A stretch of DNA of 64,000 nt from Fodinibius salicampi (GTDB lineage: Bacteria; Bacteroidota; Rhodothermia; Balneolales; Balneolaceae). Where the stretch lies: assembly GCF_039545095.1 (NCBI RefSeq), contig NZ_BAABRS010000001.1, positions 744,001-808,000 of the forward strand, in the 5' to 3' direction. Each line of letters opens with the position of its first letter. Positions within the stretch are counted from its first letter, which is position 1. The notes beneath the pieces were generated by a model. That model was not told where the DNA came from, ran no database searches, and was given only the letters and a program-made list of their open reading frames with translations. Position numbers and translations under genes: made by a program. Positions 1 through 64,000 of this stretch are shown piece after piece.

Positions 1-2
1 GA

Positions 3-182
3 ATCAGATTTTTAACGATGGGAGGTATAAATGAAACTAATCTGGACTCCTACCTCAAACACGAGATGGTTATTTCGGCGGGAGGATCATGGCTATGTCC
101 CACAGACTTAATTCAACAGAAAAAGTTTGATGAAATTACTGCAGTAGCACGAAAATCAGTCAAACTGGCAAATAATATTTGA
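3..182 (+). CDS. KDPG/KDPGal aldolase, C-terminal fragment
   Basis: The open frame entering at the left edge encodes 59 residues and stops at TGA 180-182. It contains the end of a class I KDPG aldolase barrel: FLTMGGI followed by SAGGSWLCP, which resembles the conserved TGGI and GGSW-L-P phosphate-binding turns of Eda/DgoA. The family splits KDPG or 2-keto-3-deoxy-6-phosphogalactonate into pyruvate and glyceraldehyde 3-phosphate in the cytoplasm. It converges on an operon holding galactonate dehydratase and KDGal kinase, so a KDPGal aldolase (DgoA-like) is the best guess. The Schiff-base lysine lies outside the window, so eda and dgoA cannot be told apart. Confidence 0.85.
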   Translation: MRFLTMGGINETNLDSYLKHEMVISAGGSWLCPTDLIQQKKFDEITAVARKSVKLANNI

Positions 183-192
183 GGGCTTTCAC

Positions 193-277
193 CTGTCATT
201 GCGATCCGCCGGTGGAGAAGCAATCTCCTGATTTAAACCTCAAAAAGGAGATCGCAGTACTCCTTTCGCGATGACAG
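193..277. repeat. REP-like imperfect palindrome between convergent genes
   Basis: CTGTCATTGCGA (193-204) is mirrored by TCGCGATGACAG (266-277), and the inner arms AATCTCC and GGAGAT pair as well. The outer arms GAGGGCTTT (181-189) and AAACCCTC (291-298) could extend the hairpin. The TGTCATTGCGA...GCAATCTC wording is that of a dispersed intergenic palindrome seen in many Bacteroidota and Proteobacteria genomes. It lies between the aldolase stop and the gntP stop and could act as a bidirectional terminator. No second copy was seen in this window. Confidence 0.7.
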
Positions 278-349
278 TTTGGTTTTGCAAACCCTCTATT
301 CAGTATATTTACTGTCATATTTTTTTAAAAAATCGCTAACTGTAAACTA

Positions 350-1720
350 TTATACCACGATATAATAGAGTAGCAGGGCCATTGCAAAACCGACAACCGA
401 GATAATAGTCTCCATTACCGTCCATGATCGAAGGGTTTGTTTTTCCGTTAATCCCAGGTATTTATTAACTAACCAAAAGCCGCTGTCATTTACGTGCGAC
501 ATAATGGTTGAACCTGCTGCTATAGCAATTACGATTAACGCCTTTTCTGGTGATGACATATCAAACTCACTGATTATAGGAGCGACCATCCCGGCAGAAG
601 TGACCATTGCTACAGTAGCGGATCCCTGGGTAATACGAATTACTACGGCTAAAATATAGGCTAGGACAATAGGTGCTACCTGGTAGGCTAAAATAGTTTG
701 AGCCAGTGCTTCCCCAACACCACTGTCAATAAGAATTTCCTTGAATACGCCTCCGGCACCGGTTACTAGAATAATCAAGCCGGCCGGGGCAAGTGCTTTA
801 TCCGAAAACTTGAGCACCTCCTTGCCAGTAAATCCTTTTTTATATCCCAGAAAGTATGCCGCCACAAGCGTTGCAATAATCAAGGCAATAAAGGGATGAC
901 CTAAAAACTGGATGAGATTCAATAAAAAGTACTCTCCGGCTATAACTCCAGAGGACTGAAGGGTATCAAATATTGTTGCATTTACGATTAAAAAGAGGGG
1001 AAGGAGAATAACAATGAGGATAATATAGAAATCCCATCTGTTTTCTAAATCAGGTTCTTTGGTCTTAGCTGTTTCACTGAAGTCAGGAGGAGCTACATCT
1101 ATTTTATTGCCAATATACTTCCCAAATATTGGGCCCGCTAAAATGGCTGCAGGGATACCAGCCGCAAAACCAAAAATGATGACCCAGCCAAGAGAAACGC
1201 CGATGATTTCTGCCACTGCTGTAGGACCAGGTGTAGGAGGAATAAAGGCATGAGTTACGGCAAGCCCCGCCAAAAGGGGAATAGCATAAAATAAAGTAGA
1301 TTTTTTAGATTTTCGGGCCAGGGCATAGACAATGGGTACAAGTATAATGAATCCAACATCCAGAAACACCGGAATGGAAATGATAAAGCCAGTAAGGGTA
1401 AGTCCCCATGAGGTGCGTTCTGTACCAAAAATTTGTACAATATTTCGGGCTAATGCTTCGGCTCCACCGGATACTTCAAGCAGTTTCCCAATAATGGAAC
1501 CAAGACCTACAATGATAGCAATAAAGCCTAAAATACCGCCCATCCCTTCCTGTATACTGTCCAGAACTCCCTGGAAGTCCATACCGGCCCCCAAGCCTAC
1601 AAATGCGCTGACAATGAGAAGAGAGATAAAAGCATGAATTTTAAGCCTCATTACTAAAACAAGCAGAATTACAATAGCAATGAGAGTAATAAGTAGTAAA
1701 TAAAGCGGTTCCCCTATCAT
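350..1720 (-). CDS. gntP: GntP-family gluconate/galactonate permease
   Basis: This is a 456-residue, very hydrophobic protein with about 12 membrane spans and the usual length for the GntP family (H+/gluconate symporters). Family-typical stretches are visible, such as FIPPTPGPTAVAEIIG near residue 160, GAGGVFKEIL and GSATVAMVTSAGM in the C-terminal half, and SHVNDSGFW near residue 410. It starts at ATG 1718-1720, 10 bases after the dgoK stop, so it is the last gene of a dgoD-dgoK-gntP unit. By context the substrate is probably D-galactonate or another sugar acid rather than gluconate. That is inference, because GntP sequences do not reveal substrate on inspection. Confidence 0.92.
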   Translation of the reverse strand: MIGEPLYLLLITLIAIVILLVLVMRLKIHAFISLLIVSAFVGLGAGMDFQGVLDSIQEGMGGILGFIAIIVGLGSIIGKLLEVSGGAEALARNIVQIFGTERTSWGLTLTGFIISIPVFLDVGFIILVPIVYALARKSKKSTLFYAIPLLAGLAVTHAFIPPTPGPTAVAEIIGVSLGWVIIFGFAAGIPAAILAGPIFGKYIGNKIDVAPPDFSETAKTKEPDLENRWDFYIILIVILLPLFLIVNATIFDTLQSSGVIAGEYFLLNLIQFLGHPFIALIIATLVAAYFLGYKKGFTGKEVLKFSDKALAPAGLIILVTGAGGVFKEILIDSGVGEALAQTILAYQVAPIVLAYILAVVIRITQGSATVAMVTSAGMVAPIISEFDMSSPEKALIVIAIAAGSTIMSHVNDSGFWLVNKYLGLTEKQTLRSWTVMETIISVVGFAMALLLYYIVV

Positions 1721-1730
1721 AGTGATTCGT

Positions 1731-2726
1731 TTAGTCGTTTATCATTTGATTTAGAATAATACGCTGACCGGCCGAAGTGATATCTTCCTGTGGATTTAAC
1801 TCCGGTATTATATAATCTAGTCCCAACACATCCAGTGCTGTTTTATAATAGAGCGTTAGTTGGCTGTCGCCCCATAGAACAATATTTTCAGTCTGACTAA
1901 TACACAGTTCATTTAGTTCTGTCCCGATGAGCAGGCCGCTCAGAAAGTCGTAATTATCAGTTGGTTCTGAGCTGTTGAGAAGATCATTTGCCCGGATCGT
2001 AAACAACGAATGCAGCAAATTTTCCTCCTGTGCTAGTTTGATTCCTTTTTTAAAACTTTGTTCTGGGTTCAGTACCTCACCTTTCTCGACAGAGTTCGAT
2101 AGTATACTTTTTGAAGATATTAAATCAAAAAGCTCTCCGGTCATATAGGTTTTAAATGCAGTGATGAAGTTTTCTTTGACAAAAACATGCTTGCTATGTG
2201 TCCCTGTCAGGAGGAAACATCCGGTTTCAATATTCAATTTTGAGGCAATACCCAAGAGCTGTGTCTCTTCTCCTCGCATTACATCCTTCGATGAGCAAAC
2301 TCCGGATATTAGATAGATATCATATGAGAATTGGCGGGTTTTCTTTATGAATTCCACGTTCAGCTTTGGTTTGCTTAGGGATATAGGGAGTTGGGTGTAA
2401 GAGAGTTCTTTCATCCCGATACTTGAGGAACCCATCCCGGATAAAACCAATGGCAATGAGGCCAGATCCTTTTCTGTCTGCTTTGACAACTCTGATATTT
2501 GGTCATTTAAAAACGATCGGTAAAAATCGATTCTGCTTAAAGTTCCCCGGTATTCAGACCATTGTTTGTACAGTTCCTTAATACCTGCAGCATTGGAAAT
2601 TTCAACAAGAGTCTTTCCGGAATCCCATTCCAAAAGTTTCAGCCGAAAGGAGGAAGTGCCCCAGTCGCATCCAAGGAAATATGAGTCGGTATGTGGGGTA
2701 GTTAAATTCAGGGAAGAGGTTACCAT
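1731..2726 (-). CDS. dgoK: 2-dehydro-3-deoxygalactonokinase
   Basis: DgoK phosphorylates 2-keto-3-deoxygalactonate with ATP in the De Ley-Doudoroff pathway. The protein begins with the sugar-kinase phosphate-1 motif LGCDWGTSSFRLKLLEW and has the DgoK features VLSGMGSS, TGTHSKHVF, FTAFKTYMTGELFDL and LLIGTEL. I place the start at ATG 2724-2726, giving 331 residues. A longer frame to 2771 exists but would add a basic, unconserved extension deep inside dgoD. With this start the ATG sits in the last codons of dgoD (ATGGTAA, a 7-base overlap), a typical sign of translational coupling. The family is usually near 290-330 residues. Confidence 0.9.
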   Translation of the reverse strand: MVTSSLNLTTPHTDSYFLGCDWGTSSFRLKLLEWDSGKTLVEISNAAGIKELYKQWSEYRGTLSRIDFYRSFLNDQISELSKQTEKDLASLPLVLSGMGSSSIGMKELSYTQLPISLSKPKLNVEFIKKTRQFSYDIYLISGVCSSKDVMRGEETQLLGIASKLNIETGCFLLTGTHSKHVFVKENFITAFKTYMTGELFDLISSKSILSNSVEKGEVLNPEQSFKKGIKLAQEENLLHSLFTIRANDLLNSSEPTDNYDFLSGLLIGTELNELCISQTENIVLWGDSQLTLYYKTALDVLGLDYIIPELNPQEDITSAGQRIILNQMIND

Positions 2727-3874
2727 TCGCTTATGGATCCATCTTCGTGCCGCCAAACCGGATTGTGCCAATCATGACCTTCTTGGGCAGCTTCCTTTAC
2801 CTTCTCTTCATCGATCTCAATTCCCAGTCCAGGCAGGTTATTTCTTTTTATATAGCCGTTCTCAACCTCGAATACTTCGGGATTGGCAAGGTAATCCAAC
2901 AGATCCATGCTGTCATCATGATAGTGAATGCCCAGGCTTGTTTCCTGTATCAAGGCATTGGGGCTGCAAAAATCAAGTTGAAGGGCAGAGGCAAAGCTTA
3001 TAGGTCCGAGGGGACAGTGGGGAGCAATTGCCACATCATAAGCTTCTGCAATGGCGGCAATTTTCCGGGTTTCCCAGATACCTCCGGCGTGACTTAGATC
3101 CGGTTGTATAATATCAGCATATCCGTTTTCCAAAAGTGAGCGAAATCCTGATCGTCCGAATAGCCGTTCGCCGGTAGCAATGGGAGCTGTGGTACACCGG
3201 GAGATTACTTTCAGGGCCTCCAGATGTTCAGACAAAACCGGTTCTTCAATAAACATAGGTTTTACCTGCTCCAGTTCTTTAACGAGATTTTTAGCCATCG
3301 CCTTGCGAACTCTTCCATGGAAATCCAGTCCAATGCTGACATCCCATCCCAAATGCTCTCGGATATCCGCTATTTTTTGAACGATATTTGATATCTGTTT
3401 CGGAGTTTCAAGCCATTCTACGTTGCCCACAGCGTTCATCTTTACATGCCTAAAACCGGCTTCCTGACGCTGCCGTATAGCTTCAATCAATTCTGAAGGC
3501 TTATCACCGCCAACCCAAGAATATACTTTCATTTTATCTCTTACTGGGCCACCTAACAATTCATAGACCGGAACCCCGAGTGTCTTCCCCTTAATATCCC
3601 AGAGTGCTTGTTCAATACCCGAAATCGCACTCATCAGGATGGGGCCACCCCGATAAAAACTTCCTCTATAAAGTGTTTGATAAATATCTTCTATATGACC
3701 GGGATTTCGACCTATTAATACCTCTTTGAATTCTTTCACTGCGGCTGCAACCGTATCTGCTTTTCCCTCAATAACTGGTTCGCCCCAGCCGACTACCCCA
3801 TCGGAAGTAGTGATTTTTAGAAATAACCATCGCGGCGGAACCTTGTAGAGATCAATTTTTTCGATTGTGCTCAT
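2720..3874 (-). CDS. dgoD: D-galactonate dehydratase
   Basis: This enolase-superfamily enzyme removes water from D-galactonate to give 2-keto-3-deoxygalactonate. The 384 residues align almost end to end with E. coli DgoD from memory: VPPRWLFLKI, VGWGEPVIEG, YRGGPILMSAI, YSWVGGD, then metal ligands D184 (LDFHGRV), E210 (FIEEPV) and E236 (TGERLF), with the general bases H186 and H286 (APHCPLGP). The C-terminus NPVWRHEDGSISEW also matches. It is the first gene of the minus-strand operon, divergent from the beta-galactosidase across a 476-base gap. All catalytic residues expected for the family are present. Confidence 0.97.
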   Translation of the reverse strand: MSTIEKIDLYKVPPRWLFLKITTSDGVVGWGEPVIEGKADTVAAAVKEFKEVLIGRNPGHIEDIYQTLYRGSFYRGGPILMSAISGIEQALWDIKGKTLGVPVYELLGGPVRDKMKVYSWVGGDKPSELIEAIRQRQEAGFRHVKMNAVGNVEWLETPKQISNIVQKIADIREHLGWDVSIGLDFHGRVRKAMAKNLVKELEQVKPMFIEEPVLSEHLEALKVISRCTTAPIATGERLFGRSGFRSLLENGYADIIQPDLSHAGGIWETRKIAAIAEAYDVAIAPHCPLGPISFASALQLDFCSPNALIQETSLGIHYHDDSMDLLDYLANPEVFEVENGYIKRNNLPGLGIEIDEEKVKEAAQEGHDWHNPVWRHEDGSISEW

Positions 3875-3925
3875 TTAATAGGAGAATATTGGATTTTTTC
3901 ACACCTTTGAATTTATTACTGTCTT

Positions 3926-3953
3926 TATATAAAATATTTTTTTTAATAGTCAA
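3926..3953 (-). promoter_or_regulatory. Candidate promoter for dgoD-dgoK-gntP
   Basis: Read on the minus strand, TTGACT (3948-3953) is followed after 16 bases by TATATA (3926-3931), about 50 bases upstream of the dgoD start. This fits a housekeeping sigma-70 promoter. Bacteroidota often use a different -33/-7 consensus and the area is AT-rich, so chance matches are easy. Confidence 0.35.
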
Positions 3954-4237
3954 ATACTTTGGCTTAGAATATGAAGTCCGCTGATACTCATCTGTTTATC
4001 TTTATTGCGGGTAAAACGGTCAGAATATGGATACATCAGGAATGGTAGTTGATACAAATGATAATGTCCTTTAAATGGGATTAACGTTGTATTGACTTCA
4101 GGAACATCGTTATTGTAGTGAAATTATTTTTTTTATACATAAAATATGTATGTTTAAAAGGCTCGATGTTTTAGGAAATTTTATAAATACTTTTCGAGGC
4201 TTTCGGGACAGAGTATTTAGTATAAATTCTTTCTTTT

Positions 4238-7488
<3,251 letters not shown>

Positions 7489-7590
7489 ATGCGATCAATA
7501 GGAGGAGCAAAAGGCTTTATGACTGCTGATATCTTTATTGAAAAGTAAAATACTTGAAAGTTATAAAAAGTATTTTATCTTGCCCGAAAA

Positions 7591-7604
7591 TGTTAGCGAT
7601 AACA
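7591..7604. promoter_or_regulatory. LacI/GalR-type operator upstream of the galactose block
   Basis: The sequence TGTTAGCGATAACA has perfect TGTTA/TAACA arms around a central CG and matches the LacI-family operator consensus TGTTAnCGnTAACA. It lies 113 bases before the sglT ATG and just after an AT-rich TATTTTATCTTG stretch that could be a -10/-7 element. A repressor bound there would block transcription of sglT-galK-galT. I did not see a second copy near lacZ, galK, galT or the SusC genes, and no LacI-family gene lies in the window. Confidence 0.65.
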
Positions 7605-7716
7605 ATAAAGTTTTTATTCAATTTTTTTGCATTGCAGATGATACTTTTTCAAATTGGGTACGATTATCAAAATAATTACAAGAGCTCCTTTCATTCAAAC
7701 TATTAGTTAACGCTAC

Positions 7717-9354
7717 ATGGAATTTTCCACGATTGACACGATTGTATTCTGCGGCTATGCCTTACTCATTGTTGGGCTTGGCCTATGGGTTTCGCGGGAT
7801 AAAAAAGGCCATCAAAAAAACGCCACCGATTACTTTCTGGCCGGCAAATCCCTTCCGTGGTGGGCTATTGGCGCCTCCCTGATTGCGGCCAATATATCGG
7901 CCGAACAAATTATCGGGATGTCAGGCTCCGGCTTTGCCGTGGGACTGGCCATCGCTTCCTATGAGTGGATGGCGGCAGTCACCTTGATTGTGGTCGGGAA
8001 ATATTTCCTGCCAATCTTTATCGAAAAGAAAATTTTTACCATCCCGGAATTTGTCGAGCAGCGGTTCAATACCACCCTTAAAACCATTTTGGCGGTGTTC
8101 TGGATTGCGCTGTTTGTCTTTGTCAACCTCACGACGGTGCTTTACCTGGGCGCACTGGCTCTGGATACCATTATGGGCACCGGCGATGGGAGCTTGATGA
8201 TCTATGCTCTTATCGGCTTGTCTGCCATTGCTGCGGCGTATTCGCTGTATGGAGGGCTGGCCGCGGTGGCTTGGACCGATGTGCTGCAGGTGGGGCTGTT
8301 GGTGCTGGGCGGGTTTGTCGTCACCATTGCCGGCCTGTACAACGTGACGCCTGAAGGCGGGGTTGTGAACGGGCTGTCCCATATCTATGATGTGGCAGGC
8401 GATAAATTTACGATGATTCTGGACCGATCCAATCCCGAATTCGATAACCTGCCCGGTATTGCCGTCCTGATCGGTGGCATGTGGGTGGCCAACCTGTATT
8501 ACTGGGGGTTCAACCAGTATATCATCCAGCGAACGCTGGCCGCAAAATCGCTCAAAGAATCGCAGAAGGGGATTATCTTTGCCGGGTTTTTAAAATTAAT
8601 TATCCCGCTGATTGTCGTCATTCCGGGTATCATTGTGTACGTACTGTTCAACCAGCCCGAAGGGACTACACAGATCCCCGGCGTCGTGGATGCCTTCACC
8701 CAGCAGGATGGAAGTATTCAATACGATAATGCCTACCCATGGCTGATGAAGATCTTTTTAACCCCGGGGTTCCTGGGATTGGTTGTCGCCGCACTGGCCG
8801 CGGCTATTGTTTCGTCCATGGCGTCCATGCTGAATTCGGTCGCCACCATATTTACAATGGACATCTATATCCCGTATGTCAACCAGAGCGCAACGGACCG
8901 GCAAACGGTGAACATGGGGCGCATTTCTGCCGCTGTGGCGCTGATTACGGCCGCGTTTATGGCCCCGCAATTGGACAACGTCCCGCAGGTATTCCAGTAC
9001 ATCCAGGAATACACCGGCATGGTGAGCCCGGGCATACTGGCGGTATTTTTGATGGGCCTGTTCTGGAAGAAAACGACCGCTAAAGGAGCGATTTATGGTG
9101 TATTAGCATCCATTGTTATTGCCGTATTCTTAAAAACCCCGGCGGTCCAGCTACCCTTCCTGGACCAGATGTTTTATACCCTTATTAGTACCATTGCCAT
9201 TATTGCAGGGGTAAGCTTAACCACTAATCCCCATGACGAAGATCCGAAAGCGATCCATACCACCGCCGATATGTTTAAAACCAGCCCTGCGTTCAATATA
9301 GGGGCCTACGTTATTCTCATATTGGTGGCGATGCTATATGCCATTTTCTGGTAA
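7717..9354 (+). CDS. sglT: Sodium/galactose symporter (SSS family, vSGLT-like)
   Basis: This sodium:solute symporter has 545 residues and about 14 membrane spans. From memory it is very close to the structurally known Vibrio vSGLT: WVSRDKKG, DYFLAGKSLPWWAIGASLIA, ISAEQIIGMSGSG, YEWMAAVTLIVVGKYFLP, WGFNQYIIQRTLAAKS and ALAAAIVSSMASMLNS. The substrate, galactose or glucose with sodium, follows from that similarity and from galK and galT downstream. The start ATG 7717 is preceded by TTAGTTAACGCTAC, which resembles the galK leader. Base composition is much richer in GC than lacZ before it (hand count 39 of 60 at 8281-8340), suggesting a separate origin of the block. Confidence 0.95.
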   Translation: MEFSTIDTIVFCGYALLIVGLGLWVSRDKKGHQKNATDYFLAGKSLPWWAIGASLIAANISAEQIIGMSGSGFAVGLAIASYEWMAAVTLIVVGKYFLPIFIEKKIFTIPEFVEQRFNTTLKTILAVFWIALFVFVNLTTVLYLGALALDTIMGTGDGSLMIYALIGLSAIAAAYSLYGGLAAVAWTDVLQVGLLVLGGFVVTIAGLYNVTPEGGVVNGLSHIYDVAGDKFTMILDRSNPEFDNLPGIAVLIGGMWVANLYYWGFNQYIIQRTLAAKSLKESQKGIIFAGFLKLIIPLIVVIPGIIVYVLFNQPEGTTQIPGVVDAFTQQDGSIQYDNAYPWLMKIFLTPGFLGLVVAALAAAIVSSMASMLNSVATIFTMDIYIPYVNQSATDRQTVNMGRISAAVALITAAFMAPQLDNVPQVFQYIQEYTGMVSPGILAVFLMGLFWKKTTAKGAIYGVLASIVIAVFLKTPAVQLPFLDQMFYTLISTIAIIAGVSLTTNPHDEDPKAIHTTADMFKTSPAFNIGAYVILILVAMLYAIFW

Positions 9355-9386
9355 TCACGACCTTACAAGTCATTAGTTAGAAATAC

Positions 9387-10571
9387 ATGCAAGACATTAT
9401 CCAAAAGATAACCACGGAATTTACCAACCGCTTTGGGGAGGATTATACCCTGATTAAATCGCCCGGACGGGTGAATCTCATCGGCGAGCATACTGATTAT
9501 AACGGGGGCTTTGTTTTGCCCGCCGCCATCGACAAGAGTATTATTTTGGCCTTATCGCTAAATAGTACGGATGAGTGTCGTCTTTTTTCGTTAGACAAGC
9601 AAGAAGCATATGAAGCGGATATTGCGGGAGAGATTCGAAAATCAGAGAAAGCATGGCCCAATTACCTGCTGGGCGTTGTAGACCAGCTTCGGAAACATGA
9701 TTATGAGGTGAGCGGTTTCGATTGTGTGTTTGGCGGAAATGTGCCTATTGGGGCTGGCATGTCCTCCTCGGCTGCCCTCGAAGGCGGTGTACTGTATGGG
9801 TTAAGGGAACTATTTGATTTGGATATTGGCCCGTTGGAGATGGCAAAAATGGCCCAAAAAGCCGAAAACGAGTTCGTGGGCGTGCAGTGTGGGATTATGG
9901 ATCAGTTTGCGAGCCTGAACGGCCGGGAAGGATATGCGATCAAGCTTGATTGCCGGTCCCTGGAGTTCGAATACGTGCCGTTTTCCCAGGAGCAGGTGCG
10001 AATTGTGCTGTGCGATACCGGCGTGCGGCGGGAACTGGCGTCCTCGGAATATAATGTGCGTCGCGAGCAGTGCGAGGAGGGAGTGGGGGTACTGCAAAAG
10101 TTTGACGCCTCAATAACAAGTCTTCGTGATGTCGAGCTGGCCTTCCTGCTCAGGCACCAACAAGAGCTGGATCCCACCGTCTTTAAGCGCTGCAAGTACG
10201 TGGTGGAAGAGAACAAAAGAGTAATCCAGGCCGGGAAAGATTTAGCCCAACATGACCTGGAGGCTTTTGGCCAGCGGATGTATCAGTCCCACGCCGGCCT
10301 TCGATTTGCGTATGAAGTCAGCTGCAACGAGCTGGATACGCTGGTGGATATCGCTCGCGATACGGACGGTGTATATGGGGCCCGAATGATGGGCGGAGGG
10401 TTTGGGGGCTGTACCATTAATCTTGTTGACCGGGCGCAAGTAGCGGCTTTTACCAAGCGTATTAAAAAAGAATATGCCGAGAAAATGGGGCCGGAGATTG
10501 ATATATATCAGACGAACGTTTCCCGGGGCACCCATGTGATGGCCGAAACCCAAGTTGATATTAGGAATTAA
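9387..10571 (+). CDS. galK: Galactokinase
   Basis: GalK phosphorylates alpha-D-galactose with ATP, the first Leloir step, in the cytoplasm. This 394-residue GHMP kinase has the galactokinase signature GRVNLIGEHTDYNGG (27-41), the glycine-rich ATP loop PIGAGMSSSAALEGG (about 120-135), the catalytic Asp in CGIMDQFAS (D172) and the third motif GARMMGGGFGGCT (about 331-343). It starts 32 bases after sglT and is followed by galT after 21 bases, so one transcript is likely. GC-rich like its two partners. Confidence 0.97.
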   Translation: MQDIIQKITTEFTNRFGEDYTLIKSPGRVNLIGEHTDYNGGFVLPAAIDKSIILALSLNSTDECRLFSLDKQEAYEADIAGEIRKSEKAWPNYLLGVVDQLRKHDYEVSGFDCVFGGNVPIGAGMSSSAALEGGVLYGLRELFDLDIGPLEMAKMAQKAENEFVGVQCGIMDQFASLNGREGYAIKLDCRSLEFEYVPFSQEQVRIVLCDTGVRRELASSEYNVRREQCEEGVGVLQKFDASITSLRDVELAFLLRHQQELDPTVFKRCKYVVEENKRVIQAGKDLAQHDLEAFGQRMYQSHAGLRFAYEVSCNELDTLVDIARDTDGVYGARMMGGGFGGCTINLVDRAQVAAFTKRIKKEYAEKMGPEIDIYQTNVSRGTHVMAETQVDIRN

Positions 10572-10592
10572 GGAACTAAGAAAAATCCCGTT

Positions 10593-11636
10593 ATGTCTTT
10601 AGATCTATCAAATGACCCACATCGTCGATATAACCCGTTAACAGGGGAGTGGATCCAGGTCTCGCCCCACCGGGCCAAGCGGCCCTGGCAGGGCAAACAG
10701 GAGGAGACGCCGGGCGAGCAGAAACCCAAGTATGATCGGGAGTGTTACCTGTGTCCCGGCAACGACCGGGCCGGCGATGCCCGGAATCCGGACTATGACT
10801 CTACCTTTGTATTCACCAATGATTTTAGCGCCCTGAAACCAGAGACTCCTTCGGAATCGCTCAATACCAGCGATCTGCTGATAGCCCAGGGAGAGAAGGG
10901 GATCTGTCGGGTCATTTGTTTCTCGCCCCGCCACGACCTGACCCTTCCCGAGATGGCCCTCCCGCAGATCAGAGAGGTTGTCGATCTTTGGGTGGAGGAA
11001 TACACTCAGCTGGGCAGCCGGGAGTACATAAACTACGTGCAGATCTTTGAGAATAAAGGGGAGATCATGGGCTGCAGCAATCCGCATCCGCACGGACAAA
11101 TATGGGCCCAGCAGACCATCCCCGACCAGCCGGCCAAAGAATTAAAGCAGCAAACACAGTACTATGAAGAGCATGGCCAGACCCTGCTCGGGGATTACCT
11201 GGATCTGGAGCTCGAGCGGGGCACCCGGGTGATCGTAGAAAATGATCACTTCGTGGTCGTCGTACCGTATTGGGCGTTCTGGCCGTTCGAAACCCTGCTG
11301 ATAAGCCGCCGTCCGTTTGCCCGGTTTACCGATATGAGCAGGGAAGAAAAAGAGGCCCTGGCTGATATTACCAAACAGCTTACCGTCCGGTACGATAATC
11401 TTTTTGAGGTTTCTTTTCCCTATTCGGCGGGATTCCATCCGGCGCCCACCGACGGGAATGGGTATCCGCAGTGGCATTTCCACCAGCACTACTATCCGCC
11501 GCTGCTCAGGTCGGCGACCATCAAAAAGTTCCGGGTGGGCTATGAAATGCTGGGCACCCCCCAGCGCGATATGACGCCGGAAGCAAGCGCGGCCCTGCTG
11601 CAAGAAGTATCGCCGGTCCATTACAACGAAAGGTAA
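10593..11636 (+). CDS. galT: Galactose-1-phosphate uridylyltransferase
   Basis: GalT swaps UMP between UDP-glucose and galactose 1-phosphate. The 347 residues show the class I features: [20 protein letters not shown] at the N-terminus, the metal-site pair C51/C54 in ECYLCPGND, the catalytic NPHPHGQIW (nucleophile H167), and the C-terminal [10 protein letters not shown] and [14 protein letters not shown]. It closes the sglT-galK-galT block. The UDP-galactose epimerase needed to complete the cycle is not in the window. The GC-rich composition (39 of 60 at 10681-10740) ends right after this gene. Confidence 0.97.
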
Positions 11637-11774
11637 AGGTTCACCTCAAAGGATACATTTTCTTTTTTATGAAAAAAATGAGGCGAAATTCGAAAGATAA
11701 TTATAATATTATCATTGCATTTTATATATAGAACCAGTTCTTTTACAGATGAAATTTAAATCTTTATTGAAATT

Positions 11775-12545
11775 ATGCTTAACAGAACAATCTTCACCGT
11801 TACCGCTTTTATAATTTTCACCATATTTATTTCCGTTTCTGTTTCTTGTGCACAGGAACAGGAGATGCAACCGGAGGATACCGAAGTATGGGAACCTGTC
11901 CCCCCTAAAGTTGATCCCGGTTCCTTTACAAAATTGCCTCCGCCGTCTGATGCAGTTGTTCTGTTCGATGGAGCCAATTTTGACCAGTGGGAACATACAG
12001 ATGGAGGCGGTAAGCCGGAATGGAAAATTGAAGACGATCATATGACAGTGGTCGCGGGAACTGGTAGCATACAGACGAAAAAGGATTTTGGCTCAGTTCA
12101 GCTTCATATCGAATGGCGTTCTCCTGAAAAAATAGAAGGAGAAGGGCAGGGCCGGGGTAACAGCGGCGTATTTTTTCAAAACAGATATGAGGTACAGGTA
12201 CTGGATGCCTATGAAAATGAGACCTATGTAAATGGAATGGCCGGAAGTATTTACAAACAGCATATTCCAGAAGCAAATGTGGCCCGCAAACCCGGTGAAT
12301 GGCAGAGTTATGATATTGTATTTATCGCACCTGAGTTCTCTGATGACGGTAGCCTGGAGTCACCAGCCAGAGTTACGGTATTTTGGAATGGGGTACTCGT
12401 TCAGCATGACGTAGAATTGGAAGGTCCTACCGAATATATAGGTCACCCCAGCTATGAAGCCCATGGAGAAGCTCCTATAACGCTACAGGACCATAGTAAT
12501 CCGGTTAGCTTTAGGAATGTTTGGGTACGTGAACTGGACAAGTAA
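11775..12545 (+). CDS. Exported DUF1080 protein (3-keto-disaccharide hydrolase family)
   Basis: This 256-residue protein has a signal peptide or lipobox (hydrophobic 6-24, then SVSCAQ) and one DUF1080 jelly-roll domain from about residue 52. Family hallmarks are VVLFDGANFDQWEH, RGNSGVFFQNRYEVQVLD, GEWQSYDIVF and ALLDH-like ITLQDHSNPVSFRNVWVREL. DUF1080 proteins act on 3-keto-glycosides, cleaving the bond after C3 oxidation or handling the resulting enone. It stands alone between galT and the ECF sigma gene, with AT-rich DNA before it and a strong hairpin after it. Together with the Gfo/Idh and TIM-barrel genes 13-15 kb downstream it could form a complete pathway. The precise reaction (hydrolase, lyase or hydratase) cannot be read from sequence. 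Confidence 0.88.
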   Translation: MLNRTIFTVTAFIIFTIFISVSVSCAQEQEMQPEDTEVWEPVPPKVDPGSFTKLPPPSDAVVLFDGANFDQWEHTDGGGKPEWKIEDDHMTVVAGTGSIQTKKDFGSVQLHIEWRSPEKIEGEGQGRGNSGVFFQNRYEVQVLDAYENETYVNGMAGSIYKQHIPEANVARKPGEWQSYDIVFIAPEFSDDGSLESPARVTVFWNGVLVQHDVELEGPTEYIGHPSYEAHGEAPITLQDHSNPVSFRNVWVRELDK

Positions 12546-12593
12546 TTTTAAAATCACCTCTAAGTAATTCTATTTTAGATAGTCTTTGGCACT

Positions 12594-12629
12594 TTAGGCA
12601 CATTAAATTGGCTTATTTAATGTGCCTAA
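12594..12629 (+). terminator. Hairpin after DUF1080 gene
   Basis: TTAGGCACATTAAAT (12594-12608) and ATTTAATGTGCCTAA (12615-12629) form a perfect 15-base-pair stem with a 6-base loop, 49 bases after the DUF1080 stop. No long T-run follows, so termination may be weak. The site also lies about 90 bases before the ECF sigma start and could be regulatory. Confidence 0.6.
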
Positions 12630-12719
12630 GTTGTTGAAAGTGTTGAAAAATATTTCTATAGTTTTTCATAGGGGTTTAAAAACTGAAAGGGCATAAGTAA
12701 AATATAGGATTAGTATTTG

Positions 12720-13328
12720 ATGAAAGGTTACAGATCAGACGATAAATATGAAGATTGGTCCTGCCAAAGGGTTTGGGAACAACTCCAGGAAGGGGATCTG
12801 CAGGCTTTAAGGAGCCTTTTCCTGCGTCATCATAATCACTTGTTTGATTATGGAATGCAAATAACTTCTGATCGCTTTTTAGTCGAAGACTGTATCCATA
12901 ATCTTTTTTATCGAATTTGGGAAAGCAGGGAATCTTTAGGAGAAGTGATCTCAGTTAGATCATATCTATGGATATCTTTTAGGCGTGAACTTTTCAGATC
13001 CGCAAATAGTAATGAGCCTGAATTCCTGACCAATACCATCCAGAGCTATACTCCTGAGATAGGTTTTGAAACGGAAGAAATGATGACCGTAGAGGAAAGA
13101 AGGGGAGAATGGAATTCCTCTTTGCAAACCGCGATGAACAATTTATCGAACAGGCAACGGCAAGCTATTTATTTGAAATATTTTAATGGAATGGGATACG
13201 ATGAGATCCAGCAAATCATGTCCATCAATTACCAGACGGCTCGAAATTATATTTGCAGTGGAATTAAAGCTTTAAAAATTCATTTCCAACATATGGACAG
13301 AGAAAAAATCCCTGAACAATTTTCATGA
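12720..13328 (+). CDS. ECF RNA polymerase sigma factor (FecI/SusC-linked type)
   Basis: The 202 residues contain region 2 (about 20-85, with VEDCIHNLFYRIWESRE matching the core-binding helix) and region 4 (about 135-185, LSNRQRQAIYLKYFNGMGYDEIQQIM, helix-turn-helix). I chose ATG 12720; an in-frame TTG lies one codon earlier. It lies upstream of a FecR-type anti-sigma and an STN-bearing SusC, the standard trans-envelope signalling arrangement in Bacteroidota. When SusC binds its glycan the STN domain signals to FecR, which frees the sigma factor. Likely targets are the SusC/SusD genes themselves. Confidence 0.9.
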   Translation: MKGYRSDDKYEDWSCQRVWEQLQEGDLQALRSLFLRHHNHLFDYGMQITSDRFLVEDCIHNLFYRIWESRESLGEVISVRSYLWISFRRELFRSANSNEPEFLTNTIQSYTPEIGFETEEMMTVEERRGEWNSSLQTAMNNLSNRQRQAIYLKYFNGMGYDEIQQIMSINYQTARNYICSGIKALKIHFQHMDREKIPEQFS

Positions 13329-13578
13329 TATTTCATTTTCTTACATAAATATAAAGGGATATCTATTTTGCCTGTTTTAGTAATTAATAGAAAAGTTCGC
13401 ACAGCTCGTAAATTTCATTAAGTTTTATTTTTACTTTGAATTCATTATTTGGGTTAAAATGCCTTTTAATAGGCGTAAAGGGTGAAAGTTTTTTGAAAAA
13501 AATTTGAGTACAAATAGAAAAAATTTCTTCTTTATTAGCTAAGGATCAGTTACATTTATTTATTATTGCTTTTATAAA

Positions 13579-14643
13579 ATGAAAAAAACGATTTCCTCAG
13601 TTGAGGATTTACTTTCAGAACCATCATTCAGAAGATGGGCTATAGGAACTGCTTCAGAAGAAGAGGCAAAAAAATGGGATCAGTGGTGTCGCCGGAAAGA
13701 AATTAACAGGCGACACGCAAAGGAAGCTCAGGCAGAAATTTTGGGGTTGCAACCCGATGAAACCGATAATAACGTTAGTGCTGAAAATTCCTGGAACAAT
13801 TTAGTCCATAAATTATCACGGAATGGTAATCGATTGCATCGGCAGGTACGACCAATAGTCTGGGGGTACCGGACCGCTGTTTTATTTCTTGTTATCGCTA
13901 TCACAACTTTCATTGTGTACCAATTTAATTTAAATATCGTTGACCATACCGAGGTAAAAGAAATAGCTACTAAGAAGATCAGTACTGAATATGGAGAACA
14001 AAAAACACTGTCACTTACCGATGGTTCACAGATAACCCTGAATGCGAATTCTTCACTGAAATATCCCGAGAAGTGGCAGCAAAATTCAAAAGTAAAAGTT
14101 CAATTAACGGGCGAAGCCTATTTTTCTATTTCAACTGATGATTTTAGTAAGGGTTCAGAATTTGTGGTTTCTACACCGGATGGCAATGTAAATGTTACCG
14201 GAACCCGCTTTGTGGTAGAAACCGGTAAGGATAATACACAGGTAGTTTTGGAAAAAGGTTCCGTAAATATTGCGCAAGCCCAGAATGATAGTGGCGATAA
14301 TAATCAGGAAATGGTTGAACTGAAACCGAATCAACTTATCTCTTTTAGCCGTTTTGATAATGAAACCAATATCAGAAGAGTTAATCCTTTAATCTATACC
14401 TCCTGGAGAAATAAAGAATTGATACTCGAAAGTACACCCTTTTCAATGGTGGCATCCAGAATCAGTAAAACATATGGGGTAGAAATAAAGGCCTCTGAAA
14501 AACTTTTGAACCGGAAACTTTCCGGATCTATAAACTTAAAAAGTCTTGACAATGTGATGGAATCTCTCGCAGAAGTAATGAAGATAGAAGTCATAAAATC
14601 AGGACGCACTATTTATTTAAACAATAACCCTAAACAATCCTAA
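13579..14643 (+). CDS. FecR-family anti-sigma factor
   Basis: This 354-residue inner-membrane protein has a cytoplasmic N-terminus (about 1-95) that should bind the sigma factor, one membrane span (about 97-116), a periplasmic FecR domain (about 130-240, with STEYGEQKTLSLTDGSQI and VNVTGTRFVVE) and a C-terminal DUF4974-like domain (about 275-350, LESTPFSMVASRISKTYG and LSGSINLKSLDNVMESLAEV). It follows the sigma gene after a 250-base AT-rich gap, which suggests its own promoter or an mRNA leader; I see nothing else in that gap. It ends 63 bases before susC. Confidence 0.93.
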   Translation: MKKTISSVEDLLSEPSFRRWAIGTASEEEAKKWDQWCRRKEINRRHAKEAQAEILGLQPDETDNNVSAENSWNNLVHKLSRNGNRLHRQVRPIVWGYRTAVLFLVIAITTFIVYQFNLNIVDHTEVKEIATKKISTEYGEQKTLSLTDGSQITLNANSSLKYPEKWQQNSKVKVQLTGEAYFSISTDDFSKGSEFVVSTPDGNVNVTGTRFVVETGKDNTQVVLEKGSVNIAQAQNDSGDNNQEMVELKPNQLISFSRFDNETNIRRVNPLIYTSWRNKELILESTPFSMVASRISKTYGVEIKASEKLLNRKLSGSINLKSLDNVMESLAEVMKIEVIKSGRTIYLNNNPKQS

Positions 14644-14706
14644 ATGCTAAACATATATCAGTTACCAACTGTTGACTAATAACCTTCTAATCGAAGAACC
14701 TAACAT

Positions 14707-17700
14707 ATGAAAACTCTTAAATACATTATAGCAGTGCTCTTTATTTGCAGTGCTGTTGTACCATCCTTACAGGCTCAGGAAGTCCAGGGAATAAGTCAGG
14801 TACTCCTTACGGAGAATAATACTACTGACGACCGAAAGGCCTTACAAGCCGGTACTTCCTTAGACGACGCATTGAATATTATAGAAAATAGATACAACGT
14901 ATCTTTTCTCTATGAAGATCATGTAACAAATTCAAAGATGATATCTTCAGATATTGAGTTATCTGATAACGTTATCAGCGTTATACGGCAAACGTTAAAA
15001 GAACATGCTCTTGAACTACAGCAAATTGATGATCGTGCTTTTGGCATTACATCGGTAGAGGTAGTTGAAGATAATAACGAGCAGCCGGAAGCAACGGTAA
15101 CAGGAACAGTAACCGACAATAATGGAGACCCCTTACCCGGTGTTAACATTAGTATTCAGGGGACGACCCAGGGTACGACTACCGGACCTCAGGGGAGTTA
15201 TGAACTCGATGTTCCTTCCCTGGAAGAAACACTCGTATTTTCTTTTATCGGTTTCCAGCGCCAGGAAATTCCACTTAACGGACGTGAAACGCTCGATGTC
15301 CAAATGGTTCAGGAAACCTATTCCGGTGATGAACTGGTTGTTGTGGGTTATGGTACACAAAAACGTGAAACCTTAACCGGCTCGGTTAGTGCTGTTGGAG
15401 GAGATGAACTTCAAAAAACACCCGTTACCAATACCTCTAACTCTATAGGTGGTAAATTGCCTGGTGTGGTGACAATAACCAATAGTGGTGAGCCCGGTTA
15501 TGATGGTTCTACCATTCGTATCCGAGGCCAGCATACACTGGGTGATAACAGCCCGCTCATCGTCATTGACGGTGTTCCCAGCGATGCCGGATCACTTGAC
15601 CGGCTGAATCCTCGGGATATTGAGGATCTGACGGTATTGAAAGATGCTTCAGCAGCTATTTATGGATCCCAGGCTGCTAACGGGGTAATTCTGGTTCAAA
15701 CGAAGCGTGGAAGCGAGGGTGCTCCCGAGTTGACTATTGATTTCAACCAAGGTTTTAACCAGCCAACACGTATTCCTAATATGGCGGATGCCCCAACCTA
15801 TCTTACCATGTTGAATGAGATAGATCGGTACAGAGGAAATGAACGTCGATATTCTCAGGAAGAAATCCAGCGTCACGAAAATATTGAAGAGCAGGATCCT
15901 TGGTTATATCACGATACTGACTGGTTTGCCGAGGCATTAAAGCCTGTATCTCTTCAAACACAAGCAGATGTATCTATGGCTGGTGGTAGCGAAAACATGC
16001 AGTACCGTCTTTCATTAGGTGCACTTACTGAGGACGGTTACTATCAAAATAGTGCTACTCAGTATAATCAGTACCAGTTCCGAAGCAATATTGACGGACA
16101 GGTAAATGAGAATATTAATCTGCAGTTTGATGTGAGTGGTCGATTTGAAGACCGTAATTTCCCGACTCAACCAGCCGGAGCAACCTTCCGTATGCTGATG
16201 CGTGGAAAGCCACAGCTTCCTGCCTATTGGCCCAACGGATTACCAGGTCCTGATATTGAAAATGGTCAAAATCCTGTTGTTACGGGGACTGATGCTACTG
16301 GATACGATCAGGATGATCGGTATTATGTTAATACCAATCTCGTAGCAGATATTGAAATTCCCGGGGTTGAAGGCTTGGGTGTTCGCGGGACCTTCTCTTT
16401 TGACAAGGAATTGCGTGAACGTAAGCAATGGCTGACTCCATGGACGCTTTATGGCTTTGATGAAGCAGGCTACCGAGCTAATGGAGGAGATCCCGCACAA
16501 TACTTAACCGGCGCCTCACGACCATCCGGTCAGGAGCCCCAGTTAAGTCAGTGGAGTGAAGATAACTATAACGTTCTTGTCAACGCGGTAGTCGAATACC
16601 AGCGTGACTTTGAAAATCACTCTATTAGTGTTCTTGGAGGTGCTGAACGCCGACAGGCCAAAAATGCATATATGTATGCCTTCCGCCGCAATTATATTTC
16701 ACCAGCTATTGACCAGCTGTTTGCCGGTGGAGAAGAACAGCGCGCCAATGATGGGAGTGCCAGTAAAGAAATTTGGCAAAGTCTCTTTAGTCGTGTTAAC
16801 TACGATTACCAGAGCAAGTACTTAATTGAATTGGTAGGGCGTTATGACGGCTCCTACATTTTCCCTGAAGGCGACCGTTATGGATTCTTTCCCGCGGTTT
16901 CTGTTGGATGGAGGCTGACTGAAGAAGAATTCTTTAGAAATAATGTAGGCTTCTTTGATAACCTTAAAATTAGAGCTTCATGGGGACAGACCGGTAATGA
17001 CCGCGTAGCTCCTTATCAGTATCTTGCCAGTTATGGATTCGGAGGTGGTTACATCTTTGGTGGTGGTACAGAAGTACCCAGCTTATACCAAACACGGACC
17101 CCGAACCCAAATATTACCTGGGAGGTTGCTAACCAGTTCGATGTCGGACTTGAAGCTTCTATCTTGGATAACCGTCTCTCTTTCGAGGTCGATTACTTCG
17201 ACTATTTGAGAGAAGATATTCTCACGCAGAGAAATGCTTCGGTTCCTCAAACTTCAGGACTTAGTCTTCCGGAAGAAAATATAGGTAGAGTGTCAAGTTA
17301 CGGAGTTGATGGTTCTATTAATTGGAGCGACCAGGTCAATGAAGATTTCATTTATGACATCTCGTTGAACGCTGGATGGGCCACCAACGAAATAGAATTC
17401 TGGGATGAAGCTCCCGGAGCGCCCGAATATCAGCAATCTACCGGAAGTAAGATGAATACCGGTTTATTCTATGTTGCTGACGGTATCTTCCAAAACCAAG
17501 AAGAAGTGGATAGCCGTCCAAGCTGGCCCGGCGCCCGACCTGGAGATGTCATCTTTAAAGACATCGATGGTAACGGTGAGATTAATGCTGACGACCGTGT
17601 ACGGTCCGACCGCAATAGCATCCCTGAATGGACTGGAGGTATAACATTCTCCGCTTCCTATAAGCAGTTTGATTTCACTGCTTTCTTCCAGGGTGCTGCC

Positions 17701-18117
17701 GGTGCATCGCAGTACATTCAGACCGAATCAGGCGACTTTGGTAACTACTTTAACCAGTTTGCCGAAAAACGATGGAGACCCTCAGAGGATGACCACATGG
17801 TACAGCATCCCGACCAGGATCATGCGGAAGGCCCTCGTGCATTCCAGCGTACAGAGGAGTACTGGATATCCAATGGGAATACCTATTTCTTCAGAAATAC
17901 AGACTATATTCGACTTAAAACGTTGGAGGTAGGTTACAACATGCCTACAGAGCTGACCAGCAAGATTGGCATGCAGAATATGCGCATATACCTCAATGGA
18001 TTTAACCTGCTTACCTGGGACTCTTTCGGTCTTATGGATCCGGAGACACAGAACGGTGCAGGTTCCTACTATCCACAGAAAAGGGTATTCAATGCTGGAA
18101 TCTCTTTAACATTTTAA
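14707..18117 (+). CDS. SusC/RagA TonB-dependent transporter with STN domain
   Basis: This 1136-residue outer-membrane beta-barrel imports glycan fragments using TonB energy. After a signal peptide (1-23, SLQAQ) there is an STN signalling domain (about 50-118), a carboxypeptidase-regulatory-like domain (about 129-200, GTVTDNNGDPLPGVNISIQG), and the plug, which starts with the family wording DELVVVGYGTQKRETLTGSV and contains IRIRGQHTLGDNSPLIVIDG. The barrel ends with the usual aromatic C-terminus (AGISLTF). The STN domain links it to the adjacent FecR/ECF pair. It pairs with the SusD gene 21 bases downstream. The substrate is not visible from sequence; galactosides or glycosides are suggested by context. 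Confidence 0.95.
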   Translation: MKTLKYIIAVLFICSAVVPSLQAQEVQGISQVLLTENNTTDDRKALQAGTSLDDALNIIENRYNVSFLYEDHVTNSKMISSDIELSDNVISVIRQTLKEHALELQQIDDRAFGITSVEVVEDNNEQPEATVTGTVTDNNGDPLPGVNISIQGTTQGTTTGPQGSYELDVPSLEETLVFSFIGFQRQEIPLNGRETLDVQMVQETYSGDELVVVGYGTQKRETLTGSVSAVGGDELQKTPVTNTSNSIGGKLPGVVTITNSGEPGYDGSTIRIRGQHTLGDNSPLIVIDGVPSDAGSLDRLNPRDIEDLTVLKDASAAIYGSQAANGVILVQTKRGSEGAPELTIDFNQGFNQPTRIPNMADAPTYLTMLNEIDRYRGNERRYSQEEIQRHENIEEQDPWLYHDTDWFAEALKPVSLQTQADVSMAGGSENMQYRLSLGALTEDGYYQNSATQYNQYQFRSNIDGQVNENINLQFDVSGRFEDRNFPTQPAGATFRMLMRGKPQLPAYWPNGLPGPDIENGQNPVVTGTDATGYDQDDRYYVNTNLVADIEIPGVEGLGVRGTFSFDKELRERKQWLTPWTLYGFDEAGYRANGGDPAQYLTGASRPSGQEPQLSQWSEDNYNVLVNAVVEYQRDFENHSISVLGGAERRQAKNAYMYAFRRNYISPAIDQLFAGGEEQRANDGSASKEIWQSLFSRVNYDYQSKYLIELVGRYDGSYIFPEGDRYGFFPAVSVGWRLTEEEFFRNNVGFFDNLKIRASWGQTGNDRVAPYQYLASYGFGGGYIFGGGTEVPSLYQTRTPNPNITWEVANQFDVGLEASILDNRLSFEVDYFDYLREDILTQRNASVPQTSGLSLPEENIGRVSSYGVDGSINWSDQVNEDFIYDISLNAGWATNEIEFWDEAPGAPEYQQSTGSKMNTGLFYVADGIFQNQEEVDSRPSWPGARPGDVIFKDIDGNGEINADDRVRSDRNSIPEWTGGITFSASYKQFDFTAFFQGAAGASQYIQTESGDFGNYFNQFAEKRWRPSEDDHMVQHPDQDHAEGPRAFQRTEEYWISNGNTYFFRNTDYIRLKTLEVGYNMPTELTSKIGMQNMRIYLNGFNLLTWDSFGLMDPETQNGAGSYYPQKRVFNAGISLTF

Positions 18118-18138
18118 GTACTTAAATATTAGATAACT

Positions 18139-19941
18139 ATGAAAAACTTAACTTATATATCAACCTTACTTTGTGTGATGTTACTGGTCATAACGGCCTG
18201 TGATGTCCAGGAAGCGTTGGATCAAGAGCCGTTAGATCAGATTTCTGAGGAAGCGGTTTGGGATGATCCGGCACTTATTGAGGCCTATGTCAATGATATC
18301 TATCTTGGTATGGGCCACGGTCTGTACGAAGTGATGTTATCTTCGGCTGCAGATGAAACACATTTTACCCACGGATACGGTATTCCGGATATCGTGGAAT
18401 CAAATATTACTCCAAGTAACCGCGGAAGCTTTGCAAGTCGTGGAGACTATAACCACTGGGATTGGCCGGATCTCTACTTTCGCATCCAGCAGGTAAATAC
18501 CCTGCTGAGCGAAATAGAGGACTCAGCGATTGAAGACCAGGCAATTATTGACTCCTATGTTGGACAGGCTCACTTCCTGCGTGCCTATTTCTATCATAAT
18601 CTGCTACGCATTTACGGTGGCGTTCCTATCCTTACTGAACCAGCATCCCTGGATGATGAGGATTTGACCCCCGCGCGTAATAGTTTTGCGGAGACGGTAG
18701 ACTTTATTGTTCAGGAGGCTGAATTAGCTGCTGAACGTCTTCCCGTTACTCAAAGTGGAGATGATTTAGGACGCGCCAGTGGTGGTGCTGCTTTAGCACT
18801 TAAATCGCGTGTACTGCTGTATGCTGCCAGTGATCTCTTTCACCAGAATCCAAGCGGCATGGCTGTAACCGGTTATAGTGGAGCTGATCAGCAGCAGATG
18901 TGGCAGGATGCCAAAGATGCTGCTCAGGCAGTGATGGACTTGGGAGCTTATAACCTCTTTCGTCCGAATCCAGCCAGTGCTGAGGAAGCAAGCCAAAATT
19001 ATCATGAACTGTTTCTTACCGAAGCACCCAGTAACCCTGAAACCATTATGGAGCGTTATTTTATAGAAACACGCGATGATGGTCACAATCCGGGGCTGGA
19101 TAATGGGCCCAATGGCTATCACAACTGGGCTGGAAATACACCTCTTCAGAATATCGTAGACGACTACGAGATGGCCGATGGCTCTGAATTTGACTGGAGT
19201 AATCCGGAACATGCGGCTAATCCTTATGAAAACAGGGATCCTCGTTTAGAGGCCTCTATTCTTCATGATGGTTCTGATTGGGTTCAAAGACCTGCAGATG
19301 CCGTACAATATGACGGTGACAATATTGTCCAAACCTTTAAGCAGCTTGAGCTTCCAGACGGAAGTGTGGTACCGGGCGTAGATACCCGGGATGGTCCTAT
19401 TGAGGATTGGAACGGTAGTTACACCGGATATTACCTGAAAAAGTTTATCCGGGATGACATGCAGCATGGAACAAGCGGTAAACAGGAAGGATCCTGGATC
19501 TTTTTCCGATATACGGAAGTACTGCTTAACTATGTGGAAGCTTCTATTGAATTGGGCGACTACGCAGATGCGCGTCGGGAGCTCAACAAAATCCGTACAC
19601 GTGCAGGTATGCCGACTTATGATGCTACAGTAACCGGAGATGAGTTAATGGAAGAATACCGCAATGAAAAGCGTATTGAAATGGCCTTTGAAGAACAGCG
19701 CTATTTTGATGTGCGTCGCTGGATGATCGCTCCTGAGGAAATGAATGAAACAGCTAAAAATATCATCATTACCGCTGATGGAGAAGAGCAGGCTGACCGT
19801 AGTACCTATTCAAACTATACATACGAAGTTGGTACACAGGTACCGGGCAACAGAGCCTGGGAAGACAAGATGTACTTCCAGCCTATACCATTTGAGGAGA
19901 TGAACCGTAACGATGAGTTGGTTCAGAACCCCAATTATTAA
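18139..19941 (+). CDS. SusD/RagB glycan-binding lipoprotein
   Basis: This 600-residue surface lipoprotein should act as the lid of the upstream SusC channel. The lipobox cysteine is C21 (VITAC). SusD hallmarks include the N-terminal LDQEPLDQISEEAVW, the helical TPR core with QAHFLRAYFYHNLLRIYGGVP, and the C-terminal YTEVLLNYVEASIELG and NEKRIEMAFEEQRYFDVRRW. The gene follows susC closely and is followed by a strong terminator-like hairpin, which probably ends the sigma/FecR/SusCD transcription block. Confidence 0.95.
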   Translation: MKNLTYISTLLCVMLLVITACDVQEALDQEPLDQISEEAVWDDPALIEAYVNDIYLGMGHGLYEVMLSSAADETHFTHGYGIPDIVESNITPSNRGSFASRGDYNHWDWPDLYFRIQQVNTLLSEIEDSAIEDQAIIDSYVGQAHFLRAYFYHNLLRIYGGVPILTEPASLDDEDLTPARNSFAETVDFIVQEAELAAERLPVTQSGDDLGRASGGAALALKSRVLLYAASDLFHQNPSGMAVTGYSGADQQQMWQDAKDAAQAVMDLGAYNLFRPNPASAEEASQNYHELFLTEAPSNPETIMERYFIETRDDGHNPGLDNGPNGYHNWAGNTPLQNIVDDYEMADGSEFDWSNPEHAANPYENRDPRLEASILHDGSDWVQRPADAVQYDGDNIVQTFKQLELPDGSVVPGVDTRDGPIEDWNGSYTGYYLKKFIRDDMQHGTSGKQEGSWIFFRYTEVLLNYVEASIELGDYADARRELNKIRTRAGMPTYDATVTGDELMEEYRNEKRIEMAFEEQRYFDVRRWMIAPEEMNETAKNIIITADGEEQADRSTYSNYTYEVGTQVPGNRAWEDKMYFQPIPFEEMNRNDELVQNPNY

Positions 19942-19967
19942 TCTTAGTTAACGATTAGATATTATTT

Positions 19968-20037
19968 GCTTGTGTTATCCGGCTTGGAACAGGGATTTGC
20001 CTTTGGGCAGGTCCCCGTTCCCTCCGGAGGCACAAGC
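19968..20037 (+). terminator. Large hairpin after SusD gene
   Basis: GCTTGTG (19968-19974) pairs with CACAAGC (20031-20037). Inside, GGAACAGGGATTTGCC pairs with GGCAGGTCCCCGTTCC around a short TTTG loop, with a few G-U pairs and mismatches. An AT-rich run follows. It lies 27 bases past the SusD stop and separates SusCD from the FG-GAP gene. Confidence 0.7.
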
Positions 20038-20187
20038 ATTTAATATTTTAAGCATATACGTAGCACCTATTTTATTTCACTTCATTTTATTTTTTCAAGA
20101 ATAATAGCGCCATTTCTTGGTTTATATTATATATCAATCTTTTTATAACCCATACCGCATTTTTGTTCACGCTTCCATCCATACTCA

Positions 20188-23100
20188 ATGATTGTTAACC
20201 AACTAAAAAGAAATTTTACCTTTGTACTATTTACTGTAGTACTCTTTTCTGCTTGTACAGGCACTACCGATATACAGTGGAATGAGGAAGAGGGCTACCA
20301 ATGGGCGGAAGTATCTCCGGGATATTTTGGGAATACAGGATTTACAGAAATTGAACCCTCACAAACCGGAATCGATTTTACAAACCAGGCAAGTGTAGAG
20401 AACATAAAAGAGAACCGTAATTTTTTGAATGGATCGGGAGTTGCCTTGGCAGATGTTGATGGGGATGGGCTCATCGATATCTATTTTGCTCAGCTCGAAG
20501 GTTCCAATAAGCTCTACAAGAATTTAGGGGGTTGGGAATTTGAGGATATTACTGAAAAAGCCAATGTTGCTTTAGAAGACTATCATTCTACGGGAGTTGT
20601 TTTTGCAGACGTCAATGGCGATACCTATCCAGACCTATTGACAACCTCCCTCACAAAAAGGAACGAACTCTTTATCAATAATGGTGACGGGACCTTTAGC
20701 AAGAAGGAGAACAGCGGTCTGAGTTCATCGCAGGGTAGTAATACAATGGCACTGGCCGATATCGATAACGATGGCGATCTGGACCTTTACATCTCGAATT
20801 TCAAATTAAAATCGGCCCGAGATATTTATTCTGCGGAGGAATTGTCCACTGAAAATACCGTTCAAAAACAGGGGGATTCCCTTGTCGTGGTACCTCCATA
20901 CGACGAATACTACGGAATTATTGAGACGGAAGGACAGTCATATCGTAATGAATACGGAACTAAAGATGACCTTTATATCAATGAAGGTGACGGAACCTTT
21001 ATAAAAGCCGATGACCGCGAATACTTTTTTACATCCGATGGGGAGGAACGCGGTCTTTCCCGAGATTGGGGATTGACGGCGAAGTTCCATGATATTAATA
21101 ACGACGGTTATCCTGACCTGTATGTTGCCAATGATTTTTGGACCCCCGATCGTTTCTGGATTAACAGGGGAGACGGAACTTTTCGAATGATAGATAGAAA
21201 TACCATACGGAGCATGAGTTTTGCCTCCATGGGCGTAGATTTCTCCGATATCAACAGAAACGGACATACAGACTTTTTGATTACTGAAATGCTAAGTAGT
21301 GTACATCAAAGAAGGCTGCGTCAATATGCGGAACATCTGGATCCTATTGATGGACGCCCCCAGTACAATAGAAACTCCTTTTATTTTAACAGGGGAGACA
21401 ATACCTTTGCAGAAATATCCAACTACAGTCAGCTGCCAGCTTCCGAATGGTCGTGGGCTACTAATTTTTTAGATATAGATCTGGATGGTTACGAGGATGT
21501 TATTATTGCCACGGGCTATGGATATGATTACCAGGATATCGATACCCAAATCGAGTTAAATAAGAATAGCATGCAGGGCCGGTCGGGAGGAGCGGATGCC
21601 GTGAGCTATCCCCCTTTGCCACTGAGAAACAAGATGTACCAGAATAACAAGGACCTCACTTTTGATAATAAAAGTGAGGAATGGGGCTTTAAGGAACAGG
21701 ATATTTCTCTTGGACTTGCCATTGCAGATCTGGATAATGACGGTGATCCTGATTTTGTGACCAATCGTTTTAACGAGCAGGCGGCTCTTTATGAAAATAA
21801 CACCAATAAAGATAGAATAGCAGTTCGTTTAAAAGGTTCAGGGAATAATACGCATGCTGTTGGTGCGAAAGTTAAATTGGAAGGTGTTTCGGATATTGCC
21901 CAAACTAAGGAGATAGCGGCGGGCGGGAGCTACGTCTCTGGATCAGATTATCAGGTATTCTTCGCTGCTGAGGAGGGCACAAATCATACGTTGACCATAA
22001 CCTGGCCCGGCAACAATAAAATCTCGACTATAGATAGCGTTAAGGCAAACAGGATTTATGAAATTGATCAATCTGAGGTTCCTTCAGATAATATTTCGGA
22101 ACTGGAGAGAAAAATATCCGAAGATCCATTATTCACAGATGTTTCGGATGATATTAGTCATATCCACCATGAAGACCCATATAATGATTTCAATGTGCAG
22201 CCATTACTTCCCTTTAAGGTAAGTCAACTTGGGCCAGGAGTTGCATGGGTGGATTATGACGGAGATACAGATGATGATCTTTTAATCGGCTCCGGAAAAG
22301 GAGATGGGCTGGCACTATTACAGAATGAAGGAAATGGGGAATTTAATAGGGTTAGCAACAATCCTATAACAGAAACAGCATCCGGAGACCAAACATCCAT
22401 TATCAGCTGGAAGGAGTCCGATACAGTTCATCTAGTTGTCGGAAGCTCAAATTTTGAGCAGGGCGATCCCAATGTACCTTCCACTTTTCATTATGAACTG
22501 CAGGATGGAGAGGTGATCGGAGAATCAACTATTCCCGGAATACTATCGACTACAGGGCCGTTAGCAGCGGCCGACTATAACGGTGACGGTACCATAGACC
22601 TGTTTGTGGGTGGAAGGTTTAATCCCGGACGTTATCCTGAAGATGCTTCTTCAAGGCTTTTTGCTAATAATAATGGGGATTTCCAGCTGGATAAACGGAA
22701 CTCTCAAAAACTACTGGTATTCGGACTGGTAACCGGTGCCGTGTTCACGGATTACGACGGTGATAGCGATCCCGATCTTTTGATAAGCAGGGAATGGGAT
22801 AGCTTGGTTTTGTTTGAAAATAGAGACGGAGTCTTTCACGATGTAAGTGCCGAAGTTGGATTAGAATCGTATAAAGGATGGTGGAATGGAGTTGCCACCG
22901 GCGACTTTAATAATGATGGACGTCCCGACTTCATAGCGACGAATATTGGTCAAAACAGCGCTTATCAATTAAAGGATTCAAATCCATTGAAGTTATTCTA
23001 TGAGGATTTTAACAATAACGGGAAGCTGAACATCGTGGATGCCTACTATGAAGAAACGTTGGGAGGGTATGTACCCCGCCGAAAGCTTTATGAGCTTAAT

Positions 23101-23862
23101 TCGATACCCTCAGTTTTGCAATATGTTAATTCTCACGAAGAATACGCACAGTCATCTGTTGATCAAATTTTCGGCAAGAACTTTGATATTGTCTCCAGTA
23201 AAGAGATATCGACAATAAAGCACATGCTGTTTATTAACTCAGAAAATGGATTTGAAGCACATCCGCTCCCAGTGGAAGCTCAGCTATCAGCAGCATTTCA
23301 TCCAGCAATAGCCGACTTTGATAATGATGGGAACGAAGATGTTTTCCTGTCTCAAAACTTGTTCACCTTTCCAGGTACTATTCCCAGAATTGATGCCGGC
23401 CGGGGACTTCTACTAAAAGGGGATGGTACAGGAAACCTTAAACCTGTTCCAGGACAGGTAAGTGGTATAAAAGCGTACGAGGATCAGCGGGGAGCGGCGG
23501 TCGGAGATTTTAACATGGATGGCAAGATCGATCTTGTTGTCGGGCAGAACGAAGATAAAACTAAGCTATATCAAAACAATCAGTCTAAAAGTGGACTAAG
23601 AGTCAAATTAGTGGGACCTCCTGAGAATACAAGTGCTGTTGGATCAAAAGTTCGGGTCATTTATTCTGATAATACAAAAGGACCACTTAGAGAATTACAG
23701 GCAGGCTCAGGTTATTGGTCCCAAAGCAGCTATACACAGGTCTTGGGTTATGCTAAAGACGTTAAAGAACTGGAAATTCAATGGTACGATGGCAGGTCTA
23801 GCACAGTTGAAGTAAATCCCGACAAAAGGGAGCAAACTATTACATATTCTAAACTCTTTTAG
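20188..23862 (+). CDS. Giant FG-GAP/VCBS lipoprotein with two ASPIC-UnbV domains (CRTAC1-like)
   Basis: This 1224-residue exported protein has a lipobox at C23 (LFSAC). I count 14 calcium-loop repeats of the type D-x-[DN]-x-[DN]-G (for example DVDGDGLID, DIDNDGDLD, DFNNDGRPD), which build two integrin-like beta-propellers. Each propeller ends in an ASPIC/UnbV domain (near residue 550, VRLKGSGNNTHAVGAKV; near residue 1140, VKLVGPPENTSAVGSKV). Such proteins are common next to SusCD genes in marine Bacteroidota, but no biochemical role is established. A surface, calcium-dependent glycan- or protein-binding role is inference. The duplicated architecture suggests internal duplication. Confidence 0.9.
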   Translation: MIVNQLKRNFTFVLFTVVLFSACTGTTDIQWNEEEGYQWAEVSPGYFGNTGFTEIEPSQTGIDFTNQASVENIKENRNFLNGSGVALADVDGDGLIDIYFAQLEGSNKLYKNLGGWEFEDITEKANVALEDYHSTGVVFADVNGDTYPDLLTTSLTKRNELFINNGDGTFSKKENSGLSSSQGSNTMALADIDNDGDLDLYISNFKLKSARDIYSAEELSTENTVQKQGDSLVVVPPYDEYYGIIETEGQSYRNEYGTKDDLYINEGDGTFIKADDREYFFTSDGEERGLSRDWGLTAKFHDINNDGYPDLYVANDFWTPDRFWINRGDGTFRMIDRNTIRSMSFASMGVDFSDINRNGHTDFLITEMLSSVHQRRLRQYAEHLDPIDGRPQYNRNSFYFNRGDNTFAEISNYSQLPASEWSWATNFLDIDLDGYEDVIIATGYGYDYQDIDTQIELNKNSMQGRSGGADAVSYPPLPLRNKMYQNNKDLTFDNKSEEWGFKEQDISLGLAIADLDNDGDPDFVTNRFNEQAALYENNTNKDRIAVRLKGSGNNTHAVGAKVKLEGVSDIAQTKEIAAGGSYVSGSDYQVFFAAEEGTNHTLTITWPGNNKISTIDSVKANRIYEIDQSEVPSDNISELERKISEDPLFTDVSDDISHIHHEDPYNDFNVQPLLPFKVSQLGPGVAWVDYDGDTDDDLLIGSGKGDGLALLQNEGNGEFNRVSNNPITETASGDQTSIISWKESDTVHLVVGSSNFEQGDPNVPSTFHYELQDGEVIGESTIPGILSTTGPLAAADYNGDGTIDLFVGGRFNPGRYPEDASSRLFANNNGDFQLDKRNSQKLLVFGLVTGAVFTDYDGDSDPDLLISREWDSLVLFENRDGVFHDVSAEVGLESYKGWWNGVATGDFNNDGRPDFIATNIGQNSAYQLKDSNPLKLFYEDFNNNGKLNIVDAYYEETLGGYVPRRKLYELNSIPSVLQYVNSHEEYAQSSVDQIFGKNFDIVSSKEISTIKHMLFINSENGFEAHPLPVEAQLSAAFHPAIADFDNDGNEDVFLSQNLFTFPGTIPRIDAGRGLLLKGDGTGNLKPVPGQVSGIKAYEDQRGAAVGDFNMDGKIDLVVGQNEDKTKLYQNNQSKSGLRVKLVGPPENTSAVGSKVRVIYSDNTKGPLRELQAGSGYWSQSSYTQVLGYAKDVKELEIQWYDGRSSTVEVNPDKREQTITYSKLF

Positions 23863-23938
23863 ATTGCTTATTCATATAATCTTTAGTAAGATAATTTTTA
23901 TTAATTACTGTTTGAACTAATAAATATTTCATTTTCTT

Positions 23939-24931
23939 ATGTTTGAAGCGCGATACGTAACGTTGTTTTTCTTTTTGATGTTTCTTTCTGGCAATGCATT
24001 TTGTCAGGATTTCACCCCTTATGAAGAGCAAATACCCAATTCTGAACAGTCCATTCAAATGGTCCCGATTGAGGGCGGAACCTTTTTAATGGGAAGTCCG
24101 AAGGGTGAAGAAGGACGTGATCCCGATGAAGGTCCACAAAAAAAGGTAAAAGTGGATTCCTTCTGGATGGGAAAATATGAAATAACGTGGCAGCAATATG
24201 ATCTGTTTGTTAAAGAAAAAATTCAGAATGTACGCAATAAGGTTTCCAGTGCAGAGGGAGAAGTTGAAATTGAAGCCGATGCAGTGTCTTTACCTACGCC
24301 CCCTTATATCGATATGAGTTTTGGTATGGGCCGGGAGGGCTTTCCGGCTATTAATATGACAAATTATGCCGCCATAATGTATGCCAAATGGTTAACGGCA
24401 CAGACTGGTAATTTTTATCGTCTACCAACCGAAGCTGAATGGGAATACGCCTGTCGTGCCGGTAATAATACGGCTTATTCTTTCGGAGATAATCCTGAAG
24501 CTATTGGAACCTATGCCTGGCATAAAGGAAATAGTGAAAGAAAATATCATCAAATTGGCTCCAAGGAACCCAATGGCTGGGGACTTTATGATATGCAAGG
24601 AAATGTGGCCGAGTGGACGATGGATCAGTACAAAGAAGATTATTTTGAATTACTGGAAGGAAGTCCGGCAGATAATCCTTGGTTTAAACCCGAAACACTT
24701 TATCCCAGGTCGGTCAGGGGAGGGAGCTGGAAGGACGATCCCGAAGAATTGCGATGCGCGGAACGGGAAGGGTCAGAAGCCAGATGGAAACAACGTGATC
24801 CTCAGCTTCCCCGTAGCCTCTGGTGGCTCACTGATGCACCTCATGTGGGATTCCGCTTGATTCGACCTGAAAATCCACCTTCTGAAGAGGAAATGGAGAA
24901 ATATTGGATCGAGGCAATGGAAGATATTTAA
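23939..24931 (+). CDS. Exported SUMF1/FGE-fold protein, probably not a sulfatase activator
   Basis: The 330 residues start with a signal peptide (about 1-22, GNAFCQ) and contain a formylglycine-generating-enzyme fold: VPIEGGTFLMGSPKGEEG, KYEITWQQYDLFV, YRLPTEAEWEYACRAG, GLYDMQGNVAEWTMDQY, SVRGGSWKDDPEELRCAERE and HVGFRLIRPE. In true FGE two cysteines sit near GGS and before RCA; here the GGSW is followed by KDD and only the RCA cysteine remains. There is no sulfatase gene in the window. A binding or structural role, as for GldJ/GldK-type relatives, is more likely. It sits 76 bases after the FG-GAP gene. Confidence 0.85.
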   Translation: MFEARYVTLFFFLMFLSGNAFCQDFTPYEEQIPNSEQSIQMVPIEGGTFLMGSPKGEEGRDPDEGPQKKVKVDSFWMGKYEITWQQYDLFVKEKIQNVRNKVSSAEGEVEIEADAVSLPTPPYIDMSFGMGREGFPAINMTNYAAIMYAKWLTAQTGNFYRLPTEAEWEYACRAGNNTAYSFGDNPEAIGTYAWHKGNSERKYHQIGSKEPNGWGLYDMQGNVAEWTMDQYKEDYFELLEGSPADNPWFKPETLYPRSVRGGSWKDDPEELRCAEREGSEARWKQRDPQLPRSLWWLTDAPHVGFRLIRPENPPSEEEMEKYWIEAMEDI

Positions 24932-25003
24932 TAATGTAACTATTTGGGATTAATAGAATTACAGATATAAATTAATGTAACCTAAAAGTAAAATATACCG
25001 ACT

Positions 25004-26341
25004 ATGGCTCAACAAAACGATGACACAAAAAATGGAATGTCCCGCAAAGATTTTGTCAGAAATGCTTCTCTGGCAGCTGGAGGCGTATTCTTAAGTACCT
25101 TTCCGGCAATGGGAGGACAGCGAAATAAAAGTAATGAAATGCTAAAAATTGCTCTTATCGGCTGTGGCGGACGTGGTACCGGTGCCGCTAACCAGGCGTT
25201 AACCGCAGATAGCGGTAATCAATTAGTTGCTATGGCTGATGCTTTTAGAGATCGTCTTGATGATTGCTATGAGACGCTGTCTAAAAGGTATGGAGATACG
25301 GAACAGCTTAATGTTCCGGAAGACCACAAGTTTACCGGCTTTGATGCCTATAAAAAGGCCATTCAGCTGGCAGATGTAGTAATTTTAGCCACACCTCCCG
25401 GTTTTCGTCCTGTTCACTTTGAGGAAGCAGTTAATGCTGACAAGCATGTGTTCATGGAAAAACCACTGGCTACGGACGTTCCCGGCATACATAAGATTTT
25501 AGAGGCCGGAAAACTGGCTGAGCAAAAAAATCTTAATGTAGTAGTAGGACTGCAGCGCCACTATCAAAACAGCTACCGGGAAGTTTCCAAGCGCGTACAT
25601 GGCGGAGAAATTGGTAGCATTGTCGGTGGACAGGTCTACTGGAATAGTGACGGTGTTTGGGTCCGTCCTCGCGAAGATGGCCAGACCGAGATGGAGTATC
25701 AGATGCGCAACTGGTACTATTTTAACTGGCTTTGCGGAGATCACATTCTGGAGCAGCATATCCACAATATCGATGTTGCCAACTGGATGATCGGTGAGTA
25801 TCCGGCATCAGCTCAGGGCATGGGTGGACGTGAAGTGCGTAACGGTAAAGAGCACGGTCAAATATTTGATCACCATTTTGTTGAGTTTACATATCCCAGT
25901 GGTGCCGTTATTGCCAGTCAGTGTCGTCACCAGGAGGGCACTATGAACCGGGTTTCTGAATTCTTCCAGACAACCGAGGGGACTATTGATACAGCTGGTG
26001 ATAGGGGAATTATTACCAGCTGGGATGGGGAAACCTTGTATGACCACAATGCTGATGGAGATATCAATCCCTATCAACAGGAGCATAATGAGCTCTTTGC
26101 AGCTATTCGAAATGGCGAGGTCATCAATGATACTGAACGGAGTGCCAAGAGTACACTTACGGCAATTATGGGTCGTATGGCAACCTATTCCGGAGATGTG
26201 ATTAGCTGGGAAGATGCCATGAACGGTTCTAAGAAGCTTGTGCCGGATGCACTTTCCTGGGATTCCGAGCCTCCCGTTACTCCTGACGAGAATGGCAATT
26301 ATCCTGTGCCGGTTCCCGGAGTAACAGATGTATTGACCTAA
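25004..26341 (+). CDS. Exported Gfo/Idh/MocA-family oxidoreductase
   Basis: This 445-residue NAD(P)-dependent sugar oxidoreductase carries a Tat-like N-terminus (SRKDFVRNASLAAGG, RK instead of RR, residues 13-27). The Rossmann fold starts at IALIGCGGRGTG (49-60), EKP (152-154) is the classic Gfo/Idh motif, and GDHILEQHIHNIDVANWM holds the catalytic-region residues H247, H252, H254 and D257. Relatives oxidise C3 of glycosides or reduce 3-keto products in the 3-keto-glycoside pathway. The gene is followed by a TIM-barrel isomerase-like gene, a common pairing. An alternative is inositol or other sugar metabolism. Confidence 0.9.
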   Translation: MAQQNDDTKNGMSRKDFVRNASLAAGGVFLSTFPAMGGQRNKSNEMLKIALIGCGGRGTGAANQALTADSGNQLVAMADAFRDRLDDCYETLSKRYGDTEQLNVPEDHKFTGFDAYKKAIQLADVVILATPPGFRPVHFEEAVNADKHVFMEKPLATDVPGIHKILEAGKLAEQKNLNVVVGLQRHYQNSYREVSKRVHGGEIGSIVGGQVYWNSDGVWVRPREDGQTEMEYQMRNWYYFNWLCGDHILEQHIHNIDVANWMIGEYPASAQGMGGREVRNGKEHGQIFDHHFVEFTYPSGAVIASQCRHQEGTMNRVSEFFQTTEGTIDTAGDRGIITSWDGETLYDHNADGDINPYQQEHNELFAAIRNGEVINDTERSAKSTLTAIMGRMATYSGDVISWEDAMNGSKKLVPDALSWDSEPPVTPDENGNYPVPVPGVTDVLT

Positions 26342-26365
26342 GGAGCCTTTCTAATCTTATATTAT

Positions 26366-26398
26366 GTTACTGTCCGTTTATTGATAACGGACAGTGAC
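26366..26398 (+). terminator. Hairpin between Gfo/Idh and TIM-barrel genes
   Basis: GTTACTGTCCGTT (26366-26378) pairs with AACGGACAGTGAC (26386-26398) around a 7-base loop; the inner 10 base pairs are perfect and one G-U pair lies in the outer part. TATTTTC follows. It may end or attenuate the transcript before the TIM-barrel gene, 49 bases downstream. Confidence 0.6.
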
Positions 26399-26446
26399 TA
26401 TTTTCTATCTCCTTTTAGAATTCTAACCATTAGTAAAAAATAAATT

Positions 26447-27373
26447 ATGGACAGGAAAAATTTCTTGAAAAATGGCCTCTTAGCCGGATCTGTCATGGCA
26501 ACAGGGGTAGGGGCAAGTTCTCTTGCACAAACGGAAACGATTGAAGGCAGGCCTGAAGGTAAGAATGATTTTAATCTGAATTATGCTCCTCATTTCGGAA
26601 TGTTCCGGCATCATGCAGGTGACGACCTTCTTGACCAGTTAACGTTTATGGCCGAAAGAGGATTCACCGCACTAGAAGATAACGGGCTAATGGGACGTAA
26701 TCCCGAAATGCAGAAAAAGATTGGAGAACGACTAGCCAAACTGGATATGCAAATGGGTGTTTTTGTCATCGACAAAGGCGGCAATGGTGCCAATACGTTT
26801 GCATCAGATAACGAGGAACATACTGAAATCTTTGTAAATGCCTGCAAAGAGGCTGTGGAAGTGGCTAAGCGGGTCAATGCGAAGTGGATGACCGTAGTAC
26901 CCGGAAATTTTGAGCGGCGGCTTCCTATGGATATTCAAACCAGCAACGTTATTGAAACGCTGCGTCGGGGAGCGGAAATACTTGAACCTCACGGACTGGT
27001 AATGGTACTTGAACCGCTAAGTGATACGCCTGATTTGTATCTGCGTACCTCAGCCCAGACTCATATGATATGTAAGGCTGTAAACAGTCCTTCTTGTAAG
27101 ATTCTGTATGACATATATCACATGCAGAAAAATGAAGGGAATCTTATCAGAAATATTGACTTGTGCTGGGATGAAATTGCCTACTTTCAACAGGGCGACA
27201 ATCCAGGACGGAATGAACCTGGTACCGGAGAAATTAACTTTAAAAACGTCTTTAAGCATATTCATGACAAAGGCTTCGACGGTATTATGGGAATGGAACA
27301 CGGTAATTCAATGGATGGCAGGGAAGGCGAGCAGGCGGTTATCGATGCTTACCTTGAAGCCGATTCTTTTTAA
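26447..27373 (+). CDS. Exported xylose-isomerase-like TIM barrel (hydroxypyruvate isomerase family)
   Basis: This 308-residue protein has a Tat-like leader (DRKNFLKNGLLAGS, then a hydrophobic run ending SLAQT near residue 29). The barrel shows hydroxypyruvate-isomerase-like motifs: VLEPLSD (E189), LYDIYHMQKNEG (D222, H225), GDNPGRNEPGTGEINF (251-265) and GMEHGNS (E284), giving a full set of metal ligands. Exported members near Gfo/Idh and DUF1080 genes are candidates for the sugar-enone hydratase or isomerase step of the 3-keto-glycoside pathway. True hydroxypyruvate isomerase is less likely because this one is exported. Confidence 0.88.
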   Translation: MDRKNFLKNGLLAGSVMATGVGASSLAQTETIEGRPEGKNDFNLNYAPHFGMFRHHAGDDLLDQLTFMAERGFTALEDNGLMGRNPEMQKKIGERLAKLDMQMGVFVIDKGGNGANTFASDNEEHTEIFVNACKEAVEVAKRVNAKWMTVVPGNFERRLPMDIQTSNVIETLRRGAEILEPHGLVMVLEPLSDTPDLYLRTSAQTHMICKAVNSPSCKILYDIYHMQKNEGNLIRNIDLCWDEIAYFQQGDNPGRNEPGTGEINFKNVFKHIHDKGFDGIMGMEHGNSMDGREGEQAVIDAYLEADSF

Positions 27374-27382
27374 AGAGGGGAT

Positions 27383-27423
27383 AGGCATTCTTAGCTGGAG
27401 AAAGAATCGGCTGTAAAATGCCT
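27383..27423. terminator. Possible bidirectional hairpin between convergent genes
   Basis: AGGCATT (27383-27389) and AATGCCT (27417-27423) form a 7-base-pair stem with possible inner pairing around AGC...GCT. It lies between the TIM-barrel stop and the apbE stop. No strong T-run is visible. Confidence 0.35.
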
Positions 27424-27430
27424 GGCTTAT

Positions 27431-28477
27431 TTATTCAGAATCAAGAATCAATCGGTTGAAATGAGCCGATTGATTTATCTTGATTCCTTCTTCTGTTTGA
27501 TGTTGATATTCAATACGTCCCTCTACACTACATTTTTGATTGATTAGAGATATTCCTTCCTCAGCATCCATTACGCTGAGGGCTGAAGCATAGCTGTCCG
27601 CTGTAATACCATCGGGCGCTATGACCGTAACCATGCTTTGTGTCGTTAATCCCATACCGCTTTTGGGATTAATAATATGTGAATAACGCTCGCCATTGAT
27701 ATATACATACTGAAACAAATCTCCGGAGGTTGCAACTGCCCGGTTGGATAATTGAAGCGTTATATTATTGGAAGTTCCTTCTTTAGTATGGACAGGTATC
27801 CGGATGATCCATCCATTTTTGCCCGGAGGCGGATCACCGACTCGGATATCGCCACCGGCATCAATGAGGGCCGAATGGATATTTTGGTTACCTAAAATAC
27901 GAAGTACTTCATCCGTTGTATACCCCTTAGCGATCGCCCCCAGATCCAACTGCATATTTTCTTGTTCCAAGGCAATTGAGGTGGTGGAGGAATCCAAGGC
28001 TACATTCTGATACCCGATACGGGTACTGAGGTCTTTCAAAACCTTTCGATCTGGTAATTTTGGTTCCTCCATTTGGCGTATTTCTCTCCAAAGCCTAACG
28101 AATGGACCAATAGTAATATCAAAGGCCCCATTCGTTTCTTCTGCAACCTCCTGTGATTTACTTACTACGGTAAAAAGGGTAGAGTCAACCGGAATATATT
28201 TATCCGATCCAGAGCGTTCGGATAGCTTATTGAGATTACTATTGGGATCATAATCGCTTAATATGGTATTTAACTGCTCAATCCTTTTAAAAGCCAAGTC
28301 TGCAGCTGATTGTGCTGTTGAATCATCGGGCGCATAAAAAATGAGAGTAAAAAGTGTTCCCATATGCTGCTCCTTAAAAGTATATCGGCTTAACTCTTGG
28401 GCGTATGATAAATTGACAAAACTTGTTGTACACCATAATATTACAGCTAATGATATGATGTATTTTTTAAAGTTCAT
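27431..28477 (-). CDS. apbE: FAD:protein FMN transferase (ApbE)
   Basis: ApbE attaches FMN to threonine residues of Nqr/Rnf-type proteins outside the cytoplasm. The 348 residues have a signal peptide (1-26, LSYAQ) and the family motifs MGTLFTLIFYA, GAFDITIGPFVRLWR, LDLGAIAKGYTTDEV, SALIDAGGDIRVG, RYSHIINPKSG and the metal-site TADSYASAL. Length is normal. It converges with the TIM-barrel gene and is followed upstream by tadA on the same strand after 58 bases. No Nqr or Rnf target gene lies in the window. Confidence 0.95.
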   Translation of the reverse strand: MNFKKYIISLAVILWCTTSFVNLSYAQELSRYTFKEQHMGTLFTLIFYAPDDSTAQSAADLAFKRIEQLNTILSDYDPNSNLNKLSERSGSDKYIPVDSTLFTVVSKSQEVAEETNGAFDITIGPFVRLWREIRQMEEPKLPDRKVLKDLSTRIGYQNVALDSSTTSIALEQENMQLDLGAIAKGYTTDEVLRILGNQNIHSALIDAGGDIRVGDPPPGKNGWIIRIPVHTKEGTSNNITLQLSNRAVATSGDLFQYVYINGERYSHIINPKSGMGLTTQSMVTVIAPDGITADSYASALSVMDAEEGISLINQKCSVEGRIEYQHQTEEGIKINQSAHFNRLILDSE

Positions 28478-28535
28478 TCAGTTTAAATATTTGTGATATT
28501 TGAAATTCTACTAGGAAACTATTTACAGTGTATTT

Positions 28536-29027
28536 TTATTGCTGGCCGTTCTGTTTCCCCCGGCGTTCTTGGAAAAATTGCTTTAAAAGCCATTCGCAGT
28601 CTTTTTCCATGAATCCATGTAGAACTTTAGGCTGATGATTTAATTTTTCACTGCCTGCAATATTAAATATGCTTCCACAGCCACCAGCTTTAGCATCAAG
28701 GGCCCCAATAATAACGGTATCAATTTTGGCCCACACTAATCCACCAGCACACATGGGACAGGGTTCAAGCGTTACATAGAGCGTACAACCCGTGAGATAT
28801 TTTTCTTCAAGGGTAGAACAGGCTGCTGATATTGCCAGCATTTCTGCATGAGCCGTCGGGTCTTTTAGCCGTTCAGTTTGGTTATATCCTTTCCCAATAA
28901 TTTGATCGTCTTTGACAACTATTGCTCCAACAGGAACCTCTTTTTCTTCGTAGGCCTGCTCTGCCAGATGAAAAGCCTGCCTCATAAACTGGAGATGTTT
29001 CTTGGCCCCGGAGATATCGTTATTCAT
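28536..29027 (-). CDS. tadA: tRNA-specific adenosine deaminase
   Basis: TadA converts A34 to inosine in tRNA-Arg(ACG). The 163 residues have the zinc deaminase signature: H60-A-E62 (PTAHAEMLAI), and PCPMC with C90 and C93. VPVGAIVVKD and GCGSIFNIAG also fit TadA. Closely related guanine or cytosine deaminases exist, but this motif set is usual for TadA. It is divergent from apt with a 70-base gap that must hold both promoters. Confidence 0.93.
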   Translation of the reverse strand: MNNDISGAKKHLQFMRQAFHLAEQAYEEKEVPVGAIVVKDDQIIGKGYNQTERLKDPTAHAEMLAISAACSTLEEKYLTGCTLYVTLEPCPMCAGGLVWAKIDTVIIGALDAKAGGCGSIFNIAGSEKLNHQPKVLHGFMEKDCEWLLKQFFQERRGKQNGQQ

Positions 29028-29097
29028 ATTTATTTGCTTCCTTGGTTGTTAAATAGATATTATCAAATCGAAAATCTTAAACAACAAGATAACGGGA

Positions 29098-29640
29098 ATG
29101 GACGAAGTTAGACAAAAGATTATTGCATTACTTAAAGAAAATATCCGGAATGTACCGGATTTTCCGAAAGCGGGTATCCAATTCAAGGACATAACTCCTT
29201 TATTACGCAATCCCGATACGCTGGAGTTAACCTCACAAATTCTTTCCCGTCCTTTTCGTAATGCCAATATTGATTACGTAGTTGGCCTTGAGTCCCGTGG
29301 CTTTTTATTTGGTACTAATTTGGCCCAGGACCTCCATGCCGGATTTGTTCCTATACGTAAACCGGGGAAACTGCCCGCAGAAACGATCTCCGCTACTTAT
29401 GCCCTCGAGTATGGGGAGGATACAATTGAAATCCATAAAGATTCCTTTGCCACAGGAGACAGGGTATTGATTCACGATGACTTGATAGCTACCGGTGGTT
29501 CCGCTTTAGCAGCGACTGAATTAGTGGAACAATTGGGAGCAGAAGTAGCCGGATACTCCTTTATAGCCGAATTAGCCGCTCTTTCTGGCCGGGATCAGCT
29601 TAAGGAAAATATCCCCATAGATATTTTATTGGCCCTTTAA
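29098..29640 (+). CDS. apt: Adenine phosphoribosyltransferase
   Basis: Apt makes AMP from adenine and PRPP in purine salvage. The 180 residues are of normal length and show NVPDFPKAGIQFKDITPLL, the VVGLESRGFLFG loop, VPIRKPGKLP, and the PRPP-binding RVLIHDDLIATGGSALAA. Start ATG 29098 gives the standard N-terminus. Confidence 0.97.
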   Translation: MDEVRQKIIALLKENIRNVPDFPKAGIQFKDITPLLRNPDTLELTSQILSRPFRNANIDYVVGLESRGFLFGTNLAQDLHAGFVPIRKPGKLPAETISATYALEYGEDTIEIHKDSFATGDRVLIHDDLIATGGSALAATELVEQLGAEVAGYSFIAELAALSGRDQLKENIPIDILLAL

Positions 29641-29647
29641 AATTGTC

Positions 29648-29663
29648 AGGAACAATTGTTCCT
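29648..29663. promoter_or_regulatory. Perfect 16-base palindrome after apt
   Basis: AGGAACAATTGTTCCT lies 8 bases beyond the apt stop and 68 bases before the lipoprotein start. It has no loop, which is more like a protein-binding site than a terminator. It may control the following lipoprotein gene; this is inference. Confidence 0.35.
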
Positions 29664-29730
29664 TCATCCTCTATAATTAGTGTTCTTAGCAAGAAGTACG
29701 TTAACTATAACATATAGATGGATGATATTT

Positions 29731-30231
29731 ATGGAAACATTTACCAAAAAAATGGGATGTGTTTTAGTTTTGGCTCTATTAATTTTAGGGGGCTGTAAGT
29801 CAATGGCTATTAATAAGGTTGACTATTCGCAGCCAATCGAGTCAGTTTTAGAGCCGGATAACGAGGGAAATGTAGAGGATATAAAACACGGGCTTAAGTT
29901 TAATATACTTCCCCTGCAATACATGGAAACACAGGATACTACGTCGGTCACCACTTCCGAAATTCGATATATCAGGGGCGAGAAGGGGTATTACTATATT
30001 ACAGCACCAACATACCAGCATGTTTACCTTATGAGTCCCGAAGAAGGAGCGCTTGAACTCGAAGAGAGATTTCTTATCAATAAAGCAGGAATACAAGAGC
30101 CTGCTTTTAACCAGCGGAATAAATATATAGAACTGCTTGACCGAAGAAATGGAGAAAGTTACAGGCTAACCATAGAAGGGCTGGAACAAGATGAATCCGA
30201 AATGAAAAACTCTGAGGAGAACTCATTATGA
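29731..30231 (+). CDS. Lipoprotein of unknown function
   Basis: I do not recognise this family. I place the start at ATG 29731 (166 residues) because it gives a clean lipoprotein signal: METFTKKMGCVLV, then the lipobox LGGC with C22. A longer frame to 29680 would put charged residues ahead of the signal. The mature part is rich in beta-prone residues (IRYIRGEKGYYYITAPTY). The stop overlaps the next start as ATGA at 30228-30231, so the two proteins are probably made together and may interact. Confidence 0.75.
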   Translation: METFTKKMGCVLVLALLILGGCKSMAINKVDYSQPIESVLEPDNEGNVEDIKHGLKFNILPLQYMETQDTTSVTTSEIRYIRGEKGYYYITAPTYQHVYLMSPEEGALELEERFLINKAGIQEPAFNQRNKYIELLDRRNGESYRLTIEGLEQDESEMKNSEENSL

Positions 30232-31469
30232 AACATTCACTAAGTCTTTTAAGCGTTTTTTTACTTTTTTGTACGACTCAATCATTTGCTCAGCTGGATG
30301 AAAAATCAGATTATGAAATCCAGCAGAGCTTTAAAGCTGAGTATGAGGAGTTTCAGGAGAAAATAGATACCGTAAGCATTTCTGACAGCGCCAGAGCAAT
30401 AACGGAGGATATAGAAGCTTTTGATGAGACCTATAGCCCTCATGAGGAACTACTTGACAAAGCACTGTATCCCAATACTTATGAGCAACAAATAGCCGAA
30501 CTTAGAAAGGCATCAGAATCAACTGCTAACAGGCTGGCAAAAATGGAGGAACAGGATGAACAGCTTACAACCTTAGAGATTCGCCTTCTGGCTTATCAAG
30601 AGCATGTACATCAGCTTACTCAACAGGCCGATTCTCTAAAAAAGGCGATGGAAGAATCCATACAAAGTGAGCGTCAGCTCTCGGGAATGGTTCAAAACTA
30701 CAGGCAGAATCTTGAAGAAAGAGACGAGCTCATTCTGGCTTTTATTGATTCCACGGTTGTTGCCTATGAGCAGATGGATCTGGAAGCCTTGGCTCAGCTT
30801 GAGGAATTAAATAAAAAGAGAAGGCTGGATGATAATGGTGATGTACTGACGTTGCTTAGAGATATTTCTGCTGAAAATGTCAATATTCTGGAAGAAAACA
30901 CTAGCAGACTCTATCTGGAAGACTATATGCGCATGTATGAGGTTCAGCAACGTTTTGATCGGATGTGGAGTCAGCTCGGCGATAAAATTACTGAAGTTTA
31001 CGGAGGAGATAATGCTGAAACGTTGTCTCAGGAGGTAAATAATAATCTTCAGGAATGGGAGCAATTGCTCCAGGAAAATACTCTTGCAAGTATGCAGGAT
31101 TCTCTTCGTGAAAAAGGAATTAATATTGATGGGCTTAATAATAAAAGTGAATTTTATGCTTCTCTAAATTCCTATTTGGATAGCGCAATCCAACGAAGTA
31201 AGGAAGGTGCTTCGCAAACAGATTATGAGCACTACCGATCGTTTCAGGACTTTTGGAATCCTATTGAAAGAAGATGGTCCTCAAACTTCGTTAATGCTGA
31301 TTTCATGACGGATGACCAAATGATGACTATCTCAGAAAAGACAGATACATGGTCGCGTCATGCCGAACCGGAGTCCAACACGATGCTTTACCTGTTTATT
31401 GGTACCGGAATTATTGCACTTATATTGGGGGGATTTCTTATCCGTGAAAAGCGTTCAAAGAAAGGGTAA
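30228..31469 (+). CDS. Exported coiled-coil protein with C-terminal membrane anchor, unknown function
   Basis: The family is not recognised. The 413 residues start with a signal peptide (1-21, SFAQ). A long helical, Gln/Glu-rich section follows (about 25-370) with coiled-coil heptads, for example at LRKASESTANRLAKMEEQDE. Near the end is one membrane span (about 386-405, MLYLFIGTGIIALILGGFLI) followed by a basic tail (REKRSKKG), so the bulk should lie in the periplasm. It is translationally coupled to the preceding lipoprotein and followed by a very clear terminator. An envelope-spanning or scaffold role is a guess. Confidence 0.8.
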   Translation: MKHSLSLLSVFLLFCTTQSFAQLDEKSDYEIQQSFKAEYEEFQEKIDTVSISDSARAITEDIEAFDETYSPHEELLDKALYPNTYEQQIAELRKASESTANRLAKMEEQDEQLTTLEIRLLAYQEHVHQLTQQADSLKKAMEESIQSERQLSGMVQNYRQNLEERDELILAFIDSTVVAYEQMDLEALAQLEELNKKRRLDDNGDVLTLLRDISAENVNILEENTSRLYLEDYMRMYEVQQRFDRMWSQLGDKITEVYGGDNAETLSQEVNNNLQEWEQLLQENTLASMQDSLREKGINIDGLNNKSEFYASLNSYLDSAIQRSKEGASQTDYEHYRSFQDFWNPIERRWSSNFVNADFMTDDQMMTISEKTDTWSRHAEPESNTMLYLFIGTGIIALILGGFLIREKRSKKG

Positions 31470-31506
31470 AATTCAACCGGCCAGTATCCAAATTATTTCT
31501 CACTTT

Positions 31507-31546
31507 AACAGGCCACAGCCAACCAGCTGTGGCCTGTTATTTTTTT
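31507..31546 (+). terminator. Rho-independent terminator
   Basis: AACAGGCCACAGC (31507-31519) pairs perfectly with GCTGTGGCCTGTT (31526-31538) around a 6-base loop, and is followed by ATTTTTTT. It is the clearest intrinsic terminator in the window and ends the lipoprotein/coiled-coil unit. Confidence 0.93.
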
Positions 31547-31650
31547 ATATTATTCTTCATATCTGATTTTATATCAAATAGTTACGTATACCGTGCTGGT
31601 TGTTATATATTTTTCCGGAAATAAAAATTGAATCAACAAGGAGAACTTGA

Positions 31651-31689
31651 ATGCATTGCTATGGGACAGGAAGGTATTATATACTGTAA
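31651..31689 (+). CDS. Possible 12-residue leader peptide upstream of the RimK operon
   Basis: An ATG at 31651 is preceded at 7 bases by AAGGAG (31638-31643), one of the best Shine-Dalgarno matches in the window. It opens a frame of only 12 codons (MHCYGTGRYYIL, then TAA). It lies 114 bases before the next gene. The strong site ahead of such a short frame may be chance or may mark an attenuation peptide. Confidence 0.2.
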   Translation: MHCYGTGRYYIL

Positions 31690-31802
31690 TTTAGCTGAAG
31701 GCTGTAATGGTTTCTATTTACAGAAAGTTTATTCAATAGGTGATAGATAGTATAATAACTTGTATACTTAAACCCGTTGTAAATTCATCGTAACTAACGG
31801 AG

Positions 31803-32249
31803 ATGAATAGATTGCAAGAAAAGAAATTAAAAATAATCGGCCGGCTTGAACGCATCAATTTTCCGGAGTGGGATCTTTTTGATATAGATGCTAAAATAGA
31901 TACTGGAGCCTATACTTCAAGCCTTCACTGCCATCATATTGAACCATTTTCTAAGGAAGGACGCTCGTATGTCCGTTTTAACCTGCTGGATCCGTCTCAT
32001 GAAACCTACAATGAAAAGCTTTTTGAACTTCCTGTTCATGCTACAAAAAATATTAAAAGTTCTAACGGAACCACAGAACAGCGTTATATTATCAAAACAG
32101 CAATACGCCTTTTAGACAAAGAATTTAAAGCTGAACTTTCTTTAGCCGATCGCTCAGAAATGCGTTATCCGGTACTTTTAGGGCGTAAATTTATCAACAA
32201 ACGCTTTGTAGTAGATGTATCAAAAAAATATTTATCTGATAATAATTAA
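31803..32249 (+). CDS. RimK-associated retropepsin-like protease (Zn_protease/RimB family)
   Basis: This 148-residue protein belongs to the family labelled ATP-dependent zinc protease (PF05618), now regarded as retropepsin-like. The aspartic-protease-like motif is AKIDTGAYTSSLHCHHIE near residue 30, and YPVLLGRKFI near residue 120 matches the family's second loop. In Pseudomonas the related RimB removes the glutamate tail added by RimK. It is followed 19 bases later by rimK, so the functional link is well supported by context. Confidence 0.85.
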   Translation: MNRLQEKKLKIIGRLERINFPEWDLFDIDAKIDTGAYTSSLHCHHIEPFSKEGRSYVRFNLLDPSHETYNEKLFELPVHATKNIKSSNGTTEQRYIIKTAIRLLDKEFKAELSLADRSEMRYPVLLGRKFINKRFVVDVSKKYLSDNN

Positions 32250-32268
32250 GTTACTCTTTATTTAGTAT

Positions 32269-33183
32269 ATGCATATAGTAATTTTATCCCGAAATCCTAA
32301 ACTTTACTCGACCTCCCGGCTTGTGGAAGCTATTGAAGACAGTGGACACATTGCTACGGTTCTCGATCATTTAAAATGTGACATTGTAAGTGAGGAGGAC
32401 AACCCCTGTATCTATTATAAAGGAGTAAAAGTAAAAGATGTCGATGCTGTAATACCTCGAATTGGGGCTTCTGTTACTTTTTATGGTTCTGCTGTAGTAC
32501 GACAATTTGAAATGATGAAAGTATTTACTGCTGTTGAGTCACAGGCTTTGGTTCGTTCTCGTGATAAGCTTCGCAGCCTTCAAATTATGGCAAGAGCAGG
32601 AGTAGGAATGCCCAAAACCGTTTTCACCAATTATTCCACCGAAGTAAAAAAAATTATCGAGTCTGTTGGAGGGCCTCCGCTTATTGTCAAACTACTTGAA
32701 GGAACCCAAGGGGTTGGGGTGGTGTTAGCTCCTACCTTCCAGGCAGCAGAATCCATTATTCAGGCCTTCCATAGCATGAAAGCGCGTGTGATTGTGCAGG
32801 AATATATTGAAGAAGCTAAGGGAGAAGATATACGGGCTTTTGTGATAGATGGTAAGGTGGTAGGTGCCATGAAGCGTAAAGGAGAAGAAGGAGAATTCCG
32901 CTCTAATTTACATAGAGGCGGTTCCGGTAACCTGATCAAGCTCAGCAAGGAAGAGCGGAGAACAGCCTTAGTCGCTGCTAAGGCGATGGGTATATCTGTA
33001 GCAGGGGTTGACCTGTTGCAGTCTAGTCGAGGCCCCTTGGCTCTTGAAGTAAACTCTTCTCCCGGCTTACAGGGTATTGAAGCTGCTACCGGAAAAGATA
33101 TTGCCGGAAAAATCATCTCTTTTGTAGAGCGAAAAACGAAACAAAACAAGTCTAAAGGAAACCAGATTCCCAGAAATGTCTGA
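32269..33183 (+). CDS. rimK: RimK-type ATP-grasp glutamate ligase
   Basis: RimK adds glutamates to the C-terminus of ribosomal protein S6 or to related acceptors. The 304 residues are normal for the family: an N-terminal [18 protein letters not shown], the ATP-grasp core with [17 protein letters not shown] and [18 protein letters not shown], the [10 protein letters not shown] loop, and [15 protein letters not shown] for metal binding. The 3' end overlaps the next gene by 8 bases. Homologues also act in small-molecule ligation, so S6 as the acceptor is not certain. Confidence 0.92.
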
Positions 33184-34138
33184 TTCAGAGGTAATAAACA
33201 TTAATGGGCATCAGGTTGGCCGGGGAGAACAAAAACAAATTGAACTTAATATCGCCCGGCTTCCAACCCACACAAATATTGATCTTCCTATACAACTTTT
33301 CCGGGGCAAAGAGGAGGGACCGGTACTGCTATTGACCGGGGGATTACACGGGGATGAGATCAATGGCGTAGAAATTATACGCCGGATGATCCACCAAAAT
33401 TTGCTCATGCCTCAAAGAGGTACCGTTATTGCCATTCCATTAGTTAATACCTACGGTTTTATACAAAATATTCGCGGATTGCCTGATGGTAAGGATATTA
33501 ACAGAAGTTTTCCCGGTTCGGAATCTGGCTCACTGGCCAGCCTAATGGCTTATACTCTGATGAATAAAATTATTCCTCATGTAGACTATGGAGTAGATTT
33601 TCATACCGGAGGCGAGGCCAGATCGAATTATCCCCAAATTCGCTGTGAATGGGAAAACAAGTCAAACCAGGAAATAGCCCGGGCTTTTTCACCTCCGCTT
33701 ATTCTTGACTCATCAGTAATCGATGGAACATTCCGAAAGGCAGCTCAGGAAAAAGGGACTCCTATTATTGTGTTTGAAGGAGGAGAAGCGCTTCGATTTG
33801 ATGATTTTACGATTCAGGAAGGCATGAACGGAGCACTGAGGCTTATGCACTATCTTGATATGATTGAGGAAGGCCCTGAAAAGCAGGATACGGAGATATA
33901 TGATTCCTCTCCATGGATTCGGGCCCATTATGGTGGATTATTTCAGCATGAATCAAAACTCGGAGACCACGTAGAGAAAGATCAAATTTTAGGATATATA
34001 AGTGATCCTTATGGTGAACTTTGGTATGAGGTGAAGAGCCCGGAAGAAGGACGGGTTATAGGTCTTAATAATGCGCCTGTTGTATATAAAGGAGATGCCC
34101 TGGTACATATAGCTTGCGATTTTCTCAAAACAATTTAA
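33176..34138 (+). CDS. Succinylglutamate desuccinylase/aspartoacylase-family metallohydrolase
   Basis: This 320-residue AstE/AspA-type zinc carboxypeptidase-fold enzyme removes acyl groups from amino acids. The zinc ligands are seen in [15 protein letters not shown] (H and E near residues 60-63) and VDFHTGG (H near 143). [11 protein letters not shown] is the substrate-binding loop, and [10 protein letters not shown] includes the likely catalytic Glu. The C-terminal part (about 245-320) is lipoyl-like. It begins inside rimK, so the two are co-translated. It may unblock or trim the product of RimK; substrate unknown. Confidence 0.9.
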
Positions 34139-34507
34139 ATGAAAAGAAACAAAATGCGCGACGATTTAATCTTTCATATAACTACCGAAGAAAATTTTAA
34201 TACATTTAAAAAAAATAAAAACTATGAGCCGGAATCCCTTGATGAGGACGGATTTATCCACTGCTCTTCCGGTCACCAGGTAGAAAGTACGGCAAATAAA
34301 AAATTTGCTGGACAAGATAAATTATTATTATTGGTGATAGATGTCACGGCACTGAATTCAACAATTAAATATGAGAAGGATCCCGAAAGCGGAAAGAAAT
34401 ATCCCCATATTTATGGTCCGCTTGATACCAATGCCATTATAGATAAAATTGAGGTCTTGGCCGAAGATAACGGTGACTTTAAAATTGGCTTTATATCAAA
34501 GACTTAA
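34139..34507 (+). CDS. DUF952 protein
   Basis: The 122 residues match the DUF952 family (PF06108), with LIFHITTEENFN, DEDGFIHCSSGHQVESTANKKF and FPHIYG-like KYPHIYGPLDTNAI. No biochemical role is established; a glutathione-transferase-like or ADP-ribosyl-related fold has been suggested for relatives. Its ATG directly follows the stop of the preceding gene, so it belongs to the RimK operon. Confidence 0.88.
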   Translation: MKRNKMRDDLIFHITTEENFNTFKKNKNYEPESLDEDGFIHCSSGHQVESTANKKFAGQDKLLLLVIDVTALNSTIKYEKDPESGKKYPHIYGPLDTNAIIDKIEVLAEDNGDFKIGFISKT

Positions 34508-34511
34508 TTGT

Positions 34512-35375
34512 ATGGTATCAAACCTTTTAAGCCATATTAAGCAAGTCGCTGAATGTCCTTCGTTCAGCACATATGAAGAGCGGCTTCATCCTTATATATA
34601 TTCTGTATTTGAGTCCATAACTGATGATGAATTAATCGTTGAGGGAAATAATTTGGTTTTCCGATTAGGAAATAATCCTAATAAACCGACTATAGCTCTT
34701 ACAGCACATCTGGATAAAATCAATCATTATGGAAAGGACTATCCGGATTTATTGCCAGTGGCTATTACCGACCATTATATAGAAGGAGCCATGGACAATA
34801 GTGTGGGGGTTGGACTCTTATTATATTTTGCGGGAAAGGCGAAAGAAAACCCTTCTTGGCCTAATCTTTTATTCTTTTTCTCGGAGATGGAAGAAAGTAA
34901 AGGACTAAAAGAGCACCCCGATTTACTCAAAAATAATGGTAAAGATTTTGATCATGGAATGGGAGCCAGGCGAATAGCTCAAGCCTGTATCGATAAGGAT
35001 TGGTTACCTGATCAAGTGATTACATTAGATACCACACCATTATTCAAAGGAAAGCAGGGTATCGCACTATATGCCAAACACTGGGAGCTTAATGGCCTCG
35101 AAGAAACTGAATCACTGAGACTAATAACAGAACAAGTAGTACAAAACTTTCTCGCTATTGATTCAACCATCCAACTCCATAACAATACCAACGATTACTT
35201 ACATTATGGATACGAATTTAATGCTCATACGGGTAAGGATATCATTTCAATAGCGCTTGAGCCTGCTATCTATCCTTATCATCAAAAGGGAGAACGTGTT
35301 TTTATAGAGGATCTAATGCAACTGGTCCAAATATTGAAAGCGTATCTCAAGTATAATGATAAGTTAAGGAAGTAG
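34512..35375 (+). CDS. M20/M28/M42-like metallopeptidase
   Basis: I place the start at ATG 34512 (287 residues), 4 bases past the DUF952 stop; an upstream frame to 34449 lies inside that gene. A complete two-metal aminopeptidase-like site is visible: LTAHLDKI (H, D), EGAMDNSVGVGLLL (bridging D), FFFSEMEESKG (Glu pair), TLDTTPLF (D) and FNAHTGKDIISI (H). This layout fits co-catalytic zinc peptidases of the M20/M28/M42 kind. As last gene of the RimK operon it may hydrolyse a peptide or amide made by RimK. It converges on the fasciclin gene 35 bases away. Confidence 0.82.
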   Translation: MVSNLLSHIKQVAECPSFSTYEERLHPYIYSVFESITDDELIVEGNNLVFRLGNNPNKPTIALTAHLDKINHYGKDYPDLLPVAITDHYIEGAMDNSVGVGLLLYFAGKAKENPSWPNLLFFFSEMEESKGLKEHPDLLKNNGKDFDHGMGARRIAQACIDKDWLPDQVITLDTTPLFKGKQGIALYAKHWELNGLEETESLRLITEQVVQNFLAIDSTIQLHNNTNDYLHYGYEFNAHTGKDIISIALEPAIYPYHQKGERVFIEDLMQLVQILKAYLKYNDKLRK

Positions 35376-35410
35376 ATATAGCAGTGATATTTAAATGTAA
35401 TAAATCTGTG

Positions 35411-35863
35411 CTATTGAATCACTCCGTTTATAATGTGAATAACTCCATTGCCAGCCCGAATGTTGCTTTGTTCCAGGGGATAGTTTTCTATAGAAAGAGA
35501 GCCATTATCCATTTTTACTATCTCTATAGTAATACCACTGAGGCAAGTTACCTGTGACATATGTTGTAGGCTCCGCTTAGTAGCAGAACCCGTAATAATA
35601 TGGTTCAAGAGAAAATTTGAATCTGTTTTAAGTTTGTCATCCACTTGGGCAAAAGCATTATTCGAAGGAGCAAATACGGTAAACGATCCGCTATTACCAG
35701 AAAGTCGATCATCCAATCCGGCATTTTCGAGCGCCGCTGCAAACTCTGACGTCTGTCCATTTGATTTTAGTGTTTCAAATACAGATTGTGCAGCAATATT
35801 TTGAATTCCGATAAATAATATTCCAAAAACCAAAAATCCGAATATTTTGAATAATTTTTCCAT
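35411..35863 (-). CDS. Exported fasciclin-domain protein
   Basis: With start ATG 35863 this is 150 residues: a signal peptide (MEKLFKIFGFLVFG, ending near NIAAQ) and one FAS1 domain. The FAS1 wording is present: GSFTVFAPSNNAFAQ, LLNHIITG and GNGVIHIINGVIQ. FAS1 domains mediate adhesion or polymer binding. An upstream ATG at 35908 would add 15 residues before the signal, so the shorter start is better. Confidence 0.9.
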   Translation of the reverse strand: MEKLFKIFGFLVFGILFIGIQNIAAQSVFETLKSNGQTSEFAAALENAGLDDRLSGNSGSFTVFAPSNNAFAQVDDKLKTDSNFLLNHIITGSATKRSLQHMSQVTCLSGITIEIVKMDNGSLSIENYPLEQSNIRAGNGVIHIINGVIQ

Positions 35864-36663
35864 AACAATGGTAATTAATATTTGATTTAATCCCAGAGTG
35901 CTTTTCACGATTTTATGATACCATAAATTGATATAGATACCAATATAAAAACCTTCTTATGCAACAACGTTTATGAAAGTTCCTTTAATATCTTTTTTCT
36001 TGTAAAAAACATGAATAAGGCCAAAAATGCTAATAGGATAGCATTAAAAAATAATTTAAGCCGCTTAGAAGCCAAATTTGAAATAAATGCATTTTAAACA
36101 ATCTAAAGGGCATTTCTAGTGTTTAAACATTAATTTAGTCTTAAAATGCTACGCAAAAGAGTAAATAATCAAATAAATTCAATTAAAATTATAGAGAGAC
36201 AATGAAATATAAGAGACCAAAGCGCTGATTTTCATTAATGATATTATTTTAAAGGTATGATCAGTTTATGCTTTACTATCACAAAATAAATGACCTTAGA
36301 AAAGTGATCTTTGAATTATGATCAATTTATTTTTACAACTCCTAATATTTAATCTATGGAAACAAGTTTTTGGCCATATCAACATATAGTATATAGAATG
36401 CGGTATTATAATATGGATACCTATATGTCGTATAATTTATATTATGTAAAGTAAAGATAATTAGTCGAATTGGGTTCATCCATAATATCGATAATTATCC
36501 TCCCTATTTATCTATATTGAAACATGCAGATACCAAAAACATAAATTGAAAACATGTATAATGCTCATTCATTAAACTTACTTAATAATTCCTTTTAAGT
36601 ACTTTGACTATTGTTTTTTTGAGTACATCAATATTGTCCCCCCCCTCCTTTAAGGTTACTACT
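35864..36663. other. AT-rich intergenic region without a recognised gene
   Basis: This 800-base stretch is strongly AT-rich and shows no frame I can support. AATGCTA and TAGCATT form a 7-base inverted repeat at 36026-36045. It must hold the fasciclin promoter (left end) and the DUF4242 promoter (right end). A cytosine run (CCCCCCC around 36640) sits just before the DUF4242 start. It may contain a decayed gene or a small RNA, but nothing can be shown. Confidence 0.5.
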
Positions 36664-36963
36664 ATGCCACTTTATATGGATATCCATTATGTTGGTGAGA
36701 TTTCTGTTGCTGATATCCGGGAAGCTCATATTAAAGATTTAGAAGTTCAGGAAAAGTATGGTGTAACCTATCACCAGTACTGGTATAATAAAGAAGTCGG
36801 CACGGTATTCTGCCTGATGGAAGGACCGGATAAGGACGCTTGTATTGCTACCCATAAAGAAGCGCATGGGTTTACGGCATGTAATATTATAGAAGTGGAA
36901 GGTGGTCTCTATGATTTATTTATGGGTAATAATTCAATTACAGAAAATAAAGTCCAAATATGA
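36664..36963 (+). CDS. DUF4242 / SCO4226-like nickel-binding family protein
   Basis: From ATG 36664 this is a 99-residue protein that fits the small dimeric DUF4242 family: MPLYMDIHYV, YGVTYHQYWYNKEVGTVFCL and THKEAHGF. Some homologues bind nickel through such His residues, and H and C residues are frequent here. Start choice: the frame is open to a TTG at 36604, but the ATG gives the conserved N-terminus. It is an isolated gene. Confidence 0.85.
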   Translation: MPLYMDIHYVGEISVADIREAHIKDLEVQEKYGVTYHQYWYNKEVGTVFCLMEGPDKDACIATHKEAHGFTACNIIEVEGGLYDLFMGNNSITENKVQI

Positions 36964-37086
36964 TCCTAAAAACTTTTTCCATGTTAACCAGAATATTAAA
37001 CCAGAGTTAATTTGAGAAAAGGAATCTTTTGGAAAAATAATTTAACTATCCGATAGGTTGTAACTCAAATCCTTATATAAAATTTA

Positions 37087-37557
37087 TTATTTATTGTCGG
37101 ATGAAAGACTTTTTTGAATTGATTTGAAATCTGGGAGATCGGACGAGTCTTCAAGTACTTCTTTATACTGTATTAATCCTTCCCTATCGATTACAAAGGT
37201 AGATCGCTTTGCAACCCCCTTCATTCCAAAATAATCATCATACAAGACACCATAGCGAGCGCTAACTTCCTTATTAAAATCACTTAAAAGGGTAAAGTTT
37301 ATATTTTCTGATCTTTTGAATGCCTTTAAAGCAAAAAAGCTATCTATGCTTATACCAATAACTTTAGCATCAAAAGCATTATACAGCTTCATATTGTCCC
37401 GGATAGAACACAGTTCATCAGTACAGACATCGGAAAATGCCAATGGAAAGAAGAAAAGAACTTTTGGTCTTTTCGAAAAATCGTTTAGCGAAATGCCTGT
37501 ACCGTCGGTGTTCTTCAATGTAAAGTCCGGAGCCTTGGTATTTACTTTAGGTACCAT
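37087..37557 (-). CDS. Peroxiredoxin (AhpC/BCP family)
   Basis: The 156-residue thiol peroxidase has the N-terminus MVPKVNTKAPDFTL and the peroxidatic site FFFPLAFSDVCTDELCSIRD, with two cysteines 5 apart, so the first is the likely CP. YGVLYDDYFGMKGVAKRSTFVID fits AhpE/BCP-type members. ATG 37557 is preferred over a GTG two codons upstream. It is the last gene of a five-gene minus-strand series beginning at der, with 8 bases to the preceding gene. Confidence 0.9.
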   Translation of the reverse strand: MVPKVNTKAPDFTLKNTDGTGISLNDFSKRPKVLFFFPLAFSDVCTDELCSIRDNMKLYNAFDAKVIGISIDSFFALKAFKRSENINFTLLSDFNKEVSARYGVLYDDYFGMKGVAKRSTFVIDREGLIQYKEVLEDSSDLPDFKSIQKSLSSDNK

Positions 37558-37565
37558 AAACACAA

Positions 37566-38165
37566 TTAATATTTATGAGCATATTTATATCCAAATACGG
37601 TAGTTAATATTGCAACAGAAATAATGTATTTCCAACTTGAGGCTCCTCCTGAAAAGCTCCAATATGTTATAAATGATATTAAAAATAGAACAACTCCAGC
37701 CAGAATATAGATATATTTATTCAATCTATAGGTATATACTCCATACATCATTAGAGCTATGATAAGTGCACCCGCCTGATACAAAAAAAACAGCCACTCT
37801 TTTAAAACTATATTATCCAGAACAAAGAAATACGAGATGACGATAAAAAGAGGAAGTGCCGTATATGCCATGGGAAATTGGGCGAATACAGGCTTAGACT
37901 CGCGTATAAAAATAGCCATTGAGCTAAGTATAAAAGCCAGGCAAAAGAGATGTCCCCATTCAATAATAAAAGATGCTATTGCCGCAAAAGTGGAAGAAGT
38001 AAAAAGTGAGTTCAGTACAACAACAAACTCAAGAAAAGCGAAAATTCCGGCAGCAATAGTAAGCCCCAGAAACTTAAGCCGTCCCCTGCCCCGGGCAAAT
38101 TTAATGAGTTCAAAAGAGGCATAAATTCCAATGAAAATTAGTAGTATATCAACCCAGGGTATCAA
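37566..38165 (-). CDS. Multi-span membrane protein of unknown function
   Basis: The 199 residues are hydrophobic, with about 6-7 membrane spans and no family I recognise. The frame begins at a TTG (38163-38165) 7 bases after the preceding stop; no ATG is near, so the start is uncertain. Spacing to both neighbours is under 10 bases, so it is co-transcribed with the DinB-like and peroxiredoxin genes. Confidence 0.75.
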   Translation of the reverse strand: MIPWVDILLIFIGIYASFELIKFARGRGRLKFLGLTIAAGIFAFLEFVVVLNSLFTSSTFAAIASFIIEWGHLFCLAFILSSMAIFIRESKPVFAQFPMAYTALPLFIVISYFFVLDNIVLKEWLFFLYQAGALIIALMMYGVYTYRLNKYIYILAGVVLFLISFITYWSFSGGASSWKYIISVAILTTVFGYKYAHKY

Positions 38166-38172
38166 AATATTG

Positions 38173-38760
38173 TTATTTCCTAGTGGGCTTATCAGCAGAA
38201 TTATCTGAATTGTTGTTAGTCTGCTGCCTATCTCTCCTGCTTTCTATTTCACGTCGATTTTCTTTTTCCTTACTATAGACCATGGCGCGATTGGCAATTT
38301 CCTTTAGCATGCGACGCTCAAACTGAATCATCTCCTGCATGAAATTAAACAATAGAATGGGATTATTGTCCTCATATATAACTGTTTCCCAATCAATTAG
38401 CGATATTTCCTTGATAGAATTTACGAATCCCACTCGATGTTTAGATATTTTCCGAAGAATTTTTTGGATATTATTTACTTCACCATCAAACTCAAAGCTA
38501 TCTTCATAGTGAGTAAAATTGTCAATGTGGGTTGGCCGTTTACTCTTTACCGTTTCTTCCATAATTGGACGAAAATAAGAGAGCTGAGCATGATCAATAA
38601 GCAATAGTATTTCAGCTATCGATCGTTTACCGGGTGGTTTTACTTCATAAGGAACATTATCGATGACATATTGAAGAGCATCAGCTTCGTCCTGCAAATA
38701 AGCCGCATCTTCAACAAGCTGATTAACCTGTTCCTGAGTAATCTCTTTTTCGGTCATCAT
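38173..38760 (-). CDS. DinB-like four-helix protein
   Basis: The 195 residues resemble the DinB/DUF664 superfamily: ALQYVIDNVPYEVKPPGKRSIAEILLLIDHAQLSYFRPIMEE near the N-terminus and LLFNFMQEMIQFERRMLKEIA near residue 140. Histidines expected for the metal site are partly present (H in IDHAQ). The C-terminal 30 residues are charged and low-complexity. Function unknown; superfamily members bind metal or transfer thiols. It is 3 bases after nuoI. Confidence 0.65.
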   Translation of the reverse strand: MMTEKEITQEQVNQLVEDAAYLQDEADALQYVIDNVPYEVKPPGKRSIAEILLLIDHAQLSYFRPIMEETVKSKRPTHIDNFTHYEDSFEFDGEVNNIQKILRKISKHRVGFVNSIKEISLIDWETVIYEDNNPILLFNFMQEMIQFERRMLKEIANRAMVYSKEKENRREIESRRDRQQTNNNSDNSADKPTRK

Positions 38761-38763
38761 CCG

Positions 38764-39462
38764 CTACCGTTCCCAATGAGATTTGGCTTCCACATTATCG
38801 TTATGCTCTTGTTGTTCTAGCATATCAACAAGAGAAAGGCCGGAATTAAATTCCCGATCACGGTCGCGGACAGAATGAATATTGTTTTCTTCCTGAAAAT
38901 CCCAGAACTGTCCAAATTGATTGTTTTTATATTCCCGAAGAAAATCAAGCCGTTCTTTCAGGTCCTCTTTGGGAACGAGTAGCCGTTCTTTATCGTAAAT
39001 AGCCTCTTCCCTTGATTCAAATACAATATCATAGTCTTTGCTCATTACAATGGCTTCCTCGGGACAGACTTCTTCACAATAACCACAGTAAATACAACGC
39101 AGCATATTAATTTCAAAGAAGTCCGGATATCGCTCTTTAGGATCCTCTTCATCCTCATTAGCCTGCATACTAATTGCCAGTGGCGGACAAGCCCGGGCAC
39201 AGAGTCCGCATGCCACGCATCGTTCTTTCCCATCATCCTCAACCAAAACCGGTCTTCCGCGAAAGATAGAAGGCGGATTCCACTTTTCCTCGGGATAACG
39301 AAGCGTAGTTTTGGGCAAAAACATTTGCTTAAGAGTATACCACAGCGCCTTAAATATTTCCGGCAGATATAAATTTTCTAAAAAAGATAAATCCCGCTCG
39401 CGCTCAAAGTTTTTGTTAAGCGCATTTGCCCGCGGTTGCTCTAAATTTTGTGGTGTCGGCAT
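38764..39462 (-). CDS. nuoI: NuoI-type 2[4Fe-4S] ferredoxin subunit
   Basis: This 232-residue protein carries two complete 8Fe ferredoxin motifs, [13 protein letters not shown] (near 83) and [15 protein letters not shown] (near 122), with the NuoI flanks [21 protein letters not shown] and FRGRPVL upstream. In complex I it conducts electrons between the hydrophilic arm and quinone. It stands apart from other nuo genes, directly after der and before a DinB-like gene. The C-terminal 70 residues are longer than usual for NuoI. Confidence 0.88.
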
Positions 39463-39552
39463 TTTTTCTATCTGTTAGTAGTAATTATTGCTCAACGTAA
39501 TGTCGTCGGAAAAATAACTGATTCAGTGATTCACTTCAAAGGTTAAATCAGT

Positions 39553-40863
39553 TTATTTTTGTTTAAATCTCAGTGTTATTGGAACCCCCTGAAATCCAAA
39601 TTCTTTGCGTATCTCGTTTTCAATATAACGCCTGTAATTGGCGGGTAGTTCTTCCGGGATATTCATAAAAAATACGAACACCGGGGGATCTGATTTAACC
39701 TGCGTGGCATACTTTATTTTCAACGCAACTCCCCGGCGCATCGGTAATGGCTTGCGTTTCAGAATACGCTCCATAAAGTCATTGAGCTTAGGTGTGCTTA
39801 CCGTTCTTTTCCGCTCCTGCAGTACAATATCAGCAGTTTTTATGACTTTGTATATTCGCTGGCCGCTCAAAGCCGAGGCTGAAACAATAGGTACATAATC
39901 CATCATGGGAACTTTATCGTACACATATTCCTCAAATTCTTTGTGAATATTTGAGTCCTTTTCCGGCACTAAGTCCCACTTATTGAGCACAATGACAATA
40001 CCTTTGTTGTAGTTTTCAGCCTCACGGAGGATATGTTTATCCTGTGCCTCAAAACCTCGCATAGCATCCAACATTAGAATAGCTACATCACATTCCTTCA
40101 AGGCTCTGTCGGTGCGAACTGTGCTGTAAAATTCTATATTCTCCTTGACCTTGCGTTTTTTGCGAAGGCCCGCTGTATCGATCAGTATATAGTCTTTCCC
40201 ATCAAAGCTAAGCTTACTGTTGATGGAGTCGCGTGTTGTTCCGGGGATATCTGTAACAATACAACGCTCATCCTTAAGTAAGGAGTTAATAAAACTACTT
40301 TTCCCTACATTCGGCCTCCCCACTACGGCCAGTTTGGGGATATCTGGTTCCTGATCTTCCTTTTCTTCCGGTAACAGAGTTACCAGACGATCTAACAGAT
40401 CTCCGGTTCCCCTCCCGTTAATAGCAGAAATCGGATGCATTTCTTCGAATCCCAATTCATAGAATTCTGCAGCATTGAGGGTGCGTTCATCATTATCCGC
40501 TTTATTGGGTACCAATAATACCGGGGTTTCCTGATCCTCTCTGAGCATGCGGGCTACCGACTTATCAAGACTGGTCATTCCGGCCTCGCAATCCACCACA
40601 AATAAAATTACATCTGATTCATCTATGGCAATATGAACCTGTTCACGGATACCTGCAGTCATTATATCAGTTTCATCCGGCTGATACCCTCCTGTATCAA
40701 TTACATTAAAGGTTCGTCCGTTCCAAAATGATTCACCGTAGTGACGATCACGGGTAACCCCGTACTCATCATCGACGATGGCCTTTCTGCTGCCAATAAG
40801 GCGATTAAATATAGTGGACTTACCAACATTGGGTCGCCCTACAATTGATACTACCGGATGCAT
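39553..40863 (-). CDS. der: Ribosome assembly GTPase Der (EngA)
   Basis: Der has two tandem GTPase domains and a KH-like tail and helps 50S assembly. Both P-loops are clear, GRPNVGKSTIFNRL (8-21) and GRPNVGKSSFINSL (near 180), each with DTxG-type G3 and NKxD-type G4 motifs (for example LNKWD), and the C-terminal RRYIENEIRKEFGFQGVPI. Length 436 is standard. First gene of the minus-strand series, divergent from a small membrane gene. Confidence 0.98.
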   Translation of the reverse strand: MHPVVSIVGRPNVGKSTIFNRLIGSRKAIVDDEYGVTRDRHYGESFWNGRTFNVIDTGGYQPDETDIMTAGIREQVHIAIDESDVILFVVDCEAGMTSLDKSVARMLREDQETPVLLVPNKADNDERTLNAAEFYELGFEEMHPISAINGRGTGDLLDRLVTLLPEEKEDQEPDIPKLAVVGRPNVGKSSFINSLLKDERCIVTDIPGTTRDSINSKLSFDGKDYILIDTAGLRKKRKVKENIEFYSTVRTDRALKECDVAILMLDAMRGFEAQDKHILREAENYNKGIVIVLNKWDLVPEKDSNIHKEFEEYVYDKVPMMDYVPIVSASALSGQRIYKVIKTADIVLQERKRTVSTPKLNDFMERILKRKPLPMRRGVALKIKYATQVKSDPPVFVFFMNIPEELPANYRRYIENEIRKEFGFQGVPITLRFKQK

Positions 40864-40948
40864 GTGGACTTTATTCTAAATTTATATGATATTGTATTTT
40901 ATTGGTGGAAAATAACGAATTAACGGATCAAAGTAGAGCGAAAACTCA

Positions 40949-41188
40949 ATGCTGCAAACCTTTTATAACAATTTTGGATTCCTGGGATCTATTTCGATAG
41001 CATTTCTTATTTTCCTAGTCTTTATATTCTGGTTAGCAGGTATTGCGGGTGTGTCTCAGCTTAAGGACGGGCGATCCAAAAACATAAAGCTTATTATTTC
41101 TATCCTCTTCCCTCCCTTTCCTATTGCATGGCTTTTCTGGGACATGTATTCCCAAAGTCAGTATATGAAGGAAGAAGATATCCATTAA
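40949..41188 (+). CDS. Small membrane protein
   Basis: The 79-residue protein has two hydrophobic segments (about 12-33, IAFLIFLVFIFWLAGIAG, and 47-64). The family is not recognised, though the layout resembles small PspC/superinfection-immunity-type proteins with FPPFPIAWLFW. Divergent from der by 85 bases; 121 bases before tdk. Confidence 0.6.
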   Translation: MLQTFYNNFGFLGSISIAFLIFLVFIFWLAGIAGVSQLKDGRSKNIKLIISILFPPFPIAWLFWDMYSQSQYMKEEDIH

Positions 41189-41309
41189 ATTTCCATGTCT
41201 GCAGTTCGTTTGGAAATGGATCGATATTCTCTTTTTAATTTTGGTTAGACACGAATATATTCCATGCTTTATTAGGTATCTATGGAATATTCTTATCAAA
41301 CTATGATTT

Positions 41310-41942
41310 ATGCTAAATGAACCCTCTTATATACCCGATAAAATTGGATGGATAGAGGTTGTCTGCGGTGGTATGTTCAGTGGAAAAACAGAAGAGCTTA
41401 TCCGCAGGGCTAAACGGGCACATATTGCCGGACAAAAGGTCGTGGTTGTTAAACCTAAAGTCGATAATAGATACAGCGAGGAGGATATTGTTTCCCATAA
41501 CGAAACCACTCTCCCCGGTCTTATTGTAGACACAGCTGACCAGATAGTGTTATTGACGGGCGATGCCCAGGTCGTCTGTATTGATGAAGCCCAGTTTTTT
41601 GACAAGCAGCTGATCAACGTAGCAAATACACTCGCAAATGATGGGAAACGTGTAATTATAGCTGGTTTGGATATGGATTTTGAGGGCCGACCGTTCGAGC
41701 CAATGCCCCAGCTATTGGCAATTGCAGAATATGTTACTAAACTTCATGCCATCTGTGCGGAAAGCGGTACTATGGCTCACTATTCACAGCGTGTTGTTGA
41801 AAATGAAGAGCGTGTGCTTGTGGGCGAAACGGATGCCTACGAACCCCGGGCCCGCCATTGTTTCCGCCCCCCTGTCGATAAGAGACGGGGTACTCCGGTT
41901 AAGCCTATCACCAAGAAGAAAAATAACAGTAATAAAGATTAG
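41310..41942 (+). CDS. tdk: Thymidine kinase with a reduced zinc site
   Basis: Tdk phosphorylates thymidine in the salvage pathway. The 210 residues have the P-loop GGMFSGKTEELIRRAKRA (near 20), the CIDEAQFFD motif (near 95) and VIIAGLDMDFEGRPF. The C-terminal lasso normally holds a four-cysteine zinc site; here only C149 (CAES) and C184 (RARHC) remain, with S152 and A181 in the other places. The lasso itself (YEPRARH) is otherwise recognisable. It is followed by nupC after 8 bases, a sensible nucleoside salvage pair. Confidence 0.93.
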   Translation: MLNEPSYIPDKIGWIEVVCGGMFSGKTEELIRRAKRAHIAGQKVVVVKPKVDNRYSEEDIVSHNETTLPGLIVDTADQIVLLTGDAQVVCIDEAQFFDKQLINVANTLANDGKRVIIAGLDMDFEGRPFEPMPQLLAIAEYVTKLHAICAESGTMAHYSQRVVENEERVLVGETDAYEPRARHCFRPPVDKRRGTPVKPITKKKNNSNKD

Positions 41943-41950
41943 ATAAAGAT

Positions 41951-43285
41951 ATGATCGATATCCTCCGTGGAATGATCGGAATGGTGGCCATTGTAGGCAT
42001 CGCTTATGCATTCAGTAAAAACAAAAAGGAAATTAACTGGCAGCTGGTTGGTACCGGATTTGGAATACAGTTTATTCTGGCAGTTTTTATTCTTAAAGGT
42101 CGGGATATGGCTGAGTATTGGGCTCCTTTGGGATGGCCCAAAGAATTTTTTAGCTGGGTATCCTCCTTTTTTGTAATAGTATTGGATTTCACCACAGAGG
42201 GAGCTGAATTTATATTCGGAGATCTGGCTTTAAGTCCCGGTATGGAAAACAGTATGGGTAACTTTTTTGCATTCCAGGTGTTGCCTACCATCATCTTTTT
42301 TGCTTCACTTACCGCTATATTATATCACTATGGTATCCTGCAGCGACTTGTTCAATATATGGCTAAAGGAATGCAGAAGCTGATGGGGACTTCTGGAGCT
42401 GAATCCCTTTCGGTTATTTCAAATATATTTGTAGGGCAAACTGAGGCACCGTTGGTGGTAGAACCCTATATTAAAAAAATGACAAAGTCTGAGCTTCTGG
42501 CCGTAATGACCGGGGGAATGGCAACTATAGCGGGCGGTGTAATGGCGGCTTATGTACAAATGCTTGGAAATGCCTATGCGCAGGCACATGAAGTATCTCT
42601 GGATGTAGGACGACTAATGTTCGCTGAACAGCTGCTGGGAGCCAGTCTGATGGCAGCTCCAGCGGCCTTGGTCATAGCCAAAATAATTTTTCCTGAGGTG
42701 GATAAACCAGCTACGTCTGGTGATGTTAGTATTAAAGTAGAACAAACTGACGCCAACGGAATTGATGCGGCAGCAAGTGGAGCCACTACCGGACTGAAAT
42801 TAGCGGCCAATGTTGGAGCTATGTTGCTTGCTTTTATAGCTTTATTGGCTATGGGGAACTACTTTCTTGAAAGTTTTGGTGACCTCACAGGATTAAATTC
42901 TGTTATACCGGAAGAGAGTTTGCGCATTGAAACTATTTTGGGATGGATTCTGGCCCCCGTCACTTTTATTATTGGGGTTCCCTGGGCTGATGCCGTTAAT
43001 ATGGGTTCCCTTTTGGGTACCAAAGTGGTACTTAATGAATTTGTAGCGTATCTTCAGATGTCAGAAATGGTAGAGAATGCCGTGTTATCCCAAAAAACTA
43101 TTACTATGGCTACATTTGCGCTGTGTGGTTTTGCAAATTTCTCATCCATTGCTATTCAAATTGGGGGGATCGGTGGATTGGCTCCCAGCAGAAAGTCAGA
43201 GCTGGCTCAATTTGGTCTAATCGCGGTATTAGCAGGTACTTTAGCGAACTTAATGACAGCAACGATTGCTGGAATGCTATACTAA
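41951..43285 (+). CDS. nupC: Concentrative nucleoside transporter (NupC family)
   Basis: This 444-residue transporter imports nucleosides with H+ or Na+. CNT signatures are present: FAFQVLPTIIFFASL, GTSGAESLSVISNIFVGQTEAPL, GGMATIAGGVMAAYV and CGFANFSSIAIQIGGIGGLAP. About 10 spans. It is directly downstream of tdk and directly upstream of a PPIase lipoprotein, whose frame could be read 20 bases into nupC but which probably starts after it. Confidence 0.93.
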   Translation: MIDILRGMIGMVAIVGIAYAFSKNKKEINWQLVGTGFGIQFILAVFILKGRDMAEYWAPLGWPKEFFSWVSSFFVIVLDFTTEGAEFIFGDLALSPGMENSMGNFFAFQVLPTIIFFASLTAILYHYGILQRLVQYMAKGMQKLMGTSGAESLSVISNIFVGQTEAPLVVEPYIKKMTKSELLAVMTGGMATIAGGVMAAYVQMLGNAYAQAHEVSLDVGRLMFAEQLLGASLMAAPAALVIAKIIFPEVDKPATSGDVSIKVEQTDANGIDAAASGATTGLKLAANVGAMLLAFIALLAMGNYFLESFGDLTGLNSVIPEESLRIETILGWILAPVTFIIGVPWADAVNMGSLLGTKVVLNEFVAYLQMSEMVENAVLSQKTITMATFALCGFANFSSIAIQIGGIGGLAPSRKSELAQFGLIAVLAGTLANLMTATIAGMLY

Positions 43286-43286
43286 C

Positions 43287-44222
43287 ATGATTCTTTTTAA
43301 GCACTCTTTCAAAATATTTTTATTCATTGGTGTAACTGCTGTAGTTATTGCTTCCTGTGAGCAGTCCTATATAGAAAGCCAACAGGAAGAAAGTAATTTA
43401 GCGCGGGTCGGCAATCAATATTTAACGCTCCAGGAGGCTAAAAAACAAATTCCTGCTTTTGTTTATAAGGAAGATAGCATCCAGGCCTTACAGCAGTTCC
43501 GTGAACAGTGGATACAGCGACAGCTTATGCAGAATCAAGCTGAGGAGCTGGGAGTTTCGGAAGAAGAATCTGTTCAACAAAAAATCCAGCGGGCCAAGGA
43601 AGAGGTCATTCAGGAAGCGCTGCGTTCCTATATAATTAAAACTGAGGTAGATACCACAATTTCTGAACAGGAAGCTTTGAATTACTTCGAGCAAAACAAA
43701 GCCCATTTTGTGCTTGAAGAACCTTATGTTCAATTCAGGCATCTTCGAACACCGAATGTAGAAGATGCCCGGGGCGCAAAACAAGCATTACGAGATGAGC
43801 TTCCCTGGACAGAAGTGGCGGATAGTTTTAGTACCAGTCCTGAACAGGCAATTCGGAATGCAGAACGACACTTTCCTATTTCTATGGCCCTGAATGAAAT
43901 TGAAGTCATGAACCGCTATCTCCAAAACATGAATGTTGGAGAAATTTCAGCGATTCAGCGGGAAGATGGAGATTATCACTTCGTACAACTAATAGATAAG
44001 CGTGGACAAGGAGAGCATCCTGATCCCGAGTGGATTATGGATAAAATCAAAAGCTGGATCATCCTCAATAAAAGACAGCGAAAATTCAGTTCCTACCTTA
44101 AGAATCTTTATCTTAAGGCCGAATCGAATAATGAAATAGAGACTTACGACGTTATACCAACGGAAACTAATTATAATAATACGACTGCAGATACCCTTGA
44201 AAGTACCTCAACAGATGAATAA
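43287..44222 (+). CDS. Parvulin-like PPIase lipoprotein
   Basis: From ATG 43287 (1 base after the nupC stop) this is 311 residues with a lipobox at C24 (VIASC). SurA-N-like helices (about 35-115) are followed by a parvulin-type rotamase region (about 125-235, YVQFRHLRTPNVEDARGAK). The typical parvulin GGDLG loop is not clear, so it may be a chaperone rather than an isomerase. It overlaps the next gene: ATG of surA lies at 44215, inside its last codons, so the two should be translated together. Confidence 0.82.
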   Translation: MILFKHSFKIFLFIGVTAVVIASCEQSYIESQQEESNLARVGNQYLTLQEAKKQIPAFVYKEDSIQALQQFREQWIQRQLMQNQAEELGVSEEESVQQKIQRAKEEVIQEALRSYIIKTEVDTTISEQEALNYFEQNKAHFVLEEPYVQFRHLRTPNVEDARGAKQALRDELPWTEVADSFSTSPEQAIRNAERHFPISMALNEIEVMNRYLQNMNVGEISAIQREDGDYHFVQLIDKRGQGEHPDPEWIMDKIKSWIILNKRQRKFSSYLKNLYLKAESNNEIETYDVIPTETNYNNTTADTLESTSTDE

Positions 44223-45609
44223 GCCTTTATATACATTCTCTTTTATCCTTTTATTGTTTTTAATTCCCCTTTTCGGATTCGCACAACAAGCGCCTGAAGA
44301 ATCTGTGGATAAAATTGTCGCTGTTGTCAATGACCATATCATTCTCAAATCGGACGTTGACGAACAGGTACAGCAGTACATGTTTCAAATGCAGCAGCAA
44401 AACCAACAGATCTCTTTCGGGGAAGATATTTGGTATGCTGTGCTGCAGAATATCGTGGATCGTAATATCATGTTGGATCAGGCTGCTATTGACTCAATAA
44501 CGGTAACTAACCAACAAGTAAATCAACGAATTGATCAGCGCATCGATCAGTCTGTTCAACAATTGGGCAGTGAACAGGCTTTGGAAGAGCAAATGGGAAA
44601 AAGTATCGTTCAGATACGCGCTGACTTACGTGAAAATTATCGCGAACAAATGATTGTTCAGCGCTTTCAGCAACAGAAACGCGAAGAGGTAGATATCACT
44701 CGTCCTGAGGTTAAAGAATTTTACGAAAGTATTCCCAAAGATTCTTTGCCGGTTATTCCAGAACAAGTTGGGATCTCACAAATTGTCATTGAGCCCCCTA
44801 CACTTGAAAACGCCCGGCAGGAAGCACTTTCCCTGGCCAAGCAGCTGCGGGACTCTGTTCTAAATCACGGAAAAACCATTGAAGAACTGGCCAAAAGACA
44901 CAGCGATGGCCCTTCCGCTTCGGATGGCGGAAAGCTCCCGCTCATATCCCTCGACGAATTGGTTCCGGAGTATTCGGCCGCAGCGGCTGCCCTGGAGCCA
45001 GGAGAAATTTCTGAAGTAGTGGAAACCTCTTTCGGTTTTCACGTTATACGCCTGAATAAGAGAGTAGGCGATCAAATAGATACTAATCATATTCTTATTT
45101 CTATTGATGAAGATAGCTATGATAATCAGGCGGCCATAGACCGCTTGAATGAATTGCGGGATTCTTTGCGGACTAATGAAGATGTTACTTTCTCTGAATT
45201 GGCCCGTGAATATTCAGATGATCCCAATACAGCATCACAAGGCGGTCGTATATTGAACCCGCAAACCGGACAGCGTTTGCTTACACTTGAAGAGCTCGAT
45301 CCGGCCCTATACAGGATTGTACTGTTACTGGATGAAGAAGGCGATATTTCAGAACCCAAATCTTTTCAGCTTGGTAACAGCAACAATTCCAGGCGCGCCT
45401 ATCGAATTGTCCGTTTGGATCAACACGTTCCGGAACATGTTGCCAACCTTGAGCAGGATTACCAGCGAATTAAACAAGTAGCCCTGCAGGAGAAACAGCA
45501 AGAACATATCCAAGATCTTATTAGCGAATTACGGCAGGAAATGTACGTAGAATATAAGATCCCAATTCCCGATCGTTATGAAGATCCGGAAGAAGATCCT
45601 ATGCTTTAA
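44215..45609 (+). CDS. surA: Periplasmic chaperone/PPIase SurA
   Basis: SurA assists outer-membrane protein folding. ATG 44215 gives 464 residues: signal peptide (about 1-24, FGFAQ), the SurA N-domain (VDKIVAVVNDHIILKSDVD; LQNIVDRNIMLDQA), then two parvulin domains (about 165-265 with SDGPSASDGGKLPLISLDEL and FGFHVIRL; about 270-370 with HILISIDED, YSDDPNTASQGG). The start lies in the end of the preceding PPIase gene. Two linked PPIase genes plus bamD 2 kb away support an outer-membrane biogenesis theme. Confidence 0.92.
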   Translation: MNKPLYTFSFILLLFLIPLFGFAQQAPEESVDKIVAVVNDHIILKSDVDEQVQQYMFQMQQQNQQISFGEDIWYAVLQNIVDRNIMLDQAAIDSITVTNQQVNQRIDQRIDQSVQQLGSEQALEEQMGKSIVQIRADLRENYREQMIVQRFQQQKREEVDITRPEVKEFYESIPKDSLPVIPEQVGISQIVIEPPTLENARQEALSLAKQLRDSVLNHGKTIEELAKRHSDGPSASDGGKLPLISLDELVPEYSAAAAALEPGEISEVVETSFGFHVIRLNKRVGDQIDTNHILISIDEDSYDNQAAIDRLNELRDSLRTNEDVTFSELAREYSDDPNTASQGGRILNPQTGQRLLTLEELDPALYRIVLLLDEEGDISEPKSFQLGNSNNSRRAYRIVRLDQHVPEHVANLEQDYQRIKQVALQEKQQEHIQDLISELRQEMYVEYKIPIPDRYEDPEEDPML

Positions 45610-45645
45610 AAAGGATTAACTTTTCTAACAGATGTAATATTGTCA

Positions 45646-45687
45646 GAAGCCTTGGTTTGTTCATTTAAACTGAGGCTTCGTTTTTTT
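45646..45687 (+). terminator. Rho-independent terminator after surA
   Basis: GAAGCC (45646-45651) pairs with GGCTTC (45674-45679), with possible inner GGTTT/AAAC pairing, followed by G and seven T. It lies 37 bases after the surA stop and ends the tdk-nupC-PPIase-surA series. Confidence 0.82.
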
Positions 45688-45769
45688 GTACTTGCCAGTC
45701 AAATAATGGTATTGTATATATGACAAGTATTAGCCCCAGTGGTGCCGTATTATAAACATTTTTCAAGTA

Positions 45770-46789
45770 CTATGAGAGGGTATCTTCCAGAAATGAAATG
45801 CTTCCCTCCTGCACATTAATCTCAGCTTGTATTCCTATCGGAAGGGTCAGCATATGATCAATATGTCCGATAGGAGCACCCGAAAAAGCTGGTATCTGCA
45901 AGGGCTTGATATGTTTGTCAATAATTTCTTTAAGTGAAAATCCATAAGGTTGTGATTCATCACAAGCAGTACACTGCCCCAGGATAAATCCCGATATCTG
46001 GTCTAAAATTCCGCTTAGTTTGAGCTGAGTAAGCATCCGATCAATTCGGTAAACATCTTCTCCTACATCTTCAATAAAAAGAATGTTGTTATTAAAGTCC
46101 GGTAAGTAATCGGATCCGATCATTGCTGTAAGAACGGTTAAGTTGCCACCTAAAAGTCTCCCTTTTGCTGTGCCGGGGCTAACTATTCTATAAGAGTTAT
46201 AGCTCTCTGAAAGTCTCTCATTTACGAATAGAGTATGCTCACCTCTGTTTCCCGTTACTTTACGAAAATGATCGGTGGTAAAGTGTGTCCATATTGATTT
46301 TGCGACGGGACCGTGAAAGGTCACTAATCCGGTTTTAGCATAAATAGAAAGTAGCAGTGATGTTATATCACTAAAGCCTATGAGCGCTTTAGGATGATCC
46401 TTAATTATTTGATAATCAATTTTATCAAGGATGCGATTGCATCCCCAGCCGCCACGAAATGGAAGAATCGCTTTTACAGAAGGGTCAGCAAACATTGTAT
46501 TAAGATCTTCAGCACGTTGATCATCCGTACCGGCCAGATATCCATGTTTTTCCCTTGCATGCTTCCCCTCCTTAACCTTATATCCCATTTGCCGAATGGT
46601 TTGAATAACTTTATCGTAATCCTCATCTTCACCAATAATTCCCGCAGGACTAATAAGGCCAATGGTATCGCCGACATTAAGTGGTTTAGGCTTGATCTGT
46701 TGAGGAGATTTTGAAAGGGTCCATCCTGTACTTAAAGCCGGCATTACTGTGCCCAAACTAAGCGTCTCTATAAATCTTTTTCTATCCAT
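45770..46789 (-). CDS. LD-carboxypeptidase (peptidase S66)
   Basis: The 339-residue S66 serine peptidase removes the terminal D-Ala from murein tetrapeptides. The N-terminus MDRKRFIETLSLGTVMPALS looks like an export signal (Tat-like, RK variant). The active-site residues appear in IGFSDITSLLLS (Ser), LFIEDVGEDVYRIDRML (Glu) and GHIDHMLTLPIG (His). Length is a little over the cytosolic E. coli LdcA because of the leader, so it may work outside the cytoplasm. It is 6 bases past the nadD stop on the same strand. Confidence 0.9.
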   Translation of the reverse strand: MDRKRFIETLSLGTVMPALSTGWTLSKSPQQIKPKPLNVGDTIGLISPAGIIGEDEDYDKVIQTIRQMGYKVKEGKHAREKHGYLAGTDDQRAEDLNTMFADPSVKAILPFRGGWGCNRILDKIDYQIIKDHPKALIGFSDITSLLLSIYAKTGLVTFHGPVAKSIWTHFTTDHFRKVTGNRGEHTLFVNERLSESYNSYRIVSPGTAKGRLLGGNLTVLTAMIGSDYLPDFNNNILFIEDVGEDVYRIDRMLTQLKLSGILDQISGFILGQCTACDESQPYGFSLKEIIDKHIKPLQIPAFSGAPIGHIDHMLTLPIGIQAEINVQEGSISFLEDTLS

Positions 46790-46795
46790 GGGCCA

Positions 46796-47389
46796 TTATT
46801 TATACAATTTTCGGTCCAGGATAAATTCTTCTACTCTGGTTGGCACCAGACCATCTATTTTTTCGCCTTTCCGAACTTTTTTCCTTATTTCTGTAGAGGA
46901 GATATCCATCGGTTCATGCGATACAAAATTAGTATTCTCTCGTATTTTATTATTTAGTTTTTTGACATCATAGGAAGGCCGGCGAGCAACCAACAGTTCA
47001 CAGTATTTCAAAATTTCTTCCCATTGGTGCCAACTTTCAAAATCTATAAGGGAATCCTCTCCCATGCACAGGAAAAAACGCTTATTTTTAAACGTTTTTT
47101 TTAATTCCCTAAGGGTTTTTACGGTATAGTATGGGGGTCTGAGCTGTTGCTCAAAATTGCTTACTTTGGCATTTTTTACATCTGCAAAAGCAAGCTGTAA
47201 CATTTCAAATCGGAGATTATAACTAGTTTTCTCCTCTCGCTGCTTATGAGGCGATTCGGGAGTAAGCATAACCCACAATTCGGATATATGGGACGCATTT
47301 AGAAAAGACTCGGCAATGGATATATGTCCCCTGTGTATGGGATCAAAACTTCCCCCAAAAATTCCTACAGCCGTTTCACTCAAAGCCAT
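46796..47389 (-). CDS. nadD: Nicotinate-nucleotide adenylyltransferase
   Basis: NadD makes deamido-NAD. The 197 residues have the nucleotidyltransferase signature GIFGGSFDPIHRGHISIAE (HxGH), LCMGEDSLIDFESWHQWEEI and ISSTEIRKKVRKG. Its ATG overlaps the bamD stop by one base (TAATG), so it is translated with bamD. All motif residues are present. Confidence 0.95.
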   Translation of the reverse strand: MALSETAVGIFGGSFDPIHRGHISIAESFLNASHISELWVMLTPESPHKQREEKTSYNLRFEMLQLAFADVKNAKVSNFEQQLRPPYYTVKTLRELKKTFKNKRFFLCMGEDSLIDFESWHQWEEILKYCELLVARRPSYDVKKLNNKIRENTNFVSHEPMDISSTEIRKKVRKGEKIDGLVPTRVEEFILDRKLYK

Positions 47390-48270
47390 TATCTTGAGCT
47401 TCCGGTGCTGGTATCATCAACATCAAGCGAATCTTCTTGTTGAGCCCCTTCTGGATTCTCTTCCAGATTGGCAAGGGCTGCCCGGGCCTCATCAACGTGA
47501 TCCTCTGCTTCAGAGCGGTATTTCCCGTCCGGGAAAAGCTGGATGAATGTTTCATAAGCCTCAACTGCAGATTGATACCGCTCACGCTGTTTACTTGCAA
47601 CACTTCGGTCAGCATAAGTTACATAGGTATCTATTTTGTCCACGAGTGCCCGCTGTGCCCATATAGACTCGGGATAATCATCGATAGTAAGATCATAATA
47701 TACAATAGCCGCTTCATAGCGATCAGTTCTCAGATAAAGGTCTGCGGCATAGTAGAGCTTTTTAGCAAGCTTTGACCGAAGTTCTGTAATATATTTTGCG
47801 GCTTCATCTACCCTATCTGAATTCGGGTAGCGGGAATTATAGAGTCGAAATTTTTCAATAGCCGTACGGGTATGTTTTTGATCGAGCTTATAACGGGGAC
47901 TTAATTTATAATAACTAATTGCCTCTTTAAATTGAGCATCCTCCCTCTTGTCACTTCTTGGATGAAGTGTAACATATCGGCTATATTCTGATGCTGCAAG
48001 CATATACCGTTCATCATTAAAGTAAGATTCAGCAAGATAATACTGAGCCTCCCGTCCGTACTCAGTACCGCGGCCAATTTGGATAACGGTCTCAAAAGCC
48101 TTAGCCGCATCTGAATAATCTCCGGATTGATACAGGCCCATTGCTTTTTTATATGCCACATCTATAGAATCTCCACGCTGTATTAGATTTTCATTCTTGC
48201 AGGAAATAAAAGCTGCTGCTAGAAATAAAATACAGACTAATCTTAGAAAATTTGATGATAATATATTCAT
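47389..48270 (-). CDS. bamD: Outer-membrane assembly lipoprotein BamD
   Basis: BamD is part of the BAM outer-membrane insertion machine. From ATG 48270 the protein is 293 residues with a lipobox at C24 (AFISC). TPR-like repeats fit BamD: YKKAMGLYQSGDYSDAAKAFET, AQYYLAESYFNDERYMLAASEY and KFRLYNSRYPNSDRVDEA. A TTG 21 bases upstream would overlap the previous stop (TTGA), but the ATG gives the better signal. The C-terminal tail is acidic and low-complexity. Downstream nadD is coupled to it. Confidence 0.9.
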   Translation of the reverse strand: MNILSSNFLRLVCILFLAAAFISCKNENLIQRGDSIDVAYKKAMGLYQSGDYSDAAKAFETVIQIGRGTEYGREAQYYLAESYFNDERYMLAASEYSRYVTLHPRSDKREDAQFKEAISYYKLSPRYKLDQKHTRTAIEKFRLYNSRYPNSDRVDEAAKYITELRSKLAKKLYYAADLYLRTDRYEAAIVYYDLTIDDYPESIWAQRALVDKIDTYVTYADRSVASKQRERYQSAVEAYETFIQLFPDGKYRSEAEDHVDEARAALANLEENPEGAQQEDSLDVDDTSTGSSR

Positions 48271-48287
48271 ACTTTGATTTATGGATT

Positions 48288-49280
48288 TCAAAATTCTCGA
48301 GATATTAACCGATTTAAAAAACTAATTAACTGATCTTTGTAAATAGATGACTCAAAGACACCTACAAGATTTAATGATTGTTGATAGTACTCTTTAATAG
48401 TAAGCCGGGTAGAATTAATTATATCCAGATTTTTATAAAGTTCCACCACTTGAGTCACATCGTTTTCGGAATTGTTTTTCTTCCTGAGGATATCCTGTAA
48501 GATTTTTGCCTGTTTATCATTACATCGTTGTAACGCAAGAAGGGACAGGTATGTTTTCTTACCCTCCATGATATCTCCGCCTCGTTGTTTCCCAAATTTT
48601 TCGGGATCGGCAATTACATCCAGCAAATCATCTTGTATCTGAAAGGCAATCCCCATCGTTTGTCCTATATCATAAAGTTGTTGCAAGATTTTCTCTTTTG
48701 CCCCTGCTACAGCCCCTCCAATAGCCAGTGAACCGCTAATGAGTGCAGCCGTTTTGCCCTCAATCATATGCAGATATTCATCAAGAGAAACTTTGATTCG
48801 ATCTTCAAAATCGAGATCGTAAGCTTGACCCTCGCATACACTTTCTGCACTGTCTAAAAATATATCAATAATTTGTGCATACTGTTCCTTAGAATAGTTT
48901 CTGTTGCGGCCATAATACTGTAACTGCTTAAAAGCCTTTGCATACATGGCATCCCCGGCAAGGATAGCCGTATTGGCATCCCATTTTTTATATACACTGT
49001 CTTCTCCACGCCGTGTTTCGGCCGCGTCCATTATATCGTCGTGTAGCAATGTGAAATTATGAAGGAGTTCAAGAGCAATAGCTGCTGATAAAGCCTCTTG
49101 GGGTTCTCCACCGGCAATACCACAGCCTGTAAGCGTTAAGAATGGCCGTACACGCTTTCCCGGCAGGTCAAGAGTATAACGAACCGGATCATATAAGAGC
49201 CCCGGCGTATCCGGCAGGTTTAAAGCCGAAAGCCCCTCTTCAATAAGCGTCGATAACTGTTTATGTTCAGTAGTATGCAC
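48288..49280 (-). CDS. Polyprenyl (farnesyl/geranylgeranyl) diphosphate synthase
   Basis: This 330-residue trans-prenyltransferase has the first Asp-rich motif in LLHDDIMDAAETRRGEDS (DDxxD with MDAAETRRG) and the second in FQIQDDLLDVIADPEKFGK. The GTG start at 49278-49280 gives the usual N-terminus. Chain length cannot be told from sequence alone. It is followed by bamD and preceded, after 54 bases, by type 2 IPP isomerase, so isoprenoid precursor supply is a shared theme. Confidence 0.9.
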   Translation of the reverse strand: MHTTEHKQLSTLIEEGLSALNLPDTPGLLYDPVRYTLDLPGKRVRPFLTLTGCGIAGGEPQEALSAAIALELLHNFTLLHDDIMDAAETRRGEDSVYKKWDANTAILAGDAMYAKAFKQLQYYGRNRNYSKEQYAQIIDIFLDSAESVCEGQAYDLDFEDRIKVSLDEYLHMIEGKTAALISGSLAIGGAVAGAKEKILQQLYDIGQTMGIAFQIQDDLLDVIADPEKFGKQRGGDIMEGKKTYLSLLALQRCNDKQAKILQDILRKKNNSENDVTQVVELYKNLDIINSTRLTIKEYYQQSLNLVGVFESSIYKDQLISFLNRLISREF

Positions 49281-49334
49281 AGAAGGAAATCTAATTTTCT
49301 AAAAGGCCAAATATAAGCATTTTAGTGGAAGATG

Positions 49335-50366
49335 TTACCGGTCTCTACGCTTTAATTTCACATGCTTGGGTTTTAAGTCATCCAGTCGTTCACAGCCTAA
49401 AAGCGTAAGTATTATTGTCAATTGACGTTTCCAGTTCTTATACAGCTTTTTTAGGCCAGATTGACCGTCGTCGACAATAGCCTTGATAACCGGCTGGGCG
49501 GCAGCCGAAAAATCACTGCCCAGACAAATAGACTTGGCTATATCATGACTGGATCTAATGCCTCCGGAAGCGATAAGTTGAAAATCGAAATCTTTTTTTA
49601 GATCCGCTGTTTGGAGTAATGCTTCGGCTGAAGGAATCCCCCAGTCATTAAACGTATCCTGAGGATCACGATTACTTTTCCTCCTGTTCTCAACTTTGGC
49701 CCAGCTGGTACCACCTGCCCCTGCGATATCAATTACTCTTACTCCTTCGTCCAGCAGCCGCCGCGCGACTTCTGCTGAAATACCTGCTCCGGTTTCTTTA
49801 ACAATTACAGGCAATTCACAATCCTCGACTAGTTGACCTATTCCACTTAAAATGCCTTTAAATGACCGGTCTCCTTCCGGTTGCATAAGTTCTTGAAGAG
49901 GATTCAAATGCACAATAACGGCATCTGCTTTAATAGAGGATATAAGTATCTCCACCTTTTCTTTTGCCAGCCCCCCTATTAACTGTGCGCCGCCAATATT
50001 TGATGCAATAAACGCATTAGGAGCCCGCTCGCGAACGATAGAAAAAGAGGAGATCGCTTCCGGATCTTCCAGCATAATACGCTGGCTTCCAACGCCAAAC
50101 GGAAGATTATATTCCTCGCAAAATTCTGCAATAACAGCGTTGACGGCTCCGGCATCCGTATACCCTCCCGTCATTGATGAAATAAAAAGAGGAAAATCAA
50201 AAGTCCGATTCAAAAACGTTGCTTCGGTGGTAACGTCTTCCATATTGACTTCCGGGAGAGCGTTATGTATAAACCGGTATTGTTCAAATCCTGTGGCCTG
50301 TTTATAGTCCACCTTTCCAGAGGTAGTAAGATCTACATGGTCTTTTTTTCGCTGTTTAATGGTCAT
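49335..50366 (-). CDS. fni: Type 2 isopentenyl-diphosphate isomerase (FMN)
   Basis: Fni interconverts IPP and DMAPP with FMN and NADPH. The 343 residues match: KDHVDLTTSGKVDYK at the start, PLFISSMTGGYTDAGA, LPFGVGSQRIMLE, VHLNPLQELMQPEGDR with the catalytic region, VKETGAGIS, IDIAGAGGTSWAKVE and ASGGIRSSHDIAKSI. It precedes the polyprenyl synthase gene. Confidence 0.94.
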   Translation of the reverse strand: MTIKQRKKDHVDLTTSGKVDYKQATGFEQYRFIHNALPEVNMEDVTTEATFLNRTFDFPLFISSMTGGYTDAGAVNAVIAEFCEEYNLPFGVGSQRIMLEDPEAISSFSIVRERAPNAFIASNIGGAQLIGGLAKEKVEILISSIKADAVIVHLNPLQELMQPEGDRSFKGILSGIGQLVEDCELPVIVKETGAGISAEVARRLLDEGVRVIDIAGAGGTSWAKVENRRKSNRDPQDTFNDWGIPSAEALLQTADLKKDFDFQLIASGGIRSSHDIAKSICLGSDFSAAAQPVIKAIVDDGQSGLKKLYKNWKRQLTIILTLLGCERLDDLKPKHVKLKRRDR

Positions 50367-50554
50367 TAGCAGACCGCGATAGTTTCATTGATTATTAAAT
50401 TCTTTTGATTAAGGTAGGTAAGTTAGCCGGAAAGCGAAAATATATCTAACTGATTATTAGTCATTAAAGCTAATTGATGATAGAAAAAATCCTTCTGCAT
50501 AAAAATTATCGGAAAACCATTTTGCCATAAAGCTTTCGGGATCTACAAATTCCT

Positions 50555-51322
50555 TTATTCTTGTTTCATCTTGGATGAAATGCCATTCACGTAGTTTTTA
50601 ACCATGTCAATTTCTTGAGATAAATTAGATCCTAAAAAACCAGTTATATCCTCATTGGATATATTTTTGTTATAGTATGCTAAATATTTTTTTGCCAGCG
50701 GCAGATAGGACCAATGCCATTTTTCCTCGTTGTATCCCGTACGACCATTTTGACTTTTGTCCGTATAAGGCTGATAAAAGCCAAAATCATTGGCGTGTTC
50801 TTGCAGCCATTCGTATTCTTTTTTTCCCTGTCCCTTTTCGAAATAACTGTTGTTTAAATTATTAAGATCGATATCAGTTCCCCAATGATGGCGGGAGGTC
50901 ATTGGCATGGAGCTGTATTCCAGTATTTCAAGTGCTTTATCCAAATCGGAATCTGCTGATGAATTATTCCATTTTTGTTCCCAAATGGCTTTTTGATTAC
51001 TAAAATTACGTGTCCCAGAAATAAGAGTAAATGTAACTCCATCAGCCTTGGCACTATCAACCATTGCTTTAAAAGCCTCATACGTTTTTTTGTGCAGGTA
51101 TATTTCTTTTTTGACGTATTGCGGATCTACCTGTACAAAATCATCATGCGTGGTGAAATCAAATTGTCCGGTCACAAAATCATCGGAAACTTCAACCTTT
51201 AGCGTATCCTTTGAAGCGCTTTGAAGCGCTTCCTTGGCTTGAGCTTCTTGATTATTGGAGGAAGAGTTATCTGTACTACAACTTAGCATCAAAATAGGGA
51301 GCAAAAAATAGATCATTCTCAT
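50555..51322 (-). CDS. M15-family D-Ala-D-Ala carboxypeptidase lipoprotein (VanY/DacY-like)
   Basis: This 255-residue lipoprotein (lipobox C15, LMLSC) has an M15 zinc peptidase domain: FTLISGTRNFSNQKAIWEQK, the zinc motif SRHHWGTDIDL (H and D) and EKWHWSYLPLA (second His and Trp). It would trim peptidoglycan stem peptides. The region between it and fni (188 bases) holds no gene that I can see. Confidence 0.9.
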   Translation of the reverse strand: MRMIYFLLPILMLSCSTDNSSSNNQEAQAKEALQSASKDTLKVEVSDDFVTGQFDFTTHDDFVQVDPQYVKKEIYLHKKTYEAFKAMVDSAKADGVTFTLISGTRNFSNQKAIWEQKWNNSSADSDLDKALEILEYSSMPMTSRHHWGTDIDLNNLNNSYFEKGQGKKEYEWLQEHANDFGFYQPYTDKSQNGRTGYNEEKWHWSYLPLAKKYLAYYNKNISNEDITGFLGSNLSQEIDMVKNYVNGISSKMKQE

Positions 51323-51380
51323 AAAAACTAAATACGTATATAAACTTAAACTGGGAATTAATATCTGGATGAATTAAAAA

Positions 51381-52094
51381 CTACAATTCTTCTACAAATT
51401 TTCCATAAATCCAGCCGGTAATGTCATCAGTGGTTCGAATTTTATACCACTTTTCTCCACTCATGGCTTCAATATCATTTTTACTGATAGTAGCCTCCGT
51501 TGCACCATATTCGGGAGTAGAGAAAGATGCATGAACGGAGTCATTACGATCGTCAAGAATACTGAGAGCTTTGCCTCCTGGCAAACGTATCTTGTTTCCA
51601 TTTTTAACAATAGTTATTTCACGTTTAAGGATCGCCTCTTTGCTATCACCCGTACTATATTGATCAAGGATTTGAACTTTTGTTCCCTTATTGGCAACTA
51701 CGCCAGCCGACGGTGATTCAGTGGTATGATCACTTCGGATGATAACATTTGAGCCGGTCACCCGACCTTCTGTAGCCATATTATCTTTTGAAATTTGTTC
51801 TAACTTATCCTGGGCTTCGGACCGGAATTCTCCTTCCGGAAATTCTTTCAGGTATTTTTCAAATATCCCGGCGGTTGAATCCTCTTTGATAGATTCCCAA
51901 TATCGGGTTTCGGCCCGTTTTTTTGCCTCTTCAATGTGCTCTCCCTTTGGATTGGCTTCTATATATTCCTGATATGCTTCGTAAGTATCCTCTTGTTGGG
52001 CATCTTCCCAAGTTGCAGAACTACAGCCTACCATGAGGCCCAGTCCCGCTAATGTCATCATAATTACAGAAATTCGAATAAATCTTACGTCCAT
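51381..52094 (-). CDS. Lipoprotein with repeat region and bacterial SH3 domain
   Basis: The 237 residues have a lipobox at C24 (LMVGC). Residues about 30-95 resemble a TPR/BamD-like repeat (AYQEYIEANPKGEHIEEAKKRAE; IFEKYLKEFPEGEFRSEAQDKL). The C-terminal half has two SH3b-like segments, VRVTGSNVIIRSDHTTES and a region ending in WYKIRTTDDITGWIYGKFVE. Peptidoglycan binding is likely. It is 58 bases from the M15 peptidase on the same strand, which fits murein work. Confidence 0.82.
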   Translation of the reverse strand: MDVRFIRISVIMMTLAGLGLMVGCSSATWEDAQQEDTYEAYQEYIEANPKGEHIEEAKKRAETRYWESIKEDSTAGIFEKYLKEFPEGEFRSEAQDKLEQISKDNMATEGRVTGSNVIIRSDHTTESPSAGVVANKGTKVQILDQYSTGDSKEAILKREITIVKNGNKIRLPGGKALSILDDRNDSVHASFSTPEYGATEATISKNDIEAMSGEKWYKIRTTDDITGWIYGKFVEEL

Positions 52095-52137
52095 GATATT
52101 ATTACCTTTTTAAGAAAGTAGGTATTAATTTTATCTC

Positions 52138-52168
52138 TACTATCATTTTAATTAAAAAAATGACAGTA
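52138..52168 (-). terminator. Hairpin between SDR and SH3 lipoprotein genes
   Basis: TACTATCATTTT (52138-52149) faces AAAATGACAGTA (52157-52168), pairing at all but one position. It lies 75 bases beyond the SDR stop (reading the minus strand) and could terminate that transcript. The loop is short and T-rich on the minus strand. Confidence 0.5.
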
Positions 52169-52242
52169 TTAAAAGATTTAATCCAAGTTTTTGCTTCAAT
52201 ATTTGTAACAAAGATTTATCGGCTCTATTGTTATTATGTCTA

Positions 52243-52998
52243 TTAAATCATATAACTACCGCCATTAATATGAAATGTAGAGCCAGTCATATGTGATACC
52301 TTGCCAGAGGCCAGGAAAACCACCAATTCTCCGACTTCTTTGGGGGAGGTAATTTCGTCAAAGGCCATCCCCTCTGTTAAATATTCTTCTCCGTATACAT
52401 CGATGGAATCCATGGCCATATCTGTTTTTATAAATCCGGGAGCAATGGAGTAAGCAGAAATATGATCCTTTCCGAAATCCCGGGCGATACTCTTGGTAAA
52501 GGCTACAAGTCCCCCTTTGGATGCGGCATAAGCTGCGTATTCTTGGGTATCTCCCCGGTAAGCGGCCCGGGAGGCGATGTTGATAAGAATTCCGCCCCCT
52601 TCTTTTCTCCAGCGCTCAAGGGCCCATTTAGATATCAATGCCGGAATGCGGAGATTTACCTGCATTGTCTGATCCCAGTTTTCCAGCCATTTACTTTCTT
52701 CGGCAGCCATATCCGCATCCTGAAAAATCCCGGCATTATTAACTAATACATTTGGGGCTTGGTCACGATTAAAAACCGGATGTAAGATTTCCTTAACTTC
52801 CTCAATATGGGCCAAATCAACATGGAAGCCCTCAAAACGGTCATTTTTTATAAATTGATCAGGGAATGCCGAGCTTCGTGCCGTACCAATAACCTCCCCT
52901 CCTTCGCTTAATATTGACTCAGTTATACTCTTGCCTATGCCTCTTGAGGCCCCGGTAACGAGTGCATATACAGATGATTTCTTCATACTACTATTCAT
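52243..52998 (-). CDS. Short-chain dehydrogenase/reductase
   Basis: This 251-residue SDR has the NAD(P) glycine motif VTGASRGIGKSI near residue 14, NNAG (LVNNAGIF), the catalytic S and YxxxK in NIASRAAYRGDTQEYAAYAASKGG, and a C-terminal SHMTGSTFHINGG typical of FabG-like members. Start is ATG 52998, which overlaps the cytochrome stop by 8 bases; ATG 52986 would avoid overlap. Substrate not readable. Confidence 0.9.
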   Translation of the reverse strand: MNSSMKKSSVYALVTGASRGIGKSITESILSEGGEVIGTARSSAFPDQFIKNDRFEGFHVDLAHIEEVKEILHPVFNRDQAPNVLVNNAGIFQDADMAAEESKWLENWDQTMQVNLRIPALISKWALERWRKEGGGILINIASRAAYRGDTQEYAAYAASKGGLVAFTKSIARDFGKDHISAYSIAPGFIKTDMAMDSIDVYGEEYLTEGMAFDEITSPKEVGELVVFLASGKVSHMTGSTFHINGGSYMI

Positions 52999-55246
52999 TT
53001 ATTTGTTGTTTCAAATAGTTCAATAATTCTGTGCTTCGTTGACTTTGAGGCTGCAGATCAGCTAACTTTTGTGCATGTGAAAGTGCTTTCTGAAATTGTT
53101 CCTGCTGTATATAAAGAGTACACAACCCATAGCGATAGTCGGGATGATCAGGATCTATTTCAATGGCTTCAAGATATTTTTGTTCTGCCTGCTCAGGACG
53201 TTCAAGCTGTTGCAGGCTGATTGCCCAATTATAGTGTAACCGCGCATGCCCTGGCATCAAACGGGCAGCCTCTTCAAAATAGGAGGAGGCCTTTTCTAAA
53301 CGCTGTTCCTCAGCCACCAAGAGTCCCAGCGAGTAGTAAGCAGGGCCATACTCTGAATCTATTTCAATGACGGTCTTTAGAAGCTGTTCAGCTTCATCAT
53401 TATTGCCCTGCTGATTATAAAGATAGGCTAAATTGATTCGTGCCGGATTAAAAAGCGAATCTTTTTTCAATGCATCGCGATAGGCCATTATTGCCTGTTC
53501 TGGCTTTCCCCTCTTTTCAAAAAACTGCCCTTTGTTCATTAATCCCTGTGGAAAATATTGGGTTACCTGTAAATACTGCCTATATTCTTGGAGCGCATTT
53601 TTAAAGTGATCTTTAAGTGGAAATGAAATATCGGATATAGAAAATTCTGTAAGACCTCCCGCAGCAGCTACTCTTACTGACCGTACCGAATCGTCCAACG
53701 CTTCCTGTAATGGATTGATTTTTACCTCTTCCGGGAGATTACCTAATACACGGGTGGCACTCGTTCTGACAAGTGGATTCTCATCATTAAGCATTTCGGT
53801 GAGCAATCCAACATGTCGGCCTGCTCCCCATTCTCCCAGATACCAGATAGCGGTAGCCCGGGCAATGTCAGGCTGGGAAGTATCAGCAATGAGTGCTTCT
53901 AAATCTGTAGCAACCTCTCTTCCCTCCTCATTTGCTTTAAGTAAAACTTCAGAAAAATGATTGGGCCGATCGGGGCCATACCATTGCTCAATAGCATTGG
54001 CTGCCCATTCCGGCGACTGCTCAGTGTGACAATTATTGCAGGCATTGGGCGTATCAAATTCGGCACTTAAATCCGGACGTGGAACTCGGAAGCTGTGATC
54101 ACGGCGAAAATCCACTTCCATATAATAACGTCCCATCATATGACAATCGATACAGCGTGATCCTTCAGTTCCTATACTATGCCTTAGATGTTCATATGTA
54201 TCATACTGAGACTCATGACATTGCATGCATAGGGTATTGTCAGTTACATTTGCCTTCAACTCAAGGCTGTGAGGATCATGACAGTCCGAGCATTCTATTC
54301 CCTTTCCAAACATTTTGCTTTGAAGGAAAGAACCGTAGACATAAACCTCATCCTTTATTTGTCCGTCTGGAAAATAAGCTTCTGGATGCGGCAAGGTAAC
54401 ACTATAATGATCTAAAAAATCACCCTTATGTTTATAAGTGCCGGTCACCTCTTCGCGGAGAGCATGGCACTGGGCACACTGATTGATTTGATCCATTTGT
54501 CCACTCTTGGAGGTCAGCTGAAGGTCCTCCCGAATTCGTTCGATCGTCGCATCCGCTGCTTCATCGGATTTCATAAAAGTTACATGATCTTTGGCGGGGC
54601 CATGACACGCCTCACAGCTTACATTCATACTGCTCCAGTTGGTATGAAAAGAATCAGCTTCTGCAATATAATTTTGTCGCAAGTTCGTCGAATGGCAGTC
54701 GGCACACATGGTGTTCCAGTTCATTGCTCCTCCCGACCAATGAAGCCAGTCGCCATGACTAATATCCTGATCCGGATTCAGCGCAAACCATTCTTTTTTT
54801 TCAGTATCCCAGGCGATGTTAAGTGCTTGTAATTTACCTTTGTCAAAATCAATCAGGTATTGCTGTAGGGGCTCCCACCCAAAGGTATGTGAAATTTGGT
54901 ACCGGACAGACTCATCATTCGAACCTGGTGCTTCTACCATATAAAGAGAGTCTCTACGGAAAAACCGGTATGTTTTCTGATTATGCGTAAATGTTACATC
55001 CTTAAAGTTACCTCTTACAGTCGTTTCATTCGCTTCATTCATCGCATAATCGTGATGAGAGCCTTTCCAGCCCTTAAATTCATCAAGATGACATGACTGG
55101 CAGGCCTCATCTCCTACAAAGGATGCATGAGGAGAAGTTTCTCCTGCGGTATCCTTTGCTTTTTCCTTTGACTGATTACAGCTGTAAAAAATCCCGACTC
55201 CGGCGGTAAAGAACACAATAAAGAGCAGTAGTGTTATTCGGGACAT
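52991..55246 (-). CDS. Octaheme cytochrome c lipoprotein with HEAT and TPR repeats
   Basis: This 751-residue lipoprotein (lipobox C23, FYSC) has eight CXXCH heme sites: CQSCH (C49), CADCH, CEACH, CAQCH, CSDCH, CMQCH, CIDCH and CNNCH, all in the first 420 residues. A HEAT-like region (about 430-545, DENPLVRTSATRVLGN) and three or more TPRs (about 560-745, ARINLAYLYNQQGNNDEAEQLL) follow. Multiheme proteins of this build are annotated in several environmental lineages, but the electron donor and acceptor are unknown. It is followed by an SDR gene that overlaps it. Confidence 0.92.
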   Translation of the reverse strand: MSRITLLLFIVFFTAGVGIFYSCNQSKEKAKDTAGETSPHASFVGDEACQSCHLDEFKGWKGSHHDYAMNEANETTVRGNFKDVTFTHNQKTYRFFRRDSLYMVEAPGSNDESVRYQISHTFGWEPLQQYLIDFDKGKLQALNIAWDTEKKEWFALNPDQDISHGDWLHWSGGAMNWNTMCADCHSTNLRQNYIAEADSFHTNWSSMNVSCEACHGPAKDHVTFMKSDEAADATIERIREDLQLTSKSGQMDQINQCAQCHALREEVTGTYKHKGDFLDHYSVTLPHPEAYFPDGQIKDEVYVYGSFLQSKMFGKGIECSDCHDPHSLELKANVTDNTLCMQCHESQYDTYEHLRHSIGTEGSRCIDCHMMGRYYMEVDFRRDHSFRVPRPDLSAEFDTPNACNNCHTEQSPEWAANAIEQWYGPDRPNHFSEVLLKANEEGREVATDLEALIADTSQPDIARATAIWYLGEWGAGRHVGLLTEMLNDENPLVRTSATRVLGNLPEEVKINPLQEALDDSVRSVRVAAAGGLTEFSISDISFPLKDHFKNALQEYRQYLQVTQYFPQGLMNKGQFFEKRGKPEQAIMAYRDALKKDSLFNPARINLAYLYNQQGNNDEAEQLLKTVIEIDSEYGPAYYSLGLLVAEEQRLEKASSYFEEAARLMPGHARLHYNWAISLQQLERPEQAEQKYLEAIEIDPDHPDYRYGLCTLYIQQEQFQKALSHAQKLADLQPQSQRSTELLNYLKQQINE

Positions 55247-55311
55247 CCTTCCTGAACTTATGGTCGATTAAATTAGAACTTAATGTTGATGAGGAGAAGC
55301 TATTGAATACT

Positions 55312-55941
55312 TCAGTTGCCTTCAAGAAGCTTGACTACTTCTTTGTGATTATTATTTATGGCAAATTCAATTGCCGTTTCTCCGTCTTTATCCTTCAGTG
55401 ATACATCTGCTCCGTAATCCAATAGTATTTCCACCACCTCAACATTTCCTTCTGCCGCGGCAAACATCAGTGAAGACCATCCTTCCTCATTGTCAACAGC
55501 ATTGGGATCAGCTTTTTCTTCAAGTAGAAGTTCCACTGTTTCCGGATATGGCCCGCTGGCTGCAAAGATTAGAGGTGTTCTTCCCTGACTATCCCGGTTT
55601 TTTATATCAGCTCCCTCATCAAGTAGTTTCTCTACAACTGTGCTATGGCCATTAAAAGCGGCTAACATCAGGGCTGTTCGTCCCATACCGTCCGCTTCAT
55701 CTAGTGGAGTATTCTGCTTGATTCCCATTTTTACTAATTCCTCTTCCCCATTAAAGGCCGCCTGTCGTAGTAATTCAGGACTAACTTCCTGTTCAATACT
55801 CATTCCTCTGGATGCTGAAGCTCGGTCGGCAGAATTTTCTGAAGGAGGTTCTTGATCTGAACTACTGCACCCTATTGTAAAACTAACAACAAAAAAAGCC
55901 CCCAATATAACTAAGTTCATAGAATTTGATATATACATCAT
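55312..55941 (-). CDS. Ankyrin-repeat lipoprotein
   Basis: The 209 residues carry a lipobox (C25, FTIGC) and about five ankyrin repeats (from about 60: DGMGRTALMLAAFNGHSTVVEKLLDEGAD, then NRDSQGRTPLIFAA..., and DNEEGWSSLMFAAAEGN...). Ankyrin lipoproteins often bind a partner protein in the periplasm. It sits 66 bases upstream of the octaheme gene on the same strand. An ATG 21 bases downstream would also keep the lipobox. Confidence 0.88.
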   Translation of the reverse strand: MMYISNSMNLVILGAFFVVSFTIGCSSSDQEPPSENSADRASASRGMSIEQEVSPELLRQAAFNGEEELVKMGIKQNTPLDEADGMGRTALMLAAFNGHSTVVEKLLDEGADIKNRDSQGRTPLIFAASGPYPETVELLLEEKADPNAVDNEEGWSSLMFAAAEGNVEVVEILLDYGADVSLKDKDGETAIEFAINNNHKEVVKLLEGN

Positions 55942-56122
55942 GAGAGTAGTTCGTAATAAGAATTTTTAAAGGCTAATTAACTTCCCTAATATTTAGTTAA
56001 TATACAGGAGAATTTATTGCAGTATAATAAAGCTCAGGGAAACTCTCTATAACTTGTTGTTTCTTTCCCCTTTAATAATATTCTGGTGTAGTCAGAGAAC
56101 TTGATTAAATAGCAGGTCAATA

Positions 56123-57331
56123 ATGAAAAAAACTTCTTTTCTTGGTATTCTTCCTTTCTTATTTCTTATATATGGATGCCAATCAGATTCTCCCTCTGCG
56201 ACTTCTTTTGAAAACCCTGCGGATTTAAACAGTAAGTTCCCTTATCTCTATGCCACAAATAATAGCCTCTACATGAGCTGGATTTCTTCGAATGGCGATG
56301 GTTCCCACTCCTTGAATTATGCTAGATATGACGGTGGAGCATGGGATACACCACAAACTATTGCGCGAGATAGTAGTTGGTTTGTCAACTGGGCCGATTT
56401 TCCGTCGATCATAGCCGACCAAAATGGTTTATTGGCTATACATATGCTAAATAAAAAGCCAGGTGGTCCCTATGCCTACGATGTTAATATATATCCTTTT
56501 CAAAACGGAAAAAGTAGGTCACCGTTGGTCCCCCACACCGATAGCACTGCTACTGAGCATGGATTTGTGTCCATGGTTCCCTGGGATGATGATACCATTC
56601 TTGCCGTATGGCTTGACGGACGTCAATCAGCCAATCGGACCGAGGAACAATATTTTGATCTAGACTATGCCATGACCCTTCGTGCGGCATTCATTTCTAC
56701 ATCCGGGGAGATAAAAGATTCTTTTTTAATTGATGATGCAGTATGTGATTGTTGCCCCACTTCCCTGGTAAAAACCCCGGAAGGGGCACTTGTTGCATAT
56801 AGGGATCGAACCGAGAAAGAGATCCGGGATATCAGTATTAGCCGTTTTGACGGTACTAGCTGGTCAGATCCTCGAACTATTCATAAAGATAACTGGAATA
56901 TAAGGGCATGTCCGGTCAATGGCCCGGCCCTGGCCGCACAGGATTCTTTGGTTGTTTTGGGTTGGTATACCGGGGCTGATGATAATCCCCGGGTGCAGGC
57001 TGTTCTTTCTCAAGATGGTGGGAATAATTTTCAAGATTCCCGAGTTATCAGTGATCAAAAAGCTATAGGTAGGGTTGACGCTACCATACAAAATGGTCAC
57101 ATTTATCTTTCTTTTCTTGAAAACTCAAGCGATAAGGCTGTTTTGCAAATTGCTTCACTGGATCAGAATAGCATACAATCATCAACTGTAGATACCCTGA
57201 GCAAATCCCGAAAAACCGGATTTCCTCAATTAGAAGCAATTGAAGATAAACTTATTCTGGCCTGGACAGCGGTTTCGGATACCTCAACCAGCATCAAGAC
57301 CGTTCAGGTAAACGCCTCCCACTTTAATTAG
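56123..57331 (+). CDS. Sialidase-fold beta-propeller lipoprotein with a CDCC cluster
   Basis: This 402-residue lipoprotein (lipobox C19, IYGC) looks like a six-bladed sialidase-type propeller. It has blade-like strands (SMVPWDDDTILAVWLDGRQ; FPQLEAIEDKLILAWTA) but no clear Asp-box set. In the middle is DDAVCDCCPTSLVKTPEG, three closely packed cysteines (C-x-C-C) of possible metal-binding or disulfide use. A later lone CPVNGPAL contains one more cysteine. True sialidase activity is doubtful. It is divergent from the ankyrin gene. Confidence 0.7.
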   Translation: MKKTSFLGILPFLFLIYGCQSDSPSATSFENPADLNSKFPYLYATNNSLYMSWISSNGDGSHSLNYARYDGGAWDTPQTIARDSSWFVNWADFPSIIADQNGLLAIHMLNKKPGGPYAYDVNIYPFQNGKSRSPLVPHTDSTATEHGFVSMVPWDDDTILAVWLDGRQSANRTEEQYFDLDYAMTLRAAFISTSGEIKDSFLIDDAVCDCCPTSLVKTPEGALVAYRDRTEKEIRDISISRFDGTSWSDPRTIHKDNWNIRACPVNGPALAAQDSLVVLGWYTGADDNPRVQAVLSQDGGNNFQDSRVISDQKAIGRVDATIQNGHIYLSFLENSSDKAVLQIASLDQNSIQSSTVDTLSKSRKTGFPQLEAIEDKLILAWTAVSDTSTSIKTVQVNASHFN

Positions 57332-57419
57332 TAAAAGCTGAATTACAAAATTAAAACAAAGATTATTTTGCAACTCATTGTTTGCTATTTATTTAATTCA
57401 GTCCTCCCGGCCAAATAAT

Positions 57420-59354
57420 CTAGTCATTAAGCGAATTAATCCACTCAGCGATTTGCAGGGCTTCTTCTTCCGGAACGATTGTCATAGGCGGCATTGCGGT
57501 TGCATAATCCGGCCAGTTGGAAAGATCAGGATTGTACATCAGCTCTACCATCTTCTCATTTGAGTAGTTTCGCTTGGCAATTTCAGCAAAGGGAGGACCA
57601 ACCTTTCGTTCATCTGTGCTATGGCATGATGTACAGGTATACTGACTTAACATCGGTTTAATAGTTTCATATGAAGGTACGGCTTCAGTATCGGTATCAG
57701 CCATTTTATTACCATTACCATCACCCTGTTGCTTTTGATTTTCGGTCAAGGAATTATAGGTAGAAAGTTCATTTTCAGTCAACTTTTCTCCCGATGGAAT
57801 TTCATTAAGGGTATAATAAGCTGAATTATGTAACAAAGGTAGCTCATTTTCAGCGGAACGGATACCATCCAGCTCAATATGATGCACATAGTATTGCCTC
57901 ATGTTATCAACGACAATTCTGACTTTTGTACCATCTTCCGAGAGTCGGACTCCCTTAATGTTCCCTGATGCAGGATCTACCATAGGACTTCCATATACAG
58001 GATGATATTTATAGGTAAAGCTCGATACAGCATAAGAAGCGATATCCTGTGCTGTTTTTTCGTCAACTGGTTTTGTAAAGGTAATCTCAAATCCATCAGC
58101 TTTAGCCCGAATGGTCTTCACCTCAAAAGGAGTCTGGCCATTCCATAAAAGGCGTTGTAACCCCTGGTTCGCCTGTCCGGCTGATCCCCATCCCCGGTTC
58201 GTTTCACCGATAAATAAGGAGCCGTCATCGGCCCAGGCCATACGAAGTACTCCGGATTGGAATCCACTGCGGAAGTCAAAAGCTGCACCCTGATAGACAC
58301 CATTTACTTGTTCCAGATCAATCCGCATGATTTTACTTTGCCCTTGGTCGCCAACCAGTAATTGACCTTCAAAGGGACCAAAATGTCCGTCAGGTATTTT
58401 TTGTATATCCGAATTAGATATCCCCAGGATACCATGAGGTAACCAAACGGCCGGAACCTTAAGGTCCGGAAGCTCATCCAATAAGCTAAACATCGTTGCA
58501 TAATTCTTTTCATTTTGAATATTCTCCGGCTTTATGTAGTCACCATCCTCATCTTTATTATAGCGAGGATCCACATGTTCATACAGTTGTTCAGTAGTCA
58601 TATCGAGAGGAGAATTCGACTTGTCCGTCCACCGCAATCCGGCAGGGTGGCCCGTAAAATCGCCCTTTTCAACATGCCATAATCCTCCTGATCCTATCCA
58701 GTCTCCCTGATTTTCCGTATAAAAAAGCTCGCCGTCAATAACATTAAGTCCGGCGGGTGAACGCATCCCGGTAGCCCAGGGCTCCATTTCGCCATTTTCA
58801 CTAATACGCATCATCCATCCTCTCCATGGCACCCGGCTTTCCCCCCTCCACCACTGCTGATCGCCAAACGCCACGTTTGCAGAAACGAAAAAGGAACCAT
58901 CCGGTCCAATAACCGGACCGAAGCTATATTCATGATAGTGTCCCGACAGAGGCCAATCATAAACAGTTTCAATTACGTTGGCCTTGCCATCCATATTAGT
59001 ATCTTCGAGCTTCGTCAGTTCTCCTCTCTGGGCCAAATAAAGAGCGCCATCCTTGTGGACTAATCCCAAAACCTCGTGGAGTCCTGTAGCGAACTGCCGG
59101 AAATAGGGATTACTGCTCGTTGGATTTTCTACAACAAAAACGTCTCCCCTTCGCGTAGCAACGCCAAGATTTCCGTTTGGCAAAAGAGTTAATCCACCAA
59201 CTTCCAGTAAAATACCTTCGGGGGTTCTGACATTAACTATATCAAAATAATCTTCTTCACTCGGTGTTTCCTGAGCAAAGGCTGATAGACTAAAACATAA
59301 GACAAAAATCAGCGTGACTATATAATGTTGTTTGGAATGCATAAAAGTGTTCAT
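57420..59354 (-). CDS. Exported beta-propeller protein with C-terminal cytochrome c
   Basis: This 644-residue protein has a signal peptide (about 1-28, SAFAQ), a PQQ/NHL-like beta-propeller (about 40-440, PEGILLEVGGLTLLPNG; GMRSPAGLNVIDGELFYTENQG), a linking region, and a class I cytochrome c domain: CTSCH (574-578) with the likely axial Met near 621 (TAMPPM). Similar propeller-cytochrome fusions in planctomycetes and Bacteroidota are thought to be dehydrogenases. In this locus it could oxidise the sugar that the DUF1080 protein acts on. The propeller's cofactor is not visible. Confidence 0.85.
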   Translation of the reverse strand: MNTFMHSKQHYIVTLIFVLCFSLSAFAQETPSEEDYFDIVNVRTPEGILLEVGGLTLLPNGNLGVATRRGDVFVVENPTSSNPYFRQFATGLHEVLGLVHKDGALYLAQRGELTKLEDTNMDGKANVIETVYDWPLSGHYHEYSFGPVIGPDGSFFVSANVAFGDQQWWRGESRVPWRGWMMRISENGEMEPWATGMRSPAGLNVIDGELFYTENQGDWIGSGGLWHVEKGDFTGHPAGLRWTDKSNSPLDMTTEQLYEHVDPRYNKDEDGDYIKPENIQNEKNYATMFSLLDELPDLKVPAVWLPHGILGISNSDIQKIPDGHFGPFEGQLLVGDQGQSKIMRIDLEQVNGVYQGAAFDFRSGFQSGVLRMAWADDGSLFIGETNRGWGSAGQANQGLQRLLWNGQTPFEVKTIRAKADGFEITFTKPVDEKTAQDIASYAVSSFTYKYHPVYGSPMVDPASGNIKGVRLSEDGTKVRIVVDNMRQYYVHHIELDGIRSAENELPLLHNSAYYTLNEIPSGEKLTENELSTYNSLTENQKQQGDGNGNKMADTDTEAVPSYETIKPMLSQYTCTSCHSTDERKVGPPFAEIAKRNYSNEKMVELMYNPDLSNWPDYATAMPPMTIVPEEEALQIAEWINSLND

Positions 59355-59376
59355 TTATTAGTAATAACTTTCTTTT

Positions 59377-61275
59377 TTAAAAAAGGATGGTATAATTCAA
59401 TGTAGAGGTCGCTGGAACAATAAGCTCCTGCTGGTCCTCAATCGTTCGAATAAAGGCTTCGGCATTAAGTGAATCATCAAGCTCTAAATAGTAAGATTGA
59501 TCATTAACCAGATACCGGTTGTTGTTTCCTTTTTCTATTGACTGGCCAACTGCTATTCTCACGTATAGATCTTCAGCAATATTTTGAAAATTCATAGTGC
59601 GTTTTACTCCATTAGCTTCGGGTAATACACGAATTTTATCCTCTATATCGGTACCATAAACCTGATATTTAAAAGTAGGATTATCATTTCTATCCAACTG
59701 ATATCCTTTAGTATTGAATGCGTTTTCTGCAGTATCACTTTCCCAGGCCTCCTGTTTATCTCCAAGTTGAGCAACAGCAAATGCCGGTTGATCAAGCAAT
59801 TGCTCTACAGAACCGGTTGGCCGGGAAGAACCATCTCCCCTATTGTGCCACATAGGAGTAACATCCAGGAATCTTCCTCTCCATATCTGAACAATATTTC
59901 CTTTCTTTAGATCATAGGTGTAGTGTATGTTATTCGGACTACTTACAGATATTGCATGGGTCAATCGACTTCCATCAGGTAAATCCCGGAAGCTTCTTAA
60001 AACCGGTTCATCTTCAGCCTCAACATAGATAGGATTAACACTGCTCTGTCCGGTCACTCTCTGATCACTAAGCTGATAGGGACGGAGTCCCTCAGAAGAA
60101 ACTGTGAGATTAAAGCCGGGTGATCCCCACTGTTCCTGGCGAGCATAATATAGCTTAAAAGGAATATTCCCGGCTTCTAGGCTAAGACTTCCCTCTTCTT
60201 CGTCAATTCCGATTACCTCCTCTCCATCGATGAGTAATAATCCTCCACCCCCCGAGGCATTTAATTCAAAGGTATAATTGGATGCTTCCTTTATATTCAA
60301 AGTCCCCTCATAATCAATAAGAAATTGATCAGGTAATGGTCCCAAGTTAGTTGTTAAGTGTTTAGCCTTACCAGAATGGACGGCTGTAAGGGTATCAAAG
60401 TCAGGTACTTCTCTGAAAGCTCCTTCAAAGATATTAAAAGTAATATTGTCTGCAGATGGAGCTTGCTGATCAAACCTGTTCATTGAAATATTTCGGAAAG
60501 CAATGGCTCCATGATCTCCCTGAAAGCGCAAAGGGCCCTGAGATACTTCTGCATTACCGATAGCTCCCCTTGTGGGTCCCAGTAGCTCAACATCCTCATG
60601 AATGGTTACTCCGTTAAGCGTAGCTTCTATGATTTTTGCATTTTCAATTTTATTACCAATATCATCAAAACGAGGAGCCTGGAATGAAATTTTTAAATGC
60701 TGCCACAACCCTGGAGCCCGGCTGGCATTTTGTCTTGGTGGGTATCCCTGAAATCCTTTTTGTCCTTCGGGACGGTTTTCATCCCATCGCTCATAAATAC
60801 CGCCATTGTCTCCGGAAGAAGGATTTTTAGTAGTCCAACTGTCAAGGAGTTGCACCTCATATCGGCCTTGTAAATAAATGCCGGAATTGGACTCTTTGGC
60901 CATCATGTATTCAAGCTCCAGATCAATATCTCCATGCTCAAAATTAGTAAACAGGTCTTTTCCCTGGTGATCACTTGGATCATTCACGAGAACTCCTGTT
61001 CCCTTCCTCGTGCTGATGGCGTTTGCTTCTTCCAGCGAAGCCGAAACGCCTTCTACAATACTCCAGCTTTCGCCGGGATCCTGAAATGCCGAAAGATCCT
61101 GAAGAGTCAGGTCATCGGTCGTTTGAGCCTGAGCAATAAAACTCCCGCTCCCTAATACTACAACCGTAACTAAAGAGAGTCTGAATAGGAATCTATAGAG
61201 AACATTTAAATAAGTAAATTGAGGAAGGGTTCGTTGTTTCCTCAAAAGTTTTTGTTGAATTGATTTCGTAAGCAT
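59377..61275 (-). CDS. Exported DUF1080-PA14 protein
   Basis: The 632 residues begin with a long basic leader and signal peptide (hydrophobic 30-49, IAQAQ). A DUF1080 domain (about 60-268) has NSGIYLQGRYEVQLLDSW (130-147), LWQHLKISFQAPRF and RFQGDHGAIAFRNI, close to the single-domain DUF1080 at 11775. A PA14-like carbohydrate-binding domain (about 275-395, LLIDGEEVIG) follows, then an unassigned C-terminal half (400-632). It sits 22 bases upstream of the propeller-cytochrome gene. Predicted action: cleaving oxidised glycosides. The first 25 residues are unusually basic for a signal. Confidence 0.85.
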   Translation of the reverse strand: MLTKSIQQKLLRKQRTLPQFTYLNVLYRFLFRLSLVTVVVLGSGSFIAQAQTTDDLTLQDLSAFQDPGESWSIVEGVSASLEEANAISTRKGTGVLVNDPSDHQGKDLFTNFEHGDIDLELEYMMAKESNSGIYLQGRYEVQLLDSWTTKNPSSGDNGGIYERWDENRPEGQKGFQGYPPRQNASRAPGLWQHLKISFQAPRFDDIGNKIENAKIIEATLNGVTIHEDVELLGPTRGAIGNAEVSQGPLRFQGDHGAIAFRNISMNRFDQQAPSADNITFNIFEGAFREVPDFDTLTAVHSGKAKHLTTNLGPLPDQFLIDYEGTLNIKEASNYTFELNASGGGGLLLIDGEEVIGIDEEEGSLSLEAGNIPFKLYYARQEQWGSPGFNLTVSSEGLRPYQLSDQRVTGQSSVNPIYVEAEDEPVLRSFRDLPDGSRLTHAISVSSPNNIHYTYDLKKGNIVQIWRGRFLDVTPMWHNRGDGSSRPTGSVEQLLDQPAFAVAQLGDKQEAWESDTAENAFNTKGYQLDRNDNPTFKYQVYGTDIEDKIRVLPEANGVKRTMNFQNIAEDLYVRIAVGQSIEKGNNNRYLVNDQSYYLELDDSLNAEAFIRTIEDQQELIVPATSTLNYTILF

Positions 61276-61458
61276 ATAAAAGTTTGATCAATTTCTGTAT
61301 TGAGATGTATAAATAGTTAGGAATCATTAGAGCAAGCCAAATAGTTATTGGATTGCCCGTCATACTAATCCCCTTCCCGTAGTATTTGCAAATATAGCCA
61401 AGTATATGAAATAGATTTAAAAGCATTAAATAATCTTTTCACCATCTTTACTTAAAGA

Positions 61459-61495
61459 TATAGGGCATGCTACTTAAAGAGCCGCATGCCCTATA
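61459..61495 (-). terminator. Perfect 12-bp hairpin between SusD and DUF1080-PA14 genes
   Basis: TATAGGGCATGC (61459-61470) is perfectly mirrored by GCATGCCCTATA (61484-61495) around a 13-base loop. It lies just after the SusD stop on the minus strand, in a 263-base gap. A T-run (CTTTTTT) lies on the plus-strand side, so on the minus strand it may act as an attenuator or RNA-stability element setting SusCD above downstream enzymes. Confidence 0.6.
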
Positions 61496-61538
61496 CTTTT
61501 TTAAGACTGCTTGCCTAAATTAAGCAAATAAAACACAT

Positions 61539-63110
61539 TTAGTACCCTGGATTTTGCTCAAGTGCGGGATTCGTCTGTATTTCATCATCAGGTAATGGAT
61601 ATAACAGATGATGTTCTTCGTATGTTTGTCCCCAGTTGTTAGACTGACCAACAACATCTACAAAGTTCACTTCTCCCGGATTATTCTCTGAAGCTACAGG
61701 ATACATTCTGGTACGCTGTATATCCGACCAAATTTTGAAGTTAAGCGCAAGCTCACGAAGCCGTTCTTTCCAAACCTCTTCCACAAACTCTTGTTCAGAA
61801 AGTCCGGTTAACTCAGCCTCGATTTCACTTCTGTCTGTTTGCCAGTAAGCTCTGCTACGTACATCAGCGAGATAGGAGACAGCCTCATTGGTAACACCTT
61901 CTGAACGGGCAATGGCCTCAGCTGCAATCAATAAGACTTCTGCATAGCGATATACCCTGATATCTCGTTCTCCTCTACCCGTCTCAAATATAGCGTTCTC
62001 TTCAAACCAAAGATATGGAGCCCATTCTCCAAAATCATAATTTTCTCCATTTCGGCTGAAGGAATTGTAAAACAGTTGTTGGTTTTGAATTCGAAGATCT
62101 TCATCCTGATTATAAAACCAAGTATATTCTTCAATCGGACGGTAAGCATTCAAGGTACGCCCATAGTTAATGCCTTCCGGTCTAACTACTCCGGGGATTG
62201 TAATACGCGGATTATCGTTGGGAGAAATCTCGGCATTATATTCAATACCATATACATATTCCCTGTCAGTATCGGAAGTACGAAGTTTATTATAGGCGCT
62301 TTCCTCAACCGTTTCGCCGTGTTGAACCAATTCGTGTCCGCCTGCCTGTATAACTGATCTGGCAGCATCCGCAGCATTGGCGTAATTATCCGTTTCTTGC
62401 AAGGGAAAGCCTGACATTTGGAGATAAACATCCGCTAACAGCGTATATGCTGCACCTTTCGTTATTCTATAACCGTTCATTGGGAAAGGCCCTTCAGGTA
62501 ATATCTCTTGGTCAATAGCCCAGTTAAGGTCATCAATAATTTGGCTATAGACCGCTCCAGTATTAGTTCGTTCAACCTCAATTCCTTCCAAACTTTCTAC
62601 CGGCTCAGTTACCAGAGGAACATCTCCAAAAAACTTAACCAATGCAAAATAATTTAAAGCTCTGAAGAACCGGGCTTCGGCTAATAATCGGGTCTTCTCA
62701 TTTTCGGACATTCCCGACATATCGGGAATATATTTCAGGGCTGTATTTGCTCGTGAGATTACCTCGTAATGACCCGACCACCAGCCATCAAAGAACTGAT
62801 TCAAGACTTCAGGTCCTACCTGTAAATCTTGGGCTACCTGTCCCTGGATGCGTTCACCTTTCCCTTCGTTATCAAAATAGCCGGACATATATCCGCCCAT
62901 CATAACATCAGCACCACCGAAGCCGCCGGAGTCATAAAAGCCGGCTCCCTGGCCATCTCTATACAAGCCATTTACCAATCCCCGGGCTCCATCTGGTGTT
63001 TCAATTAATTGATCTACTGATATCTCATCTTTGGGTGTTTCTGCTAAAAAATTATCGCAGGAACTCAGTACCCATAAAGACAATGCAAAAATAATCACTA
63101 GCTTCTTCAT
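61539..63110 (-). CDS. SusD/RagB glycan-binding lipoprotein (second locus)
   Basis: This 523-residue lipoprotein (lipobox C18, VLSSC) has the SusD hallmarks: LAETPKDEISVDQLIETPDGARGLVNGLYRDG, LLAEARFFRALNYFALVKFFGDVPLVTEP, and the C-terminal VRVYRYAEVLLIAAEAIARSEG-like and KERLRELALNFKIWSDIQRTR segments. It pairs with the upstream SusC (31 bases gap). It should bind a different glycan than the first SusD. The DUF1080-PA14 and propeller-cytochrome genes follow it. Confidence 0.94.
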   Translation of the reverse strand: MKKLVIIFALSLWVLSSCDNFLAETPKDEISVDQLIETPDGARGLVNGLYRDGQGAGFYDSGGFGGADVMMGGYMSGYFDNEGKGERIQGQVAQDLQVGPEVLNQFFDGWWSGHYEVISRANTALKYIPDMSGMSENEKTRLLAEARFFRALNYFALVKFFGDVPLVTEPVESLEGIEVERTNTGAVYSQIIDDLNWAIDQEILPEGPFPMNGYRITKGAAYTLLADVYLQMSGFPLQETDNYANAADAARSVIQAGGHELVQHGETVEESAYNKLRTSDTDREYVYGIEYNAEISPNDNPRITIPGVVRPEGINYGRTLNAYRPIEEYTWFYNQDEDLRIQNQQLFYNSFSRNGENYDFGEWAPYLWFEENAIFETGRGERDIRVYRYAEVLLIAAEAIARSEGVTNEAVSYLADVRSRAYWQTDRSEIEAELTGLSEQEFVEEVWKERLRELALNFKIWSDIQRTRMYPVASENNPGEVNFVDVVGQSNNWGQTYEEHHLLYPLPDDEIQTNPALEQNPGY

Positions 63111-63141
63111 AGTATTTAGATATGTTTTAAGAAATGAGTAT

Positions 63142-64000
63142 TTAGAATCTGAAATTTACTCCAAGGGTAAATGTTCGGGGTTTAGGATATTGATAGAAGA
63201 AAATGTTTTGCGTATTCGGATTTCCCTGCCATGAAGTTCCTTCGGGATCGTGCCCTTTAAAGTCAGGGTGATGAATCACAAATGCATTTTCTAAGCTTGC
63301 AGTAATCCTCATTTGCTGCATACCTAATCGAGTGGTTAAACTCTGATCAAAGGTGTAACCCAGTGAAAAAAGATTCCCTCGTATATAGGAACCGTCAACG
63401 ATCCAATGGCTGTCAGCCTGAGTATTTTGTCCGGAAAGAGGCTGATGCCTAATTCGCTGAATCGGGGTATCCTGATGGTCTTCGGTCCAGGCATCATGCA
63501 GTTGAGTACTGATTCCATTGGTAAGGGCTTGTCTGTCTTCGGCAGTGTGTAAAAACTGCTGCATAATTTCGCTTCCATAGACAAATTGAATATCAGCGGT
63601 GAAATCAAAGCTCCCGAAGTTAAACTCATTAACAAAACTTCCGGTCCAATCTGGCATGCCATGACCGATGATTTGTCGTTCCTCTGATCTCTTCGCTTCT
63701 CCGGGAATACGTCCCGCTTCGGCAGCTTCAGCGGCCTCATCGGTGTTCCAGGTTCCATAGCGCTCAAATCCGTAGAAAGTGCCTATAGGTTCACCGACTC
63801 TAAGGATCGTTTGGCTTCCCGATACCCAATTAGGTCCAGGAAAAATATCCTCATCTTCGACTCCAAGACTTTCCACCCTGTTTATGTTATAATTGAAGTT
63901 AAGCGTAGATGACCAGAAGAAATCAGAGGTCTGAATATTTCTTGTGGTTAACATAAAATCAACTCCTCGATTAGAAACGGAACCCACATTATCCATCACT
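63142..64000 (-). CDS. SusC/RagA TonB-dependent transporter, C-terminal part (cut by window end)
   Basis: The open frame runs off the right edge of the window. The 286 visible residues are the last barrel strands of a SusC: NRGVDFMLTTRN, FDFTADIQFVYGSEIMQQ, IVDGSYIRGNLFSLGYTF, MRITASLENAF and the C-terminal TFTLGVNFRF. Start, plug and any STN domain lie outside. It is the first visible gene of the second glycan locus, directly before SusD. Confidence 0.93.
   Translation of the reverse strand, partial: VMDNVGSVSNRGVDFMLTTRNIQTSDFFWSSTLNFNYNINRVESLGVEDEDIFPGPNWVSGSQTILRVGEPIGTFYGFERYGTWNTDEAAEAAEAGRIPGEAKRSEERQIIGHGMPDWTGSFVNEFNFGSFDFTADIQFVYGSEIMQQFLHTAEDRQALTNGISTQLHDAWTEDHQDTPIQRIRHQPLSGQNTQADSHWIVDGSYIRGNLFSLGYTFDQSLTTRLGMQQMRITASLENAFVIHHPDFKGHDPEGTSWQGNPNTQNIFFYQYPKPRTFTLGVNFRF

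Follow-up and report, generated by a model that had tools for sequence, protein, structure and literature searches.

Gene content of the locus

The window, a 64,000-nucleotide stretch of the Fodinibius salicampi genome, carries a set of predicted glycan utilization genes (Table 1). Inspection of open reading frames and Pfam analysis revealed that every gene between positions 11775 and 27373 is intact, and confirmed the families assigned in a preliminary description of this DNA. The ApbE gene bordering the set on the minus strand was missing from that description. No RNA family or tRNA was found in the window, and promoter and terminator scans of positions 11400 to 14800 gave no signal above shuffled expectation.

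Table 1. Genes of the locus, with window coordinates and supporting family matches
Gene	Product	Coordinates	Strand	Family evidence
P0001	DUF1080/3-keto-disaccharide hydrolase family, exported	11775..12545	+	PF06439 (3keto-disac_hyd)
P0002	ECF sigma factor	12717..13328	+	Sigma70_r4_2; TIGR02985 68.6 bits (below cut-off)
P0003	FecR anti-sigma	13579..14643	+	FecR + FecR_C
P0004	SusC-type TonB-dependent transporter, N-terminal signaling extension	14707..18117	+	SusC/RagA TIGR04056 915 bits
P0005	SusD-type lipoprotein	18139..19941	+	SusD_RagB 196 bits
P0006	FG-GAP/ASPIC lipoprotein, probable SusCD companion	20188..23862	+	FG-GAP_3, UnbV_ASPIC
P0007	SUMF1-like protein (SUMF), exported	23939..24931	+	FGE-sulfatase PF03781 155 bits
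P0008	Gfo/Idh/MocA oxidoreductase (GFO), exported	25004..26341	+	GFO_IDH_MocA PF01408 46 bits
P0009	Xylose-isomerase-like TIM barrel (TIM), exported	26447..27373	+	AP_endonuc_2 PF01261 113 bits
P0010	ApbE, FAD:protein FMN transferase, exported	27431..28477	-	PF02424 240 bits
	GH2 beta-galactosidase, SSS symporter, galactokinase, GalT	4351..11636	+	Context genes

The N-terminal extension of SusC gave a weak FecR_C match (20.4 bits, below cut-off). Since the alignment with a genus-mate SusC, 85% identical, begins only at residue 131 of P0004, the sigma/FecR/STN layer is lineage specific. Thus, the ECF/FecR/STN-SusC/SusD set described earlier is present, but its signaling layer is lineage specific and its extension weakly scored. 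In locus L071, an orthologue of SusD (85% identity) occurs together with SusC and TIM. The FG-GAP gene adjoins SusCD in L139, L146, L152, L174, L178, L180, and L181 and looks like a general SusCD companion; a dedicated role in 3-keto-sugar metabolism was rejected because the gene tracks SusCD.

Conservation of the module in related genomes

We surveyed 80 related loci from Balneolaeota, several Bacteroidota classes, and Marinimicrobia, counting as operon members the genes located in the same co-directional run as GFO. The GFO operon also contained SUMF in 61 of the 80 loci, TIM in 36, and DUF1080 in just 12. Near GFO, 64 SUMF genes were observed versus 1.1 expected from their density in this genome. 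The conserved core is SUMF-GFO-TIM, with SUMF as the closest partner of the module, so that of the two accessory parts previously proposed, SUMF was retained and FG-GAP was not. An oxidoreductase and a cleaving or hydrating enzyme are conserved together, as in a 3-keto-glycoside pathway, but the low DUF1080 count does not bear out the description of the system as "complete". The neighborhood comparison suggested in the preliminary description thus showed SUMF-GFO-TIM to be conserved, whereas DUF1080 and the lactose/galactose genes were mostly absent.

The order SusCD-FGGAP-SUMF-GFO-TIM was found again in Algoriphagus, and L174 and L180 have the same gene order as the window. In L150, L155, L163, and L169, genes for GMC and Gluconate_2-dh3 proteins, assigned by Pfam on representatives of both families, are located upstream of DUF1080-SUMF-GFO-TIM, and L160 is similarly organized without SUMF. 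In L228 and L229, from genomes devoid of a close GFO match, TIM immediately follows the GMC and gluconate-2-dehydrogenase-3 pair. GMC and gluconate-2-dehydrogenase-3 are the gene types of the periplasmic lactose 3-dehydrogenase acting in the LacABC/DUF1080 route (PMC9007349). Because the gene types found near the module match that route, the context favors 3-keto-sugar chemistry, as initially proposed.

Properties of the DUF1080, TIM barrel, and GFO proteins

P0001 belongs to the 3-keto-disaccharide hydrolase family (149.3 bits for a gathering score of 26.8 bits), 4qhz being the nearest solved structure (E = 1.6e-73). In L070, L217, and L218, which are genus mates, an orthologue of the DUF1080 gene lies next to SUMF or close to it, and the orthologue of L224 is immediately upstream of sigma-FecR-SusCD. 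Among 59 relatives examined, a DUF1080 orthologue was present in 10 of the 12 genomes with GFO (Fisher p ~3e-6).

In the TIM family alignment, residues E189, D222, H225, Q248, and E284 are invariant. The AF2 model (pLDDT 88) matched Hyi-like proteins, YcjR, and AtHYD (8ro4), with VIA Z scores of 28.9 for 3ngf, 27.9 for 1k77, and 26.4 for the 3-keto-glucoside 4-epimerase YcjR. The nearest curated models, for hydroxypyruvate and 2-oxo-tetronate isomerases, scored below cut-off (122.6/353 and 110.6/325 bits, respectively). TIM-barrel 3-keto eliminases and hydratases are known (PMC10628242, PMC7676230).

In the GFO family, E152-K153-P154, H254/D257, and GCGGRGTG are invariant or nearly so. The best matches of the AF2 model (pLDDT 86), at VIA Z scores of ~35, include NAD-dependent sulfoquinovosidases and levoglucosan 3-dehydrogenase; DgpA is also among the best fold matches, and some inositol dehydrogenases are ~1 Z below the best. 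Resemblance of fold among Gfo/Idh/MocA proteins does not establish which carbon GFO oxidizes. Assignment of GFO to the characterized family of glycoside 3-dehydrogenases was not upheld, since the protein scored 48 bits for a cut-off of 750 bits, over 191 of 487 positions, with the BT2158-family glycoside 3-dehydrogenase model NF058561. The best match of the genome to that model is another gene (516 bits, at C3:237562).

A twin arginine is present in the signals of 99 of 105 GFO-family proteins and 37 of 46 TIM-cluster proteins. The window GFO and TIM signals contain RK (SRKDF and DRKNF) instead; replacement of arginine by lysine is poorly accepted by the Tat systems studied (PMC7317946). The genome encodes TatC (207 bits). 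Together, these signals point to likely export of the module enzymes by Tat, consistent with the proposal that they act outside the cytoplasm. This location had raised the question of the cofactor of an exported NAD-type enzyme. Tat-exported Gfo proteins comprise GFOR and aldose-aldose oxidoreductase (PMC4628093), and NADP-loaded GFOR provides a precedent for cofactor-loaded Tat export, as worded in the title of Halbig 1999 cited in PMC7317946. The ApbE gene is a new clue at the locus.

Proposed pathway and comparison with known systems

The 3-keto route of glycoside cleavage is a recently recognized alternative to hydrolases. The observations above predict, with a probability of roughly 0.55, that the locus encodes an extracytosolic system oxidizing and cleaving glycosides. 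An oligoglycoside would be bound and brought into the periplasm by SusCD and the FG-GAP lipoprotein, uptake being governed by the lineage-specific sigma/FecR switch. GFO would be exported folded via Tat with its nicotinamide cofactor already in place and would oxidize a ring hydroxyl, most likely at C3. The resulting 3-keto sugar would then be cleaved and hydrated or isomerized by TIM and DUF1080, affording products for uptake. Once reduced, the cofactor could pass its electrons back to the 3-keto sugar that is released or on to FMN installed by ApbE. Within this scheme, we infer the chemistry, the C3 site, the order of the steps, the substrate, the tight binding of the cofactor, its fate once reduced, and the flavinylation of SUMF.

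Three enzyme superfamilies are common to this locus and to Bacteroides BT2156-BT2159 (TIM barrel, DUF1080, and two Gfo/Idh/MocA), from which the module differs by a GFO outside the BT2158 model, the addition of SUMF1-like and ApbE proteins, and its SUMF-GFO-TIM core. The LacABC-DUF1080 systems of Caulobacter and Pedobacter are likewise periplasmic with a DUF1080 partner, and their GMC/gluconate-2-dehydrogenase-3 gene types adjoin the module in relatives, but LacABC oxidizes C3 with a membrane-bound three-component dehydrogenase, unlike the nicotinamide-type oxidoreductase of the window (PMC9007349). Agrobacterium OGE/AtHYD and the levoglucosan LgdA-B1-B2-C system share the logic of a Gfo protein combined with a TIM-barrel eliminase/hydratase, although their sequences are distant and export, SUMF, and ApbE do not appear in the excerpts of the corresponding reports (PMC10628242, PMC7676230). 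Zymomonas GFOR and Caulobacter aldose-aldose oxidoreductase are also Tat-exported Gfo/Idh/MocA proteins with their own cofactor, but they act on C1 of free aldoses and are not known to belong to a TIM/SUMF operon. A widespread exported version based on nicotinamide raises the question of how the enzyme would function without a free NAD pool, to which the SUMF and ApbE partners provide a concrete candidate answer.

Possible flavin-dependent reoxidation of the cofactor

P0007 lacks the active-site Cys pair of FGE: human GGSYMCHRSYC aligns with GGSWKDE.., with no conserved Cys at these positions. Formylglycine generation by SUMF was rejected on this basis. P0010 was identified as an ApbE FMN transferase by its Pfam match and an N-terminal signal-like sequence. 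An extension of the proposed pathway, which we regard as tentative, is that ApbE attaches FMN to SUMF, which would accept electrons from the GFO nicotinamide extracytosolically. Here the electrons would take another course: sugar oxidation would feed respiration rather than be redox neutral.

P0010 is the sole ApbE of the genome, and searches of the genome for two substrate types, FMN_bind and DUF3570, found neither, which favors this extension. ApbE is present within 10 of the 80 module loci versus ~0.2 to 0.4 expected. It is co-directional with SUMF/GFO in L157, L168, L172, L175, and L181, lying between GFO and TIM in L175, but P0010 is convergent with the set, as are most neighboring ApbE genes in Balneolaeota. 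Module ApbEs form one group of 18 and a separate pair (L157 and L175) in the tree, indicating that ApbE was probably recruited twice.

The motif D..[STA]G[AG]T was detected in 29 of 71 SUMF homologues versus 3 of 1398 unclassified neighbor ORFs, and the GA form of the ApbE substrate motif [S/T]GA[S/T] occurs in 30 SUMF family proteins. The candidate site of P0007, D114-AVSLPT120, is degenerate (SLPT) and departs from [S/T]GA[S/T], and SGAT-like ApbE motifs are not stringent (PMC8238504). None of 30 canonical SGAT SUMF proteins has a neighboring ApbE, which weighs against the flavin-coupled scheme, whereas SUMF proteins next to an ApbE have the xP[ST] form (13/30), as does the window protein (SLPT). 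Instead of the positive link expected between ApbE adjacency and canonical SGAT, the relation is inverse. In favor of the scheme, a second exported Gfo family has an invariant GG[AS]T and is accompanied by a separate clade of ApbE (L242, L243, and L248 to L252).

It is conceivable, though somewhat speculative, that SUMF is a new covalently flavinylated class reoxidizing the GFO nicotinamide and that the second Gfo family itself carries flavin at GG[AS]T. The NQR/RNF, DUF2271, and DUF3570 systems similarly combine an extracytosolic ApbE with a neighboring candidate substrate bearing an [S/T]GA[S/T]-like motif, but the window motif is degenerate, and the main text describing these systems contains no Gfo, FGE, or sulfatase terms (PMC8238504). 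We found no paper in the open-license literature linking Gfo/Idh/MocA proteins with SUMF1 or ApbE in such a role, including that on oxidoreductive sulfoquinovosidases. The recurrence of SUMF and ApbE as partners hints at a possible new class of ApbE substrates. If correct, the scheme would account for some "orphan" apbE genes; 670 genomes of the eLife 2021 survey still contain ApbE without a known substrate (PMC8238504).

Alternative functions of the module

In an alternative that we consider unlikely, exported GFO would act as an aldose 1-dehydrogenase, or in the manner of GFOR, and convert galactose to galactonolactone; galactonate would then be taken up through the divergent GntP permease for the Dgo pathway. 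Among the galactose genes adjacent to the set, the GH2 enzyme was identified as Bga2A (NF052611, 1125 bits) and the symporter by a family model; GalK and GalT were named from sequence. The genes at positions 350 to 3874, which encode GntP together with DgoK and a dehydratase of the enolase superfamily, favor this alternative, as do GFOR and aldose-aldose oxidoreductase, Tat-exported Gfo proteins found among the top Foldseek matches of GFO. In VIA, a second alignment, GFOR scored below several C3 enzymes (Z ~32, ~3 below the best). No lactonase was found at the locus, and the linkage with TIM, DUF1080, and GMC is left unexplained. DgoK, MR_MLE, and KDPG aldolase were near GFO in 0 of the 80 loci. 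Because the module recurs without the Dgo genes, oxidation at C1 was demoted. GalK is near GFO in 6 of the 80 loci, mostly in one clade. Thus, the lactose/galactose genes are adjacent to the module in the window, as reported, but are not conserved with it, leaving lactose unsupported as the substrate.

Alternatively, GFO alone might be a redox-neutral NAD-dependent glycosidase resembling oxidoreductive sulfoquinovosidases, with TIM and SUMF acting in a later or separate step. The NAD-dependent glycoside hydrolases 8qc2, 8qc5, and 8qc8 are among the best VIA matches (Z ~35), but plain dehydrogenases tie with them, sequence identity is only 16 to 17%, and the strong GFO-TIM operon link suggests a shared pathway, making this function improbable. 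A chance or loose neighborhood of sugar genes that have nothing to do with one another, as might be expected from the high copy numbers of DUF1080 domains (14), Gfo genes (23), and TIM-barrel genes (12) in this glycan-rich genome, is very improbable and already contradicted by the operon-level conservation across several classes, in agreement with the earlier view that these genes are more than chance neighbors.

Conservation of the exported core

The nine genes of the set are all intact ORFs with clear family assignments, at the positions reported in the preliminary description. The host genome (3.94 Mb) is 98.5% complete, and the nearest named relatives found were Balneolaceae. Since this genome carries 14 DUF1080 domains, 23 Gfo genes, and 12 TIM-barrel genes, mere adjacency is weak evidence, and the exported Gfo/Idh/MocA oxidoreductase (GFO, P0008) was therefore used as the anchor for the comparison of 80 named loci (≤10 kb per side), supplemented by 20 loci from close relatives. 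All ORFs were clustered, and gene order was then read off. The constant neighbor of GFO was a SUMF1-like gene (SUMF, P0007 in the window), present in 62 of the 80 loci; in 61 of these, it shared GFO's co-directional run. The host genome contains only three SUMF1-family genes, a density predicting ~1.1 copies in the 1.44 Mb examined versus the 64 seen around GFO; expected counts here and below come from a simple density calculation, and loci that are related do not count as independent. The exported xylose-isomerase-like barrel (TIM, P0009) occurred in 40/80 loci, in 36 of them within the co-directional run. Hosts range over Balneolaeota, several Bacteroidota classes, and Marinimicrobia, and the window order SusC-SusD-FGGAP-SUMF-GFO-TIM, FGGAP being the FG-GAP lipoprotein, is found again in a pair of Algoriphagus genomes (L174, L180). 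The neighborhood of the window set is not due to chance. The expectation that relatives keep the gene set together held for SUMF and TIM but not for DUF1080, which falls outside the constant core (14/80 loci, 12 in the co-directional run).

Two genus mates have SusC-SusD-TIM-GFO-FGGAP side by side (L071, L072). In both, the chromosomal site corresponding to that of the window, with the same deaminase alongside, holds a mutarotase together with SUMF, ApbE, and the orthologue of DUF1080 (L217, L218). A third mate groups GFO-SUMF-DUF1080-mutarotase (L070), with SusC-SusD-TIM at a separate place (L227) and ApbE still at the deaminase site (L240). The arrangement seen in the window, DUF1080 ahead of sigma-FecR-SusC-SusD, is also that of the orthologue in L224. 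Among 59 relatives, this orthologue was found in 10/12 genomes with GFO versus 5/47 without it. Together with the genus-mate arrangements, this indicates that DUF1080 belongs functionally with the set, though outside its constant core. The SusC signaling extension is missing from a genus mate's 85%-identical SusC, indicating recent gain or loss of the sigma/FecR switch. In several Flavobacteriia (L118, L122, L123, L130, L131), GFO forms a run with a sulfatase, a galactokinase, and a longer SUMF variant carrying a large insertion.

Coordinates of features in the window and elsewhere in the host genome
Feature	Coordinates	Strand	Location
Gene set	window 11775-27373
SusC signaling extension	window 14707-15096
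ApbE (P0010)	window 27431-28477	opposite to set	downstream of set
GntP, DgoK, enolase-superfamily dehydratase (galactonate genes)	window 350-3874	divergent	upstream of set
KDPG-aldolase-like gene	L103:18553-19000		directly upstream of galactonate genes
Cytochrome c/DUF7133-like protein adjoining DUF1080 + PA14 + DUF6797 protein	window 57420-61275
SusD gene	window 61539-63110		close to DUF1080 + PA14 + DUF6797 protein
Closest BT2158-family protein	C3:237562-238854 (L225:9505-10899)		apart from DUF1080 and TIM genes
Separate GMC cluster (L092)	C1:1098001-1118000

Relation to 3-keto-glycoside pathways

Gene context favors 3-keto chemistry. In four loci (L150, L155, L163, L169), GMC, gluconate-2-dh-3, DUF1080, SUMF, GFO, and TIM form a run, found in L160 without SUMF; in L228 and L229, from genomes lacking a close GFO, TIM lies immediately downstream of a GMC and gluconate-2-dh-3 pair. 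These two gene types are those of the lactose 3-dehydrogenase subunits; representative members of both families were verified by Pfam. A periplasmic lactose 3-dehydrogenase acts together with DUF1080 (PMC9007349), and TIM-fold relatives are known as 3-keto-glycoside eliminase and hydratase (PMC10628242, PMC7676230). AlphaFold2 models of GFO and TIM were used for structure comparison. Near-top matches of GFO were NAD-dependent sulfoquinovosidases, levoglucosan dehydrogenase, and DgpA (Z about 34-35, 2.5-2.8 Å, 324-333 residues); scyllo-inositol dehydrogenase scored ~1 Z below the top and glucose-fructose oxidoreductase (GFOR) ~3 Z below. The TIM model matched 3ngf, YgbM, YcjR (a 3-keto-glucoside 4-epimerase), and, by Foldseek, AtHYD. 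Such fold matches do not settle the reaction of either protein.

Curated models excluded TIM as a curated hydroxypyruvate or oxo-tetronate isomerase, and a family-model test excluded GFO from the BT2158 family of Bacteroides glycoside 3-dehydrogenases (NF058561). The module contains enzyme families of the 3-keto-glycoside pathways and would probably work similarly; it is best called a variant of them not described before. The proposed link to lactose and galactose found no support in the neighborhoods. A GH2 β-galactosidase, a sodium/solute symporter, galactokinase, and GalT lie upstream of the set, but these galactose genes do not travel with the module in the 80 GFO loci.

Elsewhere in the host genome, the closest BT2158-family protein scores 516 bits. 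The L092 cluster is a LacABC-type 3-keto set, with two GMC and gluconate-2-dh-3 pairs, DUF1080, a TIM barrel, a levoglucosan-dehydrogenase-like Gfo, and GHL10. The DUF1080 region near the window's end, with its nearby SusD gene, is possibly a second DUF1080 system.

Export and cofactors

A twin arginine was present in 99/105 GFO-family and 37/46 TIM-cluster proteins; the window copies of both have RK instead, and the host genome encodes TatC. In Rossmann folds, an Asp after the second strand points to NAD, not NADP. Asp79 of GFO, at this position, is invariant, which suggests NAD rather than NADP as the cofactor. Export of GFOR requires cofactor binding (Halbig 1999, as cited in PMC7317946), a precedent for export of a nicotinamide enzyme in the loaded state.

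The preliminary gene list was sound but omitted ApbE, an FAD:protein FMN transferase that borders the set and is followed by the deaminase and a phosphoribosyltransferase. ApbE puts FMN on [S/T]GA[S/T]-like sites in exported proteins (PMC8238504). P0010 is the only ApbE of the host genome, in which neither an FMN_bind domain nor DUF3570 was found. ApbE occurs in 10/80 GFO loci versus 0.2-0.4 expected, is co-directional with SUMF/GFO in five (L157, L168, L172, L175, L181), and lies between GFO and TIM in L175; the module's enzymes form one group of 18 in the ApbE tree plus a separate pair (L157, L175). Members of the SUMF family, which lack the cysteines of formylglycine-generating enzyme and are thereby excluded from that function, share a loop, D-[AG]-x-[ST]-x-[AP]-[ST]-x-P-Y. 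It takes the form D..[STA]G[AG]T in 29/71 members versus 3/1398 unclassified neighboring ORFs, and reads DAVSLPT in P0007. A neighboring ApbE accompanied 13/30 members with the xP[ST] form and 0/30 with the canonical form. This inverse relation is a serious caveat to a flavin site: a different ApbE would act on the canonical form and a dedicated enzyme on the xP form, or else the likeness would be structural. A coupling of ApbE-installed FMN to exported GFO is a tentative and rather unlikely reading of these sequences.

In relatives, nine further ApbE genes form a clade of their own. Seven of them (L242, L243, L248-L252) adjoin a gene for a different Tat-type Gfo/Idh/MocA protein, which shares no more than about 37% identity with P0008 cluster members and has an invariant P-I-G-G-[AS]-T-W motif. 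ApbE therefore accompanies exported Gfo proteins in at least two settings. To our knowledge, and in a search of open-licence papers, this association has not been reported; the main text of the eLife ApbE survey (PMC8238504) makes no mention of Gfo. In the related loci L246 and L247, a KDPG-aldolase-like gene follows ApbE.
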